A stretch of DNA of 64,000 nucleotides, taken from positions 895-64,894 of the forward strand of contig CACZZN010000002.1 of assembly GCA_902785705.1 (NCBI GenBank), read 5' to 3'. The notes beneath the pieces were generated by a model, which ran no database searches, had not been told where the DNA came from, and was given only the letters and a program-made list of their open reading frames with translations. The translations under genes and the position numbers were made by a program. Origin of the DNA: an uncultured Veillonellaceae bacterium (lineage in GTDB: Bacteria > Bacillota > Negativicutes > Selenomonadales > Selenomonadaceae). Positions 1-64,000 of the stretch are shown in pieces. How positions within the stretch are numbered: the first letter of the stretch is position 1; every line of letters begins with the position of its first letter.

Positions 1-97
1 GTCAGCAGTTGATGGCTATTTTGAACAATATCGGGAACCTAACGAAAAATTTGCATCACTATGTTCTTTTAAGTACAAAAATTAATGTCGTTTACTA
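1..97. other. left flank outside the element, no gene seen
   Basis: AT-rich sequence left of the first 16-bp repeat. I see no recognisable gene, only a short reading frame without a credible ribosome site. If the repeat is a true attachment core, this is ordinary chromosomal DNA bordering the insertion. Confidence 0.4.
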
Positions 98-113
98 TAA
101 CTATTCGCTAACT
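98..113 (+). repeat. candidate attL core (16-bp direct repeat)
   Basis: TAACTATTCGCTAACT is identical to 13701-13716; the bases on either side differ, so the match is exactly 16 bp. It lies 23 bp beyond the stop of the HEPN gene, the outermost cargo gene. Confidence 0.65.
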
Positions 114-136
114 GCAATTATCCTATCAAATCCACA

Positions 137-481
137 TTATTCATTCTCTTCAAACCTCTTTTTGATTTCTTCCAATTCCCGCACCAGCTCTGGCATATCA
201 TCAGAAATAATCTCCCAAATGAGCCGTAGATTTACGCCGTCGTAATCGTGGACGATACGATTCCGCAAACCATAAATTTGCGCCCACGCCACCTGAGAAT
301 TTTCCTGCTTGAAATCCTCACCCAATTTCGTGGTCAGTTCCCCGATTTGGCTGAGATTGAACACGCACGCCTCAATGCGCATATCATTGGAACGAAACTC
401 ATCGTAGGAAATGCCTCTGCAATATTCGCATATCTTGGCTGCATAACGGAGCATTTTATCAACAATAATCCTATCGCGCAT
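137..481 (-). CDS. HEPN-domain toxin of a MNT/HEPN system (DUF86 family)
   Basis: A 114-residue all-alpha protein of the HEPN/DUF86 family. It contains the RX4H nuclease-type motif RNRIVH followed by DYDG near residues 83-92, as in HepT-type toxins that cleave RNA. It is the downstream partner of the MNT nucleotidyltransferase gene, overlapping its 3' end by 11 bases, the usual layout of type VII (HepT/MntA) toxin-antitoxin pairs, in which the MNT protein AMPylates a Tyr of the HEPN toxin. The start is the ATG at 481; a TTG 12 codons upstream is possible but less likely. It is the gene nearest the left attachment repeat, a common position for element-stabilising toxin-antitoxin cargo. Confidence 0.85.
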   Translation of the reverse strand: MRDRIIVDKMLRYAAKICEYCRGISYDEFRSNDMRIEACVFNLSQIGELTTKLGEDFKQENSQVAWAQIYGLRNRIVHDYDGVNLRLIWEIISDDMPELVRELEEIKKRFEENE

Positions 482-776
482 ATATTTCAATTCCCGTTTG
501 TTTGATTTCTTCGGCAATTCTCGACTGCGGTTCGATATGAGTCATATCAAGTACATCTATATCTTTGTCATCCAGAGCCTCCCGCAGTTCCTCCACGAAG
601 CCCATAAATTTTAATCCGCGCAGATTACTGTCTACCAATAAGTCTACATCGCTCTTCGGTGTCGCTGTGCCTTTGCCATAGGAACCGAAAAGAATCGCCT
701 GTCGAATCTGATGACTGCTAAAAATCGGCTGCAATCGACGCTTGATTTCATCGAAGGTAAAAATCCTCTCCGGCAT
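471..776 (-). CDS. MNT-domain nucleotidyltransferase antitoxin (MntA-like)
   Basis: A 101-residue minimal nucleotidyltransferase. The GSYGKG box (about residues 31-36) followed by KSDVDLLVD gives the two metal-binding aspartates of the Pol-beta superfamily; a third acidic position is in DKDIDVLD. In known MntA/HepT pairs this protein AMPylates and silences the HEPN toxin. The start ATG at 776 follows a strong AGGAGG-type site. The HEPN gene begins inside its 3' end, so the two are translationally coupled. Confidence 0.85.
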   Translation of the reverse strand: MPERIFTFDEIKRRLQPIFSSHQIRQAILFGSYGKGTATPKSDVDLLVDSNLRGLKFMGFVEELREALDDKDIDVLDMTHIEPQSRIAEEIKQTGIEIYAR

Positions 777-998
777 ATCAGTCCCTCCTGTTCACGAATA
801 GCTCGGTAATCTTTTCCGAAATCTATCAATAGTATATGAGCGGTTGGTTCATGGCAGTGACTCCTCTTAGGGATAGTATACCACAGGACGAGCAATCTTT
901 CCATAGCCAGGGAAGTCGCACATGAACTGCACTCTGCTATAAGGATGTGGTGAACGTTGATAGAGGGTACGCCGTTTTCATAGGGATGACTCAAAAGA

Positions 999-1049
999 AA
1001 CAGGATTTGCCAGCTATCTTTTAACGGAGGTTGCTAGGCAAGTCCTGTT
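999..1049. repeat. imperfect inverted repeat
   Basis: AACAGGATTTGCC (999-1011) is the reverse complement of GGCAAGTCCTGTT (1037-1049) with one mismatch, around a 25-base spacer. It lies just downstream of the restriction-enzyme remnant on the minus strand. It could be the terminator of that lost gene or the end of a small mobile repeat. Confidence 0.4.
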
Positions 1050-1059
1050 GTTCGTCGAG

Positions 1060-1206
1060 TCAAGCTATGATTATTCTTGGTTTCTCGTTGGTCATGGTCT
1101 TCACGTCGAAGCCGTAAGGCTGCATGACGGCTTTGCCATTGGCTTGATGGGCTTTGCGGAGGTCAGGGAGCATCGTTGACTCATCGTAGAGAGGTGCCAC
1201 GCTACT
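1060..1206 (-). pseudogene. C-terminal remnant of an MmeI-like (type IIL) restriction-methyltransferase
   Basis: On the minus strand, codons from about 1206 to the stop at 1060 read APLYDESTMLPDLRKAHQAN, then GKAVMQPYGFDVKTMT. This resembles the conserved C-terminus of MmeI-type restriction-modification proteins, which end with a region like LYDPxTMPPELxKAHQANDxAVMxAYGF. Only about 48 codons survive, upstream codons run into noncoding sequence at a palindrome, and the last residues diverge, so it is a decayed fragment. The identification rests on remembered family similarity. Confidence 0.5.
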
Positions 1207-1409
1207 GGTACCAGTAGTCGATAAAATCTATTCGTCTTTCAACATGTTACATTTACTTTCATCCAGTTTCTAAGTCTTTCATATTTTTCTTCCACAAAAT
1301 CTATTGTTGTTATTTGACACAATTAGTTGTTTGATTTAGATTTTTTCTGATGCAGTATTGGCGGATTTAGACAAGCGAATGTAGAATTTATTTATAAGCA
1401 ACCCTTAAC

Positions 1410-2387
1410 TCAAACTGGTCTATACGGTATACGCGACGGAAAAACACGTATTTCAGCGTTAGACATAGAATAAACTGATTGAAGCATATTAACAAATGCT
1501 TTATAAATGATATTTTCATATGGTGTTGGACCGATAATGATATGGTCTAAAATATCATCAAAATTGTCTTCACATAGTTTTAGCTTTGAGACTTGTTGTA
1601 CCACTCCACGTGCACAACAAGTCTCAAGTTTTACACCTCCACTGTGAGCTATAATTCTCCATTCCTGTTCTTCCCTGAATCCTGGGTGTTTGATAGACAC
1701 GATTGCATATCTCAACAAATTCACAAAAAACGAGAAAAGAGTATCGGGGGGTACTCGATGTAGCATATCTTCATTTTCCACAATGCTATCAGTAAGTACA
1801 TTAACCTCTGATAAGAATTCATCATCGTCGAGATATGCTACAGGTGTCACTGTAATATTATTGTTCCTTTCATAATCTTGAAAACGGTACCCTGGCTTAA
1901 ACACAAAAGCTACACCGTTATCTCCACCATAAGCTCTCCACATAGATAATCTGCCATATCTGTCAGTACTTACATCATGTTCGGTAAAACAAACTATATA
2001 AGTATTATGCACCCAGCTGATTTGCTCGTAAAAAAATTGGTGTAACGCTTTTGAAAATATATTATCTCCATTAGAATTACAAAAATTTCCCATCGATTTT
2101 TTCAGTCTTTCACCAGCATTACGAAACGCTTTATCTTCACTGGTAGAATCAACAAAAAACAGTTTGTTGATTTTGCTTATGCCATAATTGACCTCACTAT
2201 AATCGTTCATAGCGGAGGCATTACGCAACCAGAACTCTCTGTTTTCCAAAATTTTTTTCGCCGTAATTGTATTTGTATAATAGGCTAAACATTTACCGTC
2301 AGTCTCAAACCGATTTATTTGTCTAAACGCATACGGCATCAAGATTTGAAAGATTTTTTCTCGTAGATTATTCTCTAACACATTCAT
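1410..2387 (-). CDS. DUF2971 family protein
   Basis: A 325-residue soluble protein with the DUF2971 signature blocks: LAYYTNTITAKKIL followed by LRNASAMNDYSEV in the N-terminal third, WRAYGGDNGVAFVF in the middle, and HPGFREEQEWRIIA in the C-terminal third. The biochemical function of DUF2971 is unknown; such genes are common in the accessory cargo of islands. I place the start at the ATG at 2387, preceded by AAGGAG at good spacing; a TTG 25 codons upstream has no ribosome site. It is monocistronic and AT-rich, unlike the replication genes of the element. A defence role is possible but only inferred from location. Confidence 0.8.
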   Translation of the reverse strand: MNVLENNLREKIFQILMPYAFRQINRFETDGKCLAYYTNTITAKKILENREFWLRNASAMNDYSEVNYGISKINKLFFVDSTSEDKAFRNAGERLKKSMGNFCNSNGDNIFSKALHQFFYEQISWVHNTYIVCFTEHDVSTDRYGRLSMWRAYGGDNGVAFVFKPGYRFQDYERNNNITVTPVAYLDDDEFLSEVNVLTDSIVENEDMLHRVPPDTLFSFFVNLLRYAIVSIKHPGFREEQEWRIIAHSGGVKLETCCARGVVQQVSKLKLCEDNFDDILDHIIIGPTPYENIIYKAFVNMLQSVYSMSNAEIRVFPSRIPYRPV

Positions 2388-2554
2388 TTGTCCACTCCTT
2401 ACCCATGACACGGTGTACTTCAGTATGTATCTTAATATATCCTGCAATACTATAGTAGACAACGTAATGTTTTATACTTAAGCTTGTAAACGGCCTTTAC
2501 ACAAGACTGCACGATGAGCCATGCAAGCACAATTTTCAATGACGTTTATACTAT

Positions 2555-3481
2555 TTATTCTATCAAAAATGACGTAATATATACCTCATACACAGCATCC
2601 TTTCCGAAGGCTTGATTCATTTTCTTCTTTATTGTGGTCTTAAGATGGTCTTGCGTATCTGCATTAAATTCTCCATTTTTCATCGATTTAACGATAGGAA
2701 GCAAAACATCCCACGTTTTTTCTTCTGCAGACTCATTCCATCTGTCATTTAATATCAATTCTCTGTTGTTAGGATTAATTTCTAATACAATAGCTATTTT
2801 TATAGTTTTACCAGCTCCGATTGGAACGCTTATCCCTTGTTTTTTATCGCCTAATTTTACAAATATTCCAGGCTCGTGAGACTTATTGTCTTGGGTAACA
2901 GTTACTGTATTTGGAATGGATTCCTGTTTTAAGGAATCAGTTTTTTCGGAGATTGTCTCTATACCAAAAATAATAACTCCCATTAGAACCATCCCCAGTG
3001 ACACATAGGAGAGCATTCTAAGTAGAGATTGTTTTTCAGACGAAACACCTTCATTGTGATTCGCGTTTTTCTCTAATGTAGATATTTGCAAGGGGTTTCC
3101 ACCATACTTATTATCTCCTTTTGTCCCTTCTTTCAAGAGCAATACTAAGCCGAAAATAAGATTGACAAAAGGAACTAACGATAGCAGTACCCACCATGGA
3201 GATGAGTTGAAATCCTTAAGCCTTCTTATCTGCAACATGATTACAGAAATTATAGCAATGACACTAAATAATCCTGTCGCTATGAGAAAAATCGAGGAAA
3301 AAATCAATAAATATGAATTATCTGTACTGGTTGCTATTTCACTCAAGATTTCGGATAACGCACTCAAGAGGCAACTGCTTACCACAAGTATCATAATGCG
3401 TTTTAGATATCGCAATCTATTGAGACGGCTATCATAGCTAAAAAATTTTTCTTTAATACCTTCATCGTGACAATATGCCAA
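2555..3481 (-). CDS. membrane protein, DUF805 domain fused to a FliL-like C-terminal domain
   Basis: About 308 residues. The first third has paired hydrophobic segments and the DUF805 signature RRLKDFNSSPWWVLL followed by a second helix and KGDNKYG. A further transmembrane helix near residues 155-175 is followed by a domain of roughly 110 residues that runs beta-rich (GKTIKIAIVLEIN), a charged helix region, and ends YITSFLIE, resembling the periplasmic domain of FliL. This would be a membrane-anchored extracytoplasmic sensor or stator-like protein. The best start is the TTG at 3481, which has GAGGAG 6 bases upstream; the ATG at 3523 has no ribosome site. The DUF805 call is firm, the FliL resemblance is by eye. 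Confidence 0.65.
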   Translation of the reverse strand: MAYCHDEGIKEKFFSYDSRLNRLRYLKRIMILVVSSCLLSALSEILSEIATSTDNSYLLIFSSIFLIATGLFSVIAIISVIMLQIRRLKDFNSSPWWVLLSLVPFVNLIFGLVLLLKEGTKGDNKYGGNPLQISTLEKNANHNEGVSSEKQSLLRMLSYVSLGMVLMGVIIFGIETISEKTDSLKQESIPNTVTVTQDNKSHEPGIFVKLGDKKQGISVPIGAGKTIKIAIVLEINPNNRELILNDRWNESAEEKTWDVLLPIVKSMKNGEFNADTQDHLKTTIKKKMNQAFGKDAVYEVYITSFLIE

Positions 3482-3563
3482 TGTTATCTCCTCTTTTCTC
3501 GCAATATGTATCACTAAACGCATAGAACATAAACAGAATCAGATATAAAAGCCAGCAAATCTT

Positions 3564-3923
3564 TCAGGTATCCATGTATCTTGTTCCTTTGTTTTTCTCG
3601 TTGTTTTTCCTTCTCCGATGAATCGGGAGCCACTTCTGGTACTGGTCGTATTCCAAGGATACGGGCTGGATATCGACACCGTGATTCTCGTTGAAATCAT
3701 AGGTACATGTTGACAAGGCGTAATCCCGTTCCTGAATGGAACTGTCTTTAAGTCCGAGCAGAATCAGGATATCTATGTCGGAATCCGGGGTAAAGTCCCC
3801 ACGGGCATAGGAACCGAACAGGATGACTTTTTTCAGGTGTGTCCCGTAGAGACGCTTCAAAACGGAGACATATTGCGTCAGCAGCTTATTGAGGACGGTG
3901 GATTTTGCACCAGAAGCAGACAT
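3564..3923 (-). CDS. orphan MNT-type nucleotidyltransferase
   Basis: 119 residues with the Pol-beta nucleotidyltransferase motif GSYARGDFTPDSDIDILILL, giving the GSxxRG loop and the DxD pair, and a third acidic region near GVDIQPV. It belongs to the MNT antitoxin-like group but has no adjacent HEPN gene. The C-terminus after WLPIH turns abruptly into a basic low-complexity tail (RRRKNNEKNKG...), where relatives usually continue with a short helix ending in a glycine; it may be truncated or frameshifted. The ATG at 3923 has GGGAGG upstream and is preferred over the TTG 5 codons earlier. Confidence 0.7.
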   Translation of the reverse strand: MSASGAKSTVLNKLLTQYVSVLKRLYGTHLKKVILFGSYARGDFTPDSDIDILILLGLKDSSIQERDYALSTCTYDFNENHGVDIQPVSLEYDQYQKWLPIHRRRKNNEKNKGTRYMDT

Positions 3924-4022
3924 GTCAGCACCTCCCAACGTGGTATATTCTCATAAGGATAGATTCTACGGATGGCTCGGGATTTCCTGCCGGTGATTCC
4001 TGTTTTCCCATCCCACTAAAAA

Positions 4023-4055
4023 AACGTGCAGGCGCCGTGATAAGCTCTGCACGTT
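4023..4055 (-). terminator. rho-independent terminator of the wHTH-primase operon
   Basis: AACGTGCAG (4023-4031) pairs with CTGCACGTT (4047-4055); on the minus strand the stem is followed by a run of T. It separates the replication genes from the AT-rich cargo genes. Confidence 0.85.
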
Positions 4056-4103
4056 CTTTTGTCTTATCGCTTCGGTTTTCTCATCCGAGGATTGCACCCG
4101 CAT

Positions 4104-5150
4104 TTATCGGTTTCCTATCCTGATTTTGAGCTGACGTCGCACGTAGTCGTAGGCTTCCCGTTTCGTGCAATCAGCCAGATGCTCAACGACGGAGAAGATG
4201 TCCACGTATCTTCCATGCGTGACAGGGCAGTTCGTACTGCAAACGTAGAGCCATTTGCCATGCCGATAATCGATGCCCGCACTCGGGTTGTTGTCCTCAT
4301 GGTCTGGGAACACGCAATGAAATGACCGGGGCAGGGAAAGGAATTCACGGAGATTGAACTGCTTGGCCATCTCATAGAATTCTTTACGATTGCCTACGAC
4401 AGTCTCCTCAACATCAAGATTCAGGTCTTCCAGAGCCGATACCGCTCGCAACCTGTCATTATCAGGTGCAGGCGATTTACCCAGCTCAGATGCATTGAAT
4501 ACTGCCTGCACTGTAGAAGACTCTATGTCTGGATATAGCGACCGATAGACATCACAGGCATCCCGTATAGCTGCCGTGCTATCATCGAGCTGTTCCATGA
4601 AGTCCTCCATCGTGTACCGAAGCGGTCGTGCGCTGACGATTTTCACTCGGAACGGTTCACAGCCATCCTTCTTGTGTATGCTGTTCGGCAGTCGAAGTAT
4701 CTGGGCAGGATTGCCCACCACCTTATCGGCGATACCGATAACGTCTTTGATTCGCCGGACGTGTTCCATGTAGGATTCTTTCTTGCTGAACTCCGACGGC
4801 TTCAAACTCCAGTAGACATGAAATCCATTGCGGCTTTCCACCACCACCGTAGGTTTTGGCAGCAAATGGATGACCTCTTTCATAGACTTCTTGCGTCGTT
4901 TGACCTCATCCATCGGGAGATATCTGCCATCAGCGGTTTTTCCAGCATCTATGTCGATGAAGAAATTACGAACCTCCGTCACATTTTCCTCCCTGCGCTG
5001 TCCGTTCACCTTGTTCGGAGTGAAAAACACGTTGTAATTGGTCGGCAGATTGGGACGGTATACAGCGCGCTTTCCTTTGATGAACCTGTCAGGCGGCTCG
5101 TCGTTTAGGACGTAATGGTTGAATACCGGCATATCAAATCCCACGAACAT
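4104..5150 (-). CDS. primase-like protein: AEP-type domain plus zinc-finger domain
   Basis: 348 residues. The N-terminal domain resembles the archaeo-eukaryotic primase fold of mobile-element replication proteins: FFIDIDAG near residue 65 supplies the acidic metal ligands, VVVESRNGFHVYW follows, and NPAQILRLPNSIHKK is the equivalent of the conserved RxPxxxHxK block. The C-terminal part (about 275-345) has HCVFPDHEDNNPSAG and YVCSTNC, a C-H-C-C pattern like the CHC2 zinc finger of DnaG-type primases. It probably starts replication of the excised element. The ATG at 5150 overlaps the stop of the upstream gene (TGATG), so translation is coupled. No helicase domain is present, so the host helicase would be needed. 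Confidence 0.7.
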   Translation of the reverse strand: MFVGFDMPVFNHYVLNDEPPDRFIKGKRAVYRPNLPTNYNVFFTPNKVNGQRREENVTEVRNFFIDIDAGKTADGRYLPMDEVKRRKKSMKEVIHLLPKPTVVVESRNGFHVYWSLKPSEFSKKESYMEHVRRIKDVIGIADKVVGNPAQILRLPNSIHKKDGCEPFRVKIVSARPLRYTMEDFMEQLDDSTAAIRDACDVYRSLYPDIESSTVQAVFNASELGKSPAPDNDRLRAVSALEDLNLDVEETVVGNRKEFYEMAKQFNLREFLSLPRSFHCVFPDHEDNNPSAGIDYRHGKWLYVCSTNCPVTHGRYVDIFSVVEHLADCTKREAYDYVRRQLKIRIGNR

Positions 5151-5917
5151 CACGCTCCTACTATTTCATCCATGTAATCACTCATCCATCGGACAGTTCG
5201 CTGTGCATGAACCATGTCCCAATCAACGCTGTTACGGAAATGCTCTATCACTTCCTTTTCATGCTGGATTTGCCGTTCCATGGCCTGCAAGGCTTGTGAC
5301 TGCGGTGCGCTCTCCGTGGGCGGTGCAATCACGATTTCGTCATCGGTAGCAATCTCCATCGGCGCAGAGGTTTCACCAAGCAGATTCGCGACCAATTCCT
5401 GCTTGCGGGGGGAGAGATACGGGTATACATCATAGCGGAATGCGAATGCCATTTCCTCTGTCATGAGATTGTGGGATTCCACTGCGTAAACCGGATTGAT
5501 GAGGTACCTCTTGCCCGCGCAGTGGGGTATCTCCTGATAAATATGCCTCTCCTTCAAGATGCTACGGAACCTGTACCATGAGGATTTCGACATTCCGAGA
5601 TAGTCCTGAATTTCGCGCTCGCTTCGAAGCGGAACCAATCTTTTTGCGGAACAATCGTAGCGGCAGATTTCTCCCTTGCGATTCACGTTCAGAACCAGTC
5701 GGAAAAAATAGCCTAACTGTTCGGTACTGAGAACGTGGACAAATTCGTTGAGCTTTGCATGATTATAGAGCTTGGTTCCGTTCTTGTCTCCGAAGACCTG
5801 TACTGCGTCGCCATCCTGCCAAGTCTTCGTTGCTTTCTGATAATAGACGGTTTCCTGCAAGCGGCCATTTTCATCACGATGGTCTACAGTCCCCATCTCA
5901 TACTGATACACTGCCAT
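5150..5917 (-). CDS. winged-helix DNA-binding protein, candidate replication initiator
   Basis: 255 residues. Residues 60-150 look like a winged-helix domain: LSTEQLGYFFRLVLNV, a basic region, the recognition helix EIQDYLGMSKSSWYRFRSILKER, and a wing ending YLINPVYAV. This arrangement is seen in RepL-like plasmid initiators and phage replication regulators of Firmicutes. A negatively charged linker and a C-terminal helical region (QALQAMERQIQHEKEVIEHFRN) follow, probably for oligomerisation or contact with the primase. First gene of a two-gene operon with the primase-like gene, behind a near-consensus promoter at 5961-5989. The start ATG at 5917 follows GAGGTG. Confidence 0.6.
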   Translation of the reverse strand: MAVYQYEMGTVDHRDENGRLQETVYYQKATKTWQDGDAVQVFGDKNGTKLYNHAKLNEFVHVLSTEQLGYFFRLVLNVNRKGEICRYDCSAKRLVPLRSEREIQDYLGMSKSSWYRFRSILKERHIYQEIPHCAGKRYLINPVYAVESHNLMTEEMAFAFRYDVYPYLSPRKQELVANLLGETSAPMEIATDDEIVIAPPTESAPQSQALQAMERQIQHEKEVIEHFRNSVDWDMVHAQRTVRWMSDYMDEIVGA

Positions 5918-5960
5918 GTTGTTTCACCTCATTCAATATCTACTTTATCGTCCTAAATTT

Positions 5961-5989
5961 ATTGTAGTATTGCTCTTGTAGAGTGTCAA
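5961..5989 (-). promoter_or_regulatory. sigma-70-type promoter of the wHTH-primase operon
   Basis: On the minus strand TTGACA (5984-5989) and TACAAT (5961-5966) are separated by 17 bases. The spacer contains the small inverted repeat CTCTACAAGAG, a possible operator for the HTH regulators encoded nearby. Confidence 0.8.
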
Positions 5990-6036
5990 CCAGATGCCTT
6001 TCGTAAGGGTACGCATGCAAAATGATTCCTGTTCGG

Positions 6037-6083
6037 TTCCCATCTCTGGGAATCCGAATATTTCCTTTTCCCAGAGATGGGAA
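6037..6083. repeat. nested 16-bp inverted repeats, candidate origin or operator
   Basis: TTCCCATCTCTGGGAA (6037-6052) is exactly inverted at 6068-6083, with a 15-base spacer. Each arm is itself a palindrome TTCCCA-N4-TGGGAA, so the site is two identical dyads. It lies about 50 bp upstream of the promoter of the candidate initiator operon, where iterons or operators are expected. Confidence 0.65.
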
Positions 6084-6154
6084 AGGGATAAAATCCTGCC
6101 AACCCTTGATAATACTAGCCGAAACAGTGATTTCGGGTAAGGCTAATTTTACAT

Positions 6155-6660
6155 TCGTTATATAAGCTATGTATAACGAACTGCAAAACGGAGCCGTTAA
6201 AATTTAGATAACTCATCCGCAGAGGATTCGGCAAAGTTGAAACAAAATCAGACAGAGGGGGAGAGCTGTCCTTGGAATATCGCAACAGAGCACAGCATCT
6301 CACTAGGTTCTTTCAAGGAGCGATGGTATCAAAGCTTTGTCCGTAGCACAAATACCAATCTCCCCCCTCTGTTTGATTTGATTCAGCCGTTCGCCACCAT
6401 CAGCTAACGTAGTGTTTCCTACCCAACTGTCATCACAGTAAGCTGTCGAATCGGTATCAAGAACCGTAACTAGAAGCCCGATAAGGTTAATTACCGGATA
6501 CAAATCTTGAACCTGCACATTCTTACGATGAAGTGCGGCCCTAGGGGAACGTGAATCCCCATATAGAACGAAACGGGTGCGTCCAAGTAGTCCTGAACTA
6601 CCAAACCGTACCCGTTTTTTCGTTTTCCCAAAAACTAGTATGAGTCTCTTTTTCAGAACC
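6155..6660. other. hairpin-rich non-coding region
   Basis: Several independent dyads: TTCGTTATA/TATAACGAA (6155-6163, 6173-6181); an imperfect inverted repeat of about 21 bases (6245-6265 with 6358-6379, core ACAGAGGGGG); GGGGAACGTGAATCCCC (6544-6560); and a strong stem of AACGAAACGGGTGCG (6567-6581) with 6607-6624, enclosing GTAG/CTAC and ending in a T-run. No convincing gene is present. It may contain a replication origin, a structured RNA, or terminators for the convergent regulators. Its position between the regulators and the primase operon favours an origin. Confidence 0.5.
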
Positions 6661-6663
6661 TAG

Positions 6664-7053
6664 TTAATCCTGTTGTCTCGACCTGCGGAGCCTCATGAAC
6701 GGGTTACGAGAGCGGTCATCTGCGCTCGGAATCACTCCGAGTGCTACCGCATCTAGCACGGGTCTCCGTTGAAGCTCGATTAATCGAAGAGCCGTGATGT
6801 ACGAACTCTCGATAAGAGGCCGTCTCTGAACGGGATTGCCCGCTTCGAAACTGGCTATCGTGGACTCACTGGCGCCTATCATCTGCTTCATCTCTCGACG
6901 TGTAACACGGAGGGTTTCTCTAGCCCTTCGATATCCCCGGCCTTGACGAATCCACTCATCCCGATGCTCTTCGACGAATCTCCGATGTGCCTCTTGATTT
7001 TCGCGAACTCGTATGCCTATCTGTTCTTCTAACGTCATATCGTCGTCACCCAT
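6664..7053 (-). CDS. HTH (Xre-like) regulator
   Basis: 129 residues. Residues 45-100 contain a helix-turn-helix of the Xre/phage Cro type (LRVTRREMKQMIGASESTIASFEAG). The N-terminus is a charged helix (TLEEQIGIRVRENQEAHRRF) and the C-terminus is Arg-rich. The start ATG at 7053 lies one base beyond the stop of the upstream HTH gene and has GGAAGGGAG overlapping that gene, so the two are a coupled regulator pair. Probably a repressor or antirepressor that sets the balance between the divergent arms; the target is unknown. Confidence 0.7.
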   Translation of the reverse strand: MGDDDMTLEEQIGIRVRENQEAHRRFVEEHRDEWIRQGRGYRRARETLRVTRREMKQMIGASESTIASFEAGNPVQRRPLIESSYITALRLIELQRRPVLDAVALGVIPSADDRSRNPFMRLRRSRQQD

Positions 7054-7054
7054 G

Positions 7055-7288
7055 TTAAACATCTCCCTTCCTGTAATCATCTTCTACTCTCGTAACCACC
7101 TGCTGAATGGAATCCCCGTAGAAGGAGAGCAGCCGAAACAAGAAATCCTCTTTCATGGGAGTTTGCCCCAACTCGTACTTACTCAGTTGACTCGTACTAA
7201 TCCCCATGTGCCGGGCTACCTCCTGAAGCGTGTACCGTTTCAACAGGCGAAGATTCCGAAGTGCCTCTCTGTCTAGTATCTCAACCAT
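7055..7288 (-). CDS. Xre-family HTH repressor
   Basis: 77 residues, almost entirely an Xre/Cro-type DNA-binding domain: LRLLKRYTLQEVARHMGISTSQLSKYELG, then a short C-terminal helix. The start ATG at 7288 follows GGGAGGCG. It is the first gene of the leftward regulator operon and faces the rightward operon across a 300-bp region, the classic immunity-region layout of phages and satellites, where the repressor binds operators between divergent promoters. Confidence 0.8.
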   Translation of the reverse strand: MVEILDREALRNLRLLKRYTLQEVARHMGISTSQLSKYELGQTPMKEDFLFRLLSFYGDSIQQVVTRVEDDYRKGDV

Positions 7289-7602
7289 GCTTTATCGCCT
7301 CCCTTTGACTCTGTATTACGTTTTGCTCAGTAGCATATTCTCACTCGAAGAATAAAATTTTTATCTAGTGAAAATTCCTATAGGAAACTCGCATGTTGTT
7401 ATTTTTCGAACCTACTACGATGACCATAGATTGAGTCCCGATTCTGTAATAAGAGCCCCCCCGGGTGAGGTCTCAGTGACCATCAGGATAAATCTGCACA
7501 ATATAATGAAAGGAAGTGTCTGCCCATGTTAGGACTTATCACCAACCGCGCCCCACCAGTCTACTTTTAGACTAAGACCTTACGAGATTGGAGGAATGTG
7601 AA
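7289..7602. promoter_or_regulatory. divergent control region between the two arms
   Basis: Holds the start signals of both arms. For the rightward arm a TATAAT box at 7502-7507 stands with a poor -35, suggesting activator dependence. ATTCT-N7-AGAAT type dyad sequence (about 7340-7357) is a candidate operator near the leftward start. A 14-codon frame at 7526-7570 and a small stem AGTCTA/TAGACT (7559-7574) precede the first rightward gene. Confidence 0.5.
7526..7570 (+). CDS. possible 14-residue leader peptide
   Basis: ATG at 7526 to TAG at 7568-7570 encodes MLGLITNRAPPVYF. AAAGGAAG precedes it, about 12 bases away, and the stop overlaps the hairpin AGTCTA-CTTT-TAGACT. The frame lies just downstream of the TATAAT box, so it would be the first frame on the rightward transcript. 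A regulatory leader is possible; chance cannot be excluded for so short a frame. Confidence 0.3.
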   Translation: MLGLITNRAPPVYF

Positions 7603-7932
7603 ATGAAAATTCAACCTGAAGAAAAACTGCGTCAGCTATCCGTATGGCTCAAGGAACGGCATGAATCATGGGAAAAACTGTACGAGAGAGGCGGCTTTGC
7701 ACCTGAACCCGACGGCATCCGGCTGAATGAGCTGCGAGGTCAAATCATGCGCCTGAAACGGGATATCCTGTTACTCTGTGAGCAATCTGGGCTAGATTAT
7801 CCGGATATCGCCTATGAATCGGTGCCGCCTCTTCTGTCTGATTTATACAGAGTAGAATCCGTTACTCCGCATCGGATAGTCTACGAGTGCGTAGCAGACC
7901 GAAACAAGCCGAAACAACTGAGTTTATTCTGA
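7603..7932 (+). CDS. small protein with C-terminal beta-clamp-binding motif (paralogue 1)
   Basis: 109 residues. The body is helical and charged (LRQLSVWLKERHESWEKLYERG, then LNELRGQIMRLKRDILLLCEQSGLDYPDI), and the protein ends in KQLSLF. QLSLF matches the bacterial sliding-clamp-binding consensus QL(S/D)LF, which in polymerases, MutS and Hda docks into the DnaN hydrophobic pocket. The next gene encodes a paralogue with the same ending. The ATG at 7603 is the start (TTGGAGG upstream). First gene of the rightward arm, so probably expressed early. Function unknown; binding to the host clamp is inferred from the motif. Confidence 0.7.
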   Translation: MKIQPEEKLRQLSVWLKERHESWEKLYERGGFAPEPDGIRLNELRGQIMRLKRDILLLCEQSGLDYPDIAYESVPPLLSDLYRVESVTPHRIVYECVADRNKPKQLSLF

Positions 7933-7945
7933 AAGGAGCATCATC

Positions 7946-8287
7946 ATGGCAAAAAAGAAGAGAACGCCCGCCGAGTATCTACGGGAATTGGAAACAGATT
8001 TACGAGAGAGCTTCGAGCGTTGGCAGGAGATACGGGTGCATGGATGCAGTGACCCGTATTGGCCAGACGGAACGAACATTAACCTTGTTCGCAACCATTG
8101 CATTTACTACCGCAGTCAAATCAGGGAACTATGTGATTTTTACAGATTTTCACTACCAGAGATTTATGAGCGGCCTATTCCGCCAGAAATGCCCCAAGAT
8201 TTCATGGCAAGGCCGCGAAAGCTCGTGACGGATGTTTCTCCGGTAATTCCGAAGGTTACGTCACCAGTGCAACTGAGTTTGTTTTGA
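7946..8287 (+). CDS. small protein with C-terminal beta-clamp-binding motif (paralogue 2)
   Basis: 113 residues, clearly related to the preceding gene product: an N-terminal helix (YLRELETDLRESFERWQEI), a turn with PYWPDGTNINLVRNHCIYYRS, a second helix with RELCDFYRFSLPEIYERPIPP, and the same last five residues QLSLF after a Pro/Val-rich linker. Thirteen bases separate the genes and AAAGGAG precedes the ATG. Two copies with an identical C-terminal tail on a flexible linker suggest a dedicated ligand for the replication clamp. I do not recognise the family by name. Confidence 0.7.
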   Translation: MAKKKRTPAEYLRELETDLRESFERWQEIRVHGCSDPYWPDGTNINLVRNHCIYYRSQIRELCDFYRFSLPEIYERPIPPEMPQDFMARPRKLVTDVSPVIPKVTSPVQLSLF

Positions 8288-8324
8288 GAGCCAGTGCCCA
8301 AGCGCGGCATCGGCTCTATTTTTT
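8287..8324 (+). terminator. terminator-like hairpin after the clamp-motif pair
   Basis: AGAGCC (8287-8292) pairs with GGCTCT (8312-8317), followed by ATTTTTTT. The stem begins at the stop codon of paralogue 2. Genes continue downstream, so it may act as a partial terminator or a processing site. Confidence 0.6.
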
Positions 8325-8354
8325 TCTTACAAGACAGAAAGGAAGGATTTTATC

Positions 8355-8981
8355 ATGTGTAAAGAAAAAGAAGTGTTAAGTCAGAAGGCTAGAGAGTGCG
8401 GCGCAGCCTACGGCATGACAATATACTCCGATGAGGAACTGCTGTCACTGGTCACAGGCATTGCTCCAGAGAAATTCACGGGAACTTTACAGGAGACGTT
8501 CGACAATCCCAAGAAAATTGATGGAATCGGCAAGCGGAAGGAGCTTGCCGTTTTTGCTGTCAGGGAGCTATCTAAGAGATATCTGCAAAAACAACCGCCA
8601 CCATACATCATCCACGGCCCGGAAGATGCGGCGGCCTATGCCAGACAGCAGTTGGCAATGGAGACAAAAGAGCATTTTTGCGTCATGCTACTCAATACCA
8701 AAAATCACGTCAGCGGCTGGCATATCGTATCCATTGGCAGCCTGATGGCATCCATCGTTCATCCGAGAGAGGTATTCGCACCGGCAATTGTCCATCATGC
8801 GGCATCTATCATTCTCGTCCACAACCACCCTTCCGGCGACCCGAGTCCCAGCCGGGAGGATATCTCTGTCACACAGAGGCTGGTGAAGGCAGGAAAGATA
8901 ATGGATATCCCTGTCCTCGACCACATCATCATAGGGGACAATCGCTTTATCAGTCTCAAGGAAAAAGGATTGCTGGTTTGA
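8355..8981 (+). CDS. RadC-like JAB-domain protein
   Basis: 208 residues. The C-terminal two thirds form a JAB/MPN metal-binding domain: the conserved Glu in METKEHF, the motif HNHPSGDPSPSREDI (zinc ligands His, His, Asp near residues 154-165), and DHIIIG. The N-terminal third carries the RadC helix-hairpin-helix trace (KKIDGIGKRKELAVFAVREL). Element-encoded RadC homologues are frequent in integrative elements and prophages; a role in DNA repair or recombination is assumed but not proven, and chromosomal RadC itself is not needed for repair in E. coli. The start ATG at 8355 follows AAAGGAAGG. Confidence 0.85.
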   Translation: MCKEKEVLSQKARECGAAYGMTIYSDEELLSLVTGIAPEKFTGTLQETFDNPKKIDGIGKRKELAVFAVRELSKRYLQKQPPPYIIHGPEDAAAYARQQLAMETKEHFCVMLLNTKNHVSGWHIVSIGSLMASIVHPREVFAPAIVHHAASIILVHNHPSGDPSPSREDISVTQRLVKAGKIMDIPVLDHIIIGDNRFISLKEKGLLV

Positions 8982-8983
8982 AC

Positions 8984-9015
8984 GCCGCTACTCACCCAGC
9001 GGCGCTATTTTTTTT
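8984..9015 (+). terminator. rho-independent terminator-like hairpin after the radC-like gene
   Basis: GCCGCT (8984-8989) pairs with AGCGGC (8998-9003), followed within five bases by a run of eight T (9008-9015). Confidence 0.65.
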
Positions 9016-9044
9016 GCTCAAATTTTGAAAGGAGAGATTTCATC

Positions 9045-9146
9045 ATGAAAACCAAGAACGACAAGACTCAAATCATCAAGGACTCCGTGGACAGCCTCAT
9101 GGAGATGTTCAGGCCGTATGAAAAAGTGCAACGTTGCACTTTTTGA
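9045..9146 (+). CDS. small ORF, 33 residues, unknown
   Basis: ATG at 9045 with GAAAGGAG upstream and the same CATCATG start context as its neighbours; TGA at 9144-9146. It encodes a lysine-rich N-terminus (MKTKNDKTQIIKD) and a short amphipathic helix. Its last eight codons lie in a perfect 24-base palindrome (9121-9144). It may be a genuine small protein, or the shortened start of a gene whose rest was deleted. I do not recognise it. Confidence 0.4.
   Translation: MKTKNDKTQIIKDSVDSLMEMFRPYEKVQRCTF
9121..9144. repeat. perfect 24-bp palindrome
   Basis: AAAAAGTGCAAC followed directly by its reverse complement GTTGCACTTTTT, with no spacer. As RNA it forms a short GC stem flanked by A and U runs, a possible bidirectional terminator; as DNA it is a symmetrical protein-binding site. 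Confidence 0.7.
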
Positions 9147-9154
9147 TGGTAACG

Positions 9155-9180
9155 AGCCCGTATCGCTATCGGTACGGGCT
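9155..9180 (+). repeat. hairpin AGCCCGTA/TACGGGCT
   Basis: Eight paired bases (9155-9162 with 9173-9180) around a 10-base loop, ending 21 bases before the next start codon. It may be an intercistronic stabiliser or part of a terminator pair with the preceding palindrome. Confidence 0.5.
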
Positions 9181-9200
9181 AAGAGAAAGGAGAAAGAATC

Positions 9201-9389
9201 ATGCCGAATCATTTGTTGGAACCCGATGCAGAGAAAGTCTTCGCCCTCTGTGACCATTGCGGCGGAGAAATCTACGATGGAGAAGATTACTACGAAATCG
9301 ACGGAGACCATATCCATGAAGATTGTTTCGATAATTTCGCACGTGAATTATATTCCGACTGTCGAAAGGAGGCTATTTGTCATGAGTAA
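9201..9389 (+). CDS. small zinc-finger-like protein
   Basis: 62 residues. CDHCGGEIYDGEDYYEIDGD then HIHEDCFDNF forms a CxxC...HxxC zinc-binding pattern, as in half-LIM or zinc-ribbon proteins of phages. It is acidic. GAAAGGAG precedes the ATG. The next gene starts inside its 3' end (8-base overlap), so they are coupled. The role is unknown; small zinc proteins of this kind commonly act as adaptors. Confidence 0.65.
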   Translation: MPNHLLEPDAEKVFALCDHCGGEIYDGEDYYEIDGDHIHEDCFDNFARELYSDCRKEAICHE

Positions 9390-9837
9390 GTTTCTTACCA
9401 ACACCTTGCAGATGCAGGGAAATCATCTGGAAAGAGTCTATGACTTCATCCGTAACGGTCAGAATCAGCTAGACTTCGACCGCATCCTGCCGATACCGAG
9501 TGGCTGCAAGGACAAGCCCGCATGGGTTCGTGCTCATTGGGGGACACAATTCGGGGGAGCGTTTCAGGTAGAGAGAATCGCTAGAAATGTCTATCACTTT
9601 CGCACCTACGGCAAGGCTGTTCCCGTCATAGCGGAGCTTGCCAGAAGATTCCCCGATGTCCGTTTCCGCCATCAGTGGAGCGAGGAACTTCCGGGGTGGA
9701 ACGCCGGCGTTATCGTTTACGAAAACGGGAAAGAGACACATCGCTCCGAGTCCGAATGGGTAGACGAACTGCCTTGGTTTGAAGAAGACTATCTGAGCAG
9801 CTTGACTCAAGATGACCCTATTGCCACAGCCCTGTGA
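9382..9837 (+). CDS. DUF1281-like (YubB-like) ferredoxin-fold protein
   Basis: 151 residues. A central block WVRAHWGTQFGGAF, a beta region VYHFRTYGKAVPVIAELARRFPDVRFRHQWSEE and GWNAGVIVYENG resemble the DUF1281 family found on plasmids and integrative elements, where WGTKW is followed by strands and FP...Y.E. Function is unknown. The start ATG at 9382 has AAAGGAGG in the coding end of the zinc-protein gene, so I reject the longer frame that begins at 9118. The family name is from memory. Confidence 0.6.
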   Translation: MSKFLTNTLQMQGNHLERVYDFIRNGQNQLDFDRILPIPSGCKDKPAWVRAHWGTQFGGAFQVERIARNVYHFRTYGKAVPVIAELARRFPDVRFRHQWSEELPGWNAGVIVYENGKETHRSESEWVDELPWFEEDYLSSLTQDDPIATAL

Positions 9838-9862
9838 ACAATTTTGAAGGAGGAAAAACATC

Positions 9863-10843
9863 ATGTCGAAAATCGCAATCGCAAGAACCAATGAGATTTC
9901 AAAAGCGGAATGGCTCCAACTGAGGAAGAACGGAATCGGAGGGAGCGACGCTGCTTGTGCCTGTGGCCTTTCGCGTTTTAAGTCCCGCCTCATGCTTTAC
10001 TTGGAGAAGACCAGTGCAGTGGTCGAGGATATTGACAACGAGTCAATGTACTTCGGGAGAATTTTTGAACCTATACTGCGTCAGGAGTTTGCCAAGCGAA
10101 CCGGCTTCACGGTGCAGGAAGTACCGTTCATGTTCTCCTGTAAAGAATATCCTTGGATGCTCGCCAATATTGACGGCCTTGTGACGGAACCAGACGGAAG
10201 CAAGGCACTCTTGGAAATTAAGACGGCCAGCAGCTTCAAGGCAAAGGAGTGGGAGGACGGCCTGCCCCAAGAATATTATCTTCAAGTCCAACACTACCTT
10301 GCTGTCTGCGACCTTCCGAAAGCCTACGTCGCAGTTCTTATCGGCGGCAACGACTTCCGTTATTTTCCGGTAGACAGGGATGAAGATACCATTCAGACGA
10401 TGATTGCCCTCGAAACAGAGTTTTGGTCTTTTGTGGAGCGCGGCATCCAGCCTCCCGTAGACGACCAGTCTGCCGACGGTCTAGCTGTTCTTTATCCCAA
10501 AAGTGACGCCAAGACCAGTGTCATCCTGCCTGCTGAATCGGACAACATCATTGCGGCATATCTTGAGGTCAAGCGAGCCATGACCAACTTGAAAGAAGCG
10601 CAGGATGGCTATGAAAATCAGTTGAAAGCCATGATGAAAACGTCCGCCTCTGCTGTGACACCCAATGGCTATACCATCAAGTGGCAGAGCACGACCACGA
10701 ACCGCCTTGACACGACCCGTCTGAAAAAGGAGCATCCGGATATCGCCAAGGAGTATGTCACTCAGACCACGAGTAGGCGTTTCAGCATAACGGAGCCAAA
10801 GGAGGAAACAGAGACAACCGCAATAGGAGCGGCGTCCGCTTGA
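9863..10843 (+). CDS. YqaJ-type viral recombinase exonuclease
   Basis: 326 residues. The N-terminal 220 residues carry the YqaJ/lambda-exonuclease nuclease core: GIGGSDAA (near 27-34), the metal-binding Asp in MLANIDG, the LEIKTA motif (ExK), and QVQHYLAV. It should degrade one strand from double-strand ends and hand a 3' overhang to an annealing protein. The C-terminal 100 residues hold a helical linker (LEVKRAMTNLKEAQDGYENQL) and a small beta domain. GAAGGAGG precedes the ATG. The next gene encodes a candidate annealing partner in place of RecT. Confidence 0.85.
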   Translation: MSKIAIARTNEISKAEWLQLRKNGIGGSDAACACGLSRFKSRLMLYLEKTSAVVEDIDNESMYFGRIFEPILRQEFAKRTGFTVQEVPFMFSCKEYPWMLANIDGLVTEPDGSKALLEIKTASSFKAKEWEDGLPQEYYLQVQHYLAVCDLPKAYVAVLIGGNDFRYFPVDRDEDTIQTMIALETEFWSFVERGIQPPVDDQSADGLAVLYPKSDAKTSVILPAESDNIIAAYLEVKRAMTNLKEAQDGYENQLKAMMKTSASAVTPNGYTIKWQSTTTNRLDTTRLKKEHPDIAKEYVTQTTSRRFSITEPKEETETTAIGAASA

Positions 10844-10850
10844 CCACTTT

Positions 10851-10917
10851 GACGGGTATTCTCCCATTGGAGCCAAGATGATGAAATACTTTTGATTCCG
10901 ATGGAGAAATGCCCGTC
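10851..10917 (+). repeat. imperfect inverted repeat between yqaJ and the next gene
   Basis: GACGGGTATTCTCCCAT (from 10851) is nearly the reverse complement of GATGGAGAAATGCCCGTC (10900-10917). It fills the 120-bp gap before the start of the next gene; a transcript hairpin is likely. Confidence 0.45.
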
Positions 10918-10966
10918 AATTCCGTCAGTAACCTATATTTTTACGAGAGAAAGGAAGTTATACATC

Positions 10967-11692
10967 ATGAAAGTTGAATCCATCCGTGAAATCCGTGAAG
11001 CCCTTAAACTCAAGGCCCAGAGCCTGAACGTCACTCCTATGACCGTAGCGGCTCCCGTACAGGAACAGCCTGCTCCTATGACTACCGCAAGACCGTGCCA
11101 GAATACTCAACAAGTAGCAGAACCACCCGCCGTCGTCGTAGTACCTCTCACCACTCAGCAGGCTCCCGCTCCCGTCACTGAGCCAAAAGCCGCTTCTCGT
11201 AAGGCCGGTACAACACGCACCAGAGCCAAGAAGTCTGCCCCTCTGTCAGATATCGAGGCCATTGTCGCCGAGCACCTGAAAGCAGGAGTAGATTATAATG
11301 TTATCCCCGGTTTTGCTAGACGCAAACCTTCGCTCCTGAAGTCAGGAGCCGAAGTCCTCTGTTCGGTCTTCGGTTTCTCTACCCAGAGCGAGGTCATTAA
11401 CAGAGTCATGGTTCTCGAAAAGAACTTCATGCTCTATGAGGTGGCGACCACGGTTTACGATGCCGAGGGGAAAGTCAGAGCTATCGGTATCGGCTCCTGC
11501 AACAGCCACGAGAAGAAGTACCTCAAGCAGGGATTCGCCGCCAGCCTCAACACGATTTTGAAGATGGCTCGAAAGAGAAGCTACGTGGACGCGATTCTCA
11601 GTGCCACGGGCAGCAGCCGTATCTTTACTCAAGATATCGACTTGGCAGCTATGGGAGCAGAGTATCAAGAGGGTGCCAGAAAGGAGGCATGA
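10967..11692 (+). CDS. conserved phage/element protein, candidate single-strand annealing or ssDNA-binding partner of YqaJ
   Basis: 241 residues. Residues 1-95 are a Pro/Ala/Thr-rich low-complexity linker with a basic end (RKAGTTRTRAKK). The conserved domain follows: EHLKAGVDYNVIPGF, KPSLLKSGAEVLCSVFGF, a strand region, GIGSCNSHEKKYLKQGF, and MARKRSYVDAILSATGSSRIFTQD. I recall this pattern from uncharacterised phage and element proteins; the RKR-VDA-ATGxS-FTQD ending resembles Rad52/DdrA-like annealing proteins. Position right after yqaJ, where recT or redB normally sits, supports that role. The start is the ATG at 10967 (AAAGGAAG); the frame is open further upstream but without a ribosome site. 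Confidence 0.55.
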   Translation: MKVESIREIREALKLKAQSLNVTPMTVAAPVQEQPAPMTTARPCQNTQQVAEPPAVVVVPLTTQQAPAPVTEPKAASRKAGTTRTRAKKSAPLSDIEAIVAEHLKAGVDYNVIPGFARRKPSLLKSGAEVLCSVFGFSTQSEVINRVMVLEKNFMLYEVATTVYDAEGKVRAIGIGSCNSHEKKYLKQGFAASLNTILKMARKRSYVDAILSATGSSRIFTQDIDLAAMGAEYQEGARKEA

Positions 11693-12014
11693 TTTCAGGA
11701 TGAAGAGTGTCAGAAAGCGGCTTATAAAAGTTGTAATATTCAGATAGTTGACAGCACTACATCAGCGTTGATAAGATTTTCGCATAACGATTAGTGGTGC
11801 CACAGACTATTTACTTCACGTTTTTGATTATTCCTTTCTGGCTGCATCCCTCGTGGTGCAGAATGGTCCAGACAGTCCTGAGTTATTGGCACGGGCAGGA
11901 CTTCGACTGTATTAGACGTTTGTCTGATACGGTTGGAGTTCTGCCTTTTTTTATTTGTCTTGCTGCGGATATCCGTAGCTTGACGAGAGACACATTGAAG
12001 GAGGTTTTTATATT
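11693..12014 (+). other. leader region of the xis-int genes
   Basis: No gene is credible here. The stretch contains TTGACAG (11758-11764) without a clear -10, a small dyad CTGCA/TGCAG near 11842-11862 and the long hairpin at 11894-11952, then the GGAGG site of the first xis-like gene. Confidence 0.5.
11894..11952 (+). terminator. 24-bp leader hairpin with T7 tract (attenuator-like)
   Basis: 11894-11917 pairs over all 24 positions with 11922-11945, using five G-U wobbles, around the loop GTTT and followed by seven T (11946-11952). Because the wobbles pair only in the plus-strand RNA, this is an RNA structure of the rightward transcript. It is either a strong terminator separating the recombination genes from xis-int, or an attenuator controlling them. 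Confidence 0.8.
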
Positions 12015-12224
12015 GTGACTCAATCTAGCACTGTTCCGACAACTATGTACTCACAGGGACGCATTCATATGATGACCCCTGATGAGGTGGCAACGTACCT
12101 ATCCATAAGCAAGAGCAAGGTCTACAATCTTTTTCGCAGGCAGGGCTTTCCTGCATTTCGTGTCGGAAAGCATTGGCGCACGGACCCTATACTCTTGCAG
12201 GAATGGGTGAGGCAACAGCGATGA
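12015..12224 (+). CDS. excisionase-like HTH protein 1
   Basis: 69 residues. A MerR-like HTH_17 domain: MMTPDEVATYLSISKSKVYNLFRRQGFPAFRVGKHWRTD fits the excisionase/AlpA family consensus, with the final helix LLQEWVRQQ. The start is GTG at 12015, nine bases after GAAGGAGG. It probably bends attachment DNA and steers the integrase to excision. Its stop overlaps the next ATG. Confidence 0.8.
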   Translation: MTQSSTVPTTMYSQGRIHMMTPDEVATYLSISKSKVYNLFRRQGFPAFRVGKHWRTDPILLQEWVRQQR

Positions 12225-12430
12225 TTCTGTCAGAACTTCAAGCCTACTTGAACATTCCGCGCGATGCTGCCTATGTCCTCGTCAACTCCCCTGTATTCCG
12301 TCCTGCTCGAAAGATTGGACAGAGTTGGCAAATCGACGAGGCAACATTGCAAAGATGGATTAAGAACGCAATACGAAAGAAGGATAAATATTATGATACA
12401 GAAGAAAGAGAACCGACGGGCGAAAGGTGA
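12221..12430 (+). CDS. excisionase-like HTH protein 2
   Basis: 69 residues. A second, more divergent HTH_17 domain: LQAYLNIPRDAAYVLVNSPVFRPARKIGQSWQIDEATLQRWI, then a basic tail. The ATG at 12221 overlaps the stop of the previous gene (ATGA), so the two are translated together and may form a heterodimer. Its 3' end overlaps the integrase start by 38 bases. Two HTH_17 proteins in tandem before int is unusual; one may be a transcription regulator. Confidence 0.7.
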   Translation: MILSELQAYLNIPRDAAYVLVNSPVFRPARKIGQSWQIDEATLQRWIKNAIRKKDKYYDTEEREPTGER

Positions 12431-13571
12431 TGGCACCGTATTCGCGACCAAGGACGGCAAATACAAGGCTCAGCTTACCGTTGGATACAAGAAAGACGGG
12501 AGTCCGAAGAAGATTACTCGCACTGTCGGCACGAAATCGGAGGCTTATGCTGTACTACAGCAGCTTAGGGTGGAGCATTTCACAGGAAAGCTGAACGTCG
12601 AAGGAGACATTACCTTACAGGAGTTTGCTCCACGCTGGAAACAGGGCAAAAAGGTGTCGGTCAAGCCTAAGACGTTCATGGACTATGAATCCGTACTGAA
12701 AAACGTATTGCTGCCACGCTTCGGACGCATCGCCTTAGAAAAGCTCACGACAAGCCACATCAACAAGTTTATCACGGAAATGCTTGAAGCAGGAATTCGT
12801 CCCAGCTCGGTCACCAAATACAGGGCGATACTGTCAAGCATAATGAAGGCGGCTGTCGTAGACGGTATTATCTCACGCAATCCCGTCGAATACAGCATTC
12901 CTGTCCGGCAGGAGCCATCGTCTCGCGACGCTATTCCATCAGAAGCATTGGATAAGATTTTCAACGAGGCTCACCGTATATCGTCCGAATCGGCGAGCCA
13001 TGGGCACAGAGCCGGACAAAGTTTCGTGGCCTACGCCGTCCTGAAGACAGCCTACTACACAGGCATGCGAATAGGAGAAATTTTTGCCCTTCGCTGGGAG
13101 CACATCGACCTAACAAAAAGAACCATACGGATTTGTGAAAATATCGTCGAAGCAAAGGACACGAATGGCAAACATGGGATTATTGTTGGCTCGCCGAAAA
13201 CAAAGCGCTCAAATCGCACGATTAAGGTGTCCCAGAAGCTCTGTGAGATTTTGAAGGATATGCGTCCTGCCATTGCAGGAGATACAGATATCGTATTCCA
13301 GTCCAGTGCGGGAGGCTACATTGCGCCGAGCAATTTCGCCCGCGTTTGGCGCAGGATACTGAGAAATATCGGCATGGCAGGGCAATATGAGATGTACGAG
13401 TTCCGTCATACCCATGCGACTCTTTTGCTGGCTACCGGGCGTTTCAGCATGGCCTCCGTGCAGAAGAGGTTAGGACATGAAAGCCCTCAAACGACCTTGA
13501 AGCACTACGCGCACGCTATCGCAGCCGAAGATGAACTGATGGCAGACGCATTCGACTCAGAAGAATATTAA
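12393..13571 (+). CDS. int: tyrosine site-specific integrase
   Basis: 392 residues in three parts: an N-terminal AP2-like arm-binding domain (KGDGTVFATKDGKYKAQLTV), a SAM-like core-binding domain (about 75-165) and the catalytic domain. Catalytic residues visible: Arg226 (TGMRIGE), Lys near 269 (SPKTKRS), Arg338 (YEFRHTHAT, where the first box-II His is Tyr, a known variant), His362 (RLGHES) and nucleophile Tyr372 (LKHYAH). Like Tn916-type and satellite integrases it should recombine attP with the chromosomal site at 13701-13716. The start ATG at 12393 follows GAAGGA. Confidence 0.93.
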   Translation: MIQKKENRRAKGDGTVFATKDGKYKAQLTVGYKKDGSPKKITRTVGTKSEAYAVLQQLRVEHFTGKLNVEGDITLQEFAPRWKQGKKVSVKPKTFMDYESVLKNVLLPRFGRIALEKLTTSHINKFITEMLEAGIRPSSVTKYRAILSSIMKAAVVDGIISRNPVEYSIPVRQEPSSRDAIPSEALDKIFNEAHRISSESASHGHRAGQSFVAYAVLKTAYYTGMRIGEIFALRWEHIDLTKRTIRICENIVEAKDTNGKHGIIVGSPKTKRSNRTIKVSQKLCEILKDMRPAIAGDTDIVFQSSAGGYIAPSNFARVWRRILRNIGMAGQYEMYEFRHTHATLLLATGRFSMASVQKRLGHESPQTTLKHYAHAIAAEDELMADAFDSEEY

Positions 13572-13580
13572 AATCAAATG

Positions 13581-13620
13581 TGCCGCTGACTCCGAATGGG
13601 GTTGGCGGCATTCTTGATGA
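13581..13620 (+). terminator. hairpin downstream of int
   Basis: TGCCGC (13581-13586) pairs with GCGGCA (13615-13620), with further internal CC/GG pairing. No long T-run follows, so termination may be weak. Confidence 0.5.
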
Positions 13621-13700
13621 AACTTTTAAATTATGTTAAACTGTGTTCCGCTATGGTTTATATACTACTGGTTATGATTCCTTGAAAATACTTGATAAGC

Positions 13701-13716
13701 TAACTATTCGCTAACT
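13701..13716 (+). repeat. candidate attR core (16-bp direct repeat)
   Basis: Identical to 98-113. Here the sequence also reads GCTAACT-ATTC-GCTAACT (13699-13716), two direct heptamers spaced by four bases, like paired integrase core sites. It lies between int and the tRNA-Thr terminator, so the tRNA itself is not interrupted. Confidence 0.7.
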
Positions 13717-13731
13717 CAAGGCAATAAAAAA

Positions 13732-13753
13732 GCCCCCGGGCATCCCCGGAGGC
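13732..13753 (-). terminator. terminator of tRNA-Thr
   Basis: On the minus strand GCCTCCGGGG pairs with CCCGGGGGC around ATG and is followed by TTTTTT. It ends the tRNA transcript 15 bases before the attachment repeat. Confidence 0.85.
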
Positions 13754-13764
13754 CTTGAAATCAC

Positions 13765-13840
13765 TGGAGCTGGCTATAGGACTTGAACCTACGACCTGCT
13801 CATTACGAATGAGCTGCTCTACCAACTGAGCTAAGCCAGC
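13765..13840 (-). tRNA. tRNA-Thr (anticodon CGT)
   Basis: 76 bases including an encoded CCA. The acceptor stem GCTGGCT/AGCCAGC, D arm GCTC-AGTTGGTA-GAGC, anticodon stem GCTCA/TGAGC around TTCGTAA (anticodon CGT, reading ACG), and T arm containing GGTTCAAGTCC are all present. Transcribed towards the mobile element. Confidence 0.95.
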
Positions 13841-13870
13841 ATATCAGCTACAACACAACTGACAAAAGGT

Positions 13871-13899
13871 ATTATACTATTTCTAATAAAGATTGTCAA
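13871..13899 (-). promoter_or_regulatory. consensus promoter of tRNA-Thr
   Basis: On the minus strand TTGACA (13894-13899), a 17-base spacer and TATAAT (13871-13876), both hexamers perfect, about 30 bases upstream of the tRNA. Confidence 0.9.
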
Positions 13900-13934
13900 T
13901 CTTTTTTTCAATCACTTTTCGTCTTACCATACCC

Positions 13935-15635
13935 TTACCATATCTTTCCCAAGATGAACCAAGTGCGGCCCTTGCTCTGTGCGTCAGCTGAGATGCCGTC
14001 ATTGCCGATCCTGCGTGCATAGTCGAGACGCGCGAACCAGTCGTCCGGCTTGGAATATGCCACGCCGATGCCCCAGCCTTTGAGGGATCTGCTGTTGTCC
14101 GGGGCAGAAGAGTTCTTGACCAATTTCACGTGGCCGCCGTCCAGATAGGTGCTCAGGGTGAGTCCGGGCAGCTTCGTATGATAGCGCAGTTCCAACGAGC
14201 CGAGCCAGCCCTGATCGCCGGATGCCTCTGCCTGCGGATAGGCGCGGACGCCTCTCGCGCCGCCCAGGTAGAACTCCTCCGAGCTGTCCAGATTGCGGTT
14301 CGCCATCTGTCCAGAGAGCTTCGCCACGACATCGGTCATATGCCCCAGAGACTGCACCGCCGTCAGATTCGCCTCCAGCTTCATGAAGCGCCCCTCGGTA
14401 TCGCTGTAGCGGTTCATGAACTTGCTGTAATCCGAATCCATGCTCATCCAGCCCATGGTCGCCTTTGTATCGTAAGTGATGGCGATGCCCGCCTTCGGGA
14501 ACCGGTCCGCCCCTTCGATGCCCACATGCAGATTGTGCGAGTGTTTCTCGCTGTCCAGATTTCCGAACGCATTCTTCAGCAGTGCCTGATAATAGGAGCC
14601 TGCAAAGCCCAAATCATCCTCCAACTGGCGATAATCATACCCATAGACAAATTTCATCTGATGATCCGTCAAGTGGAAGAGCGGACGAGAACCAAAGAGG
14701 CTGACGGTATTCGCTGTCCCTGTCGCGCCCAGCGCGGAAAAAACTCCGCCCAGATCATAGGTCATGCGGCTGACGCCAAGCCCCAGCGTCGTGCCGCCGC
14801 GTCCGACGAGCATCTCGTAATTCGCATAATAATTGCGCAGCTTGCGGTTCGAGGTCATCACGCCGATATTCATCCTTGCCCCCGTCCCGCCTACATCGTA
14901 CTGTCCGTACTGCAGGCCGAATCGATAGCGCCCCGATGCCTTGCTGCCATAGTTCTCCGCATAGAGCGTCACATTGCTCGTCTTGCCGCTCTCGATGCGT
15001 ACCGTCACATCGCTGGTGCCGAAGCCCTCTCCCGGAGCCAGCACGCCCACCGCTTTCGTGCCGCTTTTCTCGCTGATGGAGTAGAGCGTCGTTTCCAGCT
15101 TGCCCGTGCGGATGATATCCCCCGGCTTCAAGCCCTTCAAAAAGCCCAGAGCCACTTCATCCTTCATGCCGCTCCGGTTGTCGAGCTGCACCTTACCGAT
15201 ACGTCCCGGAATGATGCGGATGACCACCGTACCGTCCGTGCTGGTCTGCGCAGGCAAATATGCTGCGGATGCAGGATACCCGTGCTGGCGGCAATAGAGC
15301 GTCAGCTGATGCACAATCCCATCAAACTCCGAAAGCGTCACCTCGCGATTCATGCCGCCCTCCAGAATCTTCGCGAGATCCTGCTGGTTCAGTCGCAGCT
15401 CCGAGGCATCCAGATCGATTTTCTTGACCACAAAGGTCTTTTCCTTCGTCTCAGGAGGCGGCTGCGGCGTCTGATCGTCTACATCCGCCTCCGGGCGCGG
15501 CTCCGTCATCTTCCGGATTTCATCCCCCGGATTCTTGAGGAATTCCGATGGGACAGCCTCCGCCGCTCCCCCGAAATGAAGCAGCAGTGCCGCCGCTGCT
15601 GCCGCCGAAACAAACTGCCTTCCTTGAAAAAGCAT
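13935..15635 (-). CDS. TpsB outer-membrane transporter of two-partner secretion (ShlB/FhaC/HecB family)
   Basis: 566 residues. A signal peptide (hydrophobic Ala/Leu stretch ending GGAAEA) and a Pro-rich linker with TPQPPPETKEK precede two POTRA domains (about 68-215; first begins FVVKKIDLDASELRL, with the POTRA2 features YCRQHGYPAS and IRIIPGRIGKV). The rest is a 16-strand beta-barrel, with the family motif VRAYPQAEASGDQGWLGSLELRY near residues 460-485 and a C-terminal strand ending in FILGKIW, an aromatic end recognised by the Bam machine. It exports the TpsA adhesin encoded just upstream in the same operon. The start ATG at 15635 follows AAGGAGAG. Confidence 0.92.
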   Translation of the reverse strand: MLFQGRQFVSAAAAAALLLHFGGAAEAVPSEFLKNPGDEIRKMTEPRPEADVDDQTPQPPPETKEKTFVVKKIDLDASELRLNQQDLAKILEGGMNREVTLSEFDGIVHQLTLYCRQHGYPASAAYLPAQTSTDGTVVIRIIPGRIGKVQLDNRSGMKDEVALGFLKGLKPGDIIRTGKLETTLYSISEKSGTKAVGVLAPGEGFGTSDVTVRIESGKTSNVTLYAENYGSKASGRYRFGLQYGQYDVGGTGARMNIGVMTSNRKLRNYYANYEMLVGRGGTTLGLGVSRMTYDLGGVFSALGATGTANTVSLFGSRPLFHLTDHQMKFVYGYDYRQLEDDLGFAGSYYQALLKNAFGNLDSEKHSHNLHVGIEGADRFPKAGIAITYDTKATMGWMSMDSDYSKFMNRYSDTEGRFMKLEANLTAVQSLGHMTDVVAKLSGQMANRNLDSSEEFYLGGARGVRAYPQAEASGDQGWLGSLELRYHTKLPGLTLSTYLDGGHVKLVKNSSAPDNSRSLKGWGIGVAYSKPDDWFARLDYARRIGNDGISADAQSKGRTWFILGKIW

Positions 15636-15704
15636 GAAAGAACTCTCTCCTTATGCACATGCCTATGGAACTGTCGACCAACTAGATTGTCCTCCAGTTC
15701 CTGT

Positions 15705-15749
15705 GAAAAGCCAATCATCCGTCCTGCAGGGAAGGATGGTTGGCTTTTC
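15705..15749 (-). terminator. intercistronic hairpin between tpsA and tpsB
   Basis: GAAAAGCCAATCATCC (15705-15720) pairs with GGATGGTTGGCTTTTC (15734-15749), one mismatch. On the minus strand it lies just after the tpsA stop and ends in TTTTC. It probably reduces read-through so that far less TpsB than TpsA is made, or stabilises the tpsA mRNA. Confidence 0.7.
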
Positions 15750-15759
15750 GCATGGAATT

Positions 15760-18700
15760 TTATACTGCCGTATCCATCGGCGCGCCGAGATTCACAGCGT
15801 CCTTCAGGGTTTCCAGCCCAATGAGACTTGAATCCTGCGTCTTGCTGCGATTCTCTTCGCCCGTTTCCGTGTCCTCCTCCGTATCATCTTTCTGCACACG
15901 GATGGAAATGCCCGATGATGTCTCCGTTTGCTCCGATGACGAAGCCTTCGTCTTGGTCGTGGCATCCGAATGTGCACCCGTCGAAAGGTTCACGCCATCC
16001 TCCGATGTGCTCAGACTGATGGAGCTTTTCGTGCCGTCCTTCGTCGTGATGTTCACCGTCGCATCCGAGTACTCCAGTTCCGCATCGCTTTCCGTGTTGG
16101 AATCATTGGAAATGGACACGCTTCCGGCGCTGCTTTCCAGCGCGATCTCGCTGTCCACATCCGCATTGCTGGAAACCTCTACGATCTGACCCGTGCCAGA
16201 AAGATCCGCCGCATTGACACCGGTGCTCTTGTAAGCCACAGATGCAGAGGAATATGGCATCTCAGCCGCATTCGCCGTCTCCGCCAAGCCTTCCGACTCG
16301 GACACCTGCACCAGAATCGTATTGTCGGGCGTTACCTTCTTCGAGCCAGATTCCGCAAGGACGGCCGAAGCAGTGGCTATCGTCGATGCAACCGCGCCAT
16401 TCGCTGTGCCTCCTGTTCCGGTGCCGCCCAGTTCCAGCAGTGCCTCCCAACTCATGCCGCTGCCATTGGAAGAAATTCCGTCCAACCCTGTGCCGGATCC
16501 ACCGGATCCGCCAGAGCCCCCCGGACCCGTACCGGATCCACCAGAGCCACCCGGCCCCGTACCGGATCCGCCAGAGCCCCCCGGACCCGTACCGGGTCCG
16601 CCCGGCTCCACATTGCCGCCGGTGCCGGGATTTTCACCCGTCCCGCCATGCTCTCCGCCCGGTGTCGGATTGGAACCGGGGGGCGGCAAAATCGAGGGGA
16701 TGCCGCCGCCACCACCGGTCGGAGTGCTGCCGCCGCCACCCGCAGGGGTGCTGCCGCCGCCTCCTCCGCTGCCGCCGCTGCCGCTGCCGCTACCTCCCGG
16801 TGATGGTGGCGAGGATGGCTCATTGACGATGAAGTTCCCGGGATTGAACTCCTTGATGTAGTAGTTCTGCCCGTAGTTTCCGCTGGTCAGGTTCGTTATG
16901 CCGCTCTTGTTCCTGAACCATCCCGTCACTGCATCCGGATAGGTGCCCACTGTATTGATATCCACGGCCGCTCTCGTCACGTCGAAGGTGAAGTCGTTTG
17001 CGTCAAAATCCGCGTCCCCGTCCACTACGCCGCTCCAAGAACCACTGTAGCTGCTCGGCCACACGCCTTTTGTCGTGGTCGCGTCTTTGGCCGTGACCGT
17101 CACTTCGGCACGACGGATGATGCCTGAGCTTTCCAGTTCGATGCTCCCGCGGTTGATGTCTCCGGTATTCGTATCGTACGTATCCACACCCTCCAAGTAG
17201 TAGTTTGGGTTTCTAATCTGCACACCCGTATAGCTCACCGCATGGGATATAGGATCCGTGGATGCCTCTGTCAAGGACGCAGCCGCCCCGGAGTAGGAGA
17301 TACCGGTATCTGCATCAATGCCACCCCGATATACGCCGTTAGCGGTAATATCCAAATCTTCATCATAAAAAACATCTTCGAGATACTTCGACTGGATGAA
17401 CGCTCCGGCATCGCTTCCCATCAGCCGGTCTGTCCCGTCATAGGTCTTCTCCGCAGGAGTTGCCACCAGTCCCCGGATCTTTGCCGGGTCGATGATGCCG
17501 TTCAGACTGGTATAAGTGGCATATACCGTATTCGTAGCACGATCGTACTTCGTGGTCAGCACGCCCTCCCCGTCGCTCGTCGGCACGGGAACCAGCTCAT
17601 AGTTCTGATCGTCCCAAGTAAGGAAATAGTCCACACCCACGCCATGTCCCGCATCTTTGGATGTGTATCTCGCACCCCCGTCAACGTCCGTCTGCAATGC
17701 CAGATTGACCGCATCTCCCGTCAGTAATAATTTTTCATCCAGCATGGTGCGGTTGATATTCTCGATTGTCTTGTATGTATCCGCTACAGCATCCGTGCCG
17801 TCATAGGTCTTCCGCACTTTATTCACCAGGGATATCTCGGCCTCGATGGGCTTGATTGTCCCCGTGCCTTTCAGGATGTTCTGTGTCAAGTCAGAATCGA
17901 TGCCGGCCGCCGATGTCTCCACCAGTTCCAACGCATAATTTCCGGCTTCTTCACCTGTTAACACGAACTCTTGGTACCAGACCTGCCGCGTGAGGACTTT
18001 TCCTTCATTGTCTCGTTCCACATTTTCATCATATGCAGTGTTGTCTACATTCCTATAGTGAGCACTGTACGTCAGCCCCACCTTTCCGGTATCGCCTTCA
18101 ACCAGTCCGGTATCCGCCTCATCGACATCCGCGAAACCTACAATCTCCAAATACGGCTCCGACACAGTTGTGGTTTTATCGTACACTTTATCAATCCCGG
18201 TTCCGTCATCCACACCTGCTTCAGTATTCTTAAAGTCCACATACAATTTGCGTGCCTTGATGGTTCCCTTCAGGTCGGACACGGTTCCCAGCGTATAGTT
18301 TCCGGCATCAGTTCCGCCCAAGAGAATCGTGCCGCTATTCAGCACGATTTCCCCGGCGTCATCCGAGTCAGGTCCATAAACGCCGACATTCTTGCCGGAA
18401 TATGCCAACGTGCCGCCTTCCGAAACTGCCGCATACACATCGTCTGCCGTTTCCGGCGTCGTTTCCGTGGCGGGATATGTGACCTTTCCCTCCACCTTGG
18501 TACCTGCCTTCAAAAGGTCTGGCGTGATTTCCGTGGTTCCGTCATAGACTTTCGTAATGCCGGCACTGGAATCCTTGAACGCGATGTTCACCGTCTTGGG
18601 GGTGATCGTGCCCTTGGCATTGAATGTTACTTGAGCCACGGGATCCGCCTCCGTCCCATGCCCGTTCAGACGGTAGTTCCCAGCTGCATCCCCAGTCAGG

Positions 18701-21700
18701 GAAACGGTGTAGGTGATGTTCTTGACGGACGGATTTCCGTTCGTATCACGATAAACATCCTTGCCTCTGTTGGTCTCGGACATGGCCTGATATTTCGCGG
18801 AAATATCCCACTTAGCGCCGTCGTTCACCAGAGTCGCACTACCATCTGCATACCGGATATAGTTTCCTCCGAAGTCCTCGCGATCCGCCGTGTCGCTATC
18901 CGTCCCGCTCACTACGCTTGCCGACCCGTCATACTCTTTATCAATGCCTGTGGTCGTTCCCAGCTCCACATAGATATCCCTGCGATCAATCGTGCCGACC
19001 ACAGAGCCGGCTTTGCCATAGTTCACCCCCGCTTTCATCGGATTCAAGGAGCCGGCTTCTTCCAGCGTATAGTTCGATACGTCAGCGCCGCCTGCCTTCA
19101 CAGCGTAGATGACCCGCTGCGCACCTGTCCCGGCGCCTTGATACCCCGTCGCGTTGCGCGTCCGATTGCCGTCCGCATCTGCGTAGTAAGATTTATAGCC
19201 GGACTCATTTGTCCACGAGAGTTCGACACTATCGTCCGCAATAATTCCCGAAGTGCCCGTTCCTGCCTCCACATTCAGCGTCGTTGCCCGGACTTCGTCC
19301 CCCAGTGCTTCGCCTTCATAAACGTCACTGCCGTTATAGGTCTTTGCCGCCGCCTCCGTGACCCGAACGCCATCCTTGTAAAGCTCCAGCTCACCCACGG
19401 GACGCGGCAGAATAGTTCCCGTGCTTGTCCCGGCATCCGTAACCGTATAGTTCCCTGCATTCACAAAGGCTTTTTCTACCGCACCTTCGGCAAACGTAAT
19501 CCCCTTCGCGGCCGCCTTTCCATTCCCATCAAGCAGGACATTCTTGCCATCCGTATAGTCTCCGGTCAGGGCGTTCTTGTTGAAGGAAATCTGATCCAGC
19601 TCGCCGTTAGCCACTGTATCGGCCACGCCATTTTGCAGGAAGGTGACGTTCTCGCCGGTCAGCGCGTAACCATCGGGAACTTCCACCTTCGCTGTCCCGT
19701 TGTAAATCTTGTCCACATGCGAGAACACTGCTTGGACTTCGCGGGGATTGATCCGGCCGTTGTTTTTCGTATAGGTATACGTATACCCGGCACCGTCGCC
19801 TTCCCACGATGTCCGTACAGCCGTGCTGTTTGTCTCCAGCTGATAGTTTCCCTTATAGTCACCATCCAAGGATACCGTGTAGCTGACCTGTTTCCCGGAA
19901 ATCACGTTGTTGGCAGCATCCCGCAAAACATTTTTATCATCATAGTGGACATTCGAGATATTCAGCGAGACTCTGGGGTTCGTTCCGTTCAAATCGCTCG
20001 CCAAAAACTTATGGGCATCCTCATCGGTCCCATAAATCAAGTAACCCTCAGGGTCATATGTACCACTGGAATCTACGTCATCCCCTGCACGGAACTGCAA
20101 ATAGTGCGTCGCACTGCCGTTGTCATCCGTGTCCAGCACATTGGCAGTTCCGTCATAGGTCTTCTCTATCGCACCGTCCTTGATCGCAAGCTTGATGGTG
20201 CGGGGCGTGATGGTTCCCGACGTCCAGAAAGCGCTCGCGTCATAGTCCCCCGATGCACTCTTCCCATACGTGGTGCCATCCGTTTTCAGCCCCTGATCCA
20301 CGGTTGCCCCATCCACGAAGGAGTAGTTTTGTGCATCATTCCCTTGCGCTTGCACCGCATAGCGCACCCAGTGCGCTCCGGGGCTGGGGAAATCCTGACT
20401 GGGTCTGACATAATCCGTCGCATTCCGGTCGTTGAAGTCTGCGTCCACAATCGCAAAGGACACATCATCCCCGTTCAAGATTGATGCACTTTTCAGCGTT
20501 GCGCCAGTAGGGACGCTGTATCCCGTGGTTCCGTCATACGCCTTAGTCGGGGCTATCGTCTGTCCGTTTCCGTCCACCAGAGAAACATCACTTGTGGAAA
20601 TCGTGCGTGGCGTGATGGTCCCCACGTTCCCCGTATAGGAGGAAGAATCCAGCGCATAGTTGCCCGCGCGATTGCCGGACAGTGCCAAGCCGACCAGCGA
20701 CACGTTCTTCCCTGCCCCGACATTCTTGTCGGCATAGGCAGAGCCGCTCCCGGCACCGACCGCAACCAGTCCCGCATCTCTGTCCAGAGTACCCGACAGG
20801 GAAATCACACTGGCACCCGTCACATCTTTTGAACCGTCATAGACCTTGGAAACCCCTTGGATGGACACTGTACGCGGGGAGATGGTTCCCGTCGCTTTCC
20901 GTCCCAGCTGCAAACCACCCTCGACGTCGGCATTTTTCGTCACGTTGGAAACTGCGTCATAGAGCTGATAGTTCCCCGCCTTGGTGCCTGTCAGGCCTGC
21001 CGCATAGGTAATCTTATTCGTATTCACATTGCTGCCGTCGACCCAGTTGATGTCCGGGCTGTCGTATGCTGCATTGATAACACGAGACATACCCTTTGAA
21101 TCCTGCTCAAAAACACTGTTGGGAGAAGCATTCGGATCTGTATAGAGAACATATCCTTTGTAATCAACATCCGTTATCACATCGGTCGTGCCGTCATAAT
21201 CTTTGTTGATGTCCTTGGCATCGTCCGACAGGGACACATTGATTGTGCGCCGCGTAATGGTGCCATCCTGGAAGAAGCCGTTATAAACGGTTCCCCCATT
21301 CAGCGCTGTCAGCTTTTCCGTTGCATCCTCATCAGCTTCCACCGCGTCCGTGACAAAGGTATAGTTGTTCAGTACGTTCGCATCGTCCGATGATACCTTC
21401 ACATCGTAGGAAATATGCTGCGCCTTGTACCCATTGTCCTCGCTGTCCGCAATGCCGGAATCCGTGGCATTGACGGCCGCATGCGTCTTCGTGCTGTCCA
21501 CAAAGGAGCCGCCTTTGACAGAAAACGTTATCTTCCCCACATCGTCTGCCAGAATATTTGCGGCATTATGATCCACCGTTACAGTTGCACCACCAATGCC
21601 ATCCACCGTCGATCCGCCGTCATAGTTCTTGGTGCTGGATGTGCCGGTGATCTGGATGCCCGAGGTGTCAATCACCCTCCGCGCAATCGTGCCCGTAGCC

Positions 21701-24564
21701 GTGAGCTTGCCGCCTTTGTCCGCATTGGTTTTCTCAAGGAAGGTCACACCATAAGCATCGTCTTTCAGTGTTTCCCCGCCATAGTAAATGACAGACGTTC
21801 CATCCGTCAGATAGTAATTTTTCAGCAACGCGTCCTTGTCATCGCGGTTTTTACCCGTTTCTGTCAAGCCCAGCATCAAACCCTTATAATCAATTTTCCT
21901 GTCATTCTTGTTTATGCTTGCATTTACGTCATCATATGCCACCGTATCATTGTAAATCAGGCGCAATGCTTTCTGGTCATTTTCCGAGATGAAGCCCTGC
22001 GTCAGCGAAACCTTTTGTGTGCCACCGTTCCCATCATCAACTTCTGCAGTCAAGCCCACTGTATTGGCGAAGTTCAGGTTCCCGTCCACACCATCCGTGA
22101 TATCGTCGTCGATGGCAGCCCGATACCCTTTGGTCTCTGCTTCAGCTTCCGAGGTATCTGTTCTGACAACATCGTCCGTGCCGTCATAGGTCTTGTCAAT
22201 GTCTTTCGATTGGTTCAGTCGGACGTTCAACGCACGAGGGATAATGGCGCCCTTGATGGTATTGATGGTGATATCGCCACCTGTCCCCACATCTGAACCC
22301 TTGTTCAGGGCATAGTTACCTGCAGCATTACCCTTCAATTTACTGCCAAGCCCCGTAAAGGTGAGCTCCACATACTTCCCGGTACCGGCATCCGGCGCCG
22401 CTTGACGCTCGGTTTTATTATTGTAAAAATTGCCCACAACGGATCCCGGCATCTCCACGTCATCGCCTTGGACCAAGCCCGTTTCCCCTGCGGACGCCGT
22501 CAGCAAATCCGTGGCAGAGCCTTTGAAGGTCGCGCTCCCGTCGTAGGTCTTGCTGATCAGCATTTGTTTCTGATTAGCGCCCTCACCGGTGGTTCCAAGA
22601 TACACCGGGCGCAGGTTGATCTTCGCCTCGCCGCCTACGAGATCATAGCCATGCTGTCCGGTGTACGCCATGGCATAGGTTCCCTCAGCCTTGCCCGCCG
22701 GTGCGGTCACCACGGTGCTGTGTGCGTTGCTCGAAACATCGCCCTTGGAAAGGGACAAGTTGATGGTTCTGGCATCGTAGGTCTTGCTTACCTTGCCCGA
22801 TTCAAAATGCAGCGTGGACGCAAGAGTAGTGGAATTCTTCAAACCGTTCGCCGTAGTGATCTGAGCGGCATTGCTCACATTGTTTTCATTGAGATTCACC
22901 GTAGCGGTTCCCTTGAAAAAGGCCGTCAGCAAGGGCGTCGTCCGCCCCTCGTAGATGCGCCAAGTTTTTCCCGAACCGCCCTCGTTGGAGATGCTGTCGC
23001 CAAAAGCGGCGTAACCGGACAGACTTGTGGAATTTGTCGACAGTACGCTGTCGCCCAAACCACTCGGCGCAACGCCGCCAGTCGCGCCGCCCGTTGTCGT
23101 GTCCGTTTTCTGTGTCGTATACGAAGTCGCAGCCGTAACCGTGCCCTGACTGTTCCCGCCAATGATGCCATACTTGGTCGCACCCGTATTGTACACATTG
23201 GTGATGATCACATCTGCTTGCCCGTTGGCTTTACCCTCATTTCCTCTGGCATAGCCGACAATGCCGCCTCGTCCGTAATTAGCCACGTCCTCAGCACCAA
23301 AGGTTTCCTGACTAAAAATACTCTGTGTACCGCTCCCCGTCACCGTTCCAGTGTTATAGGACTCCGAAATGGTCAGCTTACCGACACCGGCAAGTCCCAC
23401 CAATCCCCCGTTAATGGAATTATTCCCGGTTACCGAGACCCCTTCGTTGTAGACATTGTGCAGTTTATTGTCCCCTGTCGCATACCCCGCCAAGGCGCCC
23501 GCCGCCTTGACATCGCTGGATGATTGACCAAAAGTAGTGTTCAAATAAGGGACATCACTATAGGTTGCCGCGCTGATGCTCCCCCCCACAACTCCCACAT
23601 TCTCAATAGTGGCGTTCTTAATGCTGGAAAAGAGCCCACCTACGGCATTGATGTCTGTCACCTGATGGTACATACCGTCGAATTTGCCAGTAAAGGGGGC
23701 GCTCGCCGAGATATGTTTTGGAATAAACGAATCGGCGGCGATGTCATTTTTCAGCATATAATGACCGTCGGTCGCCATATCCTCCAGCTCATCTTTCTTG
23801 CTCACCAGCTGATAATAAGTAGTGCCGTCGGACGCACTTATAGTATAATTTACATTGCTGTCTGCCTTTGAATTCGCATTATCGTCAGATTTCTCGTGGC
23901 CGATGTGCACATAGCCCGCCGCCGTAATGGCAACATTGTTTTTATTGACTTCGACTTCGTTCGAACGTGTCAAAATCTCAGCGGAGTTCTGCAAGCTGAC
24001 ATTGTCTCCAACAATGGTGAGACGGTCAGCTTTGATTGTTCCAAGATTCACCACGTCCGCATTACCCGTCGGATTCGCCCCTAGGGGGGATGTGCTGCTG
24101 ACGTTTTGAAAACCAGAGACATCCACGGTGTCTGGCTTTTGCGTGGAGACATAGAGACTCCCTACGTTCACCTGAGCGCCTTCCGCAAAGATCACGCCGT
24201 TGGGATTCACGAGATAGACATTCCTGCCCCCCTCAATGGTTCCCGCAATGTCGGAGGTCGCCTGTCCCGTGACAAGATTGAGATAATCGCTCTGCCCGAT
24301 GGCGCCTCCGTCAAAGGTCACCTTTTCCCCCTGCGCCACGGAAAAGTCCGTCCAAGCGGCAACATAATGTCCGCCCGCTGTGGAGCCTGTGACATCCATG
24401 CGGTTGGCTTCTGGCTTGGTGATTGCCACTCCTTCGCTATTGGCGGCATACGTCGCATCGTATACAGGCATGCCAAAAGCGACGGGCACCATGCTGAACA
24501 TGCCCGCAAGCAGACTAATCCCGATCTGTCCGGTCAAGCGTTCCTTTCTCGTCAGCGTCCTCAT
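15760..24564 (-). CDS. TpsA giant filamentous adhesin with YDG repeats (two-partner secretion)
   Basis: About 2,934 residues. The N-terminus has a basic signal peptide (MRTLTRKERLTGQ..., ending near MVPVAFG) and the haemagglutination-activity TPS domain, with NPNGVIFAEGAQVNVGSL and the beta-helix start that TpsB recognises. A GLUG-like segment (SISESYNTGTVTGSG) follows. Residues about 640-2540 contain roughly 15 repeats of 90-170 residues, each starting K-x-YDG-T and closing AGNYxL...GTIxPR (YDG/MBG type). After this come a Gly/Ser/Pro hinge (with a 30-bp DNA tandem repeat) and an acidic Ser/Thr-rich C-terminus. The start ATG at 24564 has GGAGTGGAG upstream; ATG 24597 would give an 11-residue longer signal peptide. 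The promoter at 24617-24645 rules out anything longer. Confidence 0.9.
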   Translation of the reverse strand: MRTLTRKERLTGQIGISLLAGMFSMVPVAFGMPVYDATYAANSEGVAITKPEANRMDVTGSTAGGHYVAAWTDFSVAQGEKVTFDGGAIGQSDYLNLVTGQATSDIAGTIEGGRNVYLVNPNGVIFAEGAQVNVGSLYVSTQKPDTVDVSGFQNVSSTSPLGANPTGNADVVNLGTIKADRLTIVGDNVSLQNSAEILTRSNEVEVNKNNVAITAAGYVHIGHEKSDDNANSKADSNVNYTISASDGTTYYQLVSKKDELEDMATDGHYMLKNDIAADSFIPKHISASAPFTGKFDGMYHQVTDINAVGGLFSSIKNATIENVGVVGGSISAATYSDVPYLNTTFGQSSSDVKAAGALAGYATGDNKLHNVYNEGVSVTGNNSINGGLVGLAGVGKLTISESYNTGTVTGSGTQSIFSQETFGAEDVANYGRGGIVGYARGNEGKANGQADVIITNVYNTGATKYGIIGGNSQGTVTAATSYTTQKTDTTTGGATGGVAPSGLGDSVLSTNSTSLSGYAAFGDSISNEGGSGKTWRIYEGRTTPLLTAFFKGTATVNLNENNVSNAAQITTANGLKNSTTLASTLHFESGKVSKTYDARTINLSLSKGDVSSNAHSTVVTAPAGKAEGTYAMAYTGQHGYDLVGGEAKINLRPVYLGTTGEGANQKQMLISKTYDGSATFKGSATDLLTASAGETGLVQGDDVEMPGSVVGNFYNNKTERQAAPDAGTGKYVELTFTGLGSKLKGNAAGNYALNKGSDVGTGGDITINTIKGAIIPRALNVRLNQSKDIDKTYDGTDDVVRTDTSEAEAETKGYRAAIDDDITDGVDGNLNFANTVGLTAEVDDGNGGTQKVSLTQGFISENDQKALRLIYNDTVAYDDVNASINKNDRKIDYKGLMLGLTETGKNRDDKDALLKNYYLTDGTSVIYYGGETLKDDAYGVTFLEKTNADKGGKLTATGTIARRVIDTSGIQITGTSSTKNYDGGSTVDGIGGATVTVDHNAANILADDVGKITFSVKGGSFVDSTKTHAAVNATDSGIADSEDNGYKAQHISYDVKVSSDDANVLNNYTFVTDAVEADEDATEKLTALNGGTVYNGFFQDGTITRRTINVSLSDDAKDINKDYDGTTDVITDVDYKGYVLYTDPNASPNSVFEQDSKGMSRVINAAYDSPDINWVDGSNVNTNKITYAAGLTGTKAGNYQLYDAVSNVTKNADVEGGLQLGRKATGTISPRTVSIQGVSKVYDGSKDVTGASVISLSGTLDRDAGLVAVGAGSGSAYADKNVGAGKNVSLVGLALSGNRAGNYALDSSSYTGNVGTITPRTISTSDVSLVDGNGQTIAPTKAYDGTTGYSVPTGATLKSASILNGDDVSFAIVDADFNDRNATDYVRPSQDFPSPGAHWVRYAVQAQGNDAQNYSFVDGATVDQGLKTDGTTYGKSASGDYDASAFWTSGTITPRTIKLAIKDGAIEKTYDGTANVLDTDDNGSATHYLQFRAGDDVDSSGTYDPEGYLIYGTDEDAHKFLASDLNGTNPRVSLNISNVHYDDKNVLRDAANNVISGKQVSYTVSLDGDYKGNYQLETNSTAVRTSWEGDGAGYTYTYTKNNGRINPREVQAVFSHVDKIYNGTAKVEVPDGYALTGENVTFLQNGVADTVANGELDQISFNKNALTGDYTDGKNVLLDGNGKAAAKGITFAEGAVEKAFVNAGNYTVTDAGTSTGTILPRPVGELELYKDGVRVTEAAAKTYNGSDVYEGEALGDEVRATTLNVEAGTGTSGIIADDSVELSWTNESGYKSYYADADGNRTRNATGYQGAGTGAQRVIYAVKAGGADVSNYTLEEAGSLNPMKAGVNYGKAGSVVGTIDRRDIYVELGTTTGIDKEYDGSASVVSGTDSDTADREDFGGNYIRYADGSATLVNDGAKWDISAKYQAMSETNRGKDVYRDTNGNPSVKNITYTVSLTGDAAGNYRLNGHGTEADPVAQVTFNAKGTITPKTVNIAFKDSSAGITKVYDGTTEITPDLLKAGTKVEGKVTYPATETTPETADDVYAAVSEGGTLAYSGKNVGVYGPDSDDAGEIVLNSGTILLGGTDAGNYTLGTVSDLKGTIKARKLYVDFKNTEAGVDDGTGIDKVYDKTTTVSEPYLEIVGFADVDEADTGLVEGDTGKVGLTYSAHYRNVDNTAYDENVERDNEGKVLTRQVWYQEFVLTGEEAGNYALELVETSAAGIDSDLTQNILKGTGTIKPIEAEISLVNKVRKTYDGTDAVADTYKTIENINRTMLDEKLLLTGDAVNLALQTDVDGGARYTSKDAGHGVGVDYFLTWDDQNYELVPVPTSDGEGVLTTKYDRATNTVYATYTSLNGIIDPAKIRGLVATPAEKTYDGTDRLMGSDAGAFIQSKYLEDVFYDEDLDITANGVYRGGIDADTGISYSGAAASLTEASTDPISHAVSYTGVQIRNPNYYLEGVDTYDTNTGDINRGSIELESSGIIRRAEVTVTAKDATTTKGVWPSSYSGSWSGVVDGDADFDANDFTFDVTRAAVDINTVGTYPDAVTGWFRNKSGITNLTSGNYGQNYYIKEFNPGNFIVNEPSSPPSPGGSGSGSGGSGGGGGSTPAGGGGSTPTGGGGGIPSILPPPGSNPTPGGEHGGTGENPGTGGNVEPGGPGTGPGGSGGSGTGPGGSGGSGTGPGGSGGSGGSGTGLDGISSNGSGMSWEALLELGGTGTGGTANGAVASTIATASAVLAESGSKKVTPDNTILVQVSESEGLAETANAAEMPYSSASVAYKSTGVNAADLSGTGQIVEVSSNADVDSEIALESSAGSVSISNDSNTESDAELEYSDATVNITTKDGTKSSISLSTSEDGVNLSTGAHSDATTKTKASSSEQTETSSGISIRVQKDDTEEDTETGEENRSKTQDSSLIGLETLKDAVNLGAPMDTAV
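16504..16593. repeat. three tandem 30-bp repeats in the hinge of tpsA
   Basis: Units at 16504-16533, 16534-16563 and 16564-16593; the first and third are identical, the middle differs at a few bases. Each encodes GTGPGGSGGS. The unit is a multiple of three, so gain or loss by slippage changes hinge length without breaking the frame. Confidence 0.85.
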
Positions 24565-24616
24565 GATCTCCACTCCGTTCTCCGGATTTGCATCCATCTC
24601 GTTCCTTTGTCCTATT

Positions 24617-24645
24617 ATTATAACGCACCCGCAGGCAACCTGCAA
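24617..24645 (-). promoter_or_regulatory. sigma-70-type promoter of tpsA-tpsB
   Basis: On the minus strand TTGCAG (24640-24645), 17-base spacer, TATAAT (24617-24622). Transcription would begin near 24610, so translation must start at 24597 or 24564. Confidence 0.85.
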
Positions 24646-24694
24646 GGTGAAACCGGCGAAAACAACGGGCGAAATAAGGCAGAAAAAGCAAAAA

Positions 24695-24720
24695 CTGCCG
24701 CACAAAAATTCATGCGGCAG
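24695..24720 (-). terminator. terminator of the flagellin gene
   Basis: On the minus strand CTGCCGCA (24713-24720) pairs with TGCGGCAG (24695-24702) and is followed by TTTTTGC. It lies 12 bases past the flagellin stop. Confidence 0.85.
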
Positions 24721-24732
24721 CCTGGAAAAAAC

Positions 24733-26088
24733 TCACTGCAACAGGCTCAAAACCGAGCTGCTGTTCTGGTTGGCCTGAGCAAGCATGGACTGGCTGGCTT
24801 GCAGCAGGACATTGTGCTTCGTGTAGTCTGCCATGGCCTTTGCCATATCCGCATCGCGCATGCCCGACTCCGATGCCTGTGTATTCTCCCCGGAAAGCAC
24901 GAGGTTCGCGCTGGTGTACTCCAGCCGGCTCTCAATGGAGCCGATGGTCGTCTGCTGATCCAACACCTTCTGCAGAGCGCTATCCAGCACATTGATGGCG
25001 GAATTGGCATGCGGCTGATTCGCGATGCTCAGCACCGTCCCGTCAAATCCGCGCAAACCCAGCGCCGTTGTGCGCATATCCGTCAAAGGCACCCGCACCG
25101 ATTGATTGGCATGATCCCCCACCTGGAAGGTCAGGGCGTTATCCTCCGAGGGATCCTGTGCCCGCACCGACTCGGTGAAGCAGTCCAGCGCCGAGTTTGC
25201 CGATTTGCGCACATTCCCCTCTTTGTCCGTGATGCAAAGTGTCAGCCCGGCAATTTGTCCCGCAAGCCCCGGTTCCGCCGCTCGCAGCGTAATGGCGTTT
25301 TTCCCGTCGGAAGTGTGCACCTCCGTTCCACTGTGATCATATCCTACCAAAGAATTCTCGCTGAAAAGCTGTACATCACTCCATATATCATACCCGGAAG
25401 TCTGGTCGTAAAACACCGTGAGCAAATCCCGGTTATCTCCCAAAGGATCGATGGTGACAATATTGTGCTGTCCCTGCTTGACGTAGGAAATGGTCAGCTT
25501 GTCACTGCTTTGGATTTCCAAGCTGTTCCCTGCCGAGTCCTTCAAATCCACCCACTTCGTAGCATGGGTCGTGTCCGCGGAAAGCCTGGTGTTCGTCAAG
25601 CTCGTCCTGGTTCCCTTTTCACGTTCGCCGGTGGCCGGATCCAGATACCCCACGACAGGGCCGTTCTGGGAACCATCCACCAAATATTTCCCGTTGTAAG
25701 TGACATAGGCATTGGAGTCCAGCTGGTCGCAGGCTTGGTTCAGCTCCTTCTGGATGATCAGGCGATCCTCATTCGTATTTGAATCATTCGCCGCATTGAT
25801 GACCTTTTCCTTCAGCGTCTTCAGAAGCTCCACGGAGCTTGCAAGCGCACCCTCAGCCGTCTTCAGCATGCTGTTCCCCGTCTGGGCGTTCGCGTCCGCC
25901 TGCCCCAGCGCCTGAATCTGCACCCGCATCTTCTCCGTAATGGAATAGCCCGACGCGTCATCCGCCGCACCGTTGATCTTCATCCCGGAAGAAACCTGCT
26001 TCAAGGACGTCGACATCAGCTTTTCGTTTTTGTTCAGTGTATTCAGCGTATTCGTCGCCTGCATGTTGTTCTTCACTACCATTGGCAT
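24733..26088 (-). CDS. flagellin
   Basis: 451 residues. The conserved N-terminal D0/D1 region (MVVKNNMQATNTLNTLNKN ... VSSGMKINGAADDASGYSI) and C-terminal D1/D0 region (ANSAINVLDSALQKVLDQQTTIGSIESRLEY ... DMAKAMADYTKHNVLLQASQSMLAQAN, ending LSLLQ) enclose a variable surface region of about 250 residues. The variable region holds two Cys (LTLCITDKEG and ALDCFTES), with a third in the N-terminal domain; cysteine is uncommon in flagellins. The start is the ATG at 26088, seven codons into conserved sequence and after AGGAGG; the upstream extension is noncoding. It has its own sigma-28-like promoter and terminator. Confidence 0.93.
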   Translation of the reverse strand: MPMVVKNNMQATNTLNTLNKNEKLMSTSLKQVSSGMKINGAADDASGYSITEKMRVQIQALGQADANAQTGNSMLKTAEGALASSVELLKTLKEKVINAANDSNTNEDRLIIQKELNQACDQLDSNAYVTYNGKYLVDGSQNGPVVGYLDPATGEREKGTRTSLTNTRLSADTTHATKWVDLKDSAGNSLEIQSSDKLTISYVKQGQHNIVTIDPLGDNRDLLTVFYDQTSGYDIWSDVQLFSENSLVGYDHSGTEVHTSDGKNAITLRAAEPGLAGQIAGLTLCITDKEGNVRKSANSALDCFTESVRAQDPSEDNALTFQVGDHANQSVRVPLTDMRTTALGLRGFDGTVLSIANQPHANSAINVLDSALQKVLDQQTTIGSIESRLEYTSANLVLSGENTQASESGMRDADMAKAMADYTKHNVLLQASQSMLAQANQNSSSVLSLLQ

Positions 26089-26163
26089 AGCAAAATACCT
26101 CCTGTATATCGATTTCCATGCAGACATGCCGCATGAAAGGTAACTCACTCCCTCACGCTGTAT

Positions 26164-26190
26164 ATATCGTCAAAAATGCGATTTCTCTTA
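26164..26190 (-). promoter_or_regulatory. sigma-28 (FliA/SigD) promoter of the flagellin gene
   Basis: On the minus strand TAAGAGAA (26183-26190), 11 bases, then GACGATAT (26164-26171), close to the TAAAGTTT-N11-GCCGATAA consensus. A match is expected for a late flagellar gene. Confidence 0.7.
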
Positions 26191-26314
26191 AGCACGATTT
26201 TCTTCAAAATCCACTGCCCCGAGAAAATTTCATTTTTCTCACGATTCAAACTTTGGCGCGTCTGCCCGATTTCCCCGTTGACGGATAGCTTATCCGATTG
26301 CCGCAACGCAAAAA

Positions 26315-26334
26315 CCACGGCCTCTCAACCGTGG
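26315..26334 (-). terminator. terminator of the flagellinolysin gene
   Basis: CCACGG (26315-26320) pairs with CCGTGG (26329-26334); on the minus strand the stem is followed by TTTTTG. It isolates the two flagellin genes from each other. Confidence 0.8.
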
Positions 26335-26351
26335 CTCCCTGCTGTATGATA

Positions 26352-28160
26352 TCACTGCAGCAGGCTCAGCACGCCGCTGCTCTCTTGGTTCGCTTGTGCC
26401 AGCATGGACTGCGCCGCCTGCAGCAGAATATTGTTCTTGGTGTAGCTTGCCATTTCCTTCGCCATATCCGCGTCGCGGATCGTAGATTCGGAGCTTTGGA
26501 CATTCTCGCTGGCAGTGGTGAGGTTCGCCGCCGTGAACTCCATCCGGCTCTCCACCGCCCCAATATAAGTTTGCTGCTTCAATGCCTTCTCCACTGCAAA
26601 ATCAAAGGTCGAGATCGCGCTGTTGGCCTTGGCCTGTGACACGACACTCACCTGCTTGCCGTCAGCTCTCCTGAGTCCCAACGCAGTGGTCCGCATATCC
26701 CCAAGCCCCACCTGAATGGTCTGGTTTGCCTTCGTCCCCACCTGAAACGCCAGATGAGGCCTTGGGGCGGCTTCGGCGCTCTGCTTTGCCATGTAGCGCA
26801 TGATTGTGTAGCCTACCGCGTAGGGGTATTCCCCCTTGGCCGGATCATTGTCATAGTCTCCATGCAGTGTCTTTGCCGCCTCCAAGGCGTTGCTCGGCGT
26901 CGCCAGCAGCTCGATCGTGTTCTTGCGGAAATCATCGATGCCATGGACAAGCTCTGCCGTTCCCTCGATGGCGTAGAGGGGCAAGCTGTTGAAATTCTTG
27001 ATATTGGCGGCCATCAGCGCATGGGTCATCTCATGGGCGACGGTCCGGTCAAGATATCCTTGGGATGCGCTCTTCCCGCTGGGGTCGCTCCAATCCATGC
27101 TGGCGTAATAATTCATATTGACAATCATCGTCAAGGCAGTCGTCTCCCCGGCAGCGTTGTATGAATGGCTCACCGCCGCCAAACGGCCATTGGCGGCATT
27201 CTCAAACGTGATATTCATGGATCTGACCATCGTATCGGTATCCTGAAAACTCAGCCCATAGGACTCCGTGACCAGATCCATTGCATTCTTCAGCCACTGA
27301 CCGTTCAGCGCCGTAGCGATCTTTGTGGCAGCTTCCTGCGCGCCGGCGCCTGCGCCGCTCAAATCTACACCTGTGATGGTCAGGCCGTTGATCGAGCCTC
27401 CGAAGACACCCGTCTCATAGGGATTCCCGCTTTCGGGAACGACGCCCGTAGCCGTCTTCACACGATCCCCGCCCGCATCCTTGCCGGTAATGGCGCCGGT
27501 ATCATCATTGCGCAGGTCGATGCCGCAGTACTGCATCAAAAAAGCACCCACCCCCTCCGAACCGGCCAGCGCCCCCAGGTAAGACCGCTCCAGATCTTCC
27601 CTGTTCTCGAAACGCCCGCCCGAAGCCCATTGAATGGCATCATCATACGCCTCGGCAGCAGTGGGCGCTGTGCTGGTGTTGAGCCGGCTCATAAAGGACA
27701 TGAGGCAGTCATGGGCGGAGGCGATGATATTGTTCCCAAAATCGCCGTTCAAAAGGACTTTCCCGTTGAACGTGACATGGGCATTGTCATCAATCTGATC
27801 CAGCTGCTGATCGACTTCCTTCTGGATGGTCATGCGATCCAAATCCGTGTTCGAGTCATTCGCGGCATTGATGGCCTTTTCCTTCAATGTCTTCAGAATC
27901 TCCACCGTCGAAGAAACAGCGCCCTCTGCCGTCTTCATAAGGCTTGTCGCGTTCTGGGTGTTCTGGATATCCTGCTCCAGCCCCCGCAGCTGCACACGCA
28001 TCCGCTCGGAAATCGCGTATCCGGAAGCATCATCCGCCGCACCGTTGATTTTCATGCCGGACGAGACCTTCGCAAGGCTCTTCGCCAGCTCGCTCGAGTT
28101 TCTGTTCAACGTATTCAATATCTGAACCGCAGACATATTATTCTTCACTACCATGGACAT
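26352..28160 (-). CDS. flagellinolysin: flagellin with inserted zinc metalloprotease domain
   Basis: 602 residues. The flagellin D0/D1 ends (residues 1-145 and 470-602, ending VLSLLQ) are near copies of those in the neighbouring flagellin, but the surface region is replaced by a gluzincin-type peptidase. AHEMTHALMA holds the HExxH zinc motif at 376-380, and the Glu-rich AIEGTAELVHG at 397-407 gives the third ligand (Glu399 or Glu403). This matches the flagellinolysin family, related to M9B collagenases, in which the filament becomes a proteolytic polymer. Both catalytic motifs look intact, so activity is expected. The start ATG at 28160 follows AAGGAGG. Confidence 0.93.
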   Translation of the reverse strand: MSMVVKNNMSAVQILNTLNRNSSELAKSLAKVSSGMKINGAADDASGYAISERMRVQLRGLEQDIQNTQNATSLMKTAEGAVSSTVEILKTLKEKAINAANDSNTDLDRMTIQKEVDQQLDQIDDNAHVTFNGKVLLNGDFGNNIIASAHDCLMSFMSRLNTSTAPTAAEAYDDAIQWASGGRFENREDLERSYLGALAGSEGVGAFLMQYCGIDLRNDDTGAITGKDAGGDRVKTATGVVPESGNPYETGVFGGSINGLTITGVDLSGAGAGAQEAATKIATALNGQWLKNAMDLVTESYGLSFQDTDTMVRSMNITFENAANGRLAAVSHSYNAAGETTALTMIVNMNYYASMDWSDPSGKSASQGYLDRTVAHEMTHALMAANIKNFNSLPLYAIEGTAELVHGIDDFRKNTIELLATPSNALEAAKTLHGDYDNDPAKGEYPYAVGYTIMRYMAKQSAEAAPRPHLAFQVGTKANQTIQVGLGDMRTTALGLRRADGKQVSVVSQAKANSAISTFDFAVEKALKQQTYIGAVESRMEFTAANLTTASENVQSSESTIRDADMAKEMASYTKNNILLQAAQSMLAQANQESSGVLSLLQ

Positions 28161-28259
28161 GACAGATTCCTCCTTGAATCTACATCCCTATTCCTTGTCA
28201 CGCACAAATCGATGTCCGCAGAGCAACCCTGCTCCGCTCGCCGATCCAACCTATCTATA

Positions 28260-28285
28260 TTATCGTAATTCCGAGAAAAACCTTA
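28260..28285 (-). promoter_or_regulatory. sigma-28-like promoter of the flagellinolysin gene
   Basis: On the minus strand TAAGGTTT (28278-28285), 10 bases, TACGATAA (28260-28267). One base short of the usual spacing but both boxes are close to consensus. Confidence 0.65.
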
Positions 28286-28296
28286 AGCCGTACCCC

Positions 28297-28839
28297 TTAT
28301 TTTTTCTTTGCGCCCTGCTTCTCTTCCCCTTCCGCAGCACTCCCCGGTTCTGCTGGTTCCGTCACTTTCTTTTCCCCTTTGGCCCAGACCTGTGCCATGA
28401 GGTCTTCGTAAACGTCTTCTAAATGTTCTACGAGGATTTTCAGCATGAGCTGCACCATCTTGCTGTCGAAGGTCTCCTCCACAAAGGGCAGGCAGATATC
28501 GAGATAGATAGAATGGTTCGTCGCGTAGTAGTATTTGAAGATCTTGTACTTCGCGTTCAGCTCGTTCAGATAGGGCTGGAGTTTCGCGCCTTTGGCGGGC
28601 GCGATACCGCTGGCGACCTGCGTGCGGATGACGGTGAAGACCGTCGTGTCGATGAAGATCGCCATCGGCAGAAGCTGTCCTTTGGCCTCGATGCGGGAAC
28701 GGAACACCACGGTGTTGAAATCATCGTCGATGGTCTCCGTGCTGAACACGTTGATGTCATTGTCCATGATAAAATCGCGGAACTTCAGCGCCTTTTCATT
28801 GGCCTCCACGCCGCTTTCCTTTTTCTTCTTTGCCGGCAT
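28297..28839 (-). CDS. YbjN-family protein
   Basis: 180 residues. A YbjN domain (about 20-150) with alternating strands and helices: NVFSTETIDDDFNTVVFRS, GQLLPMAIFIDTTVFTVIR, PYLNELNAKYKIFKYYYA and IYLDICLPFVEETFDSKMVQLMLKILVEHLEDVY. The fold resembles type III secretion chaperones and is usually a protein-binding or stress-response factor. Lys-rich N-terminus and Lys/Glu-rich C-terminus are probably disordered. I choose the ATG at 28839, eight bases after AAGGAG; the ATG at 28845 is too close to it. Located between the flagellin gene and the ATP synthase operon. Confidence 0.75.
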   Translation of the reverse strand: MPAKKKKESGVEANEKALKFRDFIMDNDINVFSTETIDDDFNTVVFRSRIEAKGQLLPMAIFIDTTVFTVIRTQVASGIAPAKGAKLQPYLNELNAKYKIFKYYYATNHSIYLDICLPFVEETFDSKMVQLMLKILVEHLEDVYEDLMAQVWAKGEKKVTEPAEPGSAAEGEEKQGAKKK

Positions 28840-28925
28840 TTTCATATCTCCTTCGCTCAAAATAATCTACATCTTTGTAATTCGACTTCGAACGGGATTT
28901 TCCTGCCTGTGGCGAATAGAAAACA

Positions 28926-28953
28926 GCTCCCGCCAGCCGAAGCTGACGGGAGC
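28926..28953 (-). terminator. terminator of the ATP synthase operon
   Basis: GCTCCCGCCAGC (28926-28937) pairs with GCTGACGGGAGC (28942-28953) around CGAA, with T-rich sequence on both strands, so it could act in both directions. Confidence 0.85.
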
Positions 28954-28971
28954 ATTTTTCTTGGAATAGGG

Positions 28972-29403
28972 TTACGCGACCTCGCGCTTGCATGCTTTGA
29001 GACGTGCCTTGGCGCGCTCAAGTGCCAGCTCGGCGCGCTTGAAGTCGATATCGTTGGACTCCGGCGGGCCCTGATGGAATTTCGCGATGCGCTGCTTTGC
29101 CCTGTCGTAGGCCTGCTGCGCACGGTTCACATCAATGTTGAGGGGCTCCTCGGCAGCGCCTGCCAGAACCGTGATTTTTTCCGGCGTAACCTCCATGAAG
29201 CCGCCGGAGACAGCAATGAGCTGCTCCTCGGCCTCGCCCGGAAGCTTGACGCGCATGGCATGGGGGATGAGCCCCGTCACCAAGGGCGCATGGCGCGGCA
29301 GGATGCCAAGCTCGCCGCCCGTGGAACGGACGATGAGCATGGCAATGTCCTGCTCGTAGACCATCTGGTCAGGAGAGACAACCTCAAGCTTGATGGTAGC
29401 CAT
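28972..29403 (-). CDS. atpC: F1 ATP synthase epsilon subunit
   Basis: 143 residues. An N-terminal beta-sandwich (IKLEVVSPDQMVYEQDIAMLIVRSTGGELGILPRHAPLVTGL) typical of epsilon, then a C-terminal two-helix region rich in Ala, Lys and Arg. It regulates F1 rotation and links gamma to the c ring. Last gene of the operon, three bases after atpD, followed by a strong terminator. Confidence 0.97.
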   Translation of the reverse strand: MATIKLEVVSPDQMVYEQDIAMLIVRSTGGELGILPRHAPLVTGLIPHAMRVKLPGEAEEQLIAVSGGFMEVTPEKITVLAGAAEEPLNIDVNRAQQAYDRAKQRIAKFHQGPPESNDIDFKRAELALERAKARLKACKREVA

Positions 29404-29406
29404 GAG

Positions 29407-30831
<1,425 letters not shown>

Positions 30832-31683
30832 TTACTTCAAGGCCTCTGCACCGCCCACGATCTCCGTGATCTCGCGGGTAATGCCTGCCTGACGTACCTT
30901 ATTGTAGTGCAAGTCGAGCTGGGCGACGAGTTCCTCTGCGTTGTCCGTCGCATTGCTCATGGCGTTCACGCGGGAGGACAGCTCACTGGCCGCTGCCTGC
31001 AAAAGCGCCGCGTAGATGACGGTCACGAGATACTGCGGCAGGAGGTGCCCGAGAACGACCTCCGCCGACGGCTCATAGATATACTCCGCATGCGGGCCTG
31101 CCTGCCTTTCCCCGTCCTGCTGGAAGGGCAGGAGCCGGACTGTCTCCGGCACGCAGGAAACCGCCGATATGAAGCGGGTATAGACCATATGGATGTCCTT
31201 CACCTCACCGCTCTCGAACCGGTCGATGAGATACTGGGCGATCTCGCGGGCATGCTCATAGGTAGGCTTCTCGCTGAACCCTGTATACTCCCGAACGACC
31301 GTGTATTTGCGGGGCTTGAAGTGTGTCTTGGCCTTGCGCCCTACCGTCACAAGCTCGGTATTCGCTTTGTCCTGGATCTGCTCGCGCGCCTCTTTGAAGA
31401 CGTTGCTGGAGTAGGCTCCCGCAAGGCCCTTGTCGGCGGCCAGCACCAGAAAGAGCTGTTTCCCTTCCTCGTGGACGGTCAGCAGCGGATGGCTGAAATC
31501 CCCCGCGTTGGCCGCGATATCATGGACGACCTGCGCTACCTTTTCTGCATAGGGCTTGTTGGAGGTGGCCGCTTCTTTCGCATGGCGCAGCCTCGAGCTG
31601 GCGACCATGTGCATGGCGTTCGTGATCTTCTGGGTGTTCTTTACGCTTCGGATGCGGCGGCGTATGTCTTGTAAACTAGCCAA
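30832..31683 (-). CDS. atpG: F1 ATP synthase gamma subunit
   Basis: 283 residues. The central stalk: N-terminal helix (LQDIRRRIRSVKNTQKITNAMHMVASSRL) and C-terminal helix (ELSSRVNAMSNATDNAEELV...YNKVRQAGITREITEIVGGAEAL) form the coiled-coil shaft around a Rossmann-like core (LFLVLAADKGLAGAYSSNVF). Ends in the normal place; no insertions. Confidence 0.97.
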   Translation of the reverse strand: MASLQDIRRRIRSVKNTQKITNAMHMVASSRLRHAKEAATSNKPYAEKVAQVVHDIAANAGDFSHPLLTVHEEGKQLFLVLAADKGLAGAYSSNVFKEAREQIQDKANTELVTVGRKAKTHFKPRKYTVVREYTGFSEKPTYEHAREIAQYLIDRFESGEVKDIHMVYTRFISAVSCVPETVRLLPFQQDGERQAGPHAEYIYEPSAEVVLGHLLPQYLVTVIYAALLQAAASELSSRVNAMSNATDNAEELVAQLDLHYNKVRQAGITREITEIVGGAEALK

Positions 31684-31702
31684 ATAGATTCACCTCGCTG
31701 CC

Positions 31703-33238
31703 TTATGCTACTTTATAGGTTACAGTTTCCTTGAACTCCTCGATTGCCTTGGAAATTTCCTTCTCCAGCGCATCGTCGAGCTTCTTCTGCTCAACAATCT
31801 TCGCGCCGACCTCCGCATGTTCCGTATGCATGAACTTGATGAAGTCATTCTGGAACGTAACGACCTTTTCTACGGGAATGTCCGCGAGGAATCCGCGCAC
31901 CGCCGTAAAGATGGTGAGCACCTGATCCTCGACGGCAAGGGGGGAATACTGCGCCTGCTTCAATGTCTCGACCATGCGTGCACCGCGGTCAAGCTGCGCC
32001 TTCGTGGACTTGTCCAAATCGGAGCCGAACTGCGCGAACGCCGCCAGCTCGCGATACTGCGCCAAATCGAGACGCATCGTGCCTGCGACCTGCTTCATTG
32101 CCTTGATCTGCGCGGAACCGCCCACACGGGAGACCGAAAGGCCGACGCTGATTGCCGGACGGATGCCGGAGTAGAACGCGCCCGTTTCCAACATGATCTG
32201 CCCGTCCGTGATGGAAATGACGTTGGTCGGGATATAGGCGGAAACGTCGCCTGCCAGAGTCTCGATGATCGGCAAGGCTGTAATGGAGCCTGCGCCCAGC
32301 TCGTCGGAGAGCTTCGCAGCGCGCTCCAACAGGCGGGAATGCAGGTAGAATACATCGCCCGGATACGCCTCGCGCCCCGGCGGACGGCGGAGCAGCAGGG
32401 ACATGGCACGGTAGGCCGCCGCATGCTTCGTGAGGTCGTCATAGACACAGAGGCAGTGCCCGCCCTTTCCGTTCGCGTCCTTCTTGTACATGAAGTACTC
32501 TGCCATCGCCACGCCGGCGTATGGCGCCAGATACTGCAAAGGTGCGCTGTCCGCAGCCGTTGCCGCCACGACGATGGAGTATTCCATCGCGCCGCCGTCC
32601 TGCAGGGTCTTCACCACACGCGCCACCGTGGAGGCTTTCTGGCCGATGGCCACATAAATGCAGATACAGTTCTGCCCTTTCTGGTTCAGAATCGTATCCA
32701 CCGCGATCGCGGTCTTACCCGTGCCGCGGTCGCCGATGATGAGCTCGCGCTGGCCGCGCCCGATGGGCACCAATGCGTCGATGGCCTTGAGGCCGGTCTG
32801 CAGCGGCTCATGGACGGACTTGCGGTCTGCAATGCCCGGCGCCTGGAACTCTACCGGGCGATACTCCGTCGTGCTGATGGGGCCTTTGCCGTCAATCGGA
32901 CGGCCCAGCGCATCCACGACGCGGCCGATCATGGCCTCGCCCACAGGAACCTGCATGATGCGCCCCGTGCGCTTGACCGTATCGCCTTCCTTGATCTCCG
33001 TGTCGCCGCCGAGAATAACCGCGCCGACGTTGTCCTGCTCAAGGTTCAGGACCAGTCCATATACATCGTTGCCAAAATCGAGAAGCTCGCCTGCCATGGC
33101 CTTGTCGAGACCATGCACGTGGGCGATGCCGTCGCCGATTTCAATAACGGTACCCACATCATCAACATTCAGATCCACATGGTAGTTCTTGATCTGATCC
33201 TTGATGATGGCTGTTATTTCTTCCGGATTCATTTTCAT
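31703..33238 (-). CDS. atpA: F1 ATP synthase alpha subunit
   Basis: 511 residues. The non-catalytic nucleotide-binding subunit: N-terminal crown ([28 protein letters not shown]), P-loop GDRGTGKT near 169-176, and the signature [17 protein letters not shown] around 365-381 with the arginine finger. Starts with ATG at 33238. Confidence 0.98.
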
Positions 33239-33262
33239 AACTTTGCTGTCACCCCAGTTTCA

Positions 33263-33805
33263 TCAATTCGATGTCAAAAGCTCTCTTCTGAGTTTCTCGA
33301 GACGTCCCGTCACACTGCCGTCGATGCGCTTGTCGCCAATCTTGACGACTACACCGCCAATGAGACTTTCGTCCTCGTGCAAGCGGAGCTTGACCTTCTT
33401 GCCTGTGACAGTTGCCAGCTTCTTCGCAAGCTTTTCCTGCTGAGCGCTTCCCATCTCGCTCGCCGTCGTGACATCCGCGATGACAATGCCCCTTGCCTGA
33501 TTGGAAAGACCGCGGAAGTCCTCCTCGATCGCATCGAAAATGCCGATGCGGCGCTTGTCCACCAAAAGCAGCAGGAAATTCATGATGGTATCGGAAAGCT
33601 CGCCCTGATAGCATTTCACCAGGAGCTCTTTCTTCGCCTTCCGCTCGATCTGCGGATTCTGGAAGAAGCCGCGGATCTCCGCGCTCTGGAAAAGATCCTC
33701 CCGCACACCTGCCAGCTCATCACCATAGGCCTCAAGCTTGTTCTCCTCTTGGGCAATCTCGAAGATCGCCTTGGAATATTTACGTGCAAGCTGTAAGTTT
33801 AGCAT
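33263..33805 (-). CDS. atpH: ATP synthase delta subunit
   Basis: 180 residues. The OSCP-like subunit: N-terminal helical domain (LARKYSKAIFEIAQEENKLEAYGDEL), then VKLRLHEDESLIGGVVVKIGDKRIDGSVTGRLEKLRREL, the conserved C-terminal motif. It joins the peripheral stalk to F1. The start overlaps the end of atpF by seven bases. Confidence 0.96.
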   Translation of the reverse strand: MLNLQLARKYSKAIFEIAQEENKLEAYGDELAGVREDLFQSAEIRGFFQNPQIERKAKKELLVKCYQGELSDTIMNFLLLLVDKRRIGIFDAIEEDFRGLSNQARGIVIADVTTASEMGSAQQEKLAKKLATVTGKKVKLRLHEDESLIGGVVVKIGDKRIDGSVTGRLEKLRRELLTSN

Positions 33806-34302
33806 GACAGATCACCAATCTTCTTCGAATCAAGCTGATCGATGAATTCGCCGATGATCGCTTCGTTCTCCTTGGCATCCATGTTCTTGGCAATGATCTT
33901 GCCTGCGGCTGCCATGGCAAGCGCACCGAACTCATCCTTGAGCTGCTCCACCGCGCGCTCGCGATCCCGCTGGATCTCTTCCTGCGCAGCTTTCCGCATC
34001 TGCTCGATTTCCTGTTTTGTCGCCTGAATGCTCGCCTCATGCTCCTCACGGGCACGCTTCTCCGCCTTGTCGACGATTTCCTGTGCCTTGGCATGAGCAT
34101 CCTTGAGCTGATTCTTATATTCGTTGAGGGTTGCCTCGGCAGCGGCCGCATCTGCGTCCGCTTTCTGGATGCTCTCGGCAATCTTGTCCTCACGTTCCTT
34201 CAGCATGCGAACCACCGGCTTGTAGGCCACGGCCCGCAGGATGGCAACGAGGATCAGGAAGTTCAGGATCTGCGCAAAGAATGTCGCATTAAGTTCTATC
34301 AA
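33799..34302 (-). CDS. atpF: ATP synthase b subunit
   Basis: 167 residues. One N-terminal transmembrane helix (FFAQILNFLILVAILRAVAY) followed by a long charged coiled coil (EREDKIAESIQKADADAAAAE..., rich in Ala, Glu and Lys), forming the peripheral stalk dimer. A single b gene is present, with no b' partner. Confidence 0.96.
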   Translation of the reverse strand: MIELNATFFAQILNFLILVAILRAVAYKPVVRMLKEREDKIAESIQKADADAAAAEATLNEYKNQLKDAHAKAQEIVDKAEKRAREEHEASIQATKQEIEQMRKAAQEEIQRDRERAVEQLKDEFGALAMAAAGKIIAKNMDAKENEAIIGEFIDQLDSKKIGDLSC

Positions 34303-34342
34303 TTCCTATGCCTCCTTTTCCGACTCGTACCTCCAAAGGAAA

Positions 34343-34594
34343 TTACTTGATCAGCGGATTCGCATAGAGCATGATGAGGGCAACGACCGCCGCGATGATC
34401 GCCATCGCCTCGATCAGACCAACGGAAATCAGCGTGTTGGTGAAGAGCGTGTTCTTTGCCTCCGGCTGACGGGTGATGCCGTCAATGAAATGGGATGTGA
34501 CGAGACCGTCGCCGATACCTGCGCCAATCGCTGCGAGACCCATCGTAATACCTGCGCCGACCAGAGCGGCTGCGACCATGATTGCGTTTTCCAT
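34343..34594 (-). CDS. atpE: ATP synthase c subunit, proton type
   Basis: 83 residues, two helices with the conserved loop (residues 42-46, RQPEA). The ion-binding carboxylate is Glu62 in helix 2 (LISVGLIEAMAI). It lacks the Ser-Thr pair after this Glu and the Gln in helix 1 that mark sodium-binding rings, so the ring is predicted to carry protons. This matters because several related anaerobes use sodium. Confidence 0.95.
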   Translation of the reverse strand: MENAIMVAAALVGAGITMGLAAIGAGIGDGLVTSHFIDGITRQPEAKNTLFTNTLISVGLIEAMAIIAAVVALIMLYANPLIK

Positions 34595-34640
34595 GAAAAA
34601 ATCCTCCTTAGATTATAGATAAAATTAAAAACGGACGACG

Positions 34641-35321
34641 TTATTCTTCCTCTTCTTTCAGCGCGTTGGCCAGATACGCCATCGACAGCATGGTGAAGAT
34701 AACCGCATGAACACAGCTGATAAAGATACTGAACATCAGCCATACCACCGACGGAATCGGCATCCAGACCGGCATCAGCTTCAGCAGGACGATAATCAGG
34801 ATCTCGCCTGCCAGGATATTGCCGAATAGACGAAAAGCCAGCGTGATCGGCTTCGCGATTTCCTCAATGGCATTGATGATGACAAAGGGCGCAAACGGCT
34901 GGAAGAAATGGGCAATGTAATGCCCTCCCTTGAAGTACAGCCCCAGCACATGCACCATGACAACGATCATCAGCGCCAGCCCCAACGTCGTGTTCAGATC
35001 GTTCGTCGGCGACGCCAGCGTCGGAATGAGTCCCAGCAGGTTGGAAACCAGCAGGAACATGAACAGCGTGACAATGAGCGGCGCCAGCATGCGTCCGCGC
35101 TTTCCCATCATCGCATCGATCTGGCCGTGCAGCCATGTGACAATCATCTCGACGACATTCTGCCAGCCGCTGGGCACCAGCTTCAGGTTGCGCGTTGCCA
35201 GAAAGCCGATCAGGATGACGATCGCCATCGCGAGCCACGTCATGGTCAGGGTCTCCGCATTGAAGGTAAAGCCCCCGACCTGCGTAAAGCCACGATGGAT
35301 GATCCCTTCACTCATAGACAT
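34641..35321 (-). CDS. atpB: ATP synthase a subunit
   Basis: 226 residues, about five or six transmembrane segments. The essential Arg lies in LAFRLFGNILAGEILIIVLL, the best conserved part of the a subunit, with Asn and Glu nearby. It forms the two half-channels against the c ring. The start overlaps the end of atpI by 10 bases. Confidence 0.96.
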   Translation of the reverse strand: MSMSEGIIHRGFTQVGGFTFNAETLTMTWLAMAIVILIGFLATRNLKLVPSGWQNVVEMIVTWLHGQIDAMMGKRGRMLAPLIVTLFMFLLVSNLLGLIPTLASPTNDLNTTLGLALMIVVMVHVLGLYFKGGHYIAHFFQPFAPFVIINAIEEIAKPITLAFRLFGNILAGEILIIVLLKLMPVWMPIPSVVWLMFSIFISCVHAVIFTMLSMAYLANALKEEEE

Positions 35322-35758
35322 CTACCTCCTTTCGGTGTTGCTTCGGATTCTTGTACCTGATCCTCGCTCCCTCCTTTATCCTTACTGACACCCCGAAACT
35401 CATCCGTAATCAGATGAACCATGAACAGCAGATAGAACAGCCAAAAACCTGCCACCACCATGCCGAACACCTCTGCCGAGATCCGAACCGCCGCAAACAG
35501 CACGACAAGCAGCACGGCAAGCCGCAGCACAAGACCCCAAAGCATCTCACGCTTTGCGCCCGAGGCGGAAAGCCCCGCGCTTCTCCAGATTCGATACGCC
35601 ATGGTCCACGCATACACAGCTGCCGCAAAGTAGCCGATGAAAAGCGCACCGATGAGATCCGCCCTGCCGTTTGCCGCCAAGGTGATGACCGCCATCAGCG
35701 TCACGACGCCAAGGCTTTTCAACATGCGTTTCACGGATGCCAATAAAATTCCCTTCAT
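35312..35758 (-). CDS. atpI: ATP synthase I-like subunit
   Basis: 148 residues with four hydrophobic segments (GVVTLMAVITLAANG, DLIGALFIGYFAAAVYAW, LVLRLAVLLVVLFAAVRI, MVVAGFWLFYLLFMVHLI). This is the ATP synthase I chain family, thought to assist c-ring assembly. The start is the ATG at 35758 with GAGGAGGA upstream; the 26 codons before it are noncoding. First gene of the core ATP operon; 145 bp upstream begins a different unit. Confidence 0.85.
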   Translation of the reverse strand: MKGILLASVKRMLKSLGVVTLMAVITLAANGRADLIGALFIGYFAAAVYAWTMAYRIWRSAGLSASGAKREMLWGLVLRLAVLLVVLFAAVRISAEVFGMVVAGFWLFYLLFMVHLITDEFRGVSKDKGGSEDQVQESEATPKGGRCL

Positions 35759-35903
35759 ACTCCTCCTCTGGATGCGCACCGGCACACGCCCACGCCCGCA
35801 AGTCAATGCGGACAGGGAAAACAGCCTGCCATACACCCATCTACTTTATTTCGACAGATTTTCTGATTTCCCTTCTAAACGGAATAAATTTCTATCGGCA
35901 AGT

Positions 35904-37586
35904 TCATGCCCAAACAATCTGCTCTGCTTGTGCCACAGTCTCGACGAGCGTGGCCTTGCATTGGGCTGCTTTGCCTTCATCCTTTTTCTTGACATAGTGG
36001 TTCATGAGCCGCATATAGGAAAGAAGTTTTGCGCTCCTTTCAATTTCCTGAAGATGATCCGCCCGGTCTTCAAAATAGAATTTCAGCAGCAGTTCCCAAA
36101 GCCTGTCCGTCAGCTCCGGGGACATGCCCGTGACCATCTTGTGCCGTTTGAAGCCCGTATCATCGAAGCGGCGATAGCCCACGTAGGTCGCATACAGCGC
36201 GGAAAACTCAAAGATGGGCTGCCCCAGCCCCATGCTGTCCATGTCGATGAGGTAGAGCTCCCCATTGCTGTCCACCATGATGTTCTTGGCATGGCAGTCC
36301 CCATGCACCAGATGATCGTCATCCGGCACGGCCTCCAGCATGGCTTTCAGCTTCTCTGCGCAATCGACGGGAAGATATTCCCCGATCCGCCGCAGCCGTC
36401 TCAGCATCCCATCCCTGCAAGGCTCACCGATGGCATGGCTGCCCGCTCCATCAGCAGAAACCTCATGGATGCTTTTCAGAAGCTGCACCATCATTCTCGC
36501 ATATTCCTCGATGCGATCCGGCCGGTCGTGGATCAGCGCCGCCAATGTCTCTGCCTCCAGCATCTCGTACACAGCGCCGAAGCGGTTCCCCAGACGCACG
36601 ATATCATAGGAAATCGCCGTGGGGATGCCCAGCATGAACACCGCCTTTGCCGCCTCCAGTTCCGTCCGTATCTCTTTCAGCGTGAAATTCTCCCGATAGG
36701 CTTTGATCATCGTATCGCCGTCCATGCGATAGATCTCCCCATTGGCGCCCTCGGACAGCTTCGTGCATCCATCCACAGAGAGCCGCCGCATCATCTTTTC
36801 CGTCGGCATCATCTGGGTGAGTCCCGTCATCTCGAAGATTTCATAGGCTTCCGGCGACACATCCACAAAGGCAATGCTTTTCATGCGCTTGGCAAGTGTC
36901 AGAAAGACCCTGAGGCCCATGCTGGAAATATATCTCAGCCCGACCAGATTCAACGAAAGCGGCTTTTCCGGGTGAAGCCCCCGCAATTCATTAATCTGCG
37001 CCTGCACCGACTTTGCATTGGCAGCATCCATTTCCCCCGCCAGATAGATGACCTGTCCCTCCGCGCCGCAATCCGAATACGCAATGCTCTTATCCTTCGG
37101 ATACTCCCGGGGGATCAGCGTCTGATAATAGTGCCAGAACGCCTGATAAGCCATCGGGTCCGAATGGGCGTAGGGCAGACAGCCCACACTCTCATCGTAT
37201 TCCTTCCGTTCCCTGTACTCCGGCAGTCGAAGCCCTTTCCGCATCAGCGCATAGGCAGAGAGCAGCCGCGCCATGCGCTCGCTGCCATCTGCAAAGAAAT
37301 GATCTGCGATATCTGCATGAAACTCGATAAAGCAGGCTGTTTCCCACGGATTGGAGAGCTCGCCGTGAAAGCGCTCCCAAAGTCTCTCACAGAACCACGA
37401 GAACCTTTCGTCATCCTGTACCGGCTTGCTCACGCCCGCTTGTCCCGCCAGCTGCCCGATCCATGCCCGCAGATCCGCCGCGGATGCAAAACTGTGCTCC
37501 CGCATCTCATAGACAAATGGCAGCGCATCCTTGATATTTTCGGAAATTTCCTGCCGATATGCTTCCATTGAAATCTTTTCTTCCAT
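35904..37586 (-). CDS. multidomain protein: Fic-like domain, STAS domain and APH-type kinase domain
   Basis: 560 residues. Residues about 20-130 resemble a Fic domain; HFFADGSERMAR (96-107) fits the HxFx(D/E)GxxRxxR frame of AMPylating enzymes but has Ser-Glu where Asn-Gly is normal, so activity may be changed. Residues 178-260 form a STAS domain (VIYLAGEMDAANAKSVQAQ, then RYISSMGLRVFLTL with the phosphorylatable Ser position). Residues 275-480 are an aminoglycoside-phosphotransferase-like kinase: SEGANGEIYRM loop, Lys295, catalytic HGDCHAKN (428-435) and metal-binding DMD (448-450). Spo0M/RsbV-like partner switching with a built-in kinase is one reading. It lies between atpZ-like and atpI genes. 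Domain calls are by motif. Confidence 0.7.
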   Translation of the reverse strand: MEEKISMEAYRQEISENIKDALPFVYEMREHSFASAADLRAWIGQLAGQAGVSKPVQDDERFSWFCERLWERFHGELSNPWETACFIEFHADIADHFFADGSERMARLLSAYALMRKGLRLPEYRERKEYDESVGCLPYAHSDPMAYQAFWHYYQTLIPREYPKDKSIAYSDCGAEGQVIYLAGEMDAANAKSVQAQINELRGLHPEKPLSLNLVGLRYISSMGLRVFLTLAKRMKSIAFVDVSPEAYEIFEMTGLTQMMPTEKMMRRLSVDGCTKLSEGANGEIYRMDGDTMIKAYRENFTLKEIRTELEAAKAVFMLGIPTAISYDIVRLGNRFGAVYEMLEAETLAALIHDRPDRIEEYARMMVQLLKSIHEVSADGAGSHAIGEPCRDGMLRRLRRIGEYLPVDCAEKLKAMLEAVPDDDHLVHGDCHAKNIMVDSNGELYLIDMDSMGLGQPIFEFSALYATYVGYRRFDDTGFKRHKMVTGMSPELTDRLWELLLKFYFEDRADHLQEIERSAKLLSYMRLMNHYVKKKDEGKAAQCKATLVETVAQAEQIVWA

Positions 37587-37596
37587 AGCCGCTCTC

Positions 37597-37848
37597 CTAT
37601 ACTGTTCCGCTGTGCTTCAACTGGCGGTACAGGCTGTAAATCGCAATGGGGAAGCCCAGCAGTATCCCTGCAAACTTCCCTTTCATCCCCAGCCCTAAGT
37701 GCTCATCCGCCAGATTCCCCAAATACACACAGATGCCAATCACCGCTGCAAGGTAAATGCCGACGCCTGACAGGAAGGAAAAAGCCTTCCAAGTCTGCCG
37801 CAGCCCCTCATGAGAATCTTTTTCTGTTGCATGCTGCTCTTGCTTCAC
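37597..37848 (-). CDS. AtpZ/AtpI-like small membrane protein
   Basis: 83 residues. A charged N-terminus (ATEKDSHEGLRQTWKAFS) and two transmembrane helices (FLSGVGIYLAAVIGICVYL; KFAGILLGFPIAIYSLYRQL). Fits the AtpZ family, which with AtpI forms a c-ring assembly or ion-uptake complex in some bacteria. The start GTG at 37848 is preceded by GAGGTG; a GTG nine bases earlier is also possible. Eleven bases before the STAS/kinase gene. Confidence 0.7.
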   Translation of the reverse strand: MKQEQHATEKDSHEGLRQTWKAFSFLSGVGIYLAAVIGICVYLGNLADEHLGLGMKGKFAGILLGFPIAIYSLYRQLKHSGTV

Positions 37849-37880
37849 CTGCTTCACCTCAATACACAAATACCACAAAA

Positions 37881-37902
37881 GCCGCGGCATCACAACCGCG
37901 GC
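37881..37902 (-). terminator. terminator after wecB
   Basis: GCCGCGG (37881-37887) pairs with CCGCGGC (37896-37902); on the minus strand it is followed by TTTTGTG. It ends the long envelope cluster before the atpZ-like gene. Confidence 0.75.
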
Positions 37903-37915
37903 TGCTGTTTGCGTT

Positions 37916-39079
37916 TTAGCGTGCCATGAACACTTCCGGCCGCTCCTTGGCAAAGCCGAAATGGTAAAGAATGCCCTGAACGATGCGCTCGGATGCCTTG
38001 CCGTCGCCGTAGGGATTGCAGGAACCCGCCATGCGGTCGTACTCTTTTTGATCCGTCAGCAGACGCTTTGCCTCTTCATAGACACGATCCCGTTCCGTCC
38101 CTATGAGCTTGACCGTACCGGCCGCCACGGCTTCCGGACGCTCCGTCGTATCCCGCAGCACCAGAACCGGTTTGCCGAGAGCCGGCGCCTCCTCCTGCAC
38201 CCCACCCGAATCCGTCAGAATCAAATGGGAACGATGCATGAGATTCGCGAAAGGCTCATAGTCCAACGGATCGATCAGATGCACCTTTTCCAGCCCGCCA
38301 AGTTCCTCATTGACCACTTCGCGCACCTTCGGATTCTTATGGACAGGGAACACGATCTCCACATCCTCGAATTCCTCGGTCAGCTGCTTGAGCGCCTTAT
38401 AGACGTGCCGCATAGGCGCACCCAGATTTTCGCGGCGATGCGTCGTCACAAGGATCATGCGCTTTCCCGTGAAATCCAAATCGTGCAGGAAAAAGTTCTC
38501 AAACTCAAAATCATCCCGCACCGTCTGATGCAGCGCATCAATGACCGTATTGCCCGTCACGAAGATCCGCTCTGACGGCACATTCTCCTTCCGAAGATTC
38601 GCCTCGGAAGTATCCGTCGGCGCAAAGTGCAGATCCGCAATCGCCCCGGTGAGCTTGCGGTTCATTTCCTCCGGAAAAGGCGAATACTTGTTGCCGGTCC
38701 GAAGTCCTGCCTCCACATGCCCTACCGCAATCTGATGATAATAGGCCGCCAGCGCCCCCGCAAAGGTGGTTGTCGTATCGCCATGCACCAGCACAATATC
38801 CGGCTGCTCCTGCGCCAGGACCTCATCCAGGCCGTTCATCGCCCTGCTGGTAATATCGAAGAGCGTCTGCCCTGCCGCCATGATGTCCAGATCATAGTCA
38901 GGGTGAATGTGAAAGAGATGCAGCACCTGATCCAGCATCTCCCTATGCTGGGCGGTCACTGCAACGACGGGAAGGATGGCATCCGGATGCTTTTGCAGTT
39001 CCAGCACGACAGGCGCCATCTTGATTGCCTCGGGACGCGTCCCGAATACCGTCATGACCTTGATTTTCTTGTTACCCAT
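37916..39079 (-). CDS. wecB: UDP-N-acetylglucosamine 2-epimerase (non-hydrolysing)
   Basis: 387 residues. Signature residues of WecB/MnaA: KVMTVFGTRPEAIKMAPVV at the N-terminus, VHGDTTTTFAGALAAYY, VGHVEAGLRTG, and TDSGGVQEEAPALGKPVLVLRD near residue 290. It interconverts UDP-GlcNAc and UDP-ManNAc for surface polysaccharide. Follows the tagO/wecA-like gene in the same unit, which supports a joint role in polysaccharide linkage units. Confidence 0.96.
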   Translation of the reverse strand: MGNKKIKVMTVFGTRPEAIKMAPVVLELQKHPDAILPVVAVTAQHREMLDQVLHLFHIHPDYDLDIMAAGQTLFDITSRAMNGLDEVLAQEQPDIVLVHGDTTTTFAGALAAYYHQIAVGHVEAGLRTGNKYSPFPEEMNRKLTGAIADLHFAPTDTSEANLRKENVPSERIFVTGNTVIDALHQTVRDDFEFENFFLHDLDFTGKRMILVTTHRRENLGAPMRHVYKALKQLTEEFEDVEIVFPVHKNPKVREVVNEELGGLEKVHLIDPLDYEPFANLMHRSHLILTDSGGVQEEAPALGKPVLVLRDTTERPEAVAAGTVKLIGTERDRVYEEAKRLLTDQKEYDRMAGSCNPYGDGKASERIVQGILYHFGFAKERPEVFMAR

Positions 39080-39107
39080 AGCAAGGAAGTTCTCCTTTCC
39101 AAATCAC

Positions 39108-40157
39108 TCAACGCCGCACCGGCTGGTTCATGCGGAGGATTCCGATTTTCTTCGCACCGAACAGCACCGCCGCAACCACCAACCCGACAATCAGAATCGC
39201 GAACTGTGGGCTCACTTCGGTCAGCGCGACGGCACTCAAACCGAGCAGCGCACTGATCACATACATGAGCAGCACCGCCTGCCGCTGCGTAAAGCCCAAA
39301 TCCAAAAGCCGATGGTGCAAATGCCCCTTATCCGGCTTGAAGATCGGCACGCCTCCGCGATAGCGCCGCACAATCGCAAAGGCCGTATCCAGAATGGGAA
39401 GCCCCAAGGCGAGAATCGGCACAATCAGCGCAATCGTCGCGGCGCATTTCACCGCGCCAATGATGGAAATCCCTGCCAGCATATAGCCTAGGAACATACT
39501 GCCCGAATCCCCCATAAAGATGCGGGCCGGATTGAAATTGTAGTAGAGGAATCCCATTGCCGCTCCCGCCAGCGCCGCGGTCAGGACAGCCACCAGCATG
39601 ATATCCTGCTGCAAGGCAACGAGAAAGATCGTAATGCAGGCAATCGTCGAAACACCTGCCGCCAGCCCATCCAGCCCGTCAATGAGATTCACCGTATTGG
39701 TCAATCCCACAATCCAGAAAATCGTCGCAGGAATCGCCATGAATTCCAGGAACAGATAGTCCCCAAAAGGGTCCGTAATAAAGTCGATCCGCACATCGAA
39801 CACAACGACCAAGACGGTGGCTGCGATGATCTGCCCCACCAGCTTCACCTTTGCGGGAAGATTCTTATAGTCGTCAATAATCCCCAATAACACAATAAGA
39901 GATCCCCCGAACAAAAGCCCGATCAGCTCATGGGAAACCTCCTCCGTCAGCACATTCATCGACATGACAACCAGCATGCCTGCCATAAAGGCTATGTAGA
40001 TCCCGATCCCGCCAATCCGTGGAATCGGCTTTTTATGCACCTTGCGCGCATCTGGTGCATCCATTGCCCCCGTTTTCGCCGCAAACAGGATCACGCCCGG
40101 CGTTACCACGAGCGCCGCGCCAATGGCAATCAAAAACGCCAACATATAATTCGGCAT
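39108..40157 (-). CDS. polyprenyl-phosphate GlcNAc-1-phosphate transferase (WecA/TagO-like)
   Basis: 349 residues and about 11 transmembrane helices. Asp-rich loops of the MraY/WecA family: GIIDDYKNLPAKVKLVGQ, NLIDGLDGLAAG, FMGDSGSMFLGY and PDKGHLHHRLLDLG, the last the GlcNAc-type carbohydrate-recognition motif rather than the MurNAc-pentapeptide type. It loads the lipid carrier with GlcNAc-1-P to start O-antigen or wall polysaccharide. The start ATG at 40157 follows GAGGTG. Confidence 0.92.
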   Translation of the reverse strand: MPNYMLAFLIAIGAALVVTPGVILFAAKTGAMDAPDARKVHKKPIPRIGGIGIYIAFMAGMLVVMSMNVLTEEVSHELIGLLFGGSLIVLLGIIDDYKNLPAKVKLVGQIIAATVLVVVFDVRIDFITDPFGDYLFLEFMAIPATIFWIVGLTNTVNLIDGLDGLAAGVSTIACITIFLVALQQDIMLVAVLTAALAGAAMGFLYYNFNPARIFMGDSGSMFLGYMLAGISIIGAVKCAATIALIVPILALGLPILDTAFAIVRRYRGGVPIFKPDKGHLHHRLLDLGFTQRQAVLLMYVISALLGLSAVALTEVSPQFAILIVGLVVAAVLFGAKKIGILRMNQPVRR

Positions 40158-40234
40158 CAAAACCGCACCTCTCTTTACCCTCGCAACACCTCCTCATTTT
40201 ACCGCAGCGCCTATCAACTGTCAACCAATATGTT

Positions 40235-40699
40235 TCAATCGTGTATCTCCTCGGGCGGGCACCTCACAATGCTTCCATCGGTTTCATAGTAAACCACCTT
40301 CGCAAGCCTGGCGTTCCGCAGCATCCTTCGGCAGAGCAGGCACGGTTTCCCCGAGGCCAGCGTCCCGTCCGCGTTATATCCGACAATATAGGCTGTTGCG
40401 CCCTCCATTTTCACGGGATCCGCATTGATGATGGCATTCTGCTCCGCGTGCACCGCCACGCAGAGCTCGTAATTCTGCCCCTTCGGCACCTTCAGCCGCT
40501 CGCGCTCGCAGATGCCCGTATCGATGCAGTTCGCCTCGCCGCGGGGCGCTCCGTTGTAGCCCGTGCTGATGATGATCCTATCTTTCACGATGATCGCGCC
40601 ATAGCGCCTTCTGAGGCAAGTCGCCCTGCGCCCCACGGCTCTCGCGATATCCAGAAAATACGCATCCCAATCCGGCCGAAGCTGCTTTTCCTGTGCCAT
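40235..40699 (-). CDS. dCMP deaminase family protein (ComE operon protein 2-like)
   Basis: 154 residues. The zinc-deaminase motifs HAEQNAI and PCLLCRRML are present, with TGYNGAPRGEANC as in dCMP deaminases and ComEB. It would convert dCMP to dUMP for thymidylate synthesis. I choose the ATG at 40699 (GGAG upstream); the GTG three codons earlier is an alternative. Its start overlaps the end of the YqgF-like gene. Confidence 0.9.
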   Translation of the reverse strand: MAQEKQLRPDWDAYFLDIARAVGRRATCLRRRYGAIIVKDRIIISTGYNGAPRGEANCIDTGICERERLKVPKGQNYELCVAVHAEQNAIINADPVKMEGATAYIVGYNADGTLASGKPCLLCRRMLRNARLAKVVYYETDGSIVRCPPEEIHD

Positions 40700-40704
40700 C
40701 CGTT

Positions 40705-41124
40705 TCACTCTCCGTTTTCAAGATACCTTCTCGCCAAAATCACTGCCACGAAATCATCCACCGGAACCGGCGGAACCTGCATCGTGGTCGGCAGTATCCG
40801 CCTCCAACCCGTCGGCGGATGTTCTTTCCAATATGCTGCCTTTGCCATTTCCGTCGTGCGGTATTCATCCACGACCTTGACCTCAAGTCCGGGCAGGGAA
40901 GCGTGGATACGGCTCTGTGCCTGGCCGCTGGTCGTCCCGTTTCCCAAGAGCAGGATTTCCGGCGCGTAGCTTTCCCTTGCCTGCCGCAACTCCTGCTCAA
41001 GCCGCCGCGTCTCAATGACCTTCTGCAGCAGGACCTTCCCGTCTTCCGCCAGCACTGCCATGCCGCATTTATCACGTCCGGGATCGATGGCGGCTATCCT
41101 TTTCACATCATGAAGCTTTGCCAC
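40705..41124 (-). CDS. YqgF/RuvX-like RNase H-fold nuclease
   Basis: About 139 residues. RIAAIDPGRDKCGMAVL supplies the DxGxxxxG motif of RuvC-like folds, with Glu at the ETRRLEQE turn, LLGNGTTSG and a late Asp in PVPVDDFVAVI. It resembles YqgF-family proteins in pre-16S rRNA processing, but the chromosomal ruvX is usually elsewhere, so this may be a divergent paralogue. The start GTG at 41124 is a choice among several; it overlaps the DUF3084 gene. Confidence 0.65.
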   Translation of the reverse strand: MAKLHDVKRIAAIDPGRDKCGMAVLAEDGKVLLQKVIETRRLEQELRQARESYAPEILLLGNGTTSGQAQSRIHASLPGLEVKVVDEYRTTEMAKAAYWKEHPPTGWRRILPTTMQVPPVPVDDFVAVILARRYLENGE

Positions 41125-42349
41125 TGTTTTCCACGCCCTCCAGCTTAACATTCAAGCGCAAGGGACCAAGCGCATCGGTTGCACCCCGTGCATAGGCCGA
41201 AATCACCACATCCCCTTGCATCTGCTGCAGGGACTGGACCAGCTCAAAGAACGTCTCGCCATCCATAACGCCCACGGAGCCTCGAATCGGATCCGGCAGG
41301 ATGCCCTTTGCCGTCGCCGCTGCATTGACCTCGGAAAGGAATGCCATCACGACCTGCTCCGCGTCCTTCTCATCCTTGATTCGATAGGTCTGTGCCGTAA
41401 TGAATTCATTGTCCTCGTAGATCGTGCGGTTCGGATAAAGCTCCAGCTTTGCGCGCACCGGCTCGCCTCTGACCAGATTTCCCGCCGCGACCACACGCAC
41501 GACCATATCCTGAGAGCTTTCCGAAATGGTTTTGATGGCCGACTCCAGTTCCGGCTGATAAATCCAAAGATCCTCATCGGACGCATTCTCGCCCAGCCGC
41601 GCCGAAACATTGCGCATAGCAAGCTGTGCCATGGATGCCATATCCTCTGCTATCGACGCCTCCGACTGCTCGCTCTGCACCACGCCGCTGGCAAGCACTT
41701 CGCCTGCGCGGAAGGTGATGTCTCCCTCGCGGATCGTGATCAGGCCCTCCCGCAGCTGCTGCGTCCGTTCCTCCAGCTCCGCATTCTCGGCAAGCAGCTG
41801 TTCCTTTTCCGCAGCCAACGCCTCATTGTTCGCCGCAAGCTCGTCGTTCATCCTCGCCAGCTCATCATTGCGGGCCGTGAGCTCCGTCTTGGCTTCCTCC
41901 AACTGGCGGTTGCCCTCCTTCAGCCGCTCGGATTCCTGCTGCAATGCTTCCTGCTCCTGCTTCAGCTTTTCCTGCTCCGCTTTCATCTTCTCGATTTCCA
42001 GCTTGGACTGATAGAGGTCATCCTTGGCTTTTTCCTGCTCCGCCTTTGCCACGGACAGTTCTCTGGACGCATCCACCAGATCCTTGCGCGTCGCTTCCAT
42101 ATTCGCATGAAGCTGCTCCATGCCAAAAAGCGCGGTGCGCACATTTTCCGAGGTCGCGGCCATGACGCCAAAGGTCAGCGTGGTGATGCAGATGCCCGTG
42201 AAAATCGTGATGATAATGGAGGTATGCCTTGGCCGCAAGCCGAAGATCGACAGCCTCTTTTTCCCGATCTTCGTGCCCAGCCGGTCACCGATGAATGCAA
42301 TCACGCCGCCCGTCACCACAAGCACCGCAATCAAATAAACGCCATACAT
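41108..42349 (-). CDS. DUF3084 membrane-anchored coiled-coil protein
   Basis: 413 residues. Two transmembrane helices near the N-terminus (YLIAVLVVTGGVIAFIG and IITIFTGICITTLTFGVMAA) with GDRLGTKIGKKRLSIFGLRPRHTSII between them, the signature of DUF3084. Residues 75-215 are a long Glu/Lys/Leu coiled coil, followed by a globular C-terminal domain with ITFRAGEVLA. Function unknown; in Negativicutes it is found in the outer-membrane cluster, so an envelope-spanning or tether role is plausible. Acidic. Confidence 0.8.
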   Translation of the reverse strand: MYGVYLIAVLVVTGGVIAFIGDRLGTKIGKKRLSIFGLRPRHTSIIITIFTGICITTLTFGVMAATSENVRTALFGMEQLHANMEATRKDLVDASRELSVAKAEQEKAKDDLYQSKLEIEKMKAEQEKLKQEQEALQQESERLKEGNRQLEEAKTELTARNDELARMNDELAANNEALAAEKEQLLAENAELEERTQQLREGLITIREGDITFRAGEVLASGVVQSEQSEASIAEDMASMAQLAMRNVSARLGENASDEDLWIYQPELESAIKTISESSQDMVVRVVAAGNLVRGEPVRAKLELYPNRTIYEDNEFITAQTYRIKDEKDAEQVVMAFLSEVNAAATAKGILPDPIRGSVGVMDGETFFELVQSLQQMQGDVVISAYARGATDALGPLRLNVKLEGVENSGKAS

Positions 42350-42367
42350 AGTCCATTCCCTCCAATA

Positions 42368-43462
42368 TCAGTGGGACGCACGGCGCATCAGCACCGTCCC
42401 CGCGACCAGTCCAATGATGTTCGGAATCCAGACCGCCAGAATCGGCGTCACGACTCCGCCGCGCCCCAAGGCATTCGCCATGGTCATTGCCGCATAATAC
42501 AGGAAAATGATGATAACGCTCATCGCAAAGCCCATGGATGAGCTGTTCCGCGTGGGCTGAAGCCCCAGCGGGATGCCGATCAGCGCAAAGATCAGGCTGG
42601 CCATCGGCACCGTAATGCGCTGATACAGCTCCGTCTCGATCTCATTGGTATTGACAAACTGTGTCTGCATGATACGGATCTGCTCCTTCAGCTCCTTCAT
42701 GGTCATTTCATCCAGACGCTTCTGCGCACGCACGATCTGGCGCGGCCCCGCCGAAATCGGCAGCGTCTGCGAGCGGAAATGCATGGTATGCATGGTCTGC
42801 TGATCCGTCACATCGTAAATGATTCCGTTGTAAAGCGTCCACGTCTCATTTCGCCACTCCGCATATTCCGCGTTCTCCACATGCGCCACGCGGCCTTCCG
42901 CGTCATACTCCTGCAGTGTCACACCGTGCATCGTCTCCGTCTCGGAGACGTAATCCCTTGCATAGATCAGCTTCTGTATCCTTCCCTCATGGATTTCCTT
43001 GAAAATCAGATGCTCCTGGGATTTCATCTCCACATTGCCGCGGATTTCATAATTGAGCACATTGTTGTAGGAGGTATTCGCCCAGGGAACCACATATTCG
43101 TTGAACGCGATCGCGCAGATGCTCACGATGCACCCCAGCAGGATCGCAGGCGCCGCAATGCGCGAAAACCCGATGCCGCAGGACTTCATCGCCGTGATCT
43201 CGCTGGAGCTCGAAAGGCGCCCGAAGGTCAGCAGGACCGCCAAAAGCATGGACATGGGAAACGTCCAGATGATGATCCCCGGCAGCCCATAGACAAAAAT
43301 CTTGACAACAGACGCAAGCGATGCCCCATAATCCGTGATGTATTCCGCAATGCGGAACAAAGTGCCGGATCCGATGAACACCGCCGAAAACGCGCAGATG
43401 CCAAACACGAAGGTCAGCACGACTTCGCGGAAAATGTATTTGTCCAAAATCCGAATATGCAT
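42368..43462 (-). CDS. LptF/LptG family LPS-export permease
   Basis: 364 residues. Three N-terminal transmembrane helices (IFREVVLTFVFGICAFSAVFIG, VFVYGLPGIIIWTFPMSMLLAVLLTFG-like region, IAAPAILLGCIVSICAIAF), a periplasmic jellyroll region (about 145-270) with the oily-groove type strands, and three C-terminal helices, matching LptF/LptG. It pairs with LptB and hands LPS to LptC. Only one such gene occurs here; an LptF/G heterodimer partner must be elsewhere, or this protein forms a homodimer. The start ATG at 43462 follows GAGGAG. Confidence 0.88.
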   Translation of the reverse strand: MHIRILDKYIFREVVLTFVFGICAFSAVFIGSGTLFRIAEYITDYGASLASVVKIFVYGLPGIIIWTFPMSMLLAVLLTFGRLSSSSEITAMKSCGIGFSRIAAPAILLGCIVSICAIAFNEYVVPWANTSYNNVLNYEIRGNVEMKSQEHLIFKEIHEGRIQKLIYARDYVSETETMHGVTLQEYDAEGRVAHVENAEYAEWRNETWTLYNGIIYDVTDQQTMHTMHFRSQTLPISAGPRQIVRAQKRLDEMTMKELKEQIRIMQTQFVNTNEIETELYQRITVPMASLIFALIGIPLGLQPTRNSSSMGFAMSVIIIFLYYAAMTMANALGRGGVVTPILAVWIPNIIGLVAGTVLMRRASH

Positions 43463-43475
43463 CAGTGCCTCTCCT

Positions 43476-44195
43476 CTACAACGTAAAGTTGTTGCCCAAA
43501 TAAAACTTCTTCGCAATCGGGCTGTTCGCGATGGTATTGCTGTCGCCTTCCAGCAGGATCTCCCCGTTATTCAGGATATAGGCGCGATCCACGATATGGA
43601 GCGTTTCCCTGACATTGTGGTCCGTGATGAGGATTCCCATGCCGCGCTGCCTGAGATACTGCACGATTTCCTGGATATCCGCCACCGCAAGCGGATCGAC
43701 GCCCGCAAAGGGTTCGTCCAGCAAGATGAACTGCGGCTCCAGCGCCAGGCAGCGCGCAATCTCGACGCGCCGGCGCTCGCCCCCGGAAAGCTCCGTTCCC
43801 TTCCGATCCCGCACATGCCCGATGTGGAATTCTTCCAGCAGCGACATGAACCGATTTTTCTGCTCCGCCTTGGAAAGATCCATCGTCTCCAGAATCGCCA
43901 TGATATTCTCTTCCACCGTAAGTTTGCGGAAAATGGACGCCTCCTGCGTCAGATAGCTGATGCCCAGTGCAGCCCGCCGATTCATGGGGAGGTGCGTGAT
44001 ATTGATGTCCGAAAGATAGACATCCCCCGAGTTGGGCTTTTCCAGTCCGACAATCATGTAGAAGGTCGTGGTCTTGCCCGCACCGTTCGGCCCCAGCAGC
44101 CCCACGATCTCCCCTTTTTGCACACGCAGGGAGACGCGATCCACTACCGTCCGCTTCTTGAATCTCTTGACCAGATTCTTTGCCTCGATATGCAA
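43476..44195 (-). CDS. lptB: LPS export ABC transporter ATPase LptB
   Basis: 239 residues. ABC ATPase with Walker A GPNGAGKTT (about 35-43), Q-loop, signature LSGGERRRVEIARCLAL, Walker B FILLDEPFAGVDPLAV and switch His in LITDHNVRET. The sequence after Walker B (VDPLAVADIQEIVQYL) is typical of LptB. The start is a TTG at 44195, with AAGGGGG nine bases upstream. Between lptA and lptF/G, as expected. Confidence 0.95.
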   Translation of the reverse strand: MHIEAKNLVKRFKKRTVVDRVSLRVQKGEIVGLLGPNGAGKTTTFYMIVGLEKPNSGDVYLSDINITHLPMNRRAALGISYLTQEASIFRKLTVEENIMAILETMDLSKAEQKNRFMSLLEEFHIGHVRDRKGTELSGGERRRVEIARCLALEPQFILLDEPFAGVDPLAVADIQEIVQYLRQRGMGILITDHNVRETLHIVDRAYILNNGEILLEGDSNTIANSPIAKKFYLGNNFTL

Positions 44196-44226
44196 GATGC
44201 CATCCCCCTTAAAAGATACTGCTCTA

Positions 44227-44928
44227 CTATTCTACCTTAGTTTGCCCATCTTCTGCAAGATAAACCGTCAGACGGTTTCCGCGCAAGCTGTGATTGTCCT
44301 GATAAGCCCATGCGTTCCCGGTGAGTATGGCCTTCCGCTCATCCTTGCCGTAGTAGTCCAGATGGTCGCCGCCCGCTTCCAGATTCTTGGGTGGACTGAT
44401 CAGATGCGCATTGCCGATGCCGACATAGTGTTCCTCGTCGATCCAGCCCTCCATCATATCCGCGGTCGCCGTGCCATCCTTGCTGCTGACTACGCCGCCC
44501 GCAGGAATCACGATGTGTCCGCGGTCATTCGGATAATAGTCGATGTGATCCCCTACAAAGGACTTGTCTTCCTTGGTCGCATGGACATTGCCATGGGCCT
44601 GCATATGCCCCTTGCCGTCATTTTCCGCCCAGTCGCAGGTGACGCGCGCCGTTTCCTTCACGGCAATCACATTGCCTTCCAGTCGCGCCGCCTGTGTATT
44701 GACATTGTACATTCCCTTGGCCCCTGTCGCCTTTGCCGTCCCGTGCTTCAGCAGCACATTGCCCGTCGCTATGATCTGCCCGGTCTTCATATCGTATTCC
44801 ACTGTGTCCGCATTGAGCTCCGACGGCTCATCCGCCGCATAGAGCGTCCCCATGCAGAGCAGCGGGATACACGCGGCAGCTGCCGCGATTTGCTTGAAGC
44901 TGCTGTAAAATCTTGGTTTTCTATTCAT
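44227..44928 (-). CDS. lptA: LptA/OstA-family periplasmic LPS-bridge protein
   Basis: 233 residues. Signal peptide (hydrophobic stretch ending LYAADEP) followed by repeated OstA beta-jellyroll strands: LNADTVEYDMKTGQIIATGNVLLKHG, AARLEGNVIAV, GDHIDYYPNDRGHIVIPAGG and GDHLDYYGKDERKAILTGNAWAYQDNHSLRG. This builds the periplasmic LPS channel. The start overlaps the end of lptC by eight bases. Confidence 0.92.
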   Translation of the reverse strand: MNRKPRFYSSFKQIAAAAACIPLLCMGTLYAADEPSELNADTVEYDMKTGQIIATGNVLLKHGTAKATGAKGMYNVNTQAARLEGNVIAVKETARVTCDWAENDGKGHMQAHGNVHATKEDKSFVGDHIDYYPNDRGHIVIPAGGVVSSKDGTATADMMEGWIDEEHYVGIGNAHLISPPKNLEAGGDHLDYYGKDERKAILTGNAWAYQDNHSLRGNRLTVYLAEDGQTKVE

Positions 44929-45475
44929 TCTTCTTTGCTCCTTTTACGATACGCGCGTTGCCCCGGATCCAGAAATGAGAAAAGGCATCCTTGCTCTCGA
45001 TGCGATCTCCCGTCGCCTCCAGATCGTCCTTTGTGACCTTCACCTTCCCCGATGCAACAAGCATGCCCTCTTTTTCCTGCCAATCCAGCTTATCGCTCGT
45101 GAGCTTCGCTCCGTCGGAGGTCGTTGCGACAACATCACCGTCGATATGGATTTCCTGTTTGTCCTGCTGATAGATGCCGTGCTTTGCCTTCAGCTCGATG
45201 GATTTCCCATCTTCCCGATAGAAATGGCCCACCAAATCCGTAAGTTCCGTATTGTTGGATTTCAAATCGGTTTCCATGCGCTTCGCTGTGAGATCCCAGA
45301 TCCGCTTGCCGTTGCGTTCCTCGCTCAGCGTATTTCCATCATATACCATTTTCTTCTCCGTATCAATCACCGGCTGATCCGGAGGCGGCTCCGGCGTTGT
45401 GCGGATCACCCAGACCACCAGGCATACGAACAGAAGACTTATCGTCCCCAAAAGGATTTTTCCTCTTGTGCTCAT
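44921..45475 (-). CDS. lptC: LPS export protein LptC
   Basis: 184 residues. One N-terminal membrane anchor (ILLGTISLLFVCLVVWVI), then a periplasmic jellyroll of strands with MVYDGNTLSEERNGKRIWDLTAKRME and KAKHGIYQQDKQEIHIDGDVVATTSDGAKL, typical of LptC. It passes LPS from the LptB2FG permease to LptA. Confidence 0.92.
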   Translation of the reverse strand: MSTRGKILLGTISLLFVCLVVWVIRTTPEPPPDQPVIDTEKKMVYDGNTLSEERNGKRIWDLTAKRMETDLKSNNTELTDLVGHFYREDGKSIELKAKHGIYQQDKQEIHIDGDVVATTSDGAKLTSDKLDWQEKEGMLVASGKVKVTKDDLEATGDRIESKDAFSHFWIRGNARIVKGAKKNE

Positions 45476-45487
45476 GCTGCTTGATCT

Positions 45488-46399
45488 TCACTCCTTTTTC
45501 GATGCCTTCACCGTGTGGTGCTTGTTCTTTTTCTGCTGATCCGGCGCAGTGTTCCAGCGTTTCTGGAACCAAATCCACTGCGTGGGGTTCTCGCGGATGA
45601 CTTGCTCCAGTATCTTCGTCATCTTCCGCGTGAATTCATAGAGATCCCGATCCGTGTCCCCCGTGTCCTCATAGCGGAGCACCTCGCCGATCACGACGCG
45701 GTGCCTGCCGTCCGGACGCCGCAGGATAAACGCGGGAAGTACCGGCGAATGGAACTTATTGGAAAATACCGCAGGCCCCATGGGCGTCGAGGCCGTCTTT
45801 CCAAGGAATTCGATGAAGGCACCGCCGGGACCTGCATCCTGGTCGGCCAGAAAGCCAAGGATCTTCCCTTTTTTCAGGGCACGTCCCGCAGCGAGAAGCT
45901 CGCTCGTGCCGCGGGAAAAAATCTCCACATGGATGGTAGCGCGCAGATCATTTAAAAGATCCGTATACTGCTGATTGGGCTGGGGCTTCGCGATGGCCGT
46001 CACAGGGAGGCCGTTCAAGGTAAATGCCGCAGACAGCCATTCCCAGGTACCGACATGCCCCGTGAGCACCACGACGCCATGCCCCTCGGCAATGGCCTCC
46101 TGCATGCGTTCCAAGTGGTCGATCTCGATGTATTCGTGAAGATTCTCTTCATTCAGGTTCGGCATGTAAAGGATATCCAGCACATTGCGCGCCAGATTCA
46201 CAAAGGACTCCCGCACCAGTTTCCGGGCTTCTTCCTCGGAAATCTGCAGCGCAGGCATCATCTGGCTCACGGCCCGTTCCCGCTCCTTCTTGATCAGCAG
46301 GTAATAGAGATTGCCCAGGATCCTGCCGAGGAACAGCAGCAGGTCATACGGCATGCAGCGCACGATCCTGCTCAAGAGCATCAAGCTTTTATATACCAT
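45488..46399 (-). CDS. lipid A biosynthesis acyltransferase (LpxL/HtrB family), copy 1
   Basis: 303 residues. An N-terminal hydrophobic helix then the catalytic HX4E motif GHVGTWEW (His near 117) and the LADQDAGPGGAFIEFLGKTA block. It adds a secondary acyl chain to Kdo2-lipid A or to its precursor. A homologue is encoded at the other end of the cluster (58401-59264); the two probably act on different acyl positions. Confidence 0.88.
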   Translation of the reverse strand: MVYKSLMLLSRIVRCMPYDLLLFLGRILGNLYYLLIKKERERAVSQMMPALQISEEEARKLVRESFVNLARNVLDILYMPNLNEENLHEYIEIDHLERMQEAIAEGHGVVVLTGHVGTWEWLSAAFTLNGLPVTAIAKPQPNQQYTDLLNDLRATIHVEIFSRGTSELLAAGRALKKGKILGFLADQDAGPGGAFIEFLGKTASTPMGPAVFSNKFHSPVLPAFILRRPDGRHRVVIGEVLRYEDTGDTDRDLYEFTRKMTKILEQVIRENPTQWIWFQKRWNTAPDQQKKNKHHTVKASKKE

Positions 46400-46409
46400 A
46401 TAGTATCAC

Positions 46410-46976
46410 CTATTGTCCAACTCCTGCCACATCCTGCGCATCCTTCCGCAGATAGTCTGCAAGGATGCCGTCCCACAGGCCCTGCGCTTTCAAGATGAAC
46501 TCAATGACTTCACGCACGGCGCCCTTTCCCCCGGGGAACGCAGATACCGCCAGCGACCTCGCCCGCACTTCCGGCACTGCATCCGCGACTGCCGCAGGGA
46601 ATCCGACCTGTGTCAGCACGGGAAGATCGATGATATCATCCGCGATGTAAGCAATCTCCTCATCCCGCAGCGCGAATTGCTGCTTGAGCTCCCGATAGGC
46701 GGCACGTTTGTCCATCTTCCCCTGCCACACCGCAGAGATGTGGAGTTCTTCCGCACGCTTCGCAAGCTGGACGGAACTCCGCCCCGTGATGACCGCGGTC
46801 TTCAGCCCGGCTTTGTGCGCCAAGGTGATGCCCAGCCCATCCCTGCAGAAGAACGGCTTGAAAAGCTCCCCCTCGGGGCCGATATAGATTCCGCCGTCCG
46901 TGAGCACGCCATCCACGTCGAAAATGATCAGACGGATTTTTTTCGCATGCTCCATTGCACGGTTTCCGATTTCCAT
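46410..46976 (-). CDS. kdsC: Kdo-8-phosphate phosphatase
   Basis: 188 residues. HAD fold of the KdsC type: LIIFDVDGVLTDGGIYIG (nucleophile Asp and DVDG), CRDGLGITLAHKAG, ITGRSS and AYIADDIIDLPVLTQVG. It removes the phosphate from Kdo8P. Its start overlaps the kdsD stop, and kdsA, kdsB and kdsD are in the same run, so the complete Kdo pathway is encoded together. Confidence 0.95.
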   Translation of the reverse strand: MEIGNRAMEHAKKIRLIIFDVDGVLTDGGIYIGPEGELFKPFFCRDGLGITLAHKAGLKTAVITGRSSVQLAKRAEELHISAVWQGKMDKRAAYRELKQQFALRDEEIAYIADDIIDLPVLTQVGFPAAVADAVPEVRARSLAVSAFPGGKGAVREVIEFILKAQGLWDGILADYLRKDAQDVAGVGQ

Positions 46977-47944
46977 TATACCACTCCCTGCCGTAAAAGA
47001 TCGGTCAGATGCACGATCCCCACCGGATTCCTGTCCGCATCCACCACCGGCAGCACCGTGACCGGACGGGGCTTATGCTTCTCCATGACGGAAAGCGCCG
47101 CGGCTGCGAGCTTTTCCTTCGTGATGGTCAGCGGCTCCGCCGTCATGATATGCTCCACGGGTTCGTCCAGGAAGCTGTTGTCCTTCCCGAGTGCGCGGCG
47201 GATGATGCCATCCGTGATCAGCCCGACGAACTTGCCCTTCTCATCCACAACGGAGGCGGCGCCCAGCCCCTTCTCCGTCATGACGAAGAGCGCATCCTTT
47301 GCCGTCTTGTCGTAGCGCACCAACGGATTGTCCTCGCCGCTGTGCATCACATGCTCCACGGTCAGCAGCAGCTTTCTTCCAAGCGCTCCGCCCGGATGGA
47401 ACATCGCAAAATCCTGCGAGGTGAAATTCCTTGCCGCCATGAGCGCCATCGCCATGGCATCCCCCATCGCCAGCGTCGCCGTCGTGCTTGCCGTAGGCGC
47501 AAGCCCCAGGGGACATGCCTCGCGCTCCACGCTGATGTCCACGAAATAATCGCAGTTCTTTCCCAGAGAAGAGTCCCTGCGCCCGCACATCGCAACGATG
47601 ACCGCGCCGATGCGCCGGATCACGGGCAGGATATTCACGATTTCCGAGGATTCCCCGCTGTGGGAAATCGCAATGACCACATCGTGCTCCGTCACCATGC
47701 CAAGATCCCCGTGGAAAGCCTCGCCCGGATGCATGAAAAAGGAGGGCGTCCCCGTACTTGCAAAGGTTGCCGCCATCTTGCGCCCGATATGCCCCGACTT
47801 TCCCATGCCTGTGACCACCACACGAGCCGAACAGTCCAGGATCGCCTGCACCGCCCTTTCAAATTCATCATCGATGCGCTCGGTCAGACGCTCCACTGCA
47901 TCTGCTTCTATCTTCAATGCCTCGATTGCCTTCTCTTTGATCAT
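46976..47944 (-). CDS. kdsD: D-arabinose-5-phosphate isomerase
   Basis: 322 residues. A SIS domain (about 40-170; VVTGMGKSGHIGRKMAATFASTGTPSFF, then ISHSGESSEIVN) and two C-terminal CBS domains (from about 205; MTAEPLTITKEKL and VVDADRNPVGIVHLTDLL). It makes arabinose-5-phosphate from ribulose-5-phosphate for KdsA. The start ATG at 47944 is preferred over 47965, with GGAGG-like AGGCGAGG upstream. Confidence 0.94.
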   Translation of the reverse strand: MIKEKAIEALKIEADAVERLTERIDDEFERAVQAILDCSARVVVTGMGKSGHIGRKMAATFASTGTPSFFMHPGEAFHGDLGMVTEHDVVIAISHSGESSEIVNILPVIRRIGAVIVAMCGRRDSSLGKNCDYFVDISVEREACPLGLAPTASTTATLAMGDAMAMALMAARNFTSQDFAMFHPGGALGRKLLLTVEHVMHSGEDNPLVRYDKTAKDALFVMTEKGLGAASVVDEKGKFVGLITDGIIRRALGKDNSFLDEPVEHIMTAEPLTITKEKLAAAALSVMEKHKPRPVTVLPVVDADRNPVGIVHLTDLLRQGVV

Positions 47945-47961
47945 CGGTTCCCTCGCCTCTT

Positions 47962-48786
47962 TCAAAGCTTCTTCTTCACGATTTCATGGATGGCAAGCGC
48001 ATCCTTCAGCATTTCCTCCAGATGATCCAGATACACCATGTTCGGGCCATCGCTCAGGGCTTCCTCCGGATTGTCGTGCACCTCCAGGAACAAACCGTCG
48101 ATGCCAACGCCGGCCGCCGCCCGCACCAGATATTCCACGAATTCCCGCTTGCCCGAGGAAGTTGCTCCCGCGCCGCCGGGAATCTGCACGCTGTGCGTGC
48201 CGTCGAAAATGACCGGATAGCCGAAGGAACGCATAATGGGAAGGGACCTCATATCCACCACCAGATTGTTGTAGCCGAAAGAAGCGCCGCGCTCCGTGAG
48301 CAGGATCTGATTCGTCCCGCTGCCGTGCAGTTTGTCCACCACATTGCGCATATCCGCCGGGGAGAGGAACTGTCCTTTCTTCACGTTGACCACACGCCCC
48401 GTCACCGCCGCCGCATGCAGAAGATCGGTCTGGCGGCAGAGAAACGCCGGGATCTGCAGGATATCTGCCACCTTCGCGGCCGGCTCCGCCTGCGTCGTCT
48501 CATGGATATCCGTCACGATCGGAACCTGCAGTTCATCTTTGATCTGCTGCAGCATCCTGAGGCCCTCTTTCACGCCCGGACCGCGGAAACTGTGATAGGA
48601 AGACCGGTTCGCTTTATCGAAAGAGGCCTTGAACACATAGGGAATCCCAAGGCGCTGCGTAATGTCCTTGATCGTGCGCCCGATATAGAGGCAGCGTTCC
48701 AGCCCCTCCAGCACGCACGGGCCTGCCAGCAATACCAGCGGCTCCCCGCCGCCAATCTGAAAGTTTCCTACCTGCACCTTGTTCAT
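47962..48786 (-). CDS. kdsA: Kdo-8-phosphate synthase
   Basis: 274 residues. [10 protein letters not shown] at the N-terminus, with Cys where metal-independent enzymes have Asn, so it is likely to be the metal-dependent class; [24 protein letters not shown], and [11 protein letters not shown] complete the PEP/arabinose-5-P site. It makes Kdo8P. ATG start 48786. Confidence 0.95.
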
Positions 48787-48821
48787 CGTTCTGCCACCTT
48801 TCCATCATTCTTCCTATGCTT

Positions 48822-49553
48822 CTATCCCATTTTCCGATAAATCTCGTTGACCAGCGCCAAATCTTCCGCCGTATCCACGCCGACAAATTGGATGTCTGTC
48901 GGGAGCACCCTGATGCGATACCCGTTTTCCAGCGCCCGCAGCTGTTCCAAGGACTCCGCCTGCTCCAGCGGCGTGGGCGGCATCTTGGCATAGCGCAGCA
49001 AAAATTCCCGCCGATAGGCATAGATGCCGATATGCTTGTGCACAGGCGCTTTGCCGGCATTTCTCGGATAAGGCATGAGCGACCGCGAAAAGTACAGCGC
49101 GTAGCCCTGCAGATCCGTGACTACCTTGACGTTATTGGGGTTCTTCATCTCTTCCTCGTCCGTCATGGGCGTCATGACCGTCGCCATCTGAAGCGACCCA
49201 TCCTCTTCGAACAGGACGGCCAGCCGATTGATGAGTTCCGGATCGATCAGCGGTTCATCTCCCTGCACATTGATGATCAGCTCCATGTCCTCATAGGCCG
49301 CAGCAACCTCCGCCAATCGGTCTGTGCCGGTCGGATGATCCGCCGCAGTCATCATGGCCTCACCGCCGTGGGCACGCACAGCCTCGCAAATCCTTTCATC
49401 ATCCGTAGCAACCAGCACTTTCTCCACACGATCGGCCTGCACAGCGCGTTCATATACACGGCAGATCATCGGCTTGCCAGCAATATCCAACAGCGGTTTG
49501 CCGGGCAGCCGTGTAGAGGCGTAGCGCGCCGGAATCACACATAAAGTCCTCAT
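48822..49553 (-). CDS. kdsB: CMP-Kdo synthetase
   Basis: 243 residues. CVIPARYASTRLPGKPLLDIAGKPMI (nucleotide-binding loop), NVQGDEPLIDPELI and HKHIGIYAYRREFLLRY match KdsB. It activates Kdo with CTP for transfer by WaaA. Forty bases downstream of the waaA-lpxK gene. Confidence 0.96.
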   Translation of the reverse strand: MRTLCVIPARYASTRLPGKPLLDIAGKPMICRVYERAVQADRVEKVLVATDDERICEAVRAHGGEAMMTAADHPTGTDRLAEVAAAYEDMELIINVQGDEPLIDPELINRLAVLFEEDGSLQMATVMTPMTDEEEMKNPNNVKVVTDLQGYALYFSRSLMPYPRNAGKAPVHKHIGIYAYRREFLLRYAKMPPTPLEQAESLEQLRALENGYRIRVLPTDIQFVGVDTAEDLALVNEIYRKMG

Positions 49554-49593
49554 TCTGCATCCATCCTCCCAAGAATCGTCCTGTTTCTACGCT

Positions 49594-52101
49594 TCAGGAC
49601 CGCTCGTTTGTCAGCGGGGCCTTGCCCGTCTTTGCCGCCAGTTCTTCCCGCAGCTTCATTCTGAGTTCTTCCGCGCCTGACTGGAACATGACCTCCACAC
49701 AGATGACATAGATGGGGATATCCCAGTTCGCACGCGCCACCTCCGTCGGAATCTTCACGGCGTCCTTCTCCGTGATGACAATAGCCTCCGCGCCCTGCGC
49801 CTCCGCCTGCTGCAATACGTCCTGCATCTCGCGCATCGTATAGTCATGATGATCGGGATAGCGCAGGCTCTCAATGATGACCGTCCCCAGATCGCTCAAT
49901 GTCTGCTCGAAGGAAGCAGGATTTCCGATGGCGGACACCGCCACGATATGCTTTCCCCGGATCCGCTCCACCGGGATTCCCTCGCCCGCGATGTCCACAT
50001 ACCAATCCGCAAGCGGGATAAAGCAGCGCGGCTGGTGGATGCTCTCCACGATCTGCGCATTTTCATTGTAATGGTGCACGGTGTTCTTAATGTACTCGCA
50101 GGAGCCGACAGCCGCCTGGTCCACCTTCGTCATGAGACAGACATCCGCGCGGCTGATATGTGACATGGACTCGCGCAGCGTGCCGCGCGGCAGGATATAG
50201 CCGTTTCCGAACACATTCACCGCGTCCACCAGCAGGATATCCATATCGCGCTTGAGCTGCCAATGCTGGTAGCCATCATCGAGGATAGCCACCTCCGCGC
50301 CGAAATGCTCGATGGCATAGCGTCCCGTCAAGGCACGCTCCGCGCCGATGAGCACCGGCACATTGGGCAGATGCTTTGCCAGCATGTAAGCCTCGTCGCC
50401 TGCTTCGGAGGCATCCATATGCAGCCGTTCCCCATCCGATACGATGCCGACCTCTCCGTGCCACTTCGCGCGGTAGCCGCGGTTCAGGATCACGACACGG
50501 TAGCCCATATCGCGGATTTCCCTAGCCAGCCGCTGCGCCGTCGGCGTTTTGCCCGTGCCGCCCACCGTGATATTCCCCAGGCTGATGACATAGCAGTCCA
50601 AACTTTGCCGGCTGAACAAGCCAATCTTATATCCTGCCAGCTTCAGATTGACCAACTGCGCATAGATCAAAGAAAAAACATACAGCACGGATAGAATGAT
50701 TCTTTGTGATATACCTTGAACTTCACTCGTATGTATCAAAGAACTAAAGTATGTCTGTAAATTTTCAACTTTTTCCGTTGCACGGATGTGCTGCGCATTT
50801 TCTTTTGCTTCATAATTTGTCAGCATTTCTCTGAGCAATATGGCGGATTTTCGAGATGCACCTTTATTTTCTCCAACAATCGCCAAGGTCTCAGCTTCCA
50901 TCCGATGCCGATGTTCCGGATCATCAAAGAGCTGCACGACCTCCTGCTCCAGCTCATCCGCATCCTTGACCGTGATGCAGGCATTCCGCTTGGCGAAGAG
51001 CGCATGGGTGTCCTTGAAATTGAACATATTATGCCCGACGATAATCGCCTTGCCATGAGCTGCAGGCTCCAGAATATTGTGCCCTCCATGGGAAATCAGG
51101 CTGCCGCCCACGTAGATGACGTCTCCGATGCTGTAGACCTTGCCAAGTTCGCCAATGGTATCCAGGATCACGATGTCCTCGCCGGCCGGAGCCCGCTTCT
51201 GCAGCTCCGTACGCGTCGCCACGGTAAACCCTGCCTTCCTGCAGATATGCGTGACTTCCATGGTCCGCAGCAGCTCGCGGGGCGCAATGACCAAGCGCGC
51301 CTTCGGGTGCGTCTTCCGCACAGCCTTGAAGGCCTGCAGCACGTATTCCTCTTCCCCGCGATGGGTGCTGCCCGCCAGCAGGATGCCCTCCGCATCGCTC
51401 AGCCCCATTTCGCGCAGGATGGTGTCTCGCTCCTCCTGGCTGACATCCGTGTAGGTCTGGTCGAATTTCGTATTTCCCGTGACCGTCACCAGATCCGGCG
51501 GCGCCCCCAGCCGCTGGATATAGTCCGCGTCAATGGGAGACTGCATAGCGAACAGCTTCACCGTGCTGATCATATCCGTCAAAACGCTGTGCAGATACTT
51601 GTAGCGCTTCACGCTCTTGTCGCTGATGCGCCCATTGACCATCATGACAGGCACCCGGATCGCCCGCGCGGTCTTCAAAAGATTTGGCCAGAGCTCCGTC
51701 TCCACAGGCAGGAATACCCGGGGGTGAATCCGCCGCACCACATGCTCCGCCAGCCAGGGAAGATCGAGGGGCAGGTAGATGATGCTGTCCGCATCTTTGA
51801 TGATGCGGTTTGCCATCTCATAGCCGCTTGTCGTCACGACGGACACCAGAATCGGGCTGTTCGGAAATTCCTGGCGGAACTCCTTGATGAGTGGGCTGGT
51901 TGCCACGATTTCCCCGACAGAAGCCGCGTGGACCCATATGCAGTTTTTCTTTTCGACTTTGTCCAGCGCGTGCTCGGGATAAAATCCAAGGCTCTGCTTG
52001 ATGCGCTCCACAAAGCCCTTTTCACGCACGGAGCGGATCATGAACACCGGAATGATCAGTATCACAACGATGATCGCCGCTATGTTATAGAGAAATTGCA
52101 T
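49594..52101 (-). CDS. fusion of Kdo transferase (WaaA) and tetraacyldisaccharide 4'-kinase (LpxK)
   Basis: 835 residues. Residues 1-425 are WaaA/KdtA: N-terminal membrane anchor, WVHAASVGEIVATSPLI, SVVTTSGYEMANRII, GSTHRGEEEYVLQAF and VGGSLISHGGHNILEPAAHGK. After a linker, residues 470-835 are LpxK: a membrane helix, the Walker A GNITVGGTGKTP (around 505), VVILNRGYRAKWHGE, DDGYQHWQLKRD and PDHHDYTMREM. In most Gram-negatives these are separate genes; here one polypeptide phosphorylates lipid IVA precursor and adds Kdo, two consecutive steps. Both active sites look intact. Confidence 0.93.
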   Translation of the reverse strand: MQFLYNIAAIIVVILIIPVFMIRSVREKGFVERIKQSLGFYPEHALDKVEKKNCIWVHAASVGEIVATSPLIKEFRQEFPNSPILVSVVTTSGYEMANRIIKDADSIIYLPLDLPWLAEHVVRRIHPRVFLPVETELWPNLLKTARAIRVPVMMVNGRISDKSVKRYKYLHSVLTDMISTVKLFAMQSPIDADYIQRLGAPPDLVTVTGNTKFDQTYTDVSQEERDTILREMGLSDAEGILLAGSTHRGEEEYVLQAFKAVRKTHPKARLVIAPRELLRTMEVTHICRKAGFTVATRTELQKRAPAGEDIVILDTIGELGKVYSIGDVIYVGGSLISHGGHNILEPAAHGKAIIVGHNMFNFKDTHALFAKRNACITVKDADELEQEVVQLFDDPEHRHRMEAETLAIVGENKGASRKSAILLREMLTNYEAKENAQHIRATEKVENLQTYFSSLIHTSEVQGISQRIILSVLYVFSLIYAQLVNLKLAGYKIGLFSRQSLDCYVISLGNITVGGTGKTPTAQRLAREIRDMGYRVVILNRGYRAKWHGEVGIVSDGERLHMDASEAGDEAYMLAKHLPNVPVLIGAERALTGRYAIEHFGAEVAILDDGYQHWQLKRDMDILLVDAVNVFGNGYILPRGTLRESMSHISRADVCLMTKVDQAAVGSCEYIKNTVHHYNENAQIVESIHQPRCFIPLADWYVDIAGEGIPVERIRGKHIVAVSAIGNPASFEQTLSDLGTVIIESLRYPDHHDYTMREMQDVLQQAEAQGAEAIVITEKDAVKIPTEVARANWDIPIYVICVEVMFQSGAEELRMKLREELAAKTGKAPLTNERS

Positions 52102-52152
52102 GTTGCTTCCCCTTTACTATCTATGAAAAATTAGCGAATCAAGCCCGCAACA

Positions 52153-53880
52153 TTAGAATTCCTTGCTGAACTGGATATGGTACAGATTGCTATAGAGTCC
52201 GTTCATGGCCAGCAGTTCCTCATGTGTGCCATGCTCCTTGATCCGCCCATGATCGATCACATAGATCTGGTCAGCATTGAAAATCGTGGAAAGACGATGC
52301 GCAATCACGAAGGACGTGCGGCCCACCATCAGTTTGTCCAAGGCAGCCTGCACCACCTTTTCGCTTTCCGTATCCAAGGCGGATGTCGCCTCGTCCAAAA
52401 TCAGAATGCGCGGATTTTTCAGGATTGCACGAGCGATGGACATGCGCTGGCGCTGACCGCCCGAAAGATTCAGCCCTCGTTCGCCGATCTGCGTGTCGTA
52501 GCCCTGCGGCAGGTCACGGATGAACGCATCCGCATTCGCCGCCTTGGCGGCCTCGATGACCTCCTCGTCCGTCGCGTCCAGCCGTCCATAGCGGATATTC
52601 TCCATGACCGTTGTGCTGAAGAGCAGCGTTTCCTGCGGCACAATGCCAATCTGCTCCCGCAGGGAATCCACCGTCACGTCCCGGATATCCAAACCATCGA
52701 TCCGAATATCACCGCTGTCTACATCATAAAACCTCGGAATGAGATTTGCAATGGTGGATTTTCCGGCGCCGCTGGGCCCTACAAATGCAACCATCTGTCC
52801 GGGTTCTGCCGTAAGCGACAGATCCGCAAGCGCATCATGCTCATGATCGTAGGAGAACGTCACATGCTCCACCTGCACATGTCCCTTGATCTCCGGCAGA
52901 GGCTTTGCTCCCGGATGATCCTTCACGCTTTCCTCCATATCCAGCACGGCAAAGATGCGGTCCACAGCCGCCATCGCCTTCTGGATGGTTCCATATACCC
53001 TGGAAATGCGCTTGACCGGATTGGCCAGATTGACCGCATAGGTCAGAAACGCCACCAGCGCGCCCGCCGTGATCTCATCGTTGATGACTTCATAGCCGCC
53101 GAACCATACAATGAACGATACGGCGAGGGCCGCAAGGAACTCCACGGTCGGCGTCAGGAGGCTCGTGAGCTGCACGCCCTTCATGGCGGCCCGGAAGTTC
53201 AGCATATTTTGCTTCTGGAACCGCTCGATCTCATATGCCTCGCGCACAAAGGACTTGACCACACGTATGGAGGAAATGCTTTCCTGCAGCAGCGACGTGA
53301 TATCCGCCAGCCGCTCCTGAATGACGGTTCCCGTCCGCTTGAGCTTGCGTCCGAAGACCTTCATGGCCTGCCCGACCATCGGGATGACCGTCAGTGTCAG
53401 AAGGCTCAGCTTCCAATCCAGATAGACCATCATGGCAAGGGAACCAATCAGGATGGCGCCCTCCGTCACCAGCTCGATCAGATTGTCCACCAACGCCGTC
53501 TGGATCGCGTTGACATCATTCGTGAGATAGCTCATGGTCTCGCCTGTCTGATGCTTGTCGAAATAGGCCATGGGCATGCGCTGGAACTTGCGGAACATGA
53601 CCTCCCGCACATCGATTACTACGCGCTGCCCGATATAGGACACCAGATAGGACTGCCCATAGTAGAAAAGCCCCCGGAGCAGGAACACCCCTACAATGCT
53701 CACTGAAATGATGTTCAGCAGCAGCATGTTCTTCTCGATGAGCACCTCATCGATCATGTCCTTGATGATCCATGGCAGGTAGAGATTTGCACCGGCCGCC
53801 ATGATAATGCAGAAGATGGCAAGAACCAGGCGCTTCTTATAAGGATAGATATATCTCAGCAGCCGCCTGTAATTCTTCAT
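52153..53880 (-). CDS. msbA: lipid A export ABC transporter MsbA
   Basis: 575 residues. Six-helix ABC exporter domain (1-320) followed by an ATPase: Walker A GPSGAGKST, Q-loop, signature LSGGQRQRMSIARAIL, Walker B ILILDEATSALD, and switch IAHRLST. The cluster position (between lpxB and waaA-lpxK) identifies it as the lipid A core flippase rather than a drug exporter. The start overlaps the lpxB stop (ATGA). Confidence 0.92.
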   Translation of the reverse strand: MKNYRRLLRYIYPYKKRLVLAIFCIIMAAGANLYLPWIIKDMIDEVLIEKNMLLLNIISVSIVGVFLLRGLFYYGQSYLVSYIGQRVVIDVREVMFRKFQRMPMAYFDKHQTGETMSYLTNDVNAIQTALVDNLIELVTEGAILIGSLAMMVYLDWKLSLLTLTVIPMVGQAMKVFGRKLKRTGTVIQERLADITSLLQESISSIRVVKSFVREAYEIERFQKQNMLNFRAAMKGVQLTSLLTPTVEFLAALAVSFIVWFGGYEVINDEITAGALVAFLTYAVNLANPVKRISRVYGTIQKAMAAVDRIFAVLDMEESVKDHPGAKPLPEIKGHVQVEHVTFSYDHEHDALADLSLTAEPGQMVAFVGPSGAGKSTIANLIPRFYDVDSGDIRIDGLDIRDVTVDSLREQIGIVPQETLLFSTTVMENIRYGRLDATDEEVIEAAKAANADAFIRDLPQGYDTQIGERGLNLSGGQRQRMSIARAILKNPRILILDEATSALDTESEKVVQAALDKLMVGRTSFVIAHRLSTIFNADQIYVIDHGRIKEHGTHEELLAMNGLYSNLYHIQFSKEF

Positions 53881-55037
53881 GCTCTCTCCTCCGATCGTTT
53901 TTTTGCAAGGCGCTTCGCCGCAGCCAGTATCTTCTCCGCAACGCGCTCCGATGCTCCCGGCCCGCCGAGTCTCTCACAGGCTTGTCGAAGTTCCGACACG
54001 ACCTGCTCACGGTGTGCTTCCCCACGATAAAGCTGTCCGATTTCCTGTGCGATGCGCTCCGGTGTCACTTCATCCTGCAGCAGTTCCGGCTGGATCCGTT
54101 TCCCCAGCAGGAGGTTCGGCAGACTGATGTGATCCACATGCACCAGAAGCTTTCCTATGAGATAGTTGAATTTCGCCATGCGGTAAAGCACCACGCAGGG
54201 AAGCCCCAAAAGCGCAGCCTCCATGACAACGGTGCCCGAAGTCGCCATGGCCGCATCCGCGACGAACATGAGCGAATAGCGATTTTCCTTCACAAGACGC
54301 ACGGGCACGCCGGCTTCCCCAATCCGTGCCTCCAAATCGGGAACGTCAATGTTGTCCGCCACCGGCAGAAAGAACACCGTATCAGGATGTGTCTCCAGCA
54401 ATCGCTTTGCGGCGCCAAGCATGGCAGGAAGCAGCATGCGGATCTCTTGCCTGCGGCTCCCCGGCATCAGCAGCACCGCGCGCTGTGCCTCGGAAATGCC
54501 GAAAAACTCTCGTGCCTGCTGGGCGGAAAGCTCCGGCTTCACCGTATCCACCAGAGGGTTGCCCACAAAGGAGATCTTCGCGCCTGCCTCTTCATACACC
54601 TTCATCTCAAAGGGAAAAATGGACACGAATTCATCTGCGACAGCCGCGCAGGCCTTTGCCCTTCCCTTTCTCCAGGCCCATGCCGAGGGAGGGATATAGG
54701 AGAACACGGGAATCCCCAGCTTCTTGGCGCGTTTCGCAAGACGCCAGTTGAAATCGGGATAATCGATGAGAACCAGCAGATCCGGCCGCTCCTCCCGCAT
54801 GTGTTCCACAAGCGCATCCAGAAGCTCCATGATGCGCCGGAGATTCATCAGTACTTCCCATACCCCCATGACATTGTAGCTTGCGAAATTGCGGAAAAGC
54901 CGCACACCGGCCTGCTTCATGCGCTCACCGCCAAAACCGACCAGTTCCGTTTCGGGAGAAAGCTCTCGAATGGCCTTTGCAAGCCGTTCCCCATGCAGAT
55001 CGCCGGAGGCCTCCCCGGCGGAGAACATGATTTTCAA
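53877..55037 (-). CDS. lpxB: lipid A disaccharide synthase
   Basis: 386 residues. KIMFSAGEASGDLHGERLAKAI at the N-terminus, IDYPDFNWRLAKRAKKLGIPVFSYIPPSAWAWRKGR, LLMPGSRRQEI and ATSGTVVMEAALLGLPCVVLYRM match GT19 LpxB. It joins UDP-2,3-diacylglucosamine and lipid X. The start is a TTG at 55037, with GGAGGAGG upstream; earlier starts have no ribosome site. Confidence 0.95.
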   Translation of the reverse strand: MKIMFSAGEASGDLHGERLAKAIRELSPETELVGFGGERMKQAGVRLFRNFASYNVMGVWEVLMNLRRIMELLDALVEHMREERPDLLVLIDYPDFNWRLAKRAKKLGIPVFSYIPPSAWAWRKGRAKACAAVADEFVSIFPFEMKVYEEAGAKISFVGNPLVDTVKPELSAQQAREFFGISEAQRAVLLMPGSRRQEIRMLLPAMLGAAKRLLETHPDTVFFLPVADNIDVPDLEARIGEAGVPVRLVKENRYSLMFVADAAMATSGTVVMEAALLGLPCVVLYRMAKFNYLIGKLLVHVDHISLPNLLLGKRIQPELLQDEVTPERIAQEIGQLYRGEAHREQVVSELRQACERLGGPGASERVAEKILAAAKRLAKKRSEERA

Positions 55038-55112
55038 AGAGCCGCCTCCTCCCGATACCATAAGCAAAAAACGCGGGGACACTTGTCTTTTCCAGTATCC
55101 ACCGCGTCTGGA

Positions 55113-55916
55113 TCACATTGCCACAATTGTAATGCCTTTTTCCTCTGCCAGTGCAAGCACCTGCTCCTTTTCCACCAACAAGGTGCTGCCGGCTTCGATT
55201 GTCAGCGCCTTCGCGCCAACCGCTGCCATGCTCTCGATGGTCTGCTTCCCGACTGCCGGTACATCGAACCGGTTGTCCTGCTGGGGCTTCGCGGTTTTCA
55301 CGACCACCGCGCCGCCATGGGCAAGCTCTCCGCCTCGCCGGATGCAGGCATCCGTCCCCTCTATCGCTTCCAGCGCCATGACTGCTTGATTCTTGACCAC
55401 GACCGTCTGTCCGATATCCAAGCGCCCAAGTTCCTTCGCGATTTTGAAACCGAACTCCATATCCGCACGCTCCGCGTCCGTAGGCTCCCGTTTGGAAAGC
55501 GTGCCCGGCTGCGGCATCAGAGCCTTGATGAGCGCCGTCTGGTCAAAGGCCTGGATACCTGCCTTCGCCAGTTCCTGTACGAACATCATCATGACCGTAT
55601 CATCATTGCGATCCGGCAAAGACATGAGCAGCTGCAGCATACGCGCGTCCGGCTGCACCTTTCCGTTGAAGAGCAGCTCCTTCGTCACCTTTCCGAGCAT
55701 CGTGACTTTCGTGATCTGCTTTTCCTTCAAATAGCTCAGAATGGCATCGATATGCCCGATACTGATTTTCCGGCAGTCCGTTGCGAACTGTCCCAGCTCC
55801 GGATCCGTTTCCGCCAAGAGGGCGACGGCATAGACCTCATAGCCCAGCGTCCTCGCGGCTTTCGCGCATTCCACCGGAAGCTTTCCGGCTCCTGCCAACA
55901 GACCGATTCTCTCCAT
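55113..55916 (-). CDS. lpxI: UDP-2,3-diacylglucosamine pyrophosphatase LpxI
   Basis: 267 residues. RIGLLAGAGKLPVECAKAARTLGYEVYAV at the N-terminus, GKVTKELLFNGKVQPDARM and RFDVPAVGKQTIESMAAVGAKALTIEAGSTLL at the C-terminus match LpxI, the alternative to LpxH. It produces lipid X. The gene lies between lpxA and lpxB, the order of LpxI-using bacteria. Confidence 0.93.
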   Translation of the reverse strand: MERIGLLAGAGKLPVECAKAARTLGYEVYAVALLAETDPELGQFATDCRKISIGHIDAILSYLKEKQITKVTMLGKVTKELLFNGKVQPDARMLQLLMSLPDRNDDTVMMMFVQELAKAGIQAFDQTALIKALMPQPGTLSKREPTDAERADMEFGFKIAKELGRLDIGQTVVVKNQAVMALEAIEGTDACIRRGGELAHGGAVVVKTAKPQQDNRFDVPAVGKQTIESMAAVGAKALTIEAGSTLLVEKEQVLALAEEKGITIVAM

Positions 55917-55931
55917 TGTATTCCAGCCCCT

Positions 55932-56744
55932 TTACTCATTCTCTCGGCGCTCGCGGCAGATGCCCCGATCCGCATTTCTGAGGAACCGCAAGAGATGCTC
56001 CACCTCTTCGCAGGAATCCACATCCTGCTCGATCACGGAAATCGCCTCTGGCAAGCTCAGGCCCGAGCGGTACAGTATCTTATAAGCCTGTTTGACCCGC
56101 CGACGGGATTCCAAAGTGATCCCTGCCCTGGACATGCCCACCGAGTTCAGCCCCGACACGCGGGCCGGATAGCCGGCCACAATCGTGAACGGCACCACAT
56201 CCTGCACCAACCGGGCCATGCCGCCCACCATCGCGTTCCTGCCGATTTTCACGAATTGATGCACGCCGGCCATGCCGCCGATGACGACACGGTCCTCCAC
56301 CACAACATGCCCTGCCACGCTTGCCACGTTGCTCATGATAACATGATTGCCCAGCACACAGTTATGCGCCACGTGGGTAAGCGCCATCAGGAGACAATCG
56401 TTTCCGATCCTGGTCTCCTCCCCCTCGCCGGTGGCTCTGTGTATCGTCGCACCTTCGCGGATGACGGTGCGATCCCCGATGAAGAGATAGCTCTTCTCGC
56501 CCTTGAACTTCAAATCCTGAGGCTCCTCGCCAACGGACGCGAACTGGAAAATCCTGCAGTCCTTCCCGATGCTGGTCCATCCATGGATCACCGCATGAGG
56601 ACCGATCTTTGTCCCCTCGCCGATCTCCACATTGTCACCGATGACCGAATAAGGCCCGATTTCTACATTCTTCGCAATACGTGCTGTCGGAGAAATCACC
56701 GCCGTGTCATGTATGTATGCAACAACTTTTTGTTCTGCTCCCAT
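55932..56744 (-). CDS. lpxA: UDP-GlcNAc O-acyltransferase
   Basis: 270 residues. Hexapeptide-repeat left-handed helix ([40 protein letters not shown]), catalytic His in [13 protein letters not shown] (about 122-134), and the C-terminal helical region [19 protein letters not shown]. First acyl transfer in lipid A. The start ATG at 56744 has AAGGAG nine bases upstream; the 30 codons before it are not part of the gene. Confidence 0.95.
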
Positions 56745-56906
56745 CCCTTGCAACTCCTTCCGCTCCTGTACGGAATCCTGCCGTCCAGAAGCAGTATGTT
56801 TTTCTCTCGCGCAGATCATAGCCCCGGCTTGCAACGGAATACAACCCGCCGTATATACTATCTGAAAAACAGATGAAAACTCTGCCGTCTGTTTTCTTCG
56901 AAAATA

Positions 56907-56938
56907 GGCGCTATATCAGCATATAGTGCCATTTTTTT
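56907..56938. terminator. hairpin between fabZ and lpxA
   Basis: GGCGCTATAT (56907-56916) pairs with ATATAGTGCC (56921-56930) with one G-T pair. The strong T-run is on the plus strand; on the minus strand, the direction of the genes, only TATTTTC follows. It may slow or attenuate transcription between fabZ and lpxA. Confidence 0.5.
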
Positions 56939-56965
56939 CGATTTTCTATGCAATTCGATGGAATA

Positions 56966-57406
56966 TCACACAGTTTCTGGTGTTTTTAATGCAAACTTGA
57001 AGTCGGCGGAAGCCACCAGCTTGTCATTCACATAAGCATCCGCGTGCAACAGACCGAAATCGCCGCGTACCCGAACCAGATTCGCCTTCGTCACGACTTG
57101 GTCCCCCGGAACGACCGGCTGTTTGAACTTCACGTTCTCCATGCCCCCGAAGAGCGCGATCTTCCCGCGATGTTCCTCGGGGTACAGCATGGCAACGCCC
57201 CCGACCTGCGCCATCCCTTCCAGCAGCAGCACGCCCGGCATGATCGGATGCCCGGGGAAATGCCCTTGGAACTGCGGCTCATTCATCGTCACGTTCTTGA
57301 TGCCGACCGCCGATTTGAACGGCTCCAGCTCGATGATGCGATCCACCAGCAGCATCGGCGGACGATGCGGCAGTATCTTCTGTATCTCATTGATATCTAA
57401 TTCCAT
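56966..57406 (-). CDS. fabZ: 3-hydroxyacyl-ACP dehydratase FabZ
   Basis: 146 residues. Hot-dog fold with the catalytic His in HFPGHPIMPGVLLLEGMAQ and Glu of the same block, ILPHRPPMLLVDRI at the N-terminus. Dehydrates 3-hydroxyacyl-ACP, the branch point competing with LpxA for acyl chains, which explains its place between lpxC and lpxA. The start ATG at 57406 follows AGGGAATAGGG. Confidence 0.95.
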   Translation of the reverse strand: MELDINEIQKILPHRPPMLLVDRIIELEPFKSAVGIKNVTMNEPQFQGHFPGHPIMPGVLLLEGMAQVGGVAMLYPEEHRGKIALFGGMENVKFKQPVVPGDQVVTKANLVRVRGDFGLLHADAYVNDKLVASADFKFALKTPETV

Positions 57407-57460
57407 CCCTATTCCCTCTTCCTGAATATTATTGTGCTCACCTGTCCATGCGTACAACCC

Positions 57461-58291
57461 TCACGCCAGTGAAGCCGAGATTTCCTTTGCCAATGCCGTG
57501 TTCAGCGCATGTCCGGACGCAACGGCAATGATGTGCCCGCGCAGGATGCCTGCCAACCGCATATCCCCGATGACATCCAAAATTTTGTGCCGCACCAGTT
57601 CGTCCGAAAACTTCAGCGGATTCAGCCAGCCTTCGTCATTGTATACAATCACGTTTTCCAGTGTCCCGCCGAGTCCCAGCCCCATGTCATACAGAGCCTG
57701 GATCTCCTTTTCATACGCAATCGTGCGCGCAGGCGCAATCTCCTTCTCATAGGTTTCCGGCTCGACCAGAAAATCCTGATACTGGATGCCGATCATAGGA
57801 TGCGGATTCACAGAGGTGAATGTCACGCGGAAGCCGTCATATGGCACTGCCATCACGAAGTGCCCTGTCCCCTCGTCGTCCTTGCGGTAAACGCGGTCAA
57901 TCACGATCTCCCGGCGCTCCGCGTCCAGCTCCACAGCGCCCGTACGGCACAGCAGCCGATAAAAGTCATTGGCGCTTCCATCCGCCACAGGCGGTTCCTC
58001 GGAATCCATCTCAATCAAGCAGTTGTCAATCCGAAAAGCATGCAGGGCGCTCATGAGATGCTCGATTGTGAACACCCTCACGCCTTGCTCCTCCAAAGTC
58101 GTGGCCCGAAGCGTCGATGTCACATTCGAAGCAGTCGCGTGGATCCGAGGCCGATCCGGCAAATCGGTCCGGACAAAGACAATGCCCGTATTCTCCGGCG
58201 CCGGTTTCAGTTTCATCCGGACTTCACGCCCGGCATGCAGGCCGATTCCCGTGCAGGAGACCTCTGCCGCCAAAGTTGTCTGCTTCTGCAA
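57461..58291 (-). CDS. lpxC: UDP-3-O-acyl-GlcNAc deacetylase
   Basis: 276 residues. Zinc ligands lie in FTIEHLMSALHAF and DELVRHKILDVIGDMRLAG; the general base Glu in MDSEEPPVADGSA; C-terminal IIAVASGHALN. The committed step of lipid A synthesis. It is not preceded by lpxD in this window. Confidence 0.96.
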   Translation of the reverse strand: MQKQTTLAAEVSCTGIGLHAGREVRMKLKPAPENTGIVFVRTDLPDRPRIHATASNVTSTLRATTLEEQGVRVFTIEHLMSALHAFRIDNCLIEMDSEEPPVADGSANDFYRLLCRTGAVELDAERREIVIDRVYRKDDEGTGHFVMAVPYDGFRVTFTSVNPHPMIGIQYQDFLVEPETYEKEIAPARTIAYEKEIQALYDMGLGLGGTLENVIVYNDEGWLNPLKFSDELVRHKILDVIGDMRLAGILRGHIIAVASGHALNTALAKEISASLA

Positions 58292-58400
58292 ATCTGTTTC
58301 CTCCTAAATTTCCGCCTTCAGCCTATCTCTACCCAAAGCTCTTTCTATTGTACAAAATATTCCATAATTCCGCAAGTGCAAAAGAAAGATTGTCTGCGTT

Positions 58401-59264
58401 TCAATCATCCCTGACGGATTTCCATCGATCATGCAGCCAGAACCACTCCTCCGGATACTTTCGGATATGCGCCTCGATGAGGTGGGTCACCTTCTGCGTA
58501 GCCCTTCGGATATCCTCCTTTTTGTCCTTGGTTTTTTCCACATAGATCGGCTCCTGCACGATCAGCTGGTGCGTACCGTCTTCCTTTCGGTGCATGAAGG
58601 CGGGGAAAATCGGCACGCCTTGGAAACGCGCCATCGATGCGGCGCCCGGTGTACAGTTCGTGACCTGCCCGAAGAAATCCAACAGGATGCCGTCATGCCG
58701 GTTCGTGTCCTGATCCATGATGAGTCCGATGAACCAGCCATCCGCAAGCATGCTGAACATCTCCCGCACGCCCGTCTTATAGGTGATATGCATGCCGATC
58801 ATCGTGCGGTACGCATTGATGAACCGGTCCATGCTTGAGGACTTTTGCTTCATCGCGACACCCACCAGCGGGATTCCCGCCTGGGCAAACGCGCCGCCCA
58901 TGAGTTCCCAGTTGTCGCTGTGGGCAGCCGCAATGACTGCGCCCCTGCCCTCACGCTTGACAGCCTCCAGATACTCCAGCCCCACGATCTCCACATAGTC
59001 CTTCATACGATCCTTGAGCACCGGGAATCGCAGCACCTCGAACAGCATCGGCCCAAAGCGCACACTGCTCGCTTTGGCGATGCTGTCTGCCTCCGCATCA
59101 TCCACGCCCAGACAGCGCTTGATATTCTCCCTCGCCAGGATCTTTCTCCGCTTCGGCACAAAAATCCATGCAAAATTCCCCAACGCCTGCCCCATCAACT
59201 CGCAAAGGGACGCAGGCAGCAGGCAGCAGATTCTGCTGAGCAATAGCATCAGATAATAAGACAT
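58401..59264 (-). CDS. lipid A biosynthesis acyltransferase (LpxL/HtrB family), copy 2
   Basis: 287 residues. N-terminal hydrophobic segment (LLLSRICCLLPASLCELMGQALG), catalytic HX4E in AAHSDNWELMG (His near 114), and IMDQDTNRHDGILLDFFGQVTNCTPG. Same family as the 45488-46399 product. It stands about 110 bp upstream of lpxC, so it opens the lipid A cluster. ATG start 59264. The acyl donor and position cannot be told from the sequence. Confidence 0.85.
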   Translation of the reverse strand: MSYYLMLLLSRICCLLPASLCELMGQALGNFAWIFVPKRRKILARENIKRCLGVDDAEADSIAKASSVRFGPMLFEVLRFPVLKDRMKDYVEIVGLEYLEAVKREGRGAVIAAAHSDNWELMGGAFAQAGIPLVGVAMKQKSSSMDRFINAYRTMIGMHITYKTGVREMFSMLADGWFIGLIMDQDTNRHDGILLDFFGQVTNCTPGAASMARFQGVPIFPAFMHRKEDGTHQLIVQEPIYVEKTKDKKEDIRRATQKVTHLIEAHIRKYPEEWFWLHDRWKSVRDD

Positions 59265-59458
59265 CGAACGCCGCGCCTCCTCATAACAATTCCATTCATT
59301 CCCTGTTGTTATTCGACATCCATCACGATTTTCCTCTGCCTTTCGCGTAAAGGTGAATGACTTGTTTTTGATGTATGCTCATGAGGGAATAAACCAGCCC
59401 GTGAGCATCCCAAAGAGTACTCACCGTTCACAGTCTGCGGTATCCCCATAATGACAGC

Positions 59459-59491
59459 GAAAAGCGGCTGCCCATCAGACAGCCGCTTTTC
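59459..59491 (-). terminator. terminator of the sucrose operon
   Basis: GAAAAGCGGCTG (59459-59470) pairs with CAGCCGCTTTTC (59480-59491); on the minus strand a T-run lies within the stem end. It is 40 bases past the scrB stop. Confidence 0.8.
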
Positions 59492-59531
59492 GTCGCACCG
59501 GCAAAGCAGTGCATGCATTCATATGAAGTTT

Positions 59532-60974
59532 TTACCGAAAACGGAACGCTGCCAGCTCCCAGACTCTGCCGCTGACCTCTTCCATGGCCTCGTCGGAGGT
59601 CACGACAAGATCCGGCAGGATGTTCTTCTCCGGGAACACGAAGAAGCTCGCGGCCTCCTCGCCGTTCTGGAAAAATGCCTCGATGGCCGTGCGGTCAATG
59701 AAAAGCTGGATGCTCAAGGTCTGATCGACATAGAGCTTGAAGCTGCGCTTCCCCTTGCCGCCGAGATTCATCCCCGTGCGGTCGATGGTCATGATCTGCT
59801 GCTTGTGATCGTAGTGAAGGACGGTCTTCTCCATCCCATATCCCAAGGTCATGTGGATGACCTGCGCCTTGCCAAGCGTGATATTCAGCAGAACCTCCCC
59901 GCCTTCAGCAAGATTCGCACGCACACAGTCCGTCTCCTGTGCCTCGATGTCCACAGCACTCTCCTGAATGCGGAGCTCCTGCAGTTCCCTTGCCGGGCGC
60001 GAGAAGATATGCCCCTGCCGAAGCGTCAGCACACGCGGCATGGTGAGCGAGAACACCCAGCCTTTTTCTGCCGTCGGATAATCCTCATCCCGATCCGGCA
60101 TGCCCATCCATCCCAGCAGGATCTGCCTGCCCTCATGCTGGAACACCTGCGGCGCATAGAAATCAAAGCCGCGGTCCAGCTCCTGGAACTTACCGTGGAT
60201 CATCTCCATGCTGTCCAGCGATACGTGCCCTGCGATATAGCCGGACTGGTAGACATTCTGATACTGATATTCCTGCGCCTCCAGCCCCTGCGGGCAGAAG
60301 AGCAGCACATCATGGCTGCCGAACTTCAAAAGACCCGGGCACTCCCACATATAGCCGAAATCCGAGTATTCCGTCTTGAGCTCGCCCAGCAGCTTCCACC
60401 CGTCGGCCTCCTCGCGGTAAACCAGCACGGTCCCCGTTTCATTCTCTCGCTGCGCTCCCAGCACAAAGTGACGCACGCCGTGATGGTAAAAGATGTTCGG
60501 ATCGCGGAAATGCGCGGTAAAGCCCTCGGGATTCCCCGGCACGATGATCGCATCCTTGCGCACGCTGCCATTCTCCATCCATGTGCCGAACCGCTGCGCC
60601 GCCGTGCGGACGCCCTGCTCATCCTTCGAGTTGCAAGTGTAGAGCACGCGGAGCTGCCCGTTTTCCACCAGACCGCACCCCGAATAGCAGCCGTCCTTGT
60701 CATGCACATCCGTCGGCCAAAGCGCCAGCTCCGGCATGGAATAAGTCACGAAATCCCTGGTCCGCACATGTGCCCAGCACTTGTTCTTATGGACGCAGCC
60801 CAGGGGATTCCACTGATAGAAAATATGATACTCCCCATTGTAATAGGCAAGTCCGTTGGGATCATTGATGAGCCCGAAGGGCATTTCCAGATGGAACCGG
60901 TTGTGCCACCGATGCTCAAAGGGCATCTCGCCGCGTACCTTTTCATCGATTGCGTGTTTGTCAAATTTTTCCAT
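59532..60974 (-). CDS. scrB: sucrose-6-phosphate hydrolase (GH32)
   Basis: 480 residues. GH32 motifs: the nucleophile in FGLINDPNGLAYYNGEYHIFYQWNP (near residue 40), the transition-state Asp in FRDPNIFYH, and the acid/base Glu in WECPGLLKF. A C-terminal beta-sandwich follows. It hydrolyses sucrose-6-phosphate formed by the PTS permease encoded upstream. The start ATG at 60974 has GGAGAGGTG upstream; the 13 codons before it are not coding. Confidence 0.93.
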   Translation of the reverse strand: MEKFDKHAIDEKVRGEMPFEHRWHNRFHLEMPFGLINDPNGLAYYNGEYHIFYQWNPLGCVHKNKCWAHVRTRDFVTYSMPELALWPTDVHDKDGCYSGCGLVENGQLRVLYTCNSKDEQGVRTAAQRFGTWMENGSVRKDAIIVPGNPEGFTAHFRDPNIFYHHGVRHFVLGAQRENETGTVLVYREEADGWKLLGELKTEYSDFGYMWECPGLLKFGSHDVLLFCPQGLEAQEYQYQNVYQSGYIAGHVSLDSMEMIHGKFQELDRGFDFYAPQVFQHEGRQILLGWMGMPDRDEDYPTAEKGWVFSLTMPRVLTLRQGHIFSRPARELQELRIQESAVDIEAQETDCVRANLAEGGEVLLNITLGKAQVIHMTLGYGMEKTVLHYDHKQQIMTIDRTGMNLGGKGKRSFKLYVDQTLSIQLFIDRTAIEAFFQNGEEAASFFVFPEKNILPDLVVTSDEAMEEVSGRVWELAAFRFR

Positions 60975-61004
60975 AGCGCCCACCTCTCCGATGCTTCCAA
61001 AAAA

Positions 61005-61029
61005 GCACGGCAATACCGGATTGCCGTGC
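61005..61029. terminator. bidirectional hairpin between the PTS gene and scrB
   Basis: GCACGGCAAT (61005-61014) pairs with ATTGCCGTGC (61020-61029), with A and T runs on both sides. It may lower scrB expression relative to the permease gene. Confidence 0.8.
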
Positions 61030-61059
61030 TTTTTTCACAACTCAACAGGATACTGTCTC

Positions 61060-62910
61060 TTACTCCTCCGGCTTGAACAGCGTGAAAGTCAAACCAAATG
61101 CCACTGCGAAGCCGATTGCGTTGACCAACAGATATTCCGCAAGATGATCGAGATAGAGGAGCGTACCCGGGATAACGGTGATGCCCATGCCCGTACCGGC
61201 AAGCTGCAGGAAGCTTGCAACGCCGCCTGCGCAAGCGCCGCCGACCAGTCCATAGATGAACGGGCGGACGAAGCGGAGGTTGATACCGAAGATCGCCGGC
61301 TCCGTGATGCCCAGGAAGGCAGGAACTGCAGAGGAGAAGTAAAGCGCACGCTTCTTGGCATCCTGCGTCTTCATGGCAACGGCCACAGCCGCGCCGCCCT
61401 GTGCCACGATAGCGCCCGTGATGATCGCGTTGAACGCGTCACGGCCCGTTGTCGCAAGGAGCTGGACTTCAAGCGCATTGAAGATGTGATGTACACCGAA
61501 GACCACAATGACCTGCTGCAGGCCGCCGACGACGATGCCGCCGATACCGAAAGGCATCATGAGGAATGCCTGGACAGCACCGAACACTGCGCTCTCAATG
61601 GCATGCATGACAGGGCCGATGACCAGAAGCCCAAGCAGCATGCAGAGGAACAAGGTCAGGAACGGCGTCACGATGAGGTCGATGATATCCGGAACGACTT
61701 TCTTCAGGAAAGCCTGAAGCTTCGCGGCAATGATGCCCAGCACGAGAGCCGGAAGAACCGAACCCTGATAGCCGACGACCGGAACCTGGATGCCAAGCAC
61801 ATCCATCAGCAGCGGCTGCTGAGCGCCGCCCGGAATGGCAGCCCATGCGTTCGGGAGCTGAGGAGCCACCAGCATGAGGCCGAGCACCAGACCGATGACC
61901 GGCGTGCCGCCGAACTTCTTCATCGTGGACCAGCAGACCAGCGCCGGCAGGAAGATGAAGGCCGTATCCGTGAGCACCTGGCTCATGGTGAGGACATTCC
62001 CGCTGAACTCCACGCCCAAGGCTTGGCATGCTCCGCGCAAGCCCATGAAAAGACCTGTTGCAACGAGAACCGGGATAATCGGGACGAACACATCGCCCAG
62101 CGTACGGGAAATCTTCTGCATGAGCGTCATCTGCTCATAGGCCGCTTCCTTGTTGCTCGTGCCGGCCAGCGCAGGATTGTTCGCGATGAACGCCGCGCAG
62201 ACCTTGTCCACAAAGCCCGTGCCAAGGATGATCTGATACTGCTGCGCCGCGAAGAACTGGCCCTTGACGCCCTCGATGTTCTCGATAGCCTTTTCGTCGA
62301 TCAGAGATTTGTCGTTGACGATGAGGCGCAGGCGTGTCGCGCAATGCTCCGCCGCACGCACGTTGCTCATGCCGCCCACATATTTCTCGATGAGCTTTGC
62401 CACGCGCTGCTCATCCGGCAGATCGTCATACTCGCTGTCACGGGCTGCCGCAGCTTTTGCGCTGCCGCCATCCGCCTGAGAAGTCACGGTCTGTCCATCC
62501 AGCTCGAAGGTAATGCTGCCGTACTGATCGTGGTTGGTCACCACCACCGGGGTCGTTGTGTCATAGCCCGCGGCGGCGATCCCCTCCGGGTCGAACTCCA
62601 GCAAAAGCTGTCCCTTCGTGATCTTGTCGCCCTGCGCAGCCTTTGCCGTGAAATGCTCGCCCTTCAGATTGACCGTATCCATACCTACATGGATGAGAAG
62701 CTCGACGCCGTCCTTGGACTTGAGACCGATGGCATGCTTGGTCTCGAAGAACACCGTGACCTCGCCGTCAAACGGTGCATAAACCTTGCCCTCCGGATTC
62801 CGTATCGCCGCGCCGCGTCCCATGGCGCCGCCCGCAAAAACGGGATCCTTCACATCCTGCAGAGCAATCAGCTCACCTTTCAGCGGGCTGCTCAGACGAA
62901 TGTCTTTCAT
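61060..62910 (-). CDS. PTS sucrose-family permease EIIABC (unusual A-B-C order)
   Basis: 616 residues. Residues 1-145 are an EIIA-Glc-type domain (GGAMGRGAAIRN, HAIGLKSKDG, active His74 in LLIHVGMDTVNLKG). Residues 163-245 are EIIB with the phosphorylated Cys190 in AAEHCATRLRLI. The rest (about 260-616) is EIIC with roughly ten transmembrane segments. Sucrose and beta-glucoside permeases usually have the order B-C-A, so EIIA at the N-terminus is notable. Substrate is taken as sucrose because scrB follows. Confidence 0.88.
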   Translation of the reverse strand: MKDIRLSSPLKGELIALQDVKDPVFAGGAMGRGAAIRNPEGKVYAPFDGEVTVFFETKHAIGLKSKDGVELLIHVGMDTVNLKGEHFTAKAAQGDKITKGQLLLEFDPEGIAAAGYDTTTPVVVTNHDQYGSITFELDGQTVTSQADGGSAKAAAARDSEYDDLPDEQRVAKLIEKYVGGMSNVRAAEHCATRLRLIVNDKSLIDEKAIENIEGVKGQFFAAQQYQIILGTGFVDKVCAAFIANNPALAGTSNKEAAYEQMTLMQKISRTLGDVFVPIIPVLVATGLFMGLRGACQALGVEFSGNVLTMSQVLTDTAFIFLPALVCWSTMKKFGGTPVIGLVLGLMLVAPQLPNAWAAIPGGAQQPLLMDVLGIQVPVVGYQGSVLPALVLGIIAAKLQAFLKKVVPDIIDLIVTPFLTLFLCMLLGLLVIGPVMHAIESAVFGAVQAFLMMPFGIGGIVVGGLQQVIVVFGVHHIFNALEVQLLATTGRDAFNAIITGAIVAQGGAAVAVAMKTQDAKKRALYFSSAVPAFLGITEPAIFGINLRFVRPFIYGLVGGACAGGVASFLQLAGTGMGITVIPGTLLYLDHLAEYLLVNAIGFAVAFGLTFTLFKPEE

Positions 62911-62968
62911 TTGATTTCCTCCCCTTCACTTGCCAATTCAGAATACCTAAGGATGATAACTTTCGGTT

Positions 62969-62984
62969 TCGGTTGTGGAACCGA
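62969..62984. promoter_or_regulatory. candidate operator of the sucrose operon
   Basis: TCGGTT-GTGG-AACCGA, a perfect inverted repeat typical of LacI/GalR-family (ScrR-like) binding sites, immediately downstream of the -10 box of the PTS promoter. No scrR gene is in the window. Confidence 0.7.
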
Positions 62985-62996
62985 TTTCATGTTCTT

Positions 62997-63025
62997 ATCA
63001 TAGCACAGCGTTTCCAACTTTGCAA
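62997..63025 (-). promoter_or_regulatory. sigma-70-type promoter of the sucrose PTS operon
   Basis: On the minus strand TTGCAA (63020-63025), 17-base spacer, TATGAT (62997-63002). The palindrome at 62969-62984 would cover the start point. Confidence 0.8.
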
Positions 63026-63091
63026 TAGTTTTTTCAGAGATTTTTAAGGAAACGCAGAAACACGGATTCATTCAGCATTTCCGCAAGAAAA

Positions 63092-63127
63092 AACCGGCAT
63101 TCCGCGCCATCGCTGAAAATGCCGGTT
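63092..63127 (-). terminator. terminator of dnaB
   Basis: AACCGGCATT (63092-63101) pairs with AATGCCGGTT (63118-63127); on the minus strand the stem is followed by TTTTTC. Confidence 0.85.
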
Positions 63128-63137
63128 CCCGCCACCT

Positions 63138-64000
63138 TTATGCCATTCTGGAGAGATCGCGGAACTTCGTGAACTCCTTCTGGAAGAAGAGGCTCACCGT
63201 ACCGATGGCCCCATTGCGGTGCTTCGCGATGATGACTTCGGTGATGTTCTTGTTCTCCGTATCCTGATCGTAGTAGTCCTCCCGGTAGAGGAACATCACG
63301 ATATCCGCATCCTGCTCCAAGGAACCGGACTCACGCAGGTCGCTGAGCATAGGCTTCTTGACCTGGCGTGATTCCACGCCTCGGCTGAGCTGGGAAAGCG
63401 CCACCACAGGCACATTGAGCTCACGCGCCAAGGCTTTCAGCGAACGCGAGATTTCCGAGATCTCTTGCTGCCGATTGTCCCCGCCCCGGCTGACCCTGCC
63501 CTGCATGAGCTGCAGGTAGTCAATGATGACAAGGTCCAGCCCATGCTCCGCCTTGAGGCGGCGCGCCTTGGACCGCAGTTCCATGACCGTGATGCCCGGT
63601 GTGTCATCAATATAGATTTTCGCCTTGGAAAGCTTGTCTGCCGTATGGATGAGCCGTTCCCATTCCTCATCCTCCAGCTTCCCTGTCCGGAGGCGCTGGG
63701 AGTCAATGCCCCCCTCGGAGCAAAGCATGCGCTGCACCAGCTGCTCCTTCGACATCTCCAGCGAGAAAAACGCGACAGAACTCTCATGGAGCGCCGCATA
63801 GGCCGCTATATTCAGGGTGAACGCTGTCTTTCCCATGGATGGGCGCGCCGCGACCAGCACCAGATCGGACTTCTGCAGTCCCGAAGTCAGTTCGTCCAGA
63901 TCCTTGAAGCCTGTCGCGATCCCCGTAAGCCCCCCCTGTGATTCAAAGAGGCTTTCCACGCGGGAAATCGTGTCCATGAGGATATTGGAAATCGGCTCGA
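63138..64000 (-). CDS. dnaB: replicative DNA helicase DnaB (3' part, gene runs off the window)
   Basis: C-terminal RecA-like helicase domain: [25 protein letters not shown] (Walker A GKT), [10 protein letters not shown] (Walker B), [25 protein letters not shown] and [19 protein letters not shown]; ends KFRDL. The N-terminal domain lies beyond 64000 (the frame is open to the edge). This is the host replicative helicase that the mobile element would presumably recruit. Confidence 0.95.

Follow-up and report, generated by a model that had tools for sequence, protein, structure and literature searches.

Two adjacent open reading frames in the window (the whole stretch of DNA that was analysed, 64,000 nucleotides in length) encode P0001 and P0002, small paralogous proteins that belong to a family of mobile-element proteins which is unnamed and so far undescribed. 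Members of this family probably function as clamp adaptors that tether the DNA enzymes of the element to the host clamp, DnaN, and not as poisons of host replication. Homology, the conservation and relocation of a QLSLF motif, gene fusions, neighbouring genes and a structural model of the body formed the basis of this reading; DnaN binding, a partner for the body and the roles of both proteins were inferred from them.

The original prediction placed two adjacent reading frames of 109 and 113 residues, which shared the ending QLSLF, in an integrative element. The reading frames and their endings were confirmed at the positions listed in Table 1. They are on the same strand, are separated by 13 bases and are each preceded by a good ribosome-binding site (ggagg upstream of 7603 for P0001 and aggag upstream of 7946 for P0002). 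The apparent integrative element extends over 13.6 kb between perfect 16-bp direct repeats, a repeat pair of which none was expected by chance, and has an integrase at one end, so that this part of the prediction was also borne out. P0001 and P0002 constitute the first rightward transcription unit of the element and face two leftward HTH regulators; no sigma-70 consensus was found in the intergenic region that separates the two directions of transcription. Neither virion genes nor a relaxase were recognised among the open reading frames of the element.

Table 1. Position of the P0001 and P0002 genes, their motifs and the other features of the integrative element.
Feature	Position	Strand	Remarks
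P0001, divergent family member with degenerate body and intact C-terminal QLSLF	7603..7932	+	109 aa
P0002, canonical family member with two-helix body and disordered tail to QLSLF	7946..8287	+	113 aa
Clamp-binding motif QLSLF of P0001, CAACTGAGTTTATTC	7915..7929	+	putative, from sequence
Clamp-binding motif QLSLF of P0002, CAACTGAGTTTGTTT	8270..8284	+	putative, from sequence
Codons of the P0002 body signature, W26-H51, W..(6)..GC.DPYWPDGTN.NLVRNH	8021..8098	+	placed from start 7946
Left 16-bp direct repeat, TAACTATTCGCTAACT	98..113	+	putative att
Right 16-bp direct repeat	13701..13716	+	putative att, about 50 bp from tRNA-Thr
Tyrosine integrase of the element	12264..13571	+	start codon uncertain
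Excisionase-like HTH, right end of the element	12015..12224	+	
Primase-like replication protein of the element	4104..5153	-	phrog_10514, 5e-9
HTH-like regulator, second	6664..7080	-	weak match
HTH regulator (Cro/C1-type), divergent from P0001/P0002	7055..7288	-	
Intergenic region between leftward HTH regulators and rightward pair	7289..7602	.	
RadC-like JAB-domain protein, downstream of P0001/P0002	8355..8981	+	
YqaJ/RecE-like recombination exonuclease	9863..10843	+	

Other sequences in the window were also recorded. At 6037-6083, upstream of the leftward replication genes, TTCCCATCTCTGGGAA forms a perfect inverted repeat of 16 nt around a 15-nt spacer and is possibly an operator or origin element; a palindrome at 9118-9147, with 15-nt arms that are 93% complementary and zero spacer, is possibly an operator or terminator. 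Inside the left repeat there is a HepT/MntA-like toxin-antitoxin pair (137-776, minus strand), detected with E values of 7e-11 and 2e-12 in matches that did not reach the curated cut-offs. The excisionase-like HTH protein gave a weak match, far under the cut-off, to MAD1 of a methylation-associated defence system. Outside the element, a large two-partner-secretion-like locus (13935-24705, minus strand) consists of a 566-aa transporter-like open reading frame and a 2981-aa repetitive exoprotein-like open reading frame with many KTYDG-type repeats.

P0001 and P0002 are paralogues with 28-30% identity (28% by BLASTP with the tail included, E = 2e-11). When it was searched without its tail, with a profile made without P0001, the body of P0001 scored 46.7 bits (E = 1e-13), compared to a single listed match, at 3.5 bits, from 200 shuffled P0001 bodies searched with the same profile. 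The predicted common body was upheld as far as homology is concerned, but P0001 has lost six near-invariant residues (D36A, W39E, N44R, L47E, N50G and H51Q in P0002 numbering), the positions of which are 90-98% conserved across the family. The branch of P0001 is also the longest of the tree, at 2.42 compared to a median of 0.24, although the placement of P0001 is unsure. The combination of a degenerate body with a perfect tail indicates that P0001 is not a second equal copy; the two dedicated clamp ligands that had been suggested would not be equals. Recurrence of paired copies in related elements, which had been named as a check, was not observed: side-by-side copies were present only in this genome and all other loci were single-copy; the tandem pair is a local peculiarity of this element.

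About 60 relatives of P0001 and P0002 were found, most of which are encoded by phages, prophages or conjugative elements from Bacillota. The species-level genome collection yielded 47 loci, the last two of which were marginal, and IMG/VR yielded 13; by genome set, relatives were found in 8/189 for the same taxonomic family, 10/380 for the class and 5/398 across the phylum. Profile searches were required, as a scan of viral contigs for close relatives with P0001 alone gave zero matches. Members from named phages were found in the R. gnavus phages phiRg519T2 (gp47) and RG-TP1 and in Faecalibacterium phage FP_Brigit. The genome that carries the pair has a third copy, which ends in QLCLF and adjoins an SSB-like gene; other genes on the contig of this copy were judged by eye to be type IV secretion-like and ParA/ParB-like. 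OY725863.1, a 2.8-kb 'plasmid' that carries a family member, was considered as a minimal replicon and dropped; its other open reading frames, which by eye are M23 peptidase-like and amidoligase-like, point to a fragment of a larger conjugative element.

In agreement with the original prediction, no named family covered these proteins. There were zero family matches over the cut-off for P0001 and P0002 in Pfam, PHROG, NCBIfam and PADLOC, and the pair matched no defence system in PADLOC; the longer relatives were also without a named-family match, except for the primase part of the fused members. No resemblance to the short or long forms of the body was found in the PDB by sequence or by fold. 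The sole match in the PDB searches and the BFVD search by fold was an uncharacterised siphovirus homologue (A0A8S5U9X6, E = 1.1e-5), which was uninformative with regard to function.

AlphaFold2 modelled the body of P0002 as an antiparallel hairpin of two helices, 8-32 and 41-66 (pLDDT about 97), and the tail as disordered, with a pLDDT of 55-60. The family signature, W..(6)..G[CG].DPFW.DG.N[LM]NL.RNHI, covers the end of helix 1, the loop and the start of helix 2. Residues W26, G33, D41, G42 and P79 of the body are invariant, and the body signature is more conserved than the tail. Long members of the family (175-230 aa) have extra helices added.

For the analysis of the motif, members were collapsed at 70% identity to 47 non-redundant representatives. 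QLxLF or QLxLxF was present after the body in 20 of the 47, compared to a mean of 0.115 and a maximum of 2 in 2000 shuffles and to 2/597 in neighbouring proteins. When the wider definition of the clamp-binding motif (CBM) was used (PMC11139829), 25/47 members had a motif against 1.7 expected, and the literature-defined motif was exactly C-terminal in 13/47 members and in 0/597 neighbouring proteins. A search of the 2.0-Mb genome for DNA encoding the pattern Q-L-(S/T/C..)-L-F-stop gave three occurrences, all of them in family members. Fourteen members of the alignment end in Q..(L/I/M)F; in these, the Q, L and F were 100% conserved and the preceding 20 residues 14-64%. A shared DNA site was rejected as the reason for the identical tails of the pair, since their 21-nt match is 86%, with synonymous differences, and the motif codons vary between members of the family.

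Depending on the clade, the motif was at the C-terminus, ahead of an acidic tail or within an internal loop; the loop location is that of a supported clade of four (L030, L033, L068 and L077), which has VQLSLFD just past helix 2. These varied positions suggest selection for the presence of the motif, not for one position. The hexapeptide variant QLSLEF was found in one member (G136), and QLxLxF-type hexapeptides are a known form of the CBM (PMC11139829). Near-forms in other members were QLSIF, QLDIW, QISIF, ELNLF, EISLF, QTSLF and QRSLF; EISLF is the motif of the Selenomonas clade, and a change from Gln to Glu in the CBM reportedly weakens binding strongly (PMC11139829). QINLF in the giant fusions was rejected as a clamp motif and left uncounted, as it is in the N-terminal region, about 450 residues from the body. 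Overall, the pattern is that of a selected short linear motif, consistent with the reading of QLSLF as a conserved clamp-binding motif and not an accident.

Host PolC and DnaN were located by family search, and PolC from the same genome as the pair was found to end in SESDQLELFSM. In B. subtilis, the C-terminal QLSLF of PolC is essential and binds DnaN with a KD of 3.8 uM (PMC12309361). In P0001 and P0002 a QLxLF-type peptide, conserved beyond chance, occurs in a tail that, for P0002, is disordered in the model, and from these sequence features DnaN binding by both proteins can be strongly inferred.

Members fused to other proteins and the genes adjacent to the family bear on the function of the body. 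Two unrelated architectures connect the body with DNA enzymes. In L065 and L073, the body is followed by QTSLF or QRSLF, a linker and a phage-type primase, and in G159 and G165 it is within a 2600-aa SNF2/methylase-type protein (type judged from sequence). Neighbouring genes encode replication initiator phrog_2562, UvrD and SNF2 helicases, DnaB_C, MobL relaxase, toprim primase and SSB; no neighbour was universal to all loci. The gp47 gene of phiRg519T2 is near a replisome organizer and recombination genes.

In the proposed mechanism, the helical-hairpin body of P0002 would bind a replication, recombination or modification protein encoded by the element, and this partner may differ between elements. 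The disordered tail would dock QLSLF in the pocket of host DnaN that is used by the C-terminal motif of PolC. As a result, an element primase, helicase, recombination nuclease or methyltransferase would be brought to the clamps at the fork; alternatively, the host clamp may be brought to the replication intermediates of the element. Points against this mechanism are the members that have a good body and no recognisable motif (L028, L042, L053 and L076), EISLF in the Selenomonas clade and the lack of a neighbour common to all loci. P0001 would represent a fast-diverged duplicate that has kept the clamp hook while the conserved surface of the body was lost. A modulator of P0002 is its most likely role and the simplest guess from its sequence; P0001 could act by competition for the second pocket on the dimeric clamp, by dimerisation with P0002 or through a new partner. 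A broader suggestion, which is advanced tentatively, is that this widespread family is a general-purpose adaptor that links varied element enzymes, from primases and helicases to recombination nucleases and methyltransferases, to the host clamp, and that here the degenerate-body duplicate serves as an internal competitor by which the canonical copy is tuned.

Three roles had been proposed for the pair in the original prediction, namely slowing host replication, recruiting the clamp to the origin of the element and blocking host polymerase exchange. Clamp recruitment fits best with the fusions, the neighbouring genes and the conservation of the body; slowing of the host is less favoured. For the latter, the proteins would act as decoys that occupy the DnaN pockets, displace PolC and slow the replication of the host chromosome to the benefit of the element, with a body that provides only bulk or oligomerisation. 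Consistent with such an effect, their tail is near-identical to the essential C-terminal motif of PolC, P0001 and P0002 are the first rightward genes and lie beside repressors, P0001 retains its perfect tail on a degenerate body, and there is a phage precedent in the clamp inhibitor Twort Gp168, although the DNA channel is the site where this protein acts (PMC11139829). A decoy is nevertheless unlikely, and an adaptor is preferred to a poison, because the body is conserved above the tail, forms part of DNA enzymes in fused or embedded form, and occurs in conjugative elements and prophages, which need a living host with which to coexist. Furthermore, B. subtilis with a dnaE(QLSLF) mutation remains viable (PMC12309361), which indicates that an extra QLSLF ligand is not necessarily toxic.

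The adjacent genes also suggest an accessory role in DNA modification, in which the body would partner orphan DNA methyltransferases and the motif would set them behind the fork, so that new element DNA is methylated immediately. Of the genes immediately adjacent to family members, 13/65 encoded DNA methyltransferases, of three classes (at loci including L044, L027, L065, L042 and L050), compared to at least 2/65 for control genes a few genes away; this enrichment had a Fisher p of about 0.002, or 0.04 if the control is 5/65, with loci that are non-independent. Mom and PAPS reductase were further neighbours of family members, and the body is present inside the giant helicase/methylase proteins. 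However, neither this element nor the surroundings of the third copy in its genome had a methyltransferase that was recognised, many other loci are without one, and the body is fused to primases too, which makes a role confined to methylation quite unlikely. It is very improbable that QLSLF is an incidental by-product of a disordered tail and inactive on the clamp. Homologues that keep the body without a recognisable motif, which had been named as a sign that the motif is incidental, do exist, but they make up no more than a minority, to which L028, L042, L053, L076 and the giant fusions belong, and the conservation statistics, the variety of synonymous codons, the relocation between clades and the match to host PolC all argue against this explanation.

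Clamp-binding peptides are familiar on polymerases, repair proteins and transposases. No prior description was found in the literature of a separate clamp-adaptor family that gut-Bacillota phages, prophages and conjugative elements have in common; literature searches on clamp adaptors from mobile elements yielded transposases and Twort Gp168 and not the P0001/P0002 family. If the clamp-adaptor reading is true, it would provide a route by which elements without a clamp of their own gain processivity, access to the lagging strand or methylation coupled to the fork, and it would assign a function to gene products annotated as hypothetical only. The conserved body could be used as bait for the partner on the element side.

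PolC, with QLSLF in B. subtilis and QLELF in this host, has the same class of pentapeptide at or near its C-terminus and the same expected DnaN pocket; it is a polymerase, whereas the members of the P0001/P0002 family are proposed adaptors of about 110 aa in which an enzyme domain is absent. IS transposases bind the beta clamp via a C-terminal QLxLF, the position of which varies among homologues (PMC4549789), and like P0001 and P0002 they are mobile-element proteins with this motif at the C-terminus. In the transposases the motif is on the enzyme itself, whereas in the P0001/P0002 family a separate small protein carries it in most cases, and no Pfam, NCBIfam or PHROG family for a transposase catalytic domain was matched above threshold by P0001 or P0002. 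Twort Gp168 is likewise a small mobile-element protein that acts against the clamp of a Gram-positive host, a likeness drawn by description (PMC11139829), but it fills the DNA channel of the clamp whereas the motif of P0001 and P0002 is of the peptide-pocket type. The proteins from phiRg519T2 (gp47), RG-TP1 and FP_Brigit belong to the same family and are hypothetical proteins that are single copy and unpaired. YabA is a clamp-linked replication regulator. Hda carries a clamp-binding motif (PMC11139829). Hda/HdaA and YabA regulate initiation in the host and contain AAA+ or YabA domains, both of which were absent from P0001 and P0002 in Pfam and NCBIfam, but in these regulators a clamp motif or contact is joined to a partner-binding body, as is proposed for P0002.

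Follow-up and report, generated by a model that had tools for sequence, protein, structure and literature searches.

Gene and genomic context

The window, a stretch of 64,000 nucleotides from contig CACZZN010000002.1 of an uncultured Veillonellaceae bacterium, carries on its minus strand a gene for a protein of 560 amino acids (35904..37586) with an ATG start, whose product combines Fic-like, STAS and APH-type kinase parts according to the open reading frame list and Pfam. The genome is a draft of 82% completeness. Residues 1-172 score positively for coding in their own frame only (+0.15 bits/codon), and the five other frames are negative. An antisense open frame of 644 amino acids (35637-37571, plus strand) covers nearly the whole gene; it is probably a by-product of the gene, because the antisense frames have poorer codon-usage scores than the sense frame.

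The gene order on this strand is wecB, atpZ, the STAS-kinase gene, atpI, atpB, E, F, H and A, where all names other than atpZ are assigned from the sequences. Directly upstream is atpZ (37597..37953, minus; PF09527 ATPase_gene1, 1.3e-8), listed here by its open reading frame, within which its true start probably falls. Directly downstream, atpI is listed at 35312..35836 (minus), with the ATG at 35758, after AGGAGGAG, as its likely start. The first-pass annotation had linked the gene to the ATP synthase operon, and this association is closer than proximity: with atpZ upstream and atpI to atpA downstream on the same strand, the gene lies inside the operon and does not merely adjoin it. By inspection of the sequence, its ribosome-binding site, AGGAGA, overlaps the atpZ stop codon. 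Between atpZ and atpI the scan, which performed near chance level, found no strong promoter or terminator signal and no hairpin on this strand. A terminator-like hairpin was found between wecB and atpZ (37880..37903, minus; promoter/terminator scan), although the evidence for hairpins is weak because six were found versus 3.6 +/- 2.1 in shuffles. Given that the gene has landed in the atp operon, its co-expression with ATP synthase is likely.

The position is not shared by relatives. In a survey of atpB loci, 59 of 60 genomes were matched and the best 30 loci were used. At 14 of these the interval between atpZ and atpI is 28-573 nt, measured to an over-long atpI start, which leaves no room for a STAS-kinase gene. 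The other 16 comprise the window's own locus and 15 that gave no gap reading in a short stretch; when nine of the 15 were extended, eight were without atpZ and one (G002) had a different open reading frame between atpZ and atpI (L175:3097-4194, minus, 365 aa, no Pfam match), so more than one gene has been inserted at this site. In the eight relatives with no atpZ found beside atpI (L170-L174, L176-L178), varied genes precede atpI. The first-pass annotation had proposed from the position that the protein could regulate energy metabolism. The position was rejected as evidence for this, as the atp location is found in this genome only, among the genomes checked. Since relatives do not share the location, involvement in energy metabolism is unproven, and a functional tie of the gene to ATP synthase is possible.

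The N-terminal domain appears to be derived from Fic

Residues 1-172 (37071..37586, minus) appear to descend from a Fic domain, and the resemblance is weaker than that of the STAS and kinase parts, yet beyond what shuffled sequences give. Fic proteins have the motif HxFx[DE]GN[GK]R with an invariant His, and those without the conserved residues may be inactive or have other functions, according to PMC4454073. In a 35-row alignment, the degenerate motif HFFADGSERMAR (residues 96-107; 37266..37301, minus) keeps His96, Phe98, Asp100, Gly101, Arg104 and Arg107, as well as Tyr130 beyond it, and has Phe for Pro97, Ser for Asn102 and Glu for Gly103. The segment HFFADGSER therefore departs from the canonical pattern, with the His kept and the Asn and Gly changed. 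The protein is thus like Fic/DOC (PF02661) in the H, F, D, G, R and R of the motif and in the surrounding helices, and unlike it in the Asn-Gly to Ser-Glu and Pro to Phe changes and in the absence of the flap Gly. With GNG changed to GSE in this loop, an active AMPylation domain is unlikely; the N-terminus is probably a Fic that is altered or non-catalytic, rather than an AMPylator, and its active site has probably lost the usual mode of nucleotide binding.

The Fic assignment has to be weighed against a reading of these 170 residues as a helical domain unrelated to Fic, with a chance motif as the source of the resemblance. PF02661 scores below its 24-bit gathering cut-off, both for the whole protein (14.2 bits, E 0.083) and for the N-terminal part alone (15.5 bits for residues 1-173, E 0.032), as a chance motif would allow. 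Against this, the N-terminus is matched by PHROG 11900 (E 3.4e-4), an unnamed family that ranks first among the matches of two true Fics and second for a third. A profile of 37 Fic proteins gave 17.4 bits, where the best of 10,000 shuffles reached 8.5 and the best of 692 neighbor proteins only 6.7. Alignment to Fic with hhalign (91.9%) scored 44.0, compared to a maximum of 26.7 in 400 shuffles. Masking the 12 residues of the motif lowered this score to 13.4, a value that 111 of 400 shuffles reached, without changing the alignment register; the Fic motif alone scored 24.3. This fall into the shuffle range indicates that the Fic evidence comes in large part from the motif as it stands in its context, and it counts in favor of a chance motif.

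The resemblance extends upstream of the motif. The alignment to a Fic protein of the same bacterial family (L210) starts at residue 31, where Fics carry the flap. Taken by itself, the segment before the motif outscores 4969 of 5000 shuffles (all but 31), and the segment after it does not stand out, as 979 of 5000 shuffles score as high; L210 was chosen as the best match among 380 genomes, so the comparison is not unbiased. Searches with the N-terminus found only the protein itself in 189 family genomes (E 0.001), three weak others in 398 phylum genomes (two of them Fic), seven in 380 class genomes (two Fic and five not), and one, a Fic, in the five genomes of loci L031-L035. Altogether, true Fics whose alignment covers the motif make up five of the 11 weak non-self matches, which also argues against coincidence. 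Among plasmids there were five records at E 1-5, four annotated as Fic family protein and the fifth unannotated. Viral contigs gave none, phages gave one unrelated match, and the PDB sequence search returned one chance-level row only.

Structure prediction, for which the first-pass annotation had named a fold unrelated to Fic as a refuting outcome, did not go against a Fic fold. The model built without an alignment (pLDDT 58) was poor and uninformative, with no Fic among the fold-search matches listed, which would also suit an unrelated domain. The model built from an alignment of 34 Fic rows reached pLDDT 75, and all 50 matches listed per search were Fic/Doc-type folds, with a Z of up to 11.6 to VIA over 154 residues at 4.0 A; because the Fic alignment steers the model, this indicates compatibility only. 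Taking these results together, we regard a chance motif as the least probable of the readings considered here. The first-pass description of a Fic frame with Asn-Gly replaced by Ser-Glu is borne out by the motif alignment and the Fic profile tests.

STAS and kinase regions

The rest of the protein was assigned with matches far beyond chance, as judged from profile scores. The STAS domain occupies residues 179-263 (36798..37052, minus; PF01740, 2.6e-12, 46.9 bits versus a cut-off of 22.6). SpoIIAA structures are its best solved relatives by phmmer, and in the alignment Ser222 (36921..36923, minus), within YISSMGLR (residues 219-226), is the equivalent of the acceptor serine that is phosphorylated in SpoIIAA. 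The APH/choline-kinase-like region covers residues 274-560 (35907..36767, minus), including K295 and D448, with PF01636 matching residues 295-467 (1.6e-16, 61.2 bits versus a cut-off of 23.2). The HGDxxxxN and hDxD kinase motifs are intact, as HGDCHAKN (428-435) and LIDMDS (446-451). The nearest NCBI family for this region is TIGR02172, a Fibrobacter succinogenes paralogous family (3.9e-31), although at 108.6 bits against a curated cut-off of 228.2 the protein is not a member by that model, and unlike that family it also carries STAS and Fic-like parts.

The cell-cycle kinase CcrZ, which is not known to have a STAS or Fic part, shares the APH/choline-kinase-like motif region, with its model NF046102 matching at 3.2e-6 and 26.8 bits, far under the cut-off of 400. 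PMC9135335 presents CcrZ as a kinase of the APH/choline-kinase-like kind used in regulation. That the nearest kinase families are phosphotransferases, with CcrZ a weak relative, would fit a metabolic or small-molecule kinase, comparable to CcrZ acting on ribose, to choline kinase or to APH, in which the STAS and Fic-like parts merely bind or position and no partner switch is involved. The conservation of the acceptor position argues against this, as Ser222 is Ser in 42 of the 44 other family rows with a STAS domain, and a STAS domain that merely binds needs no such serine.

Kinase residues are conserved more strictly still in the same deduplicated set, counted after exclusion of L140, which is a fragment of the window's gene. 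K295 is invariant in all 50 other rows, and His428, Asp430, Asn435 and Asp448 in all 49 that reach them. The eight closest rows are 37-40% identical to this protein. The earlier claims of a STAS domain with a phosphorylatable Ser position and of an intact APH-type kinase are thus upheld, and homologs with broken kinase motifs, which would have counted against the latter, were not what the family showed. Conservation across the family had been proposed as a check for HFFADG and HGDCHAKN alike; it holds for HGDCHAKN through His428, Asp430 and Asn435.

Distribution and origin of the STAS-kinase family

The STAS-kinase family was found in Selenomonadaceae paralogs, in rumen Lachnospiraceae and Ruminococcus drafts, and in other Bacillota. 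In a whole-protein search of 397 Lachnospiraceae-type genomes, the family of the genome (G615) that is home to L033, a Lachnospiraceae record, 156 matched at 1e-5 with at most three candidates scored per genome; many of these matches are kinase-only or STAS-only, and among the matches listed none starts before residue 141. No second genome among those searched has the Fic-like part fused to a STAS-kinase, so the order Fic-like, STAS and kinase occurs in this genome only, among the genomes searched. The first-pass annotation knew of no described protein with this order, and our search of the open literature likewise found no paper on one.

In the kinase tree, which included L140, the window's gene groups with clostridial rows, apart from the other Selenomonadaceae. 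A constraint that grouped it with the two nearest rows from Selenomonadaceae was rejected (p 0.016), although the gene is a long branch and the tested group was picked with the tree already in view. Most simply, a STAS-kinase gene would have come in, acquired the Fic part and settled at a permissive site in the atp operon.

Clostridial relatives, for which no family name was found, share the STAS-kinase core at up to 39.5% identity, and unlike the window protein have a C-terminal HATPase or an N-terminal HD_4 domain instead of the Fic-like part. The SpoT/Mesh1-like HD_4 domain takes the place of STAS on this kinase at L059:1414-2910 (minus) and L060:1405-2883 (minus), with Pfam used for L059.

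Partner-switch genes accompany STAS-kinase relatives

Neighborhoods were examined at 36 clostridial STAS-kinase loci, which are the best-scoring ones and not a random sample, and at seven Selenomonadaceae loci; L033 and L099 are one place, counted once. Proteins of these very neighborhoods served as the training set for the marker profiles. At 20 of the 36 clostridial loci an RsbW-type HATPase, a SpoIIE-type phosphatase or a single STAS is fused to the STAS-kinase or lies within 3 kb. Counted separately, on the same terms, HATPases occur at 16 loci, SpoIIE-type PP2C proteins at 13 and single STAS proteins at 10; the remaining 16 of 36 loci have none of these neighbors. STAS-kinase-HATPase fusions were seen at seven loci, and HD_4 proteins also at seven, including as a stand-alone gene adjoining the STAS-kinase. 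One operon (L062) runs HATPase, HD_4, STAS-kinase, HATPase. Marker open reading frames number 36 within 3 kb (0.18/kb) versus 4 beyond (0.012/kb), which is about 15 times denser near the gene, and Pfam confirms the SpoIIE and HATPase_c_2 assignments in examples. Such clustering also weighs against a purely metabolic kinase, as a STAS domain serving only for binding has no need of these genes.

At the window's own locus (L139), by comparison, no HATPase or PP2C was matched in the 20 kb around the gene, and none of the seven Selenomonadaceae loci has either as a neighbor at the same strict threshold. The lack of a switch partner near the gene would be expected of a metabolic kinase, and this reading, set against the conserved serine and the clustering in relatives, strikes us as possible though doubtful. 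Elsewhere in the same genome, adjacent genes for a single STAS and an RsbW-like HATPase are found (L137:9943-10784, minus; G000 contig 10), and this pair is a candidate partner for the window protein's STAS domain.

The first-pass annotation had drawn attention to a protein that combines a partner-switching domain with a kinase of its own and could regulate energy metabolism. In the fullest form of that proposal, the protein is a self-contained regulator whose kinase phosphorylates the STAS Ser and whose altered Fic is still active, and which tunes ATP synthase or energy metabolism. Translation coupled to atpZ, the intact kinase motifs and the retention of the Fic His, Asp and both Arg would be consistent with this. 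The replacement of the Fic loop's GNG by GSE and the uniqueness of the operon position among the genomes checked speak against it, and a kinase acting on its own STAS domain is not necessary, as separate RsbW-type kinases and PP2C phosphatases accompany relatives. We consider such a self-contained regulator very unlikely.

A proposed partner-switch model

A partner switch is the best reading, because switch genes accompany STAS-kinase relatives and the window's own genome has a STAS and HATPase pair. We put at about even the chances that the protein is the output arm, or effector, of such a switch, with the STAS domain regulating the attached kinase. The open reading frame, its domains, the conserved residues, the operon position and the neighborhood association in relatives are observed; from these we infer the catalytic and regulatory steps as follows. 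The protein would be a cytoplasmic signaling protein of a recurring STAS-plus-kinase family in Clostridia and Negativicutes. An RsbW-type HATPase kinase encoded elsewhere in the genome would phosphorylate Ser222, and a SpoIIE-type PP2C phosphatase would remove the phosphate. The state of the STAS domain would then set partner binding and the activity of the attached APH/choline-kinase-like domain, the substrate of which could be a small molecule or a protein. The Fic domain, with the Asn-Gly of its anion-binding loop lost, may now serve in binding or dimerization and not in AMPylation. Insertion between atpZ and atpI would have brought the gene into the atp operon, so that its product would be made together with ATP synthase.

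The closest known system is that of RsbV/SpoIIAA with RsbW/SpoIIAB and SpoIIE/RsbU. The window protein resembles it in its STAS sequence, in the acceptor Ser at the SpoIIAA position, and in that HATPase and SpoIIE-type phosphatase genes adjoin STAS-kinase relatives. It differs in that its STAS domain is fused to an APH-type kinase, with no known sigma factor output and no partner genes local to the gene. A broader proposal is that STAS proteins with their own APH-type kinase make up a branch of partner switching that is so far undescribed and widespread among Clostridia and Negativicutes, whose output is phosphorylation of a substrate, perhaps a small molecule, and not sigma-factor release, and that here a dead Fic acts as a sensor or docking part in a protein built into the atp operon, tying output to energy status. 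In this full form, we consider the proposal unlikely.

The association of the STAS-kinase family with partner-switch genes is the more general result. In the open literature, no paper was found on STAS-kinase proteins as a partner-switch component, nor were experiments on any family member. The combination of STAS-kinases with HATPase and SpoIIE-type neighbors suggests that in Clostridia of the rumen and gut a kinase can be under the direct control of partner switches, and in the window protein the switch Ser, the kinase and the Fic remnant could be mutated separately within a single molecule.

MATE-type transporters with a C-terminal RsbW-like HATPase were also identified by Pfam (L042:10561-12303, plus; L047:1949-3751, plus), the latter in the window's own genome. 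In Selenomonadaceae, such genes directly follow STAS-kinase or kinase genes, and their HATPase matches are weak. Some of them are followed in turn by a gene of approximately 860-890 amino acids of no recognized kind.
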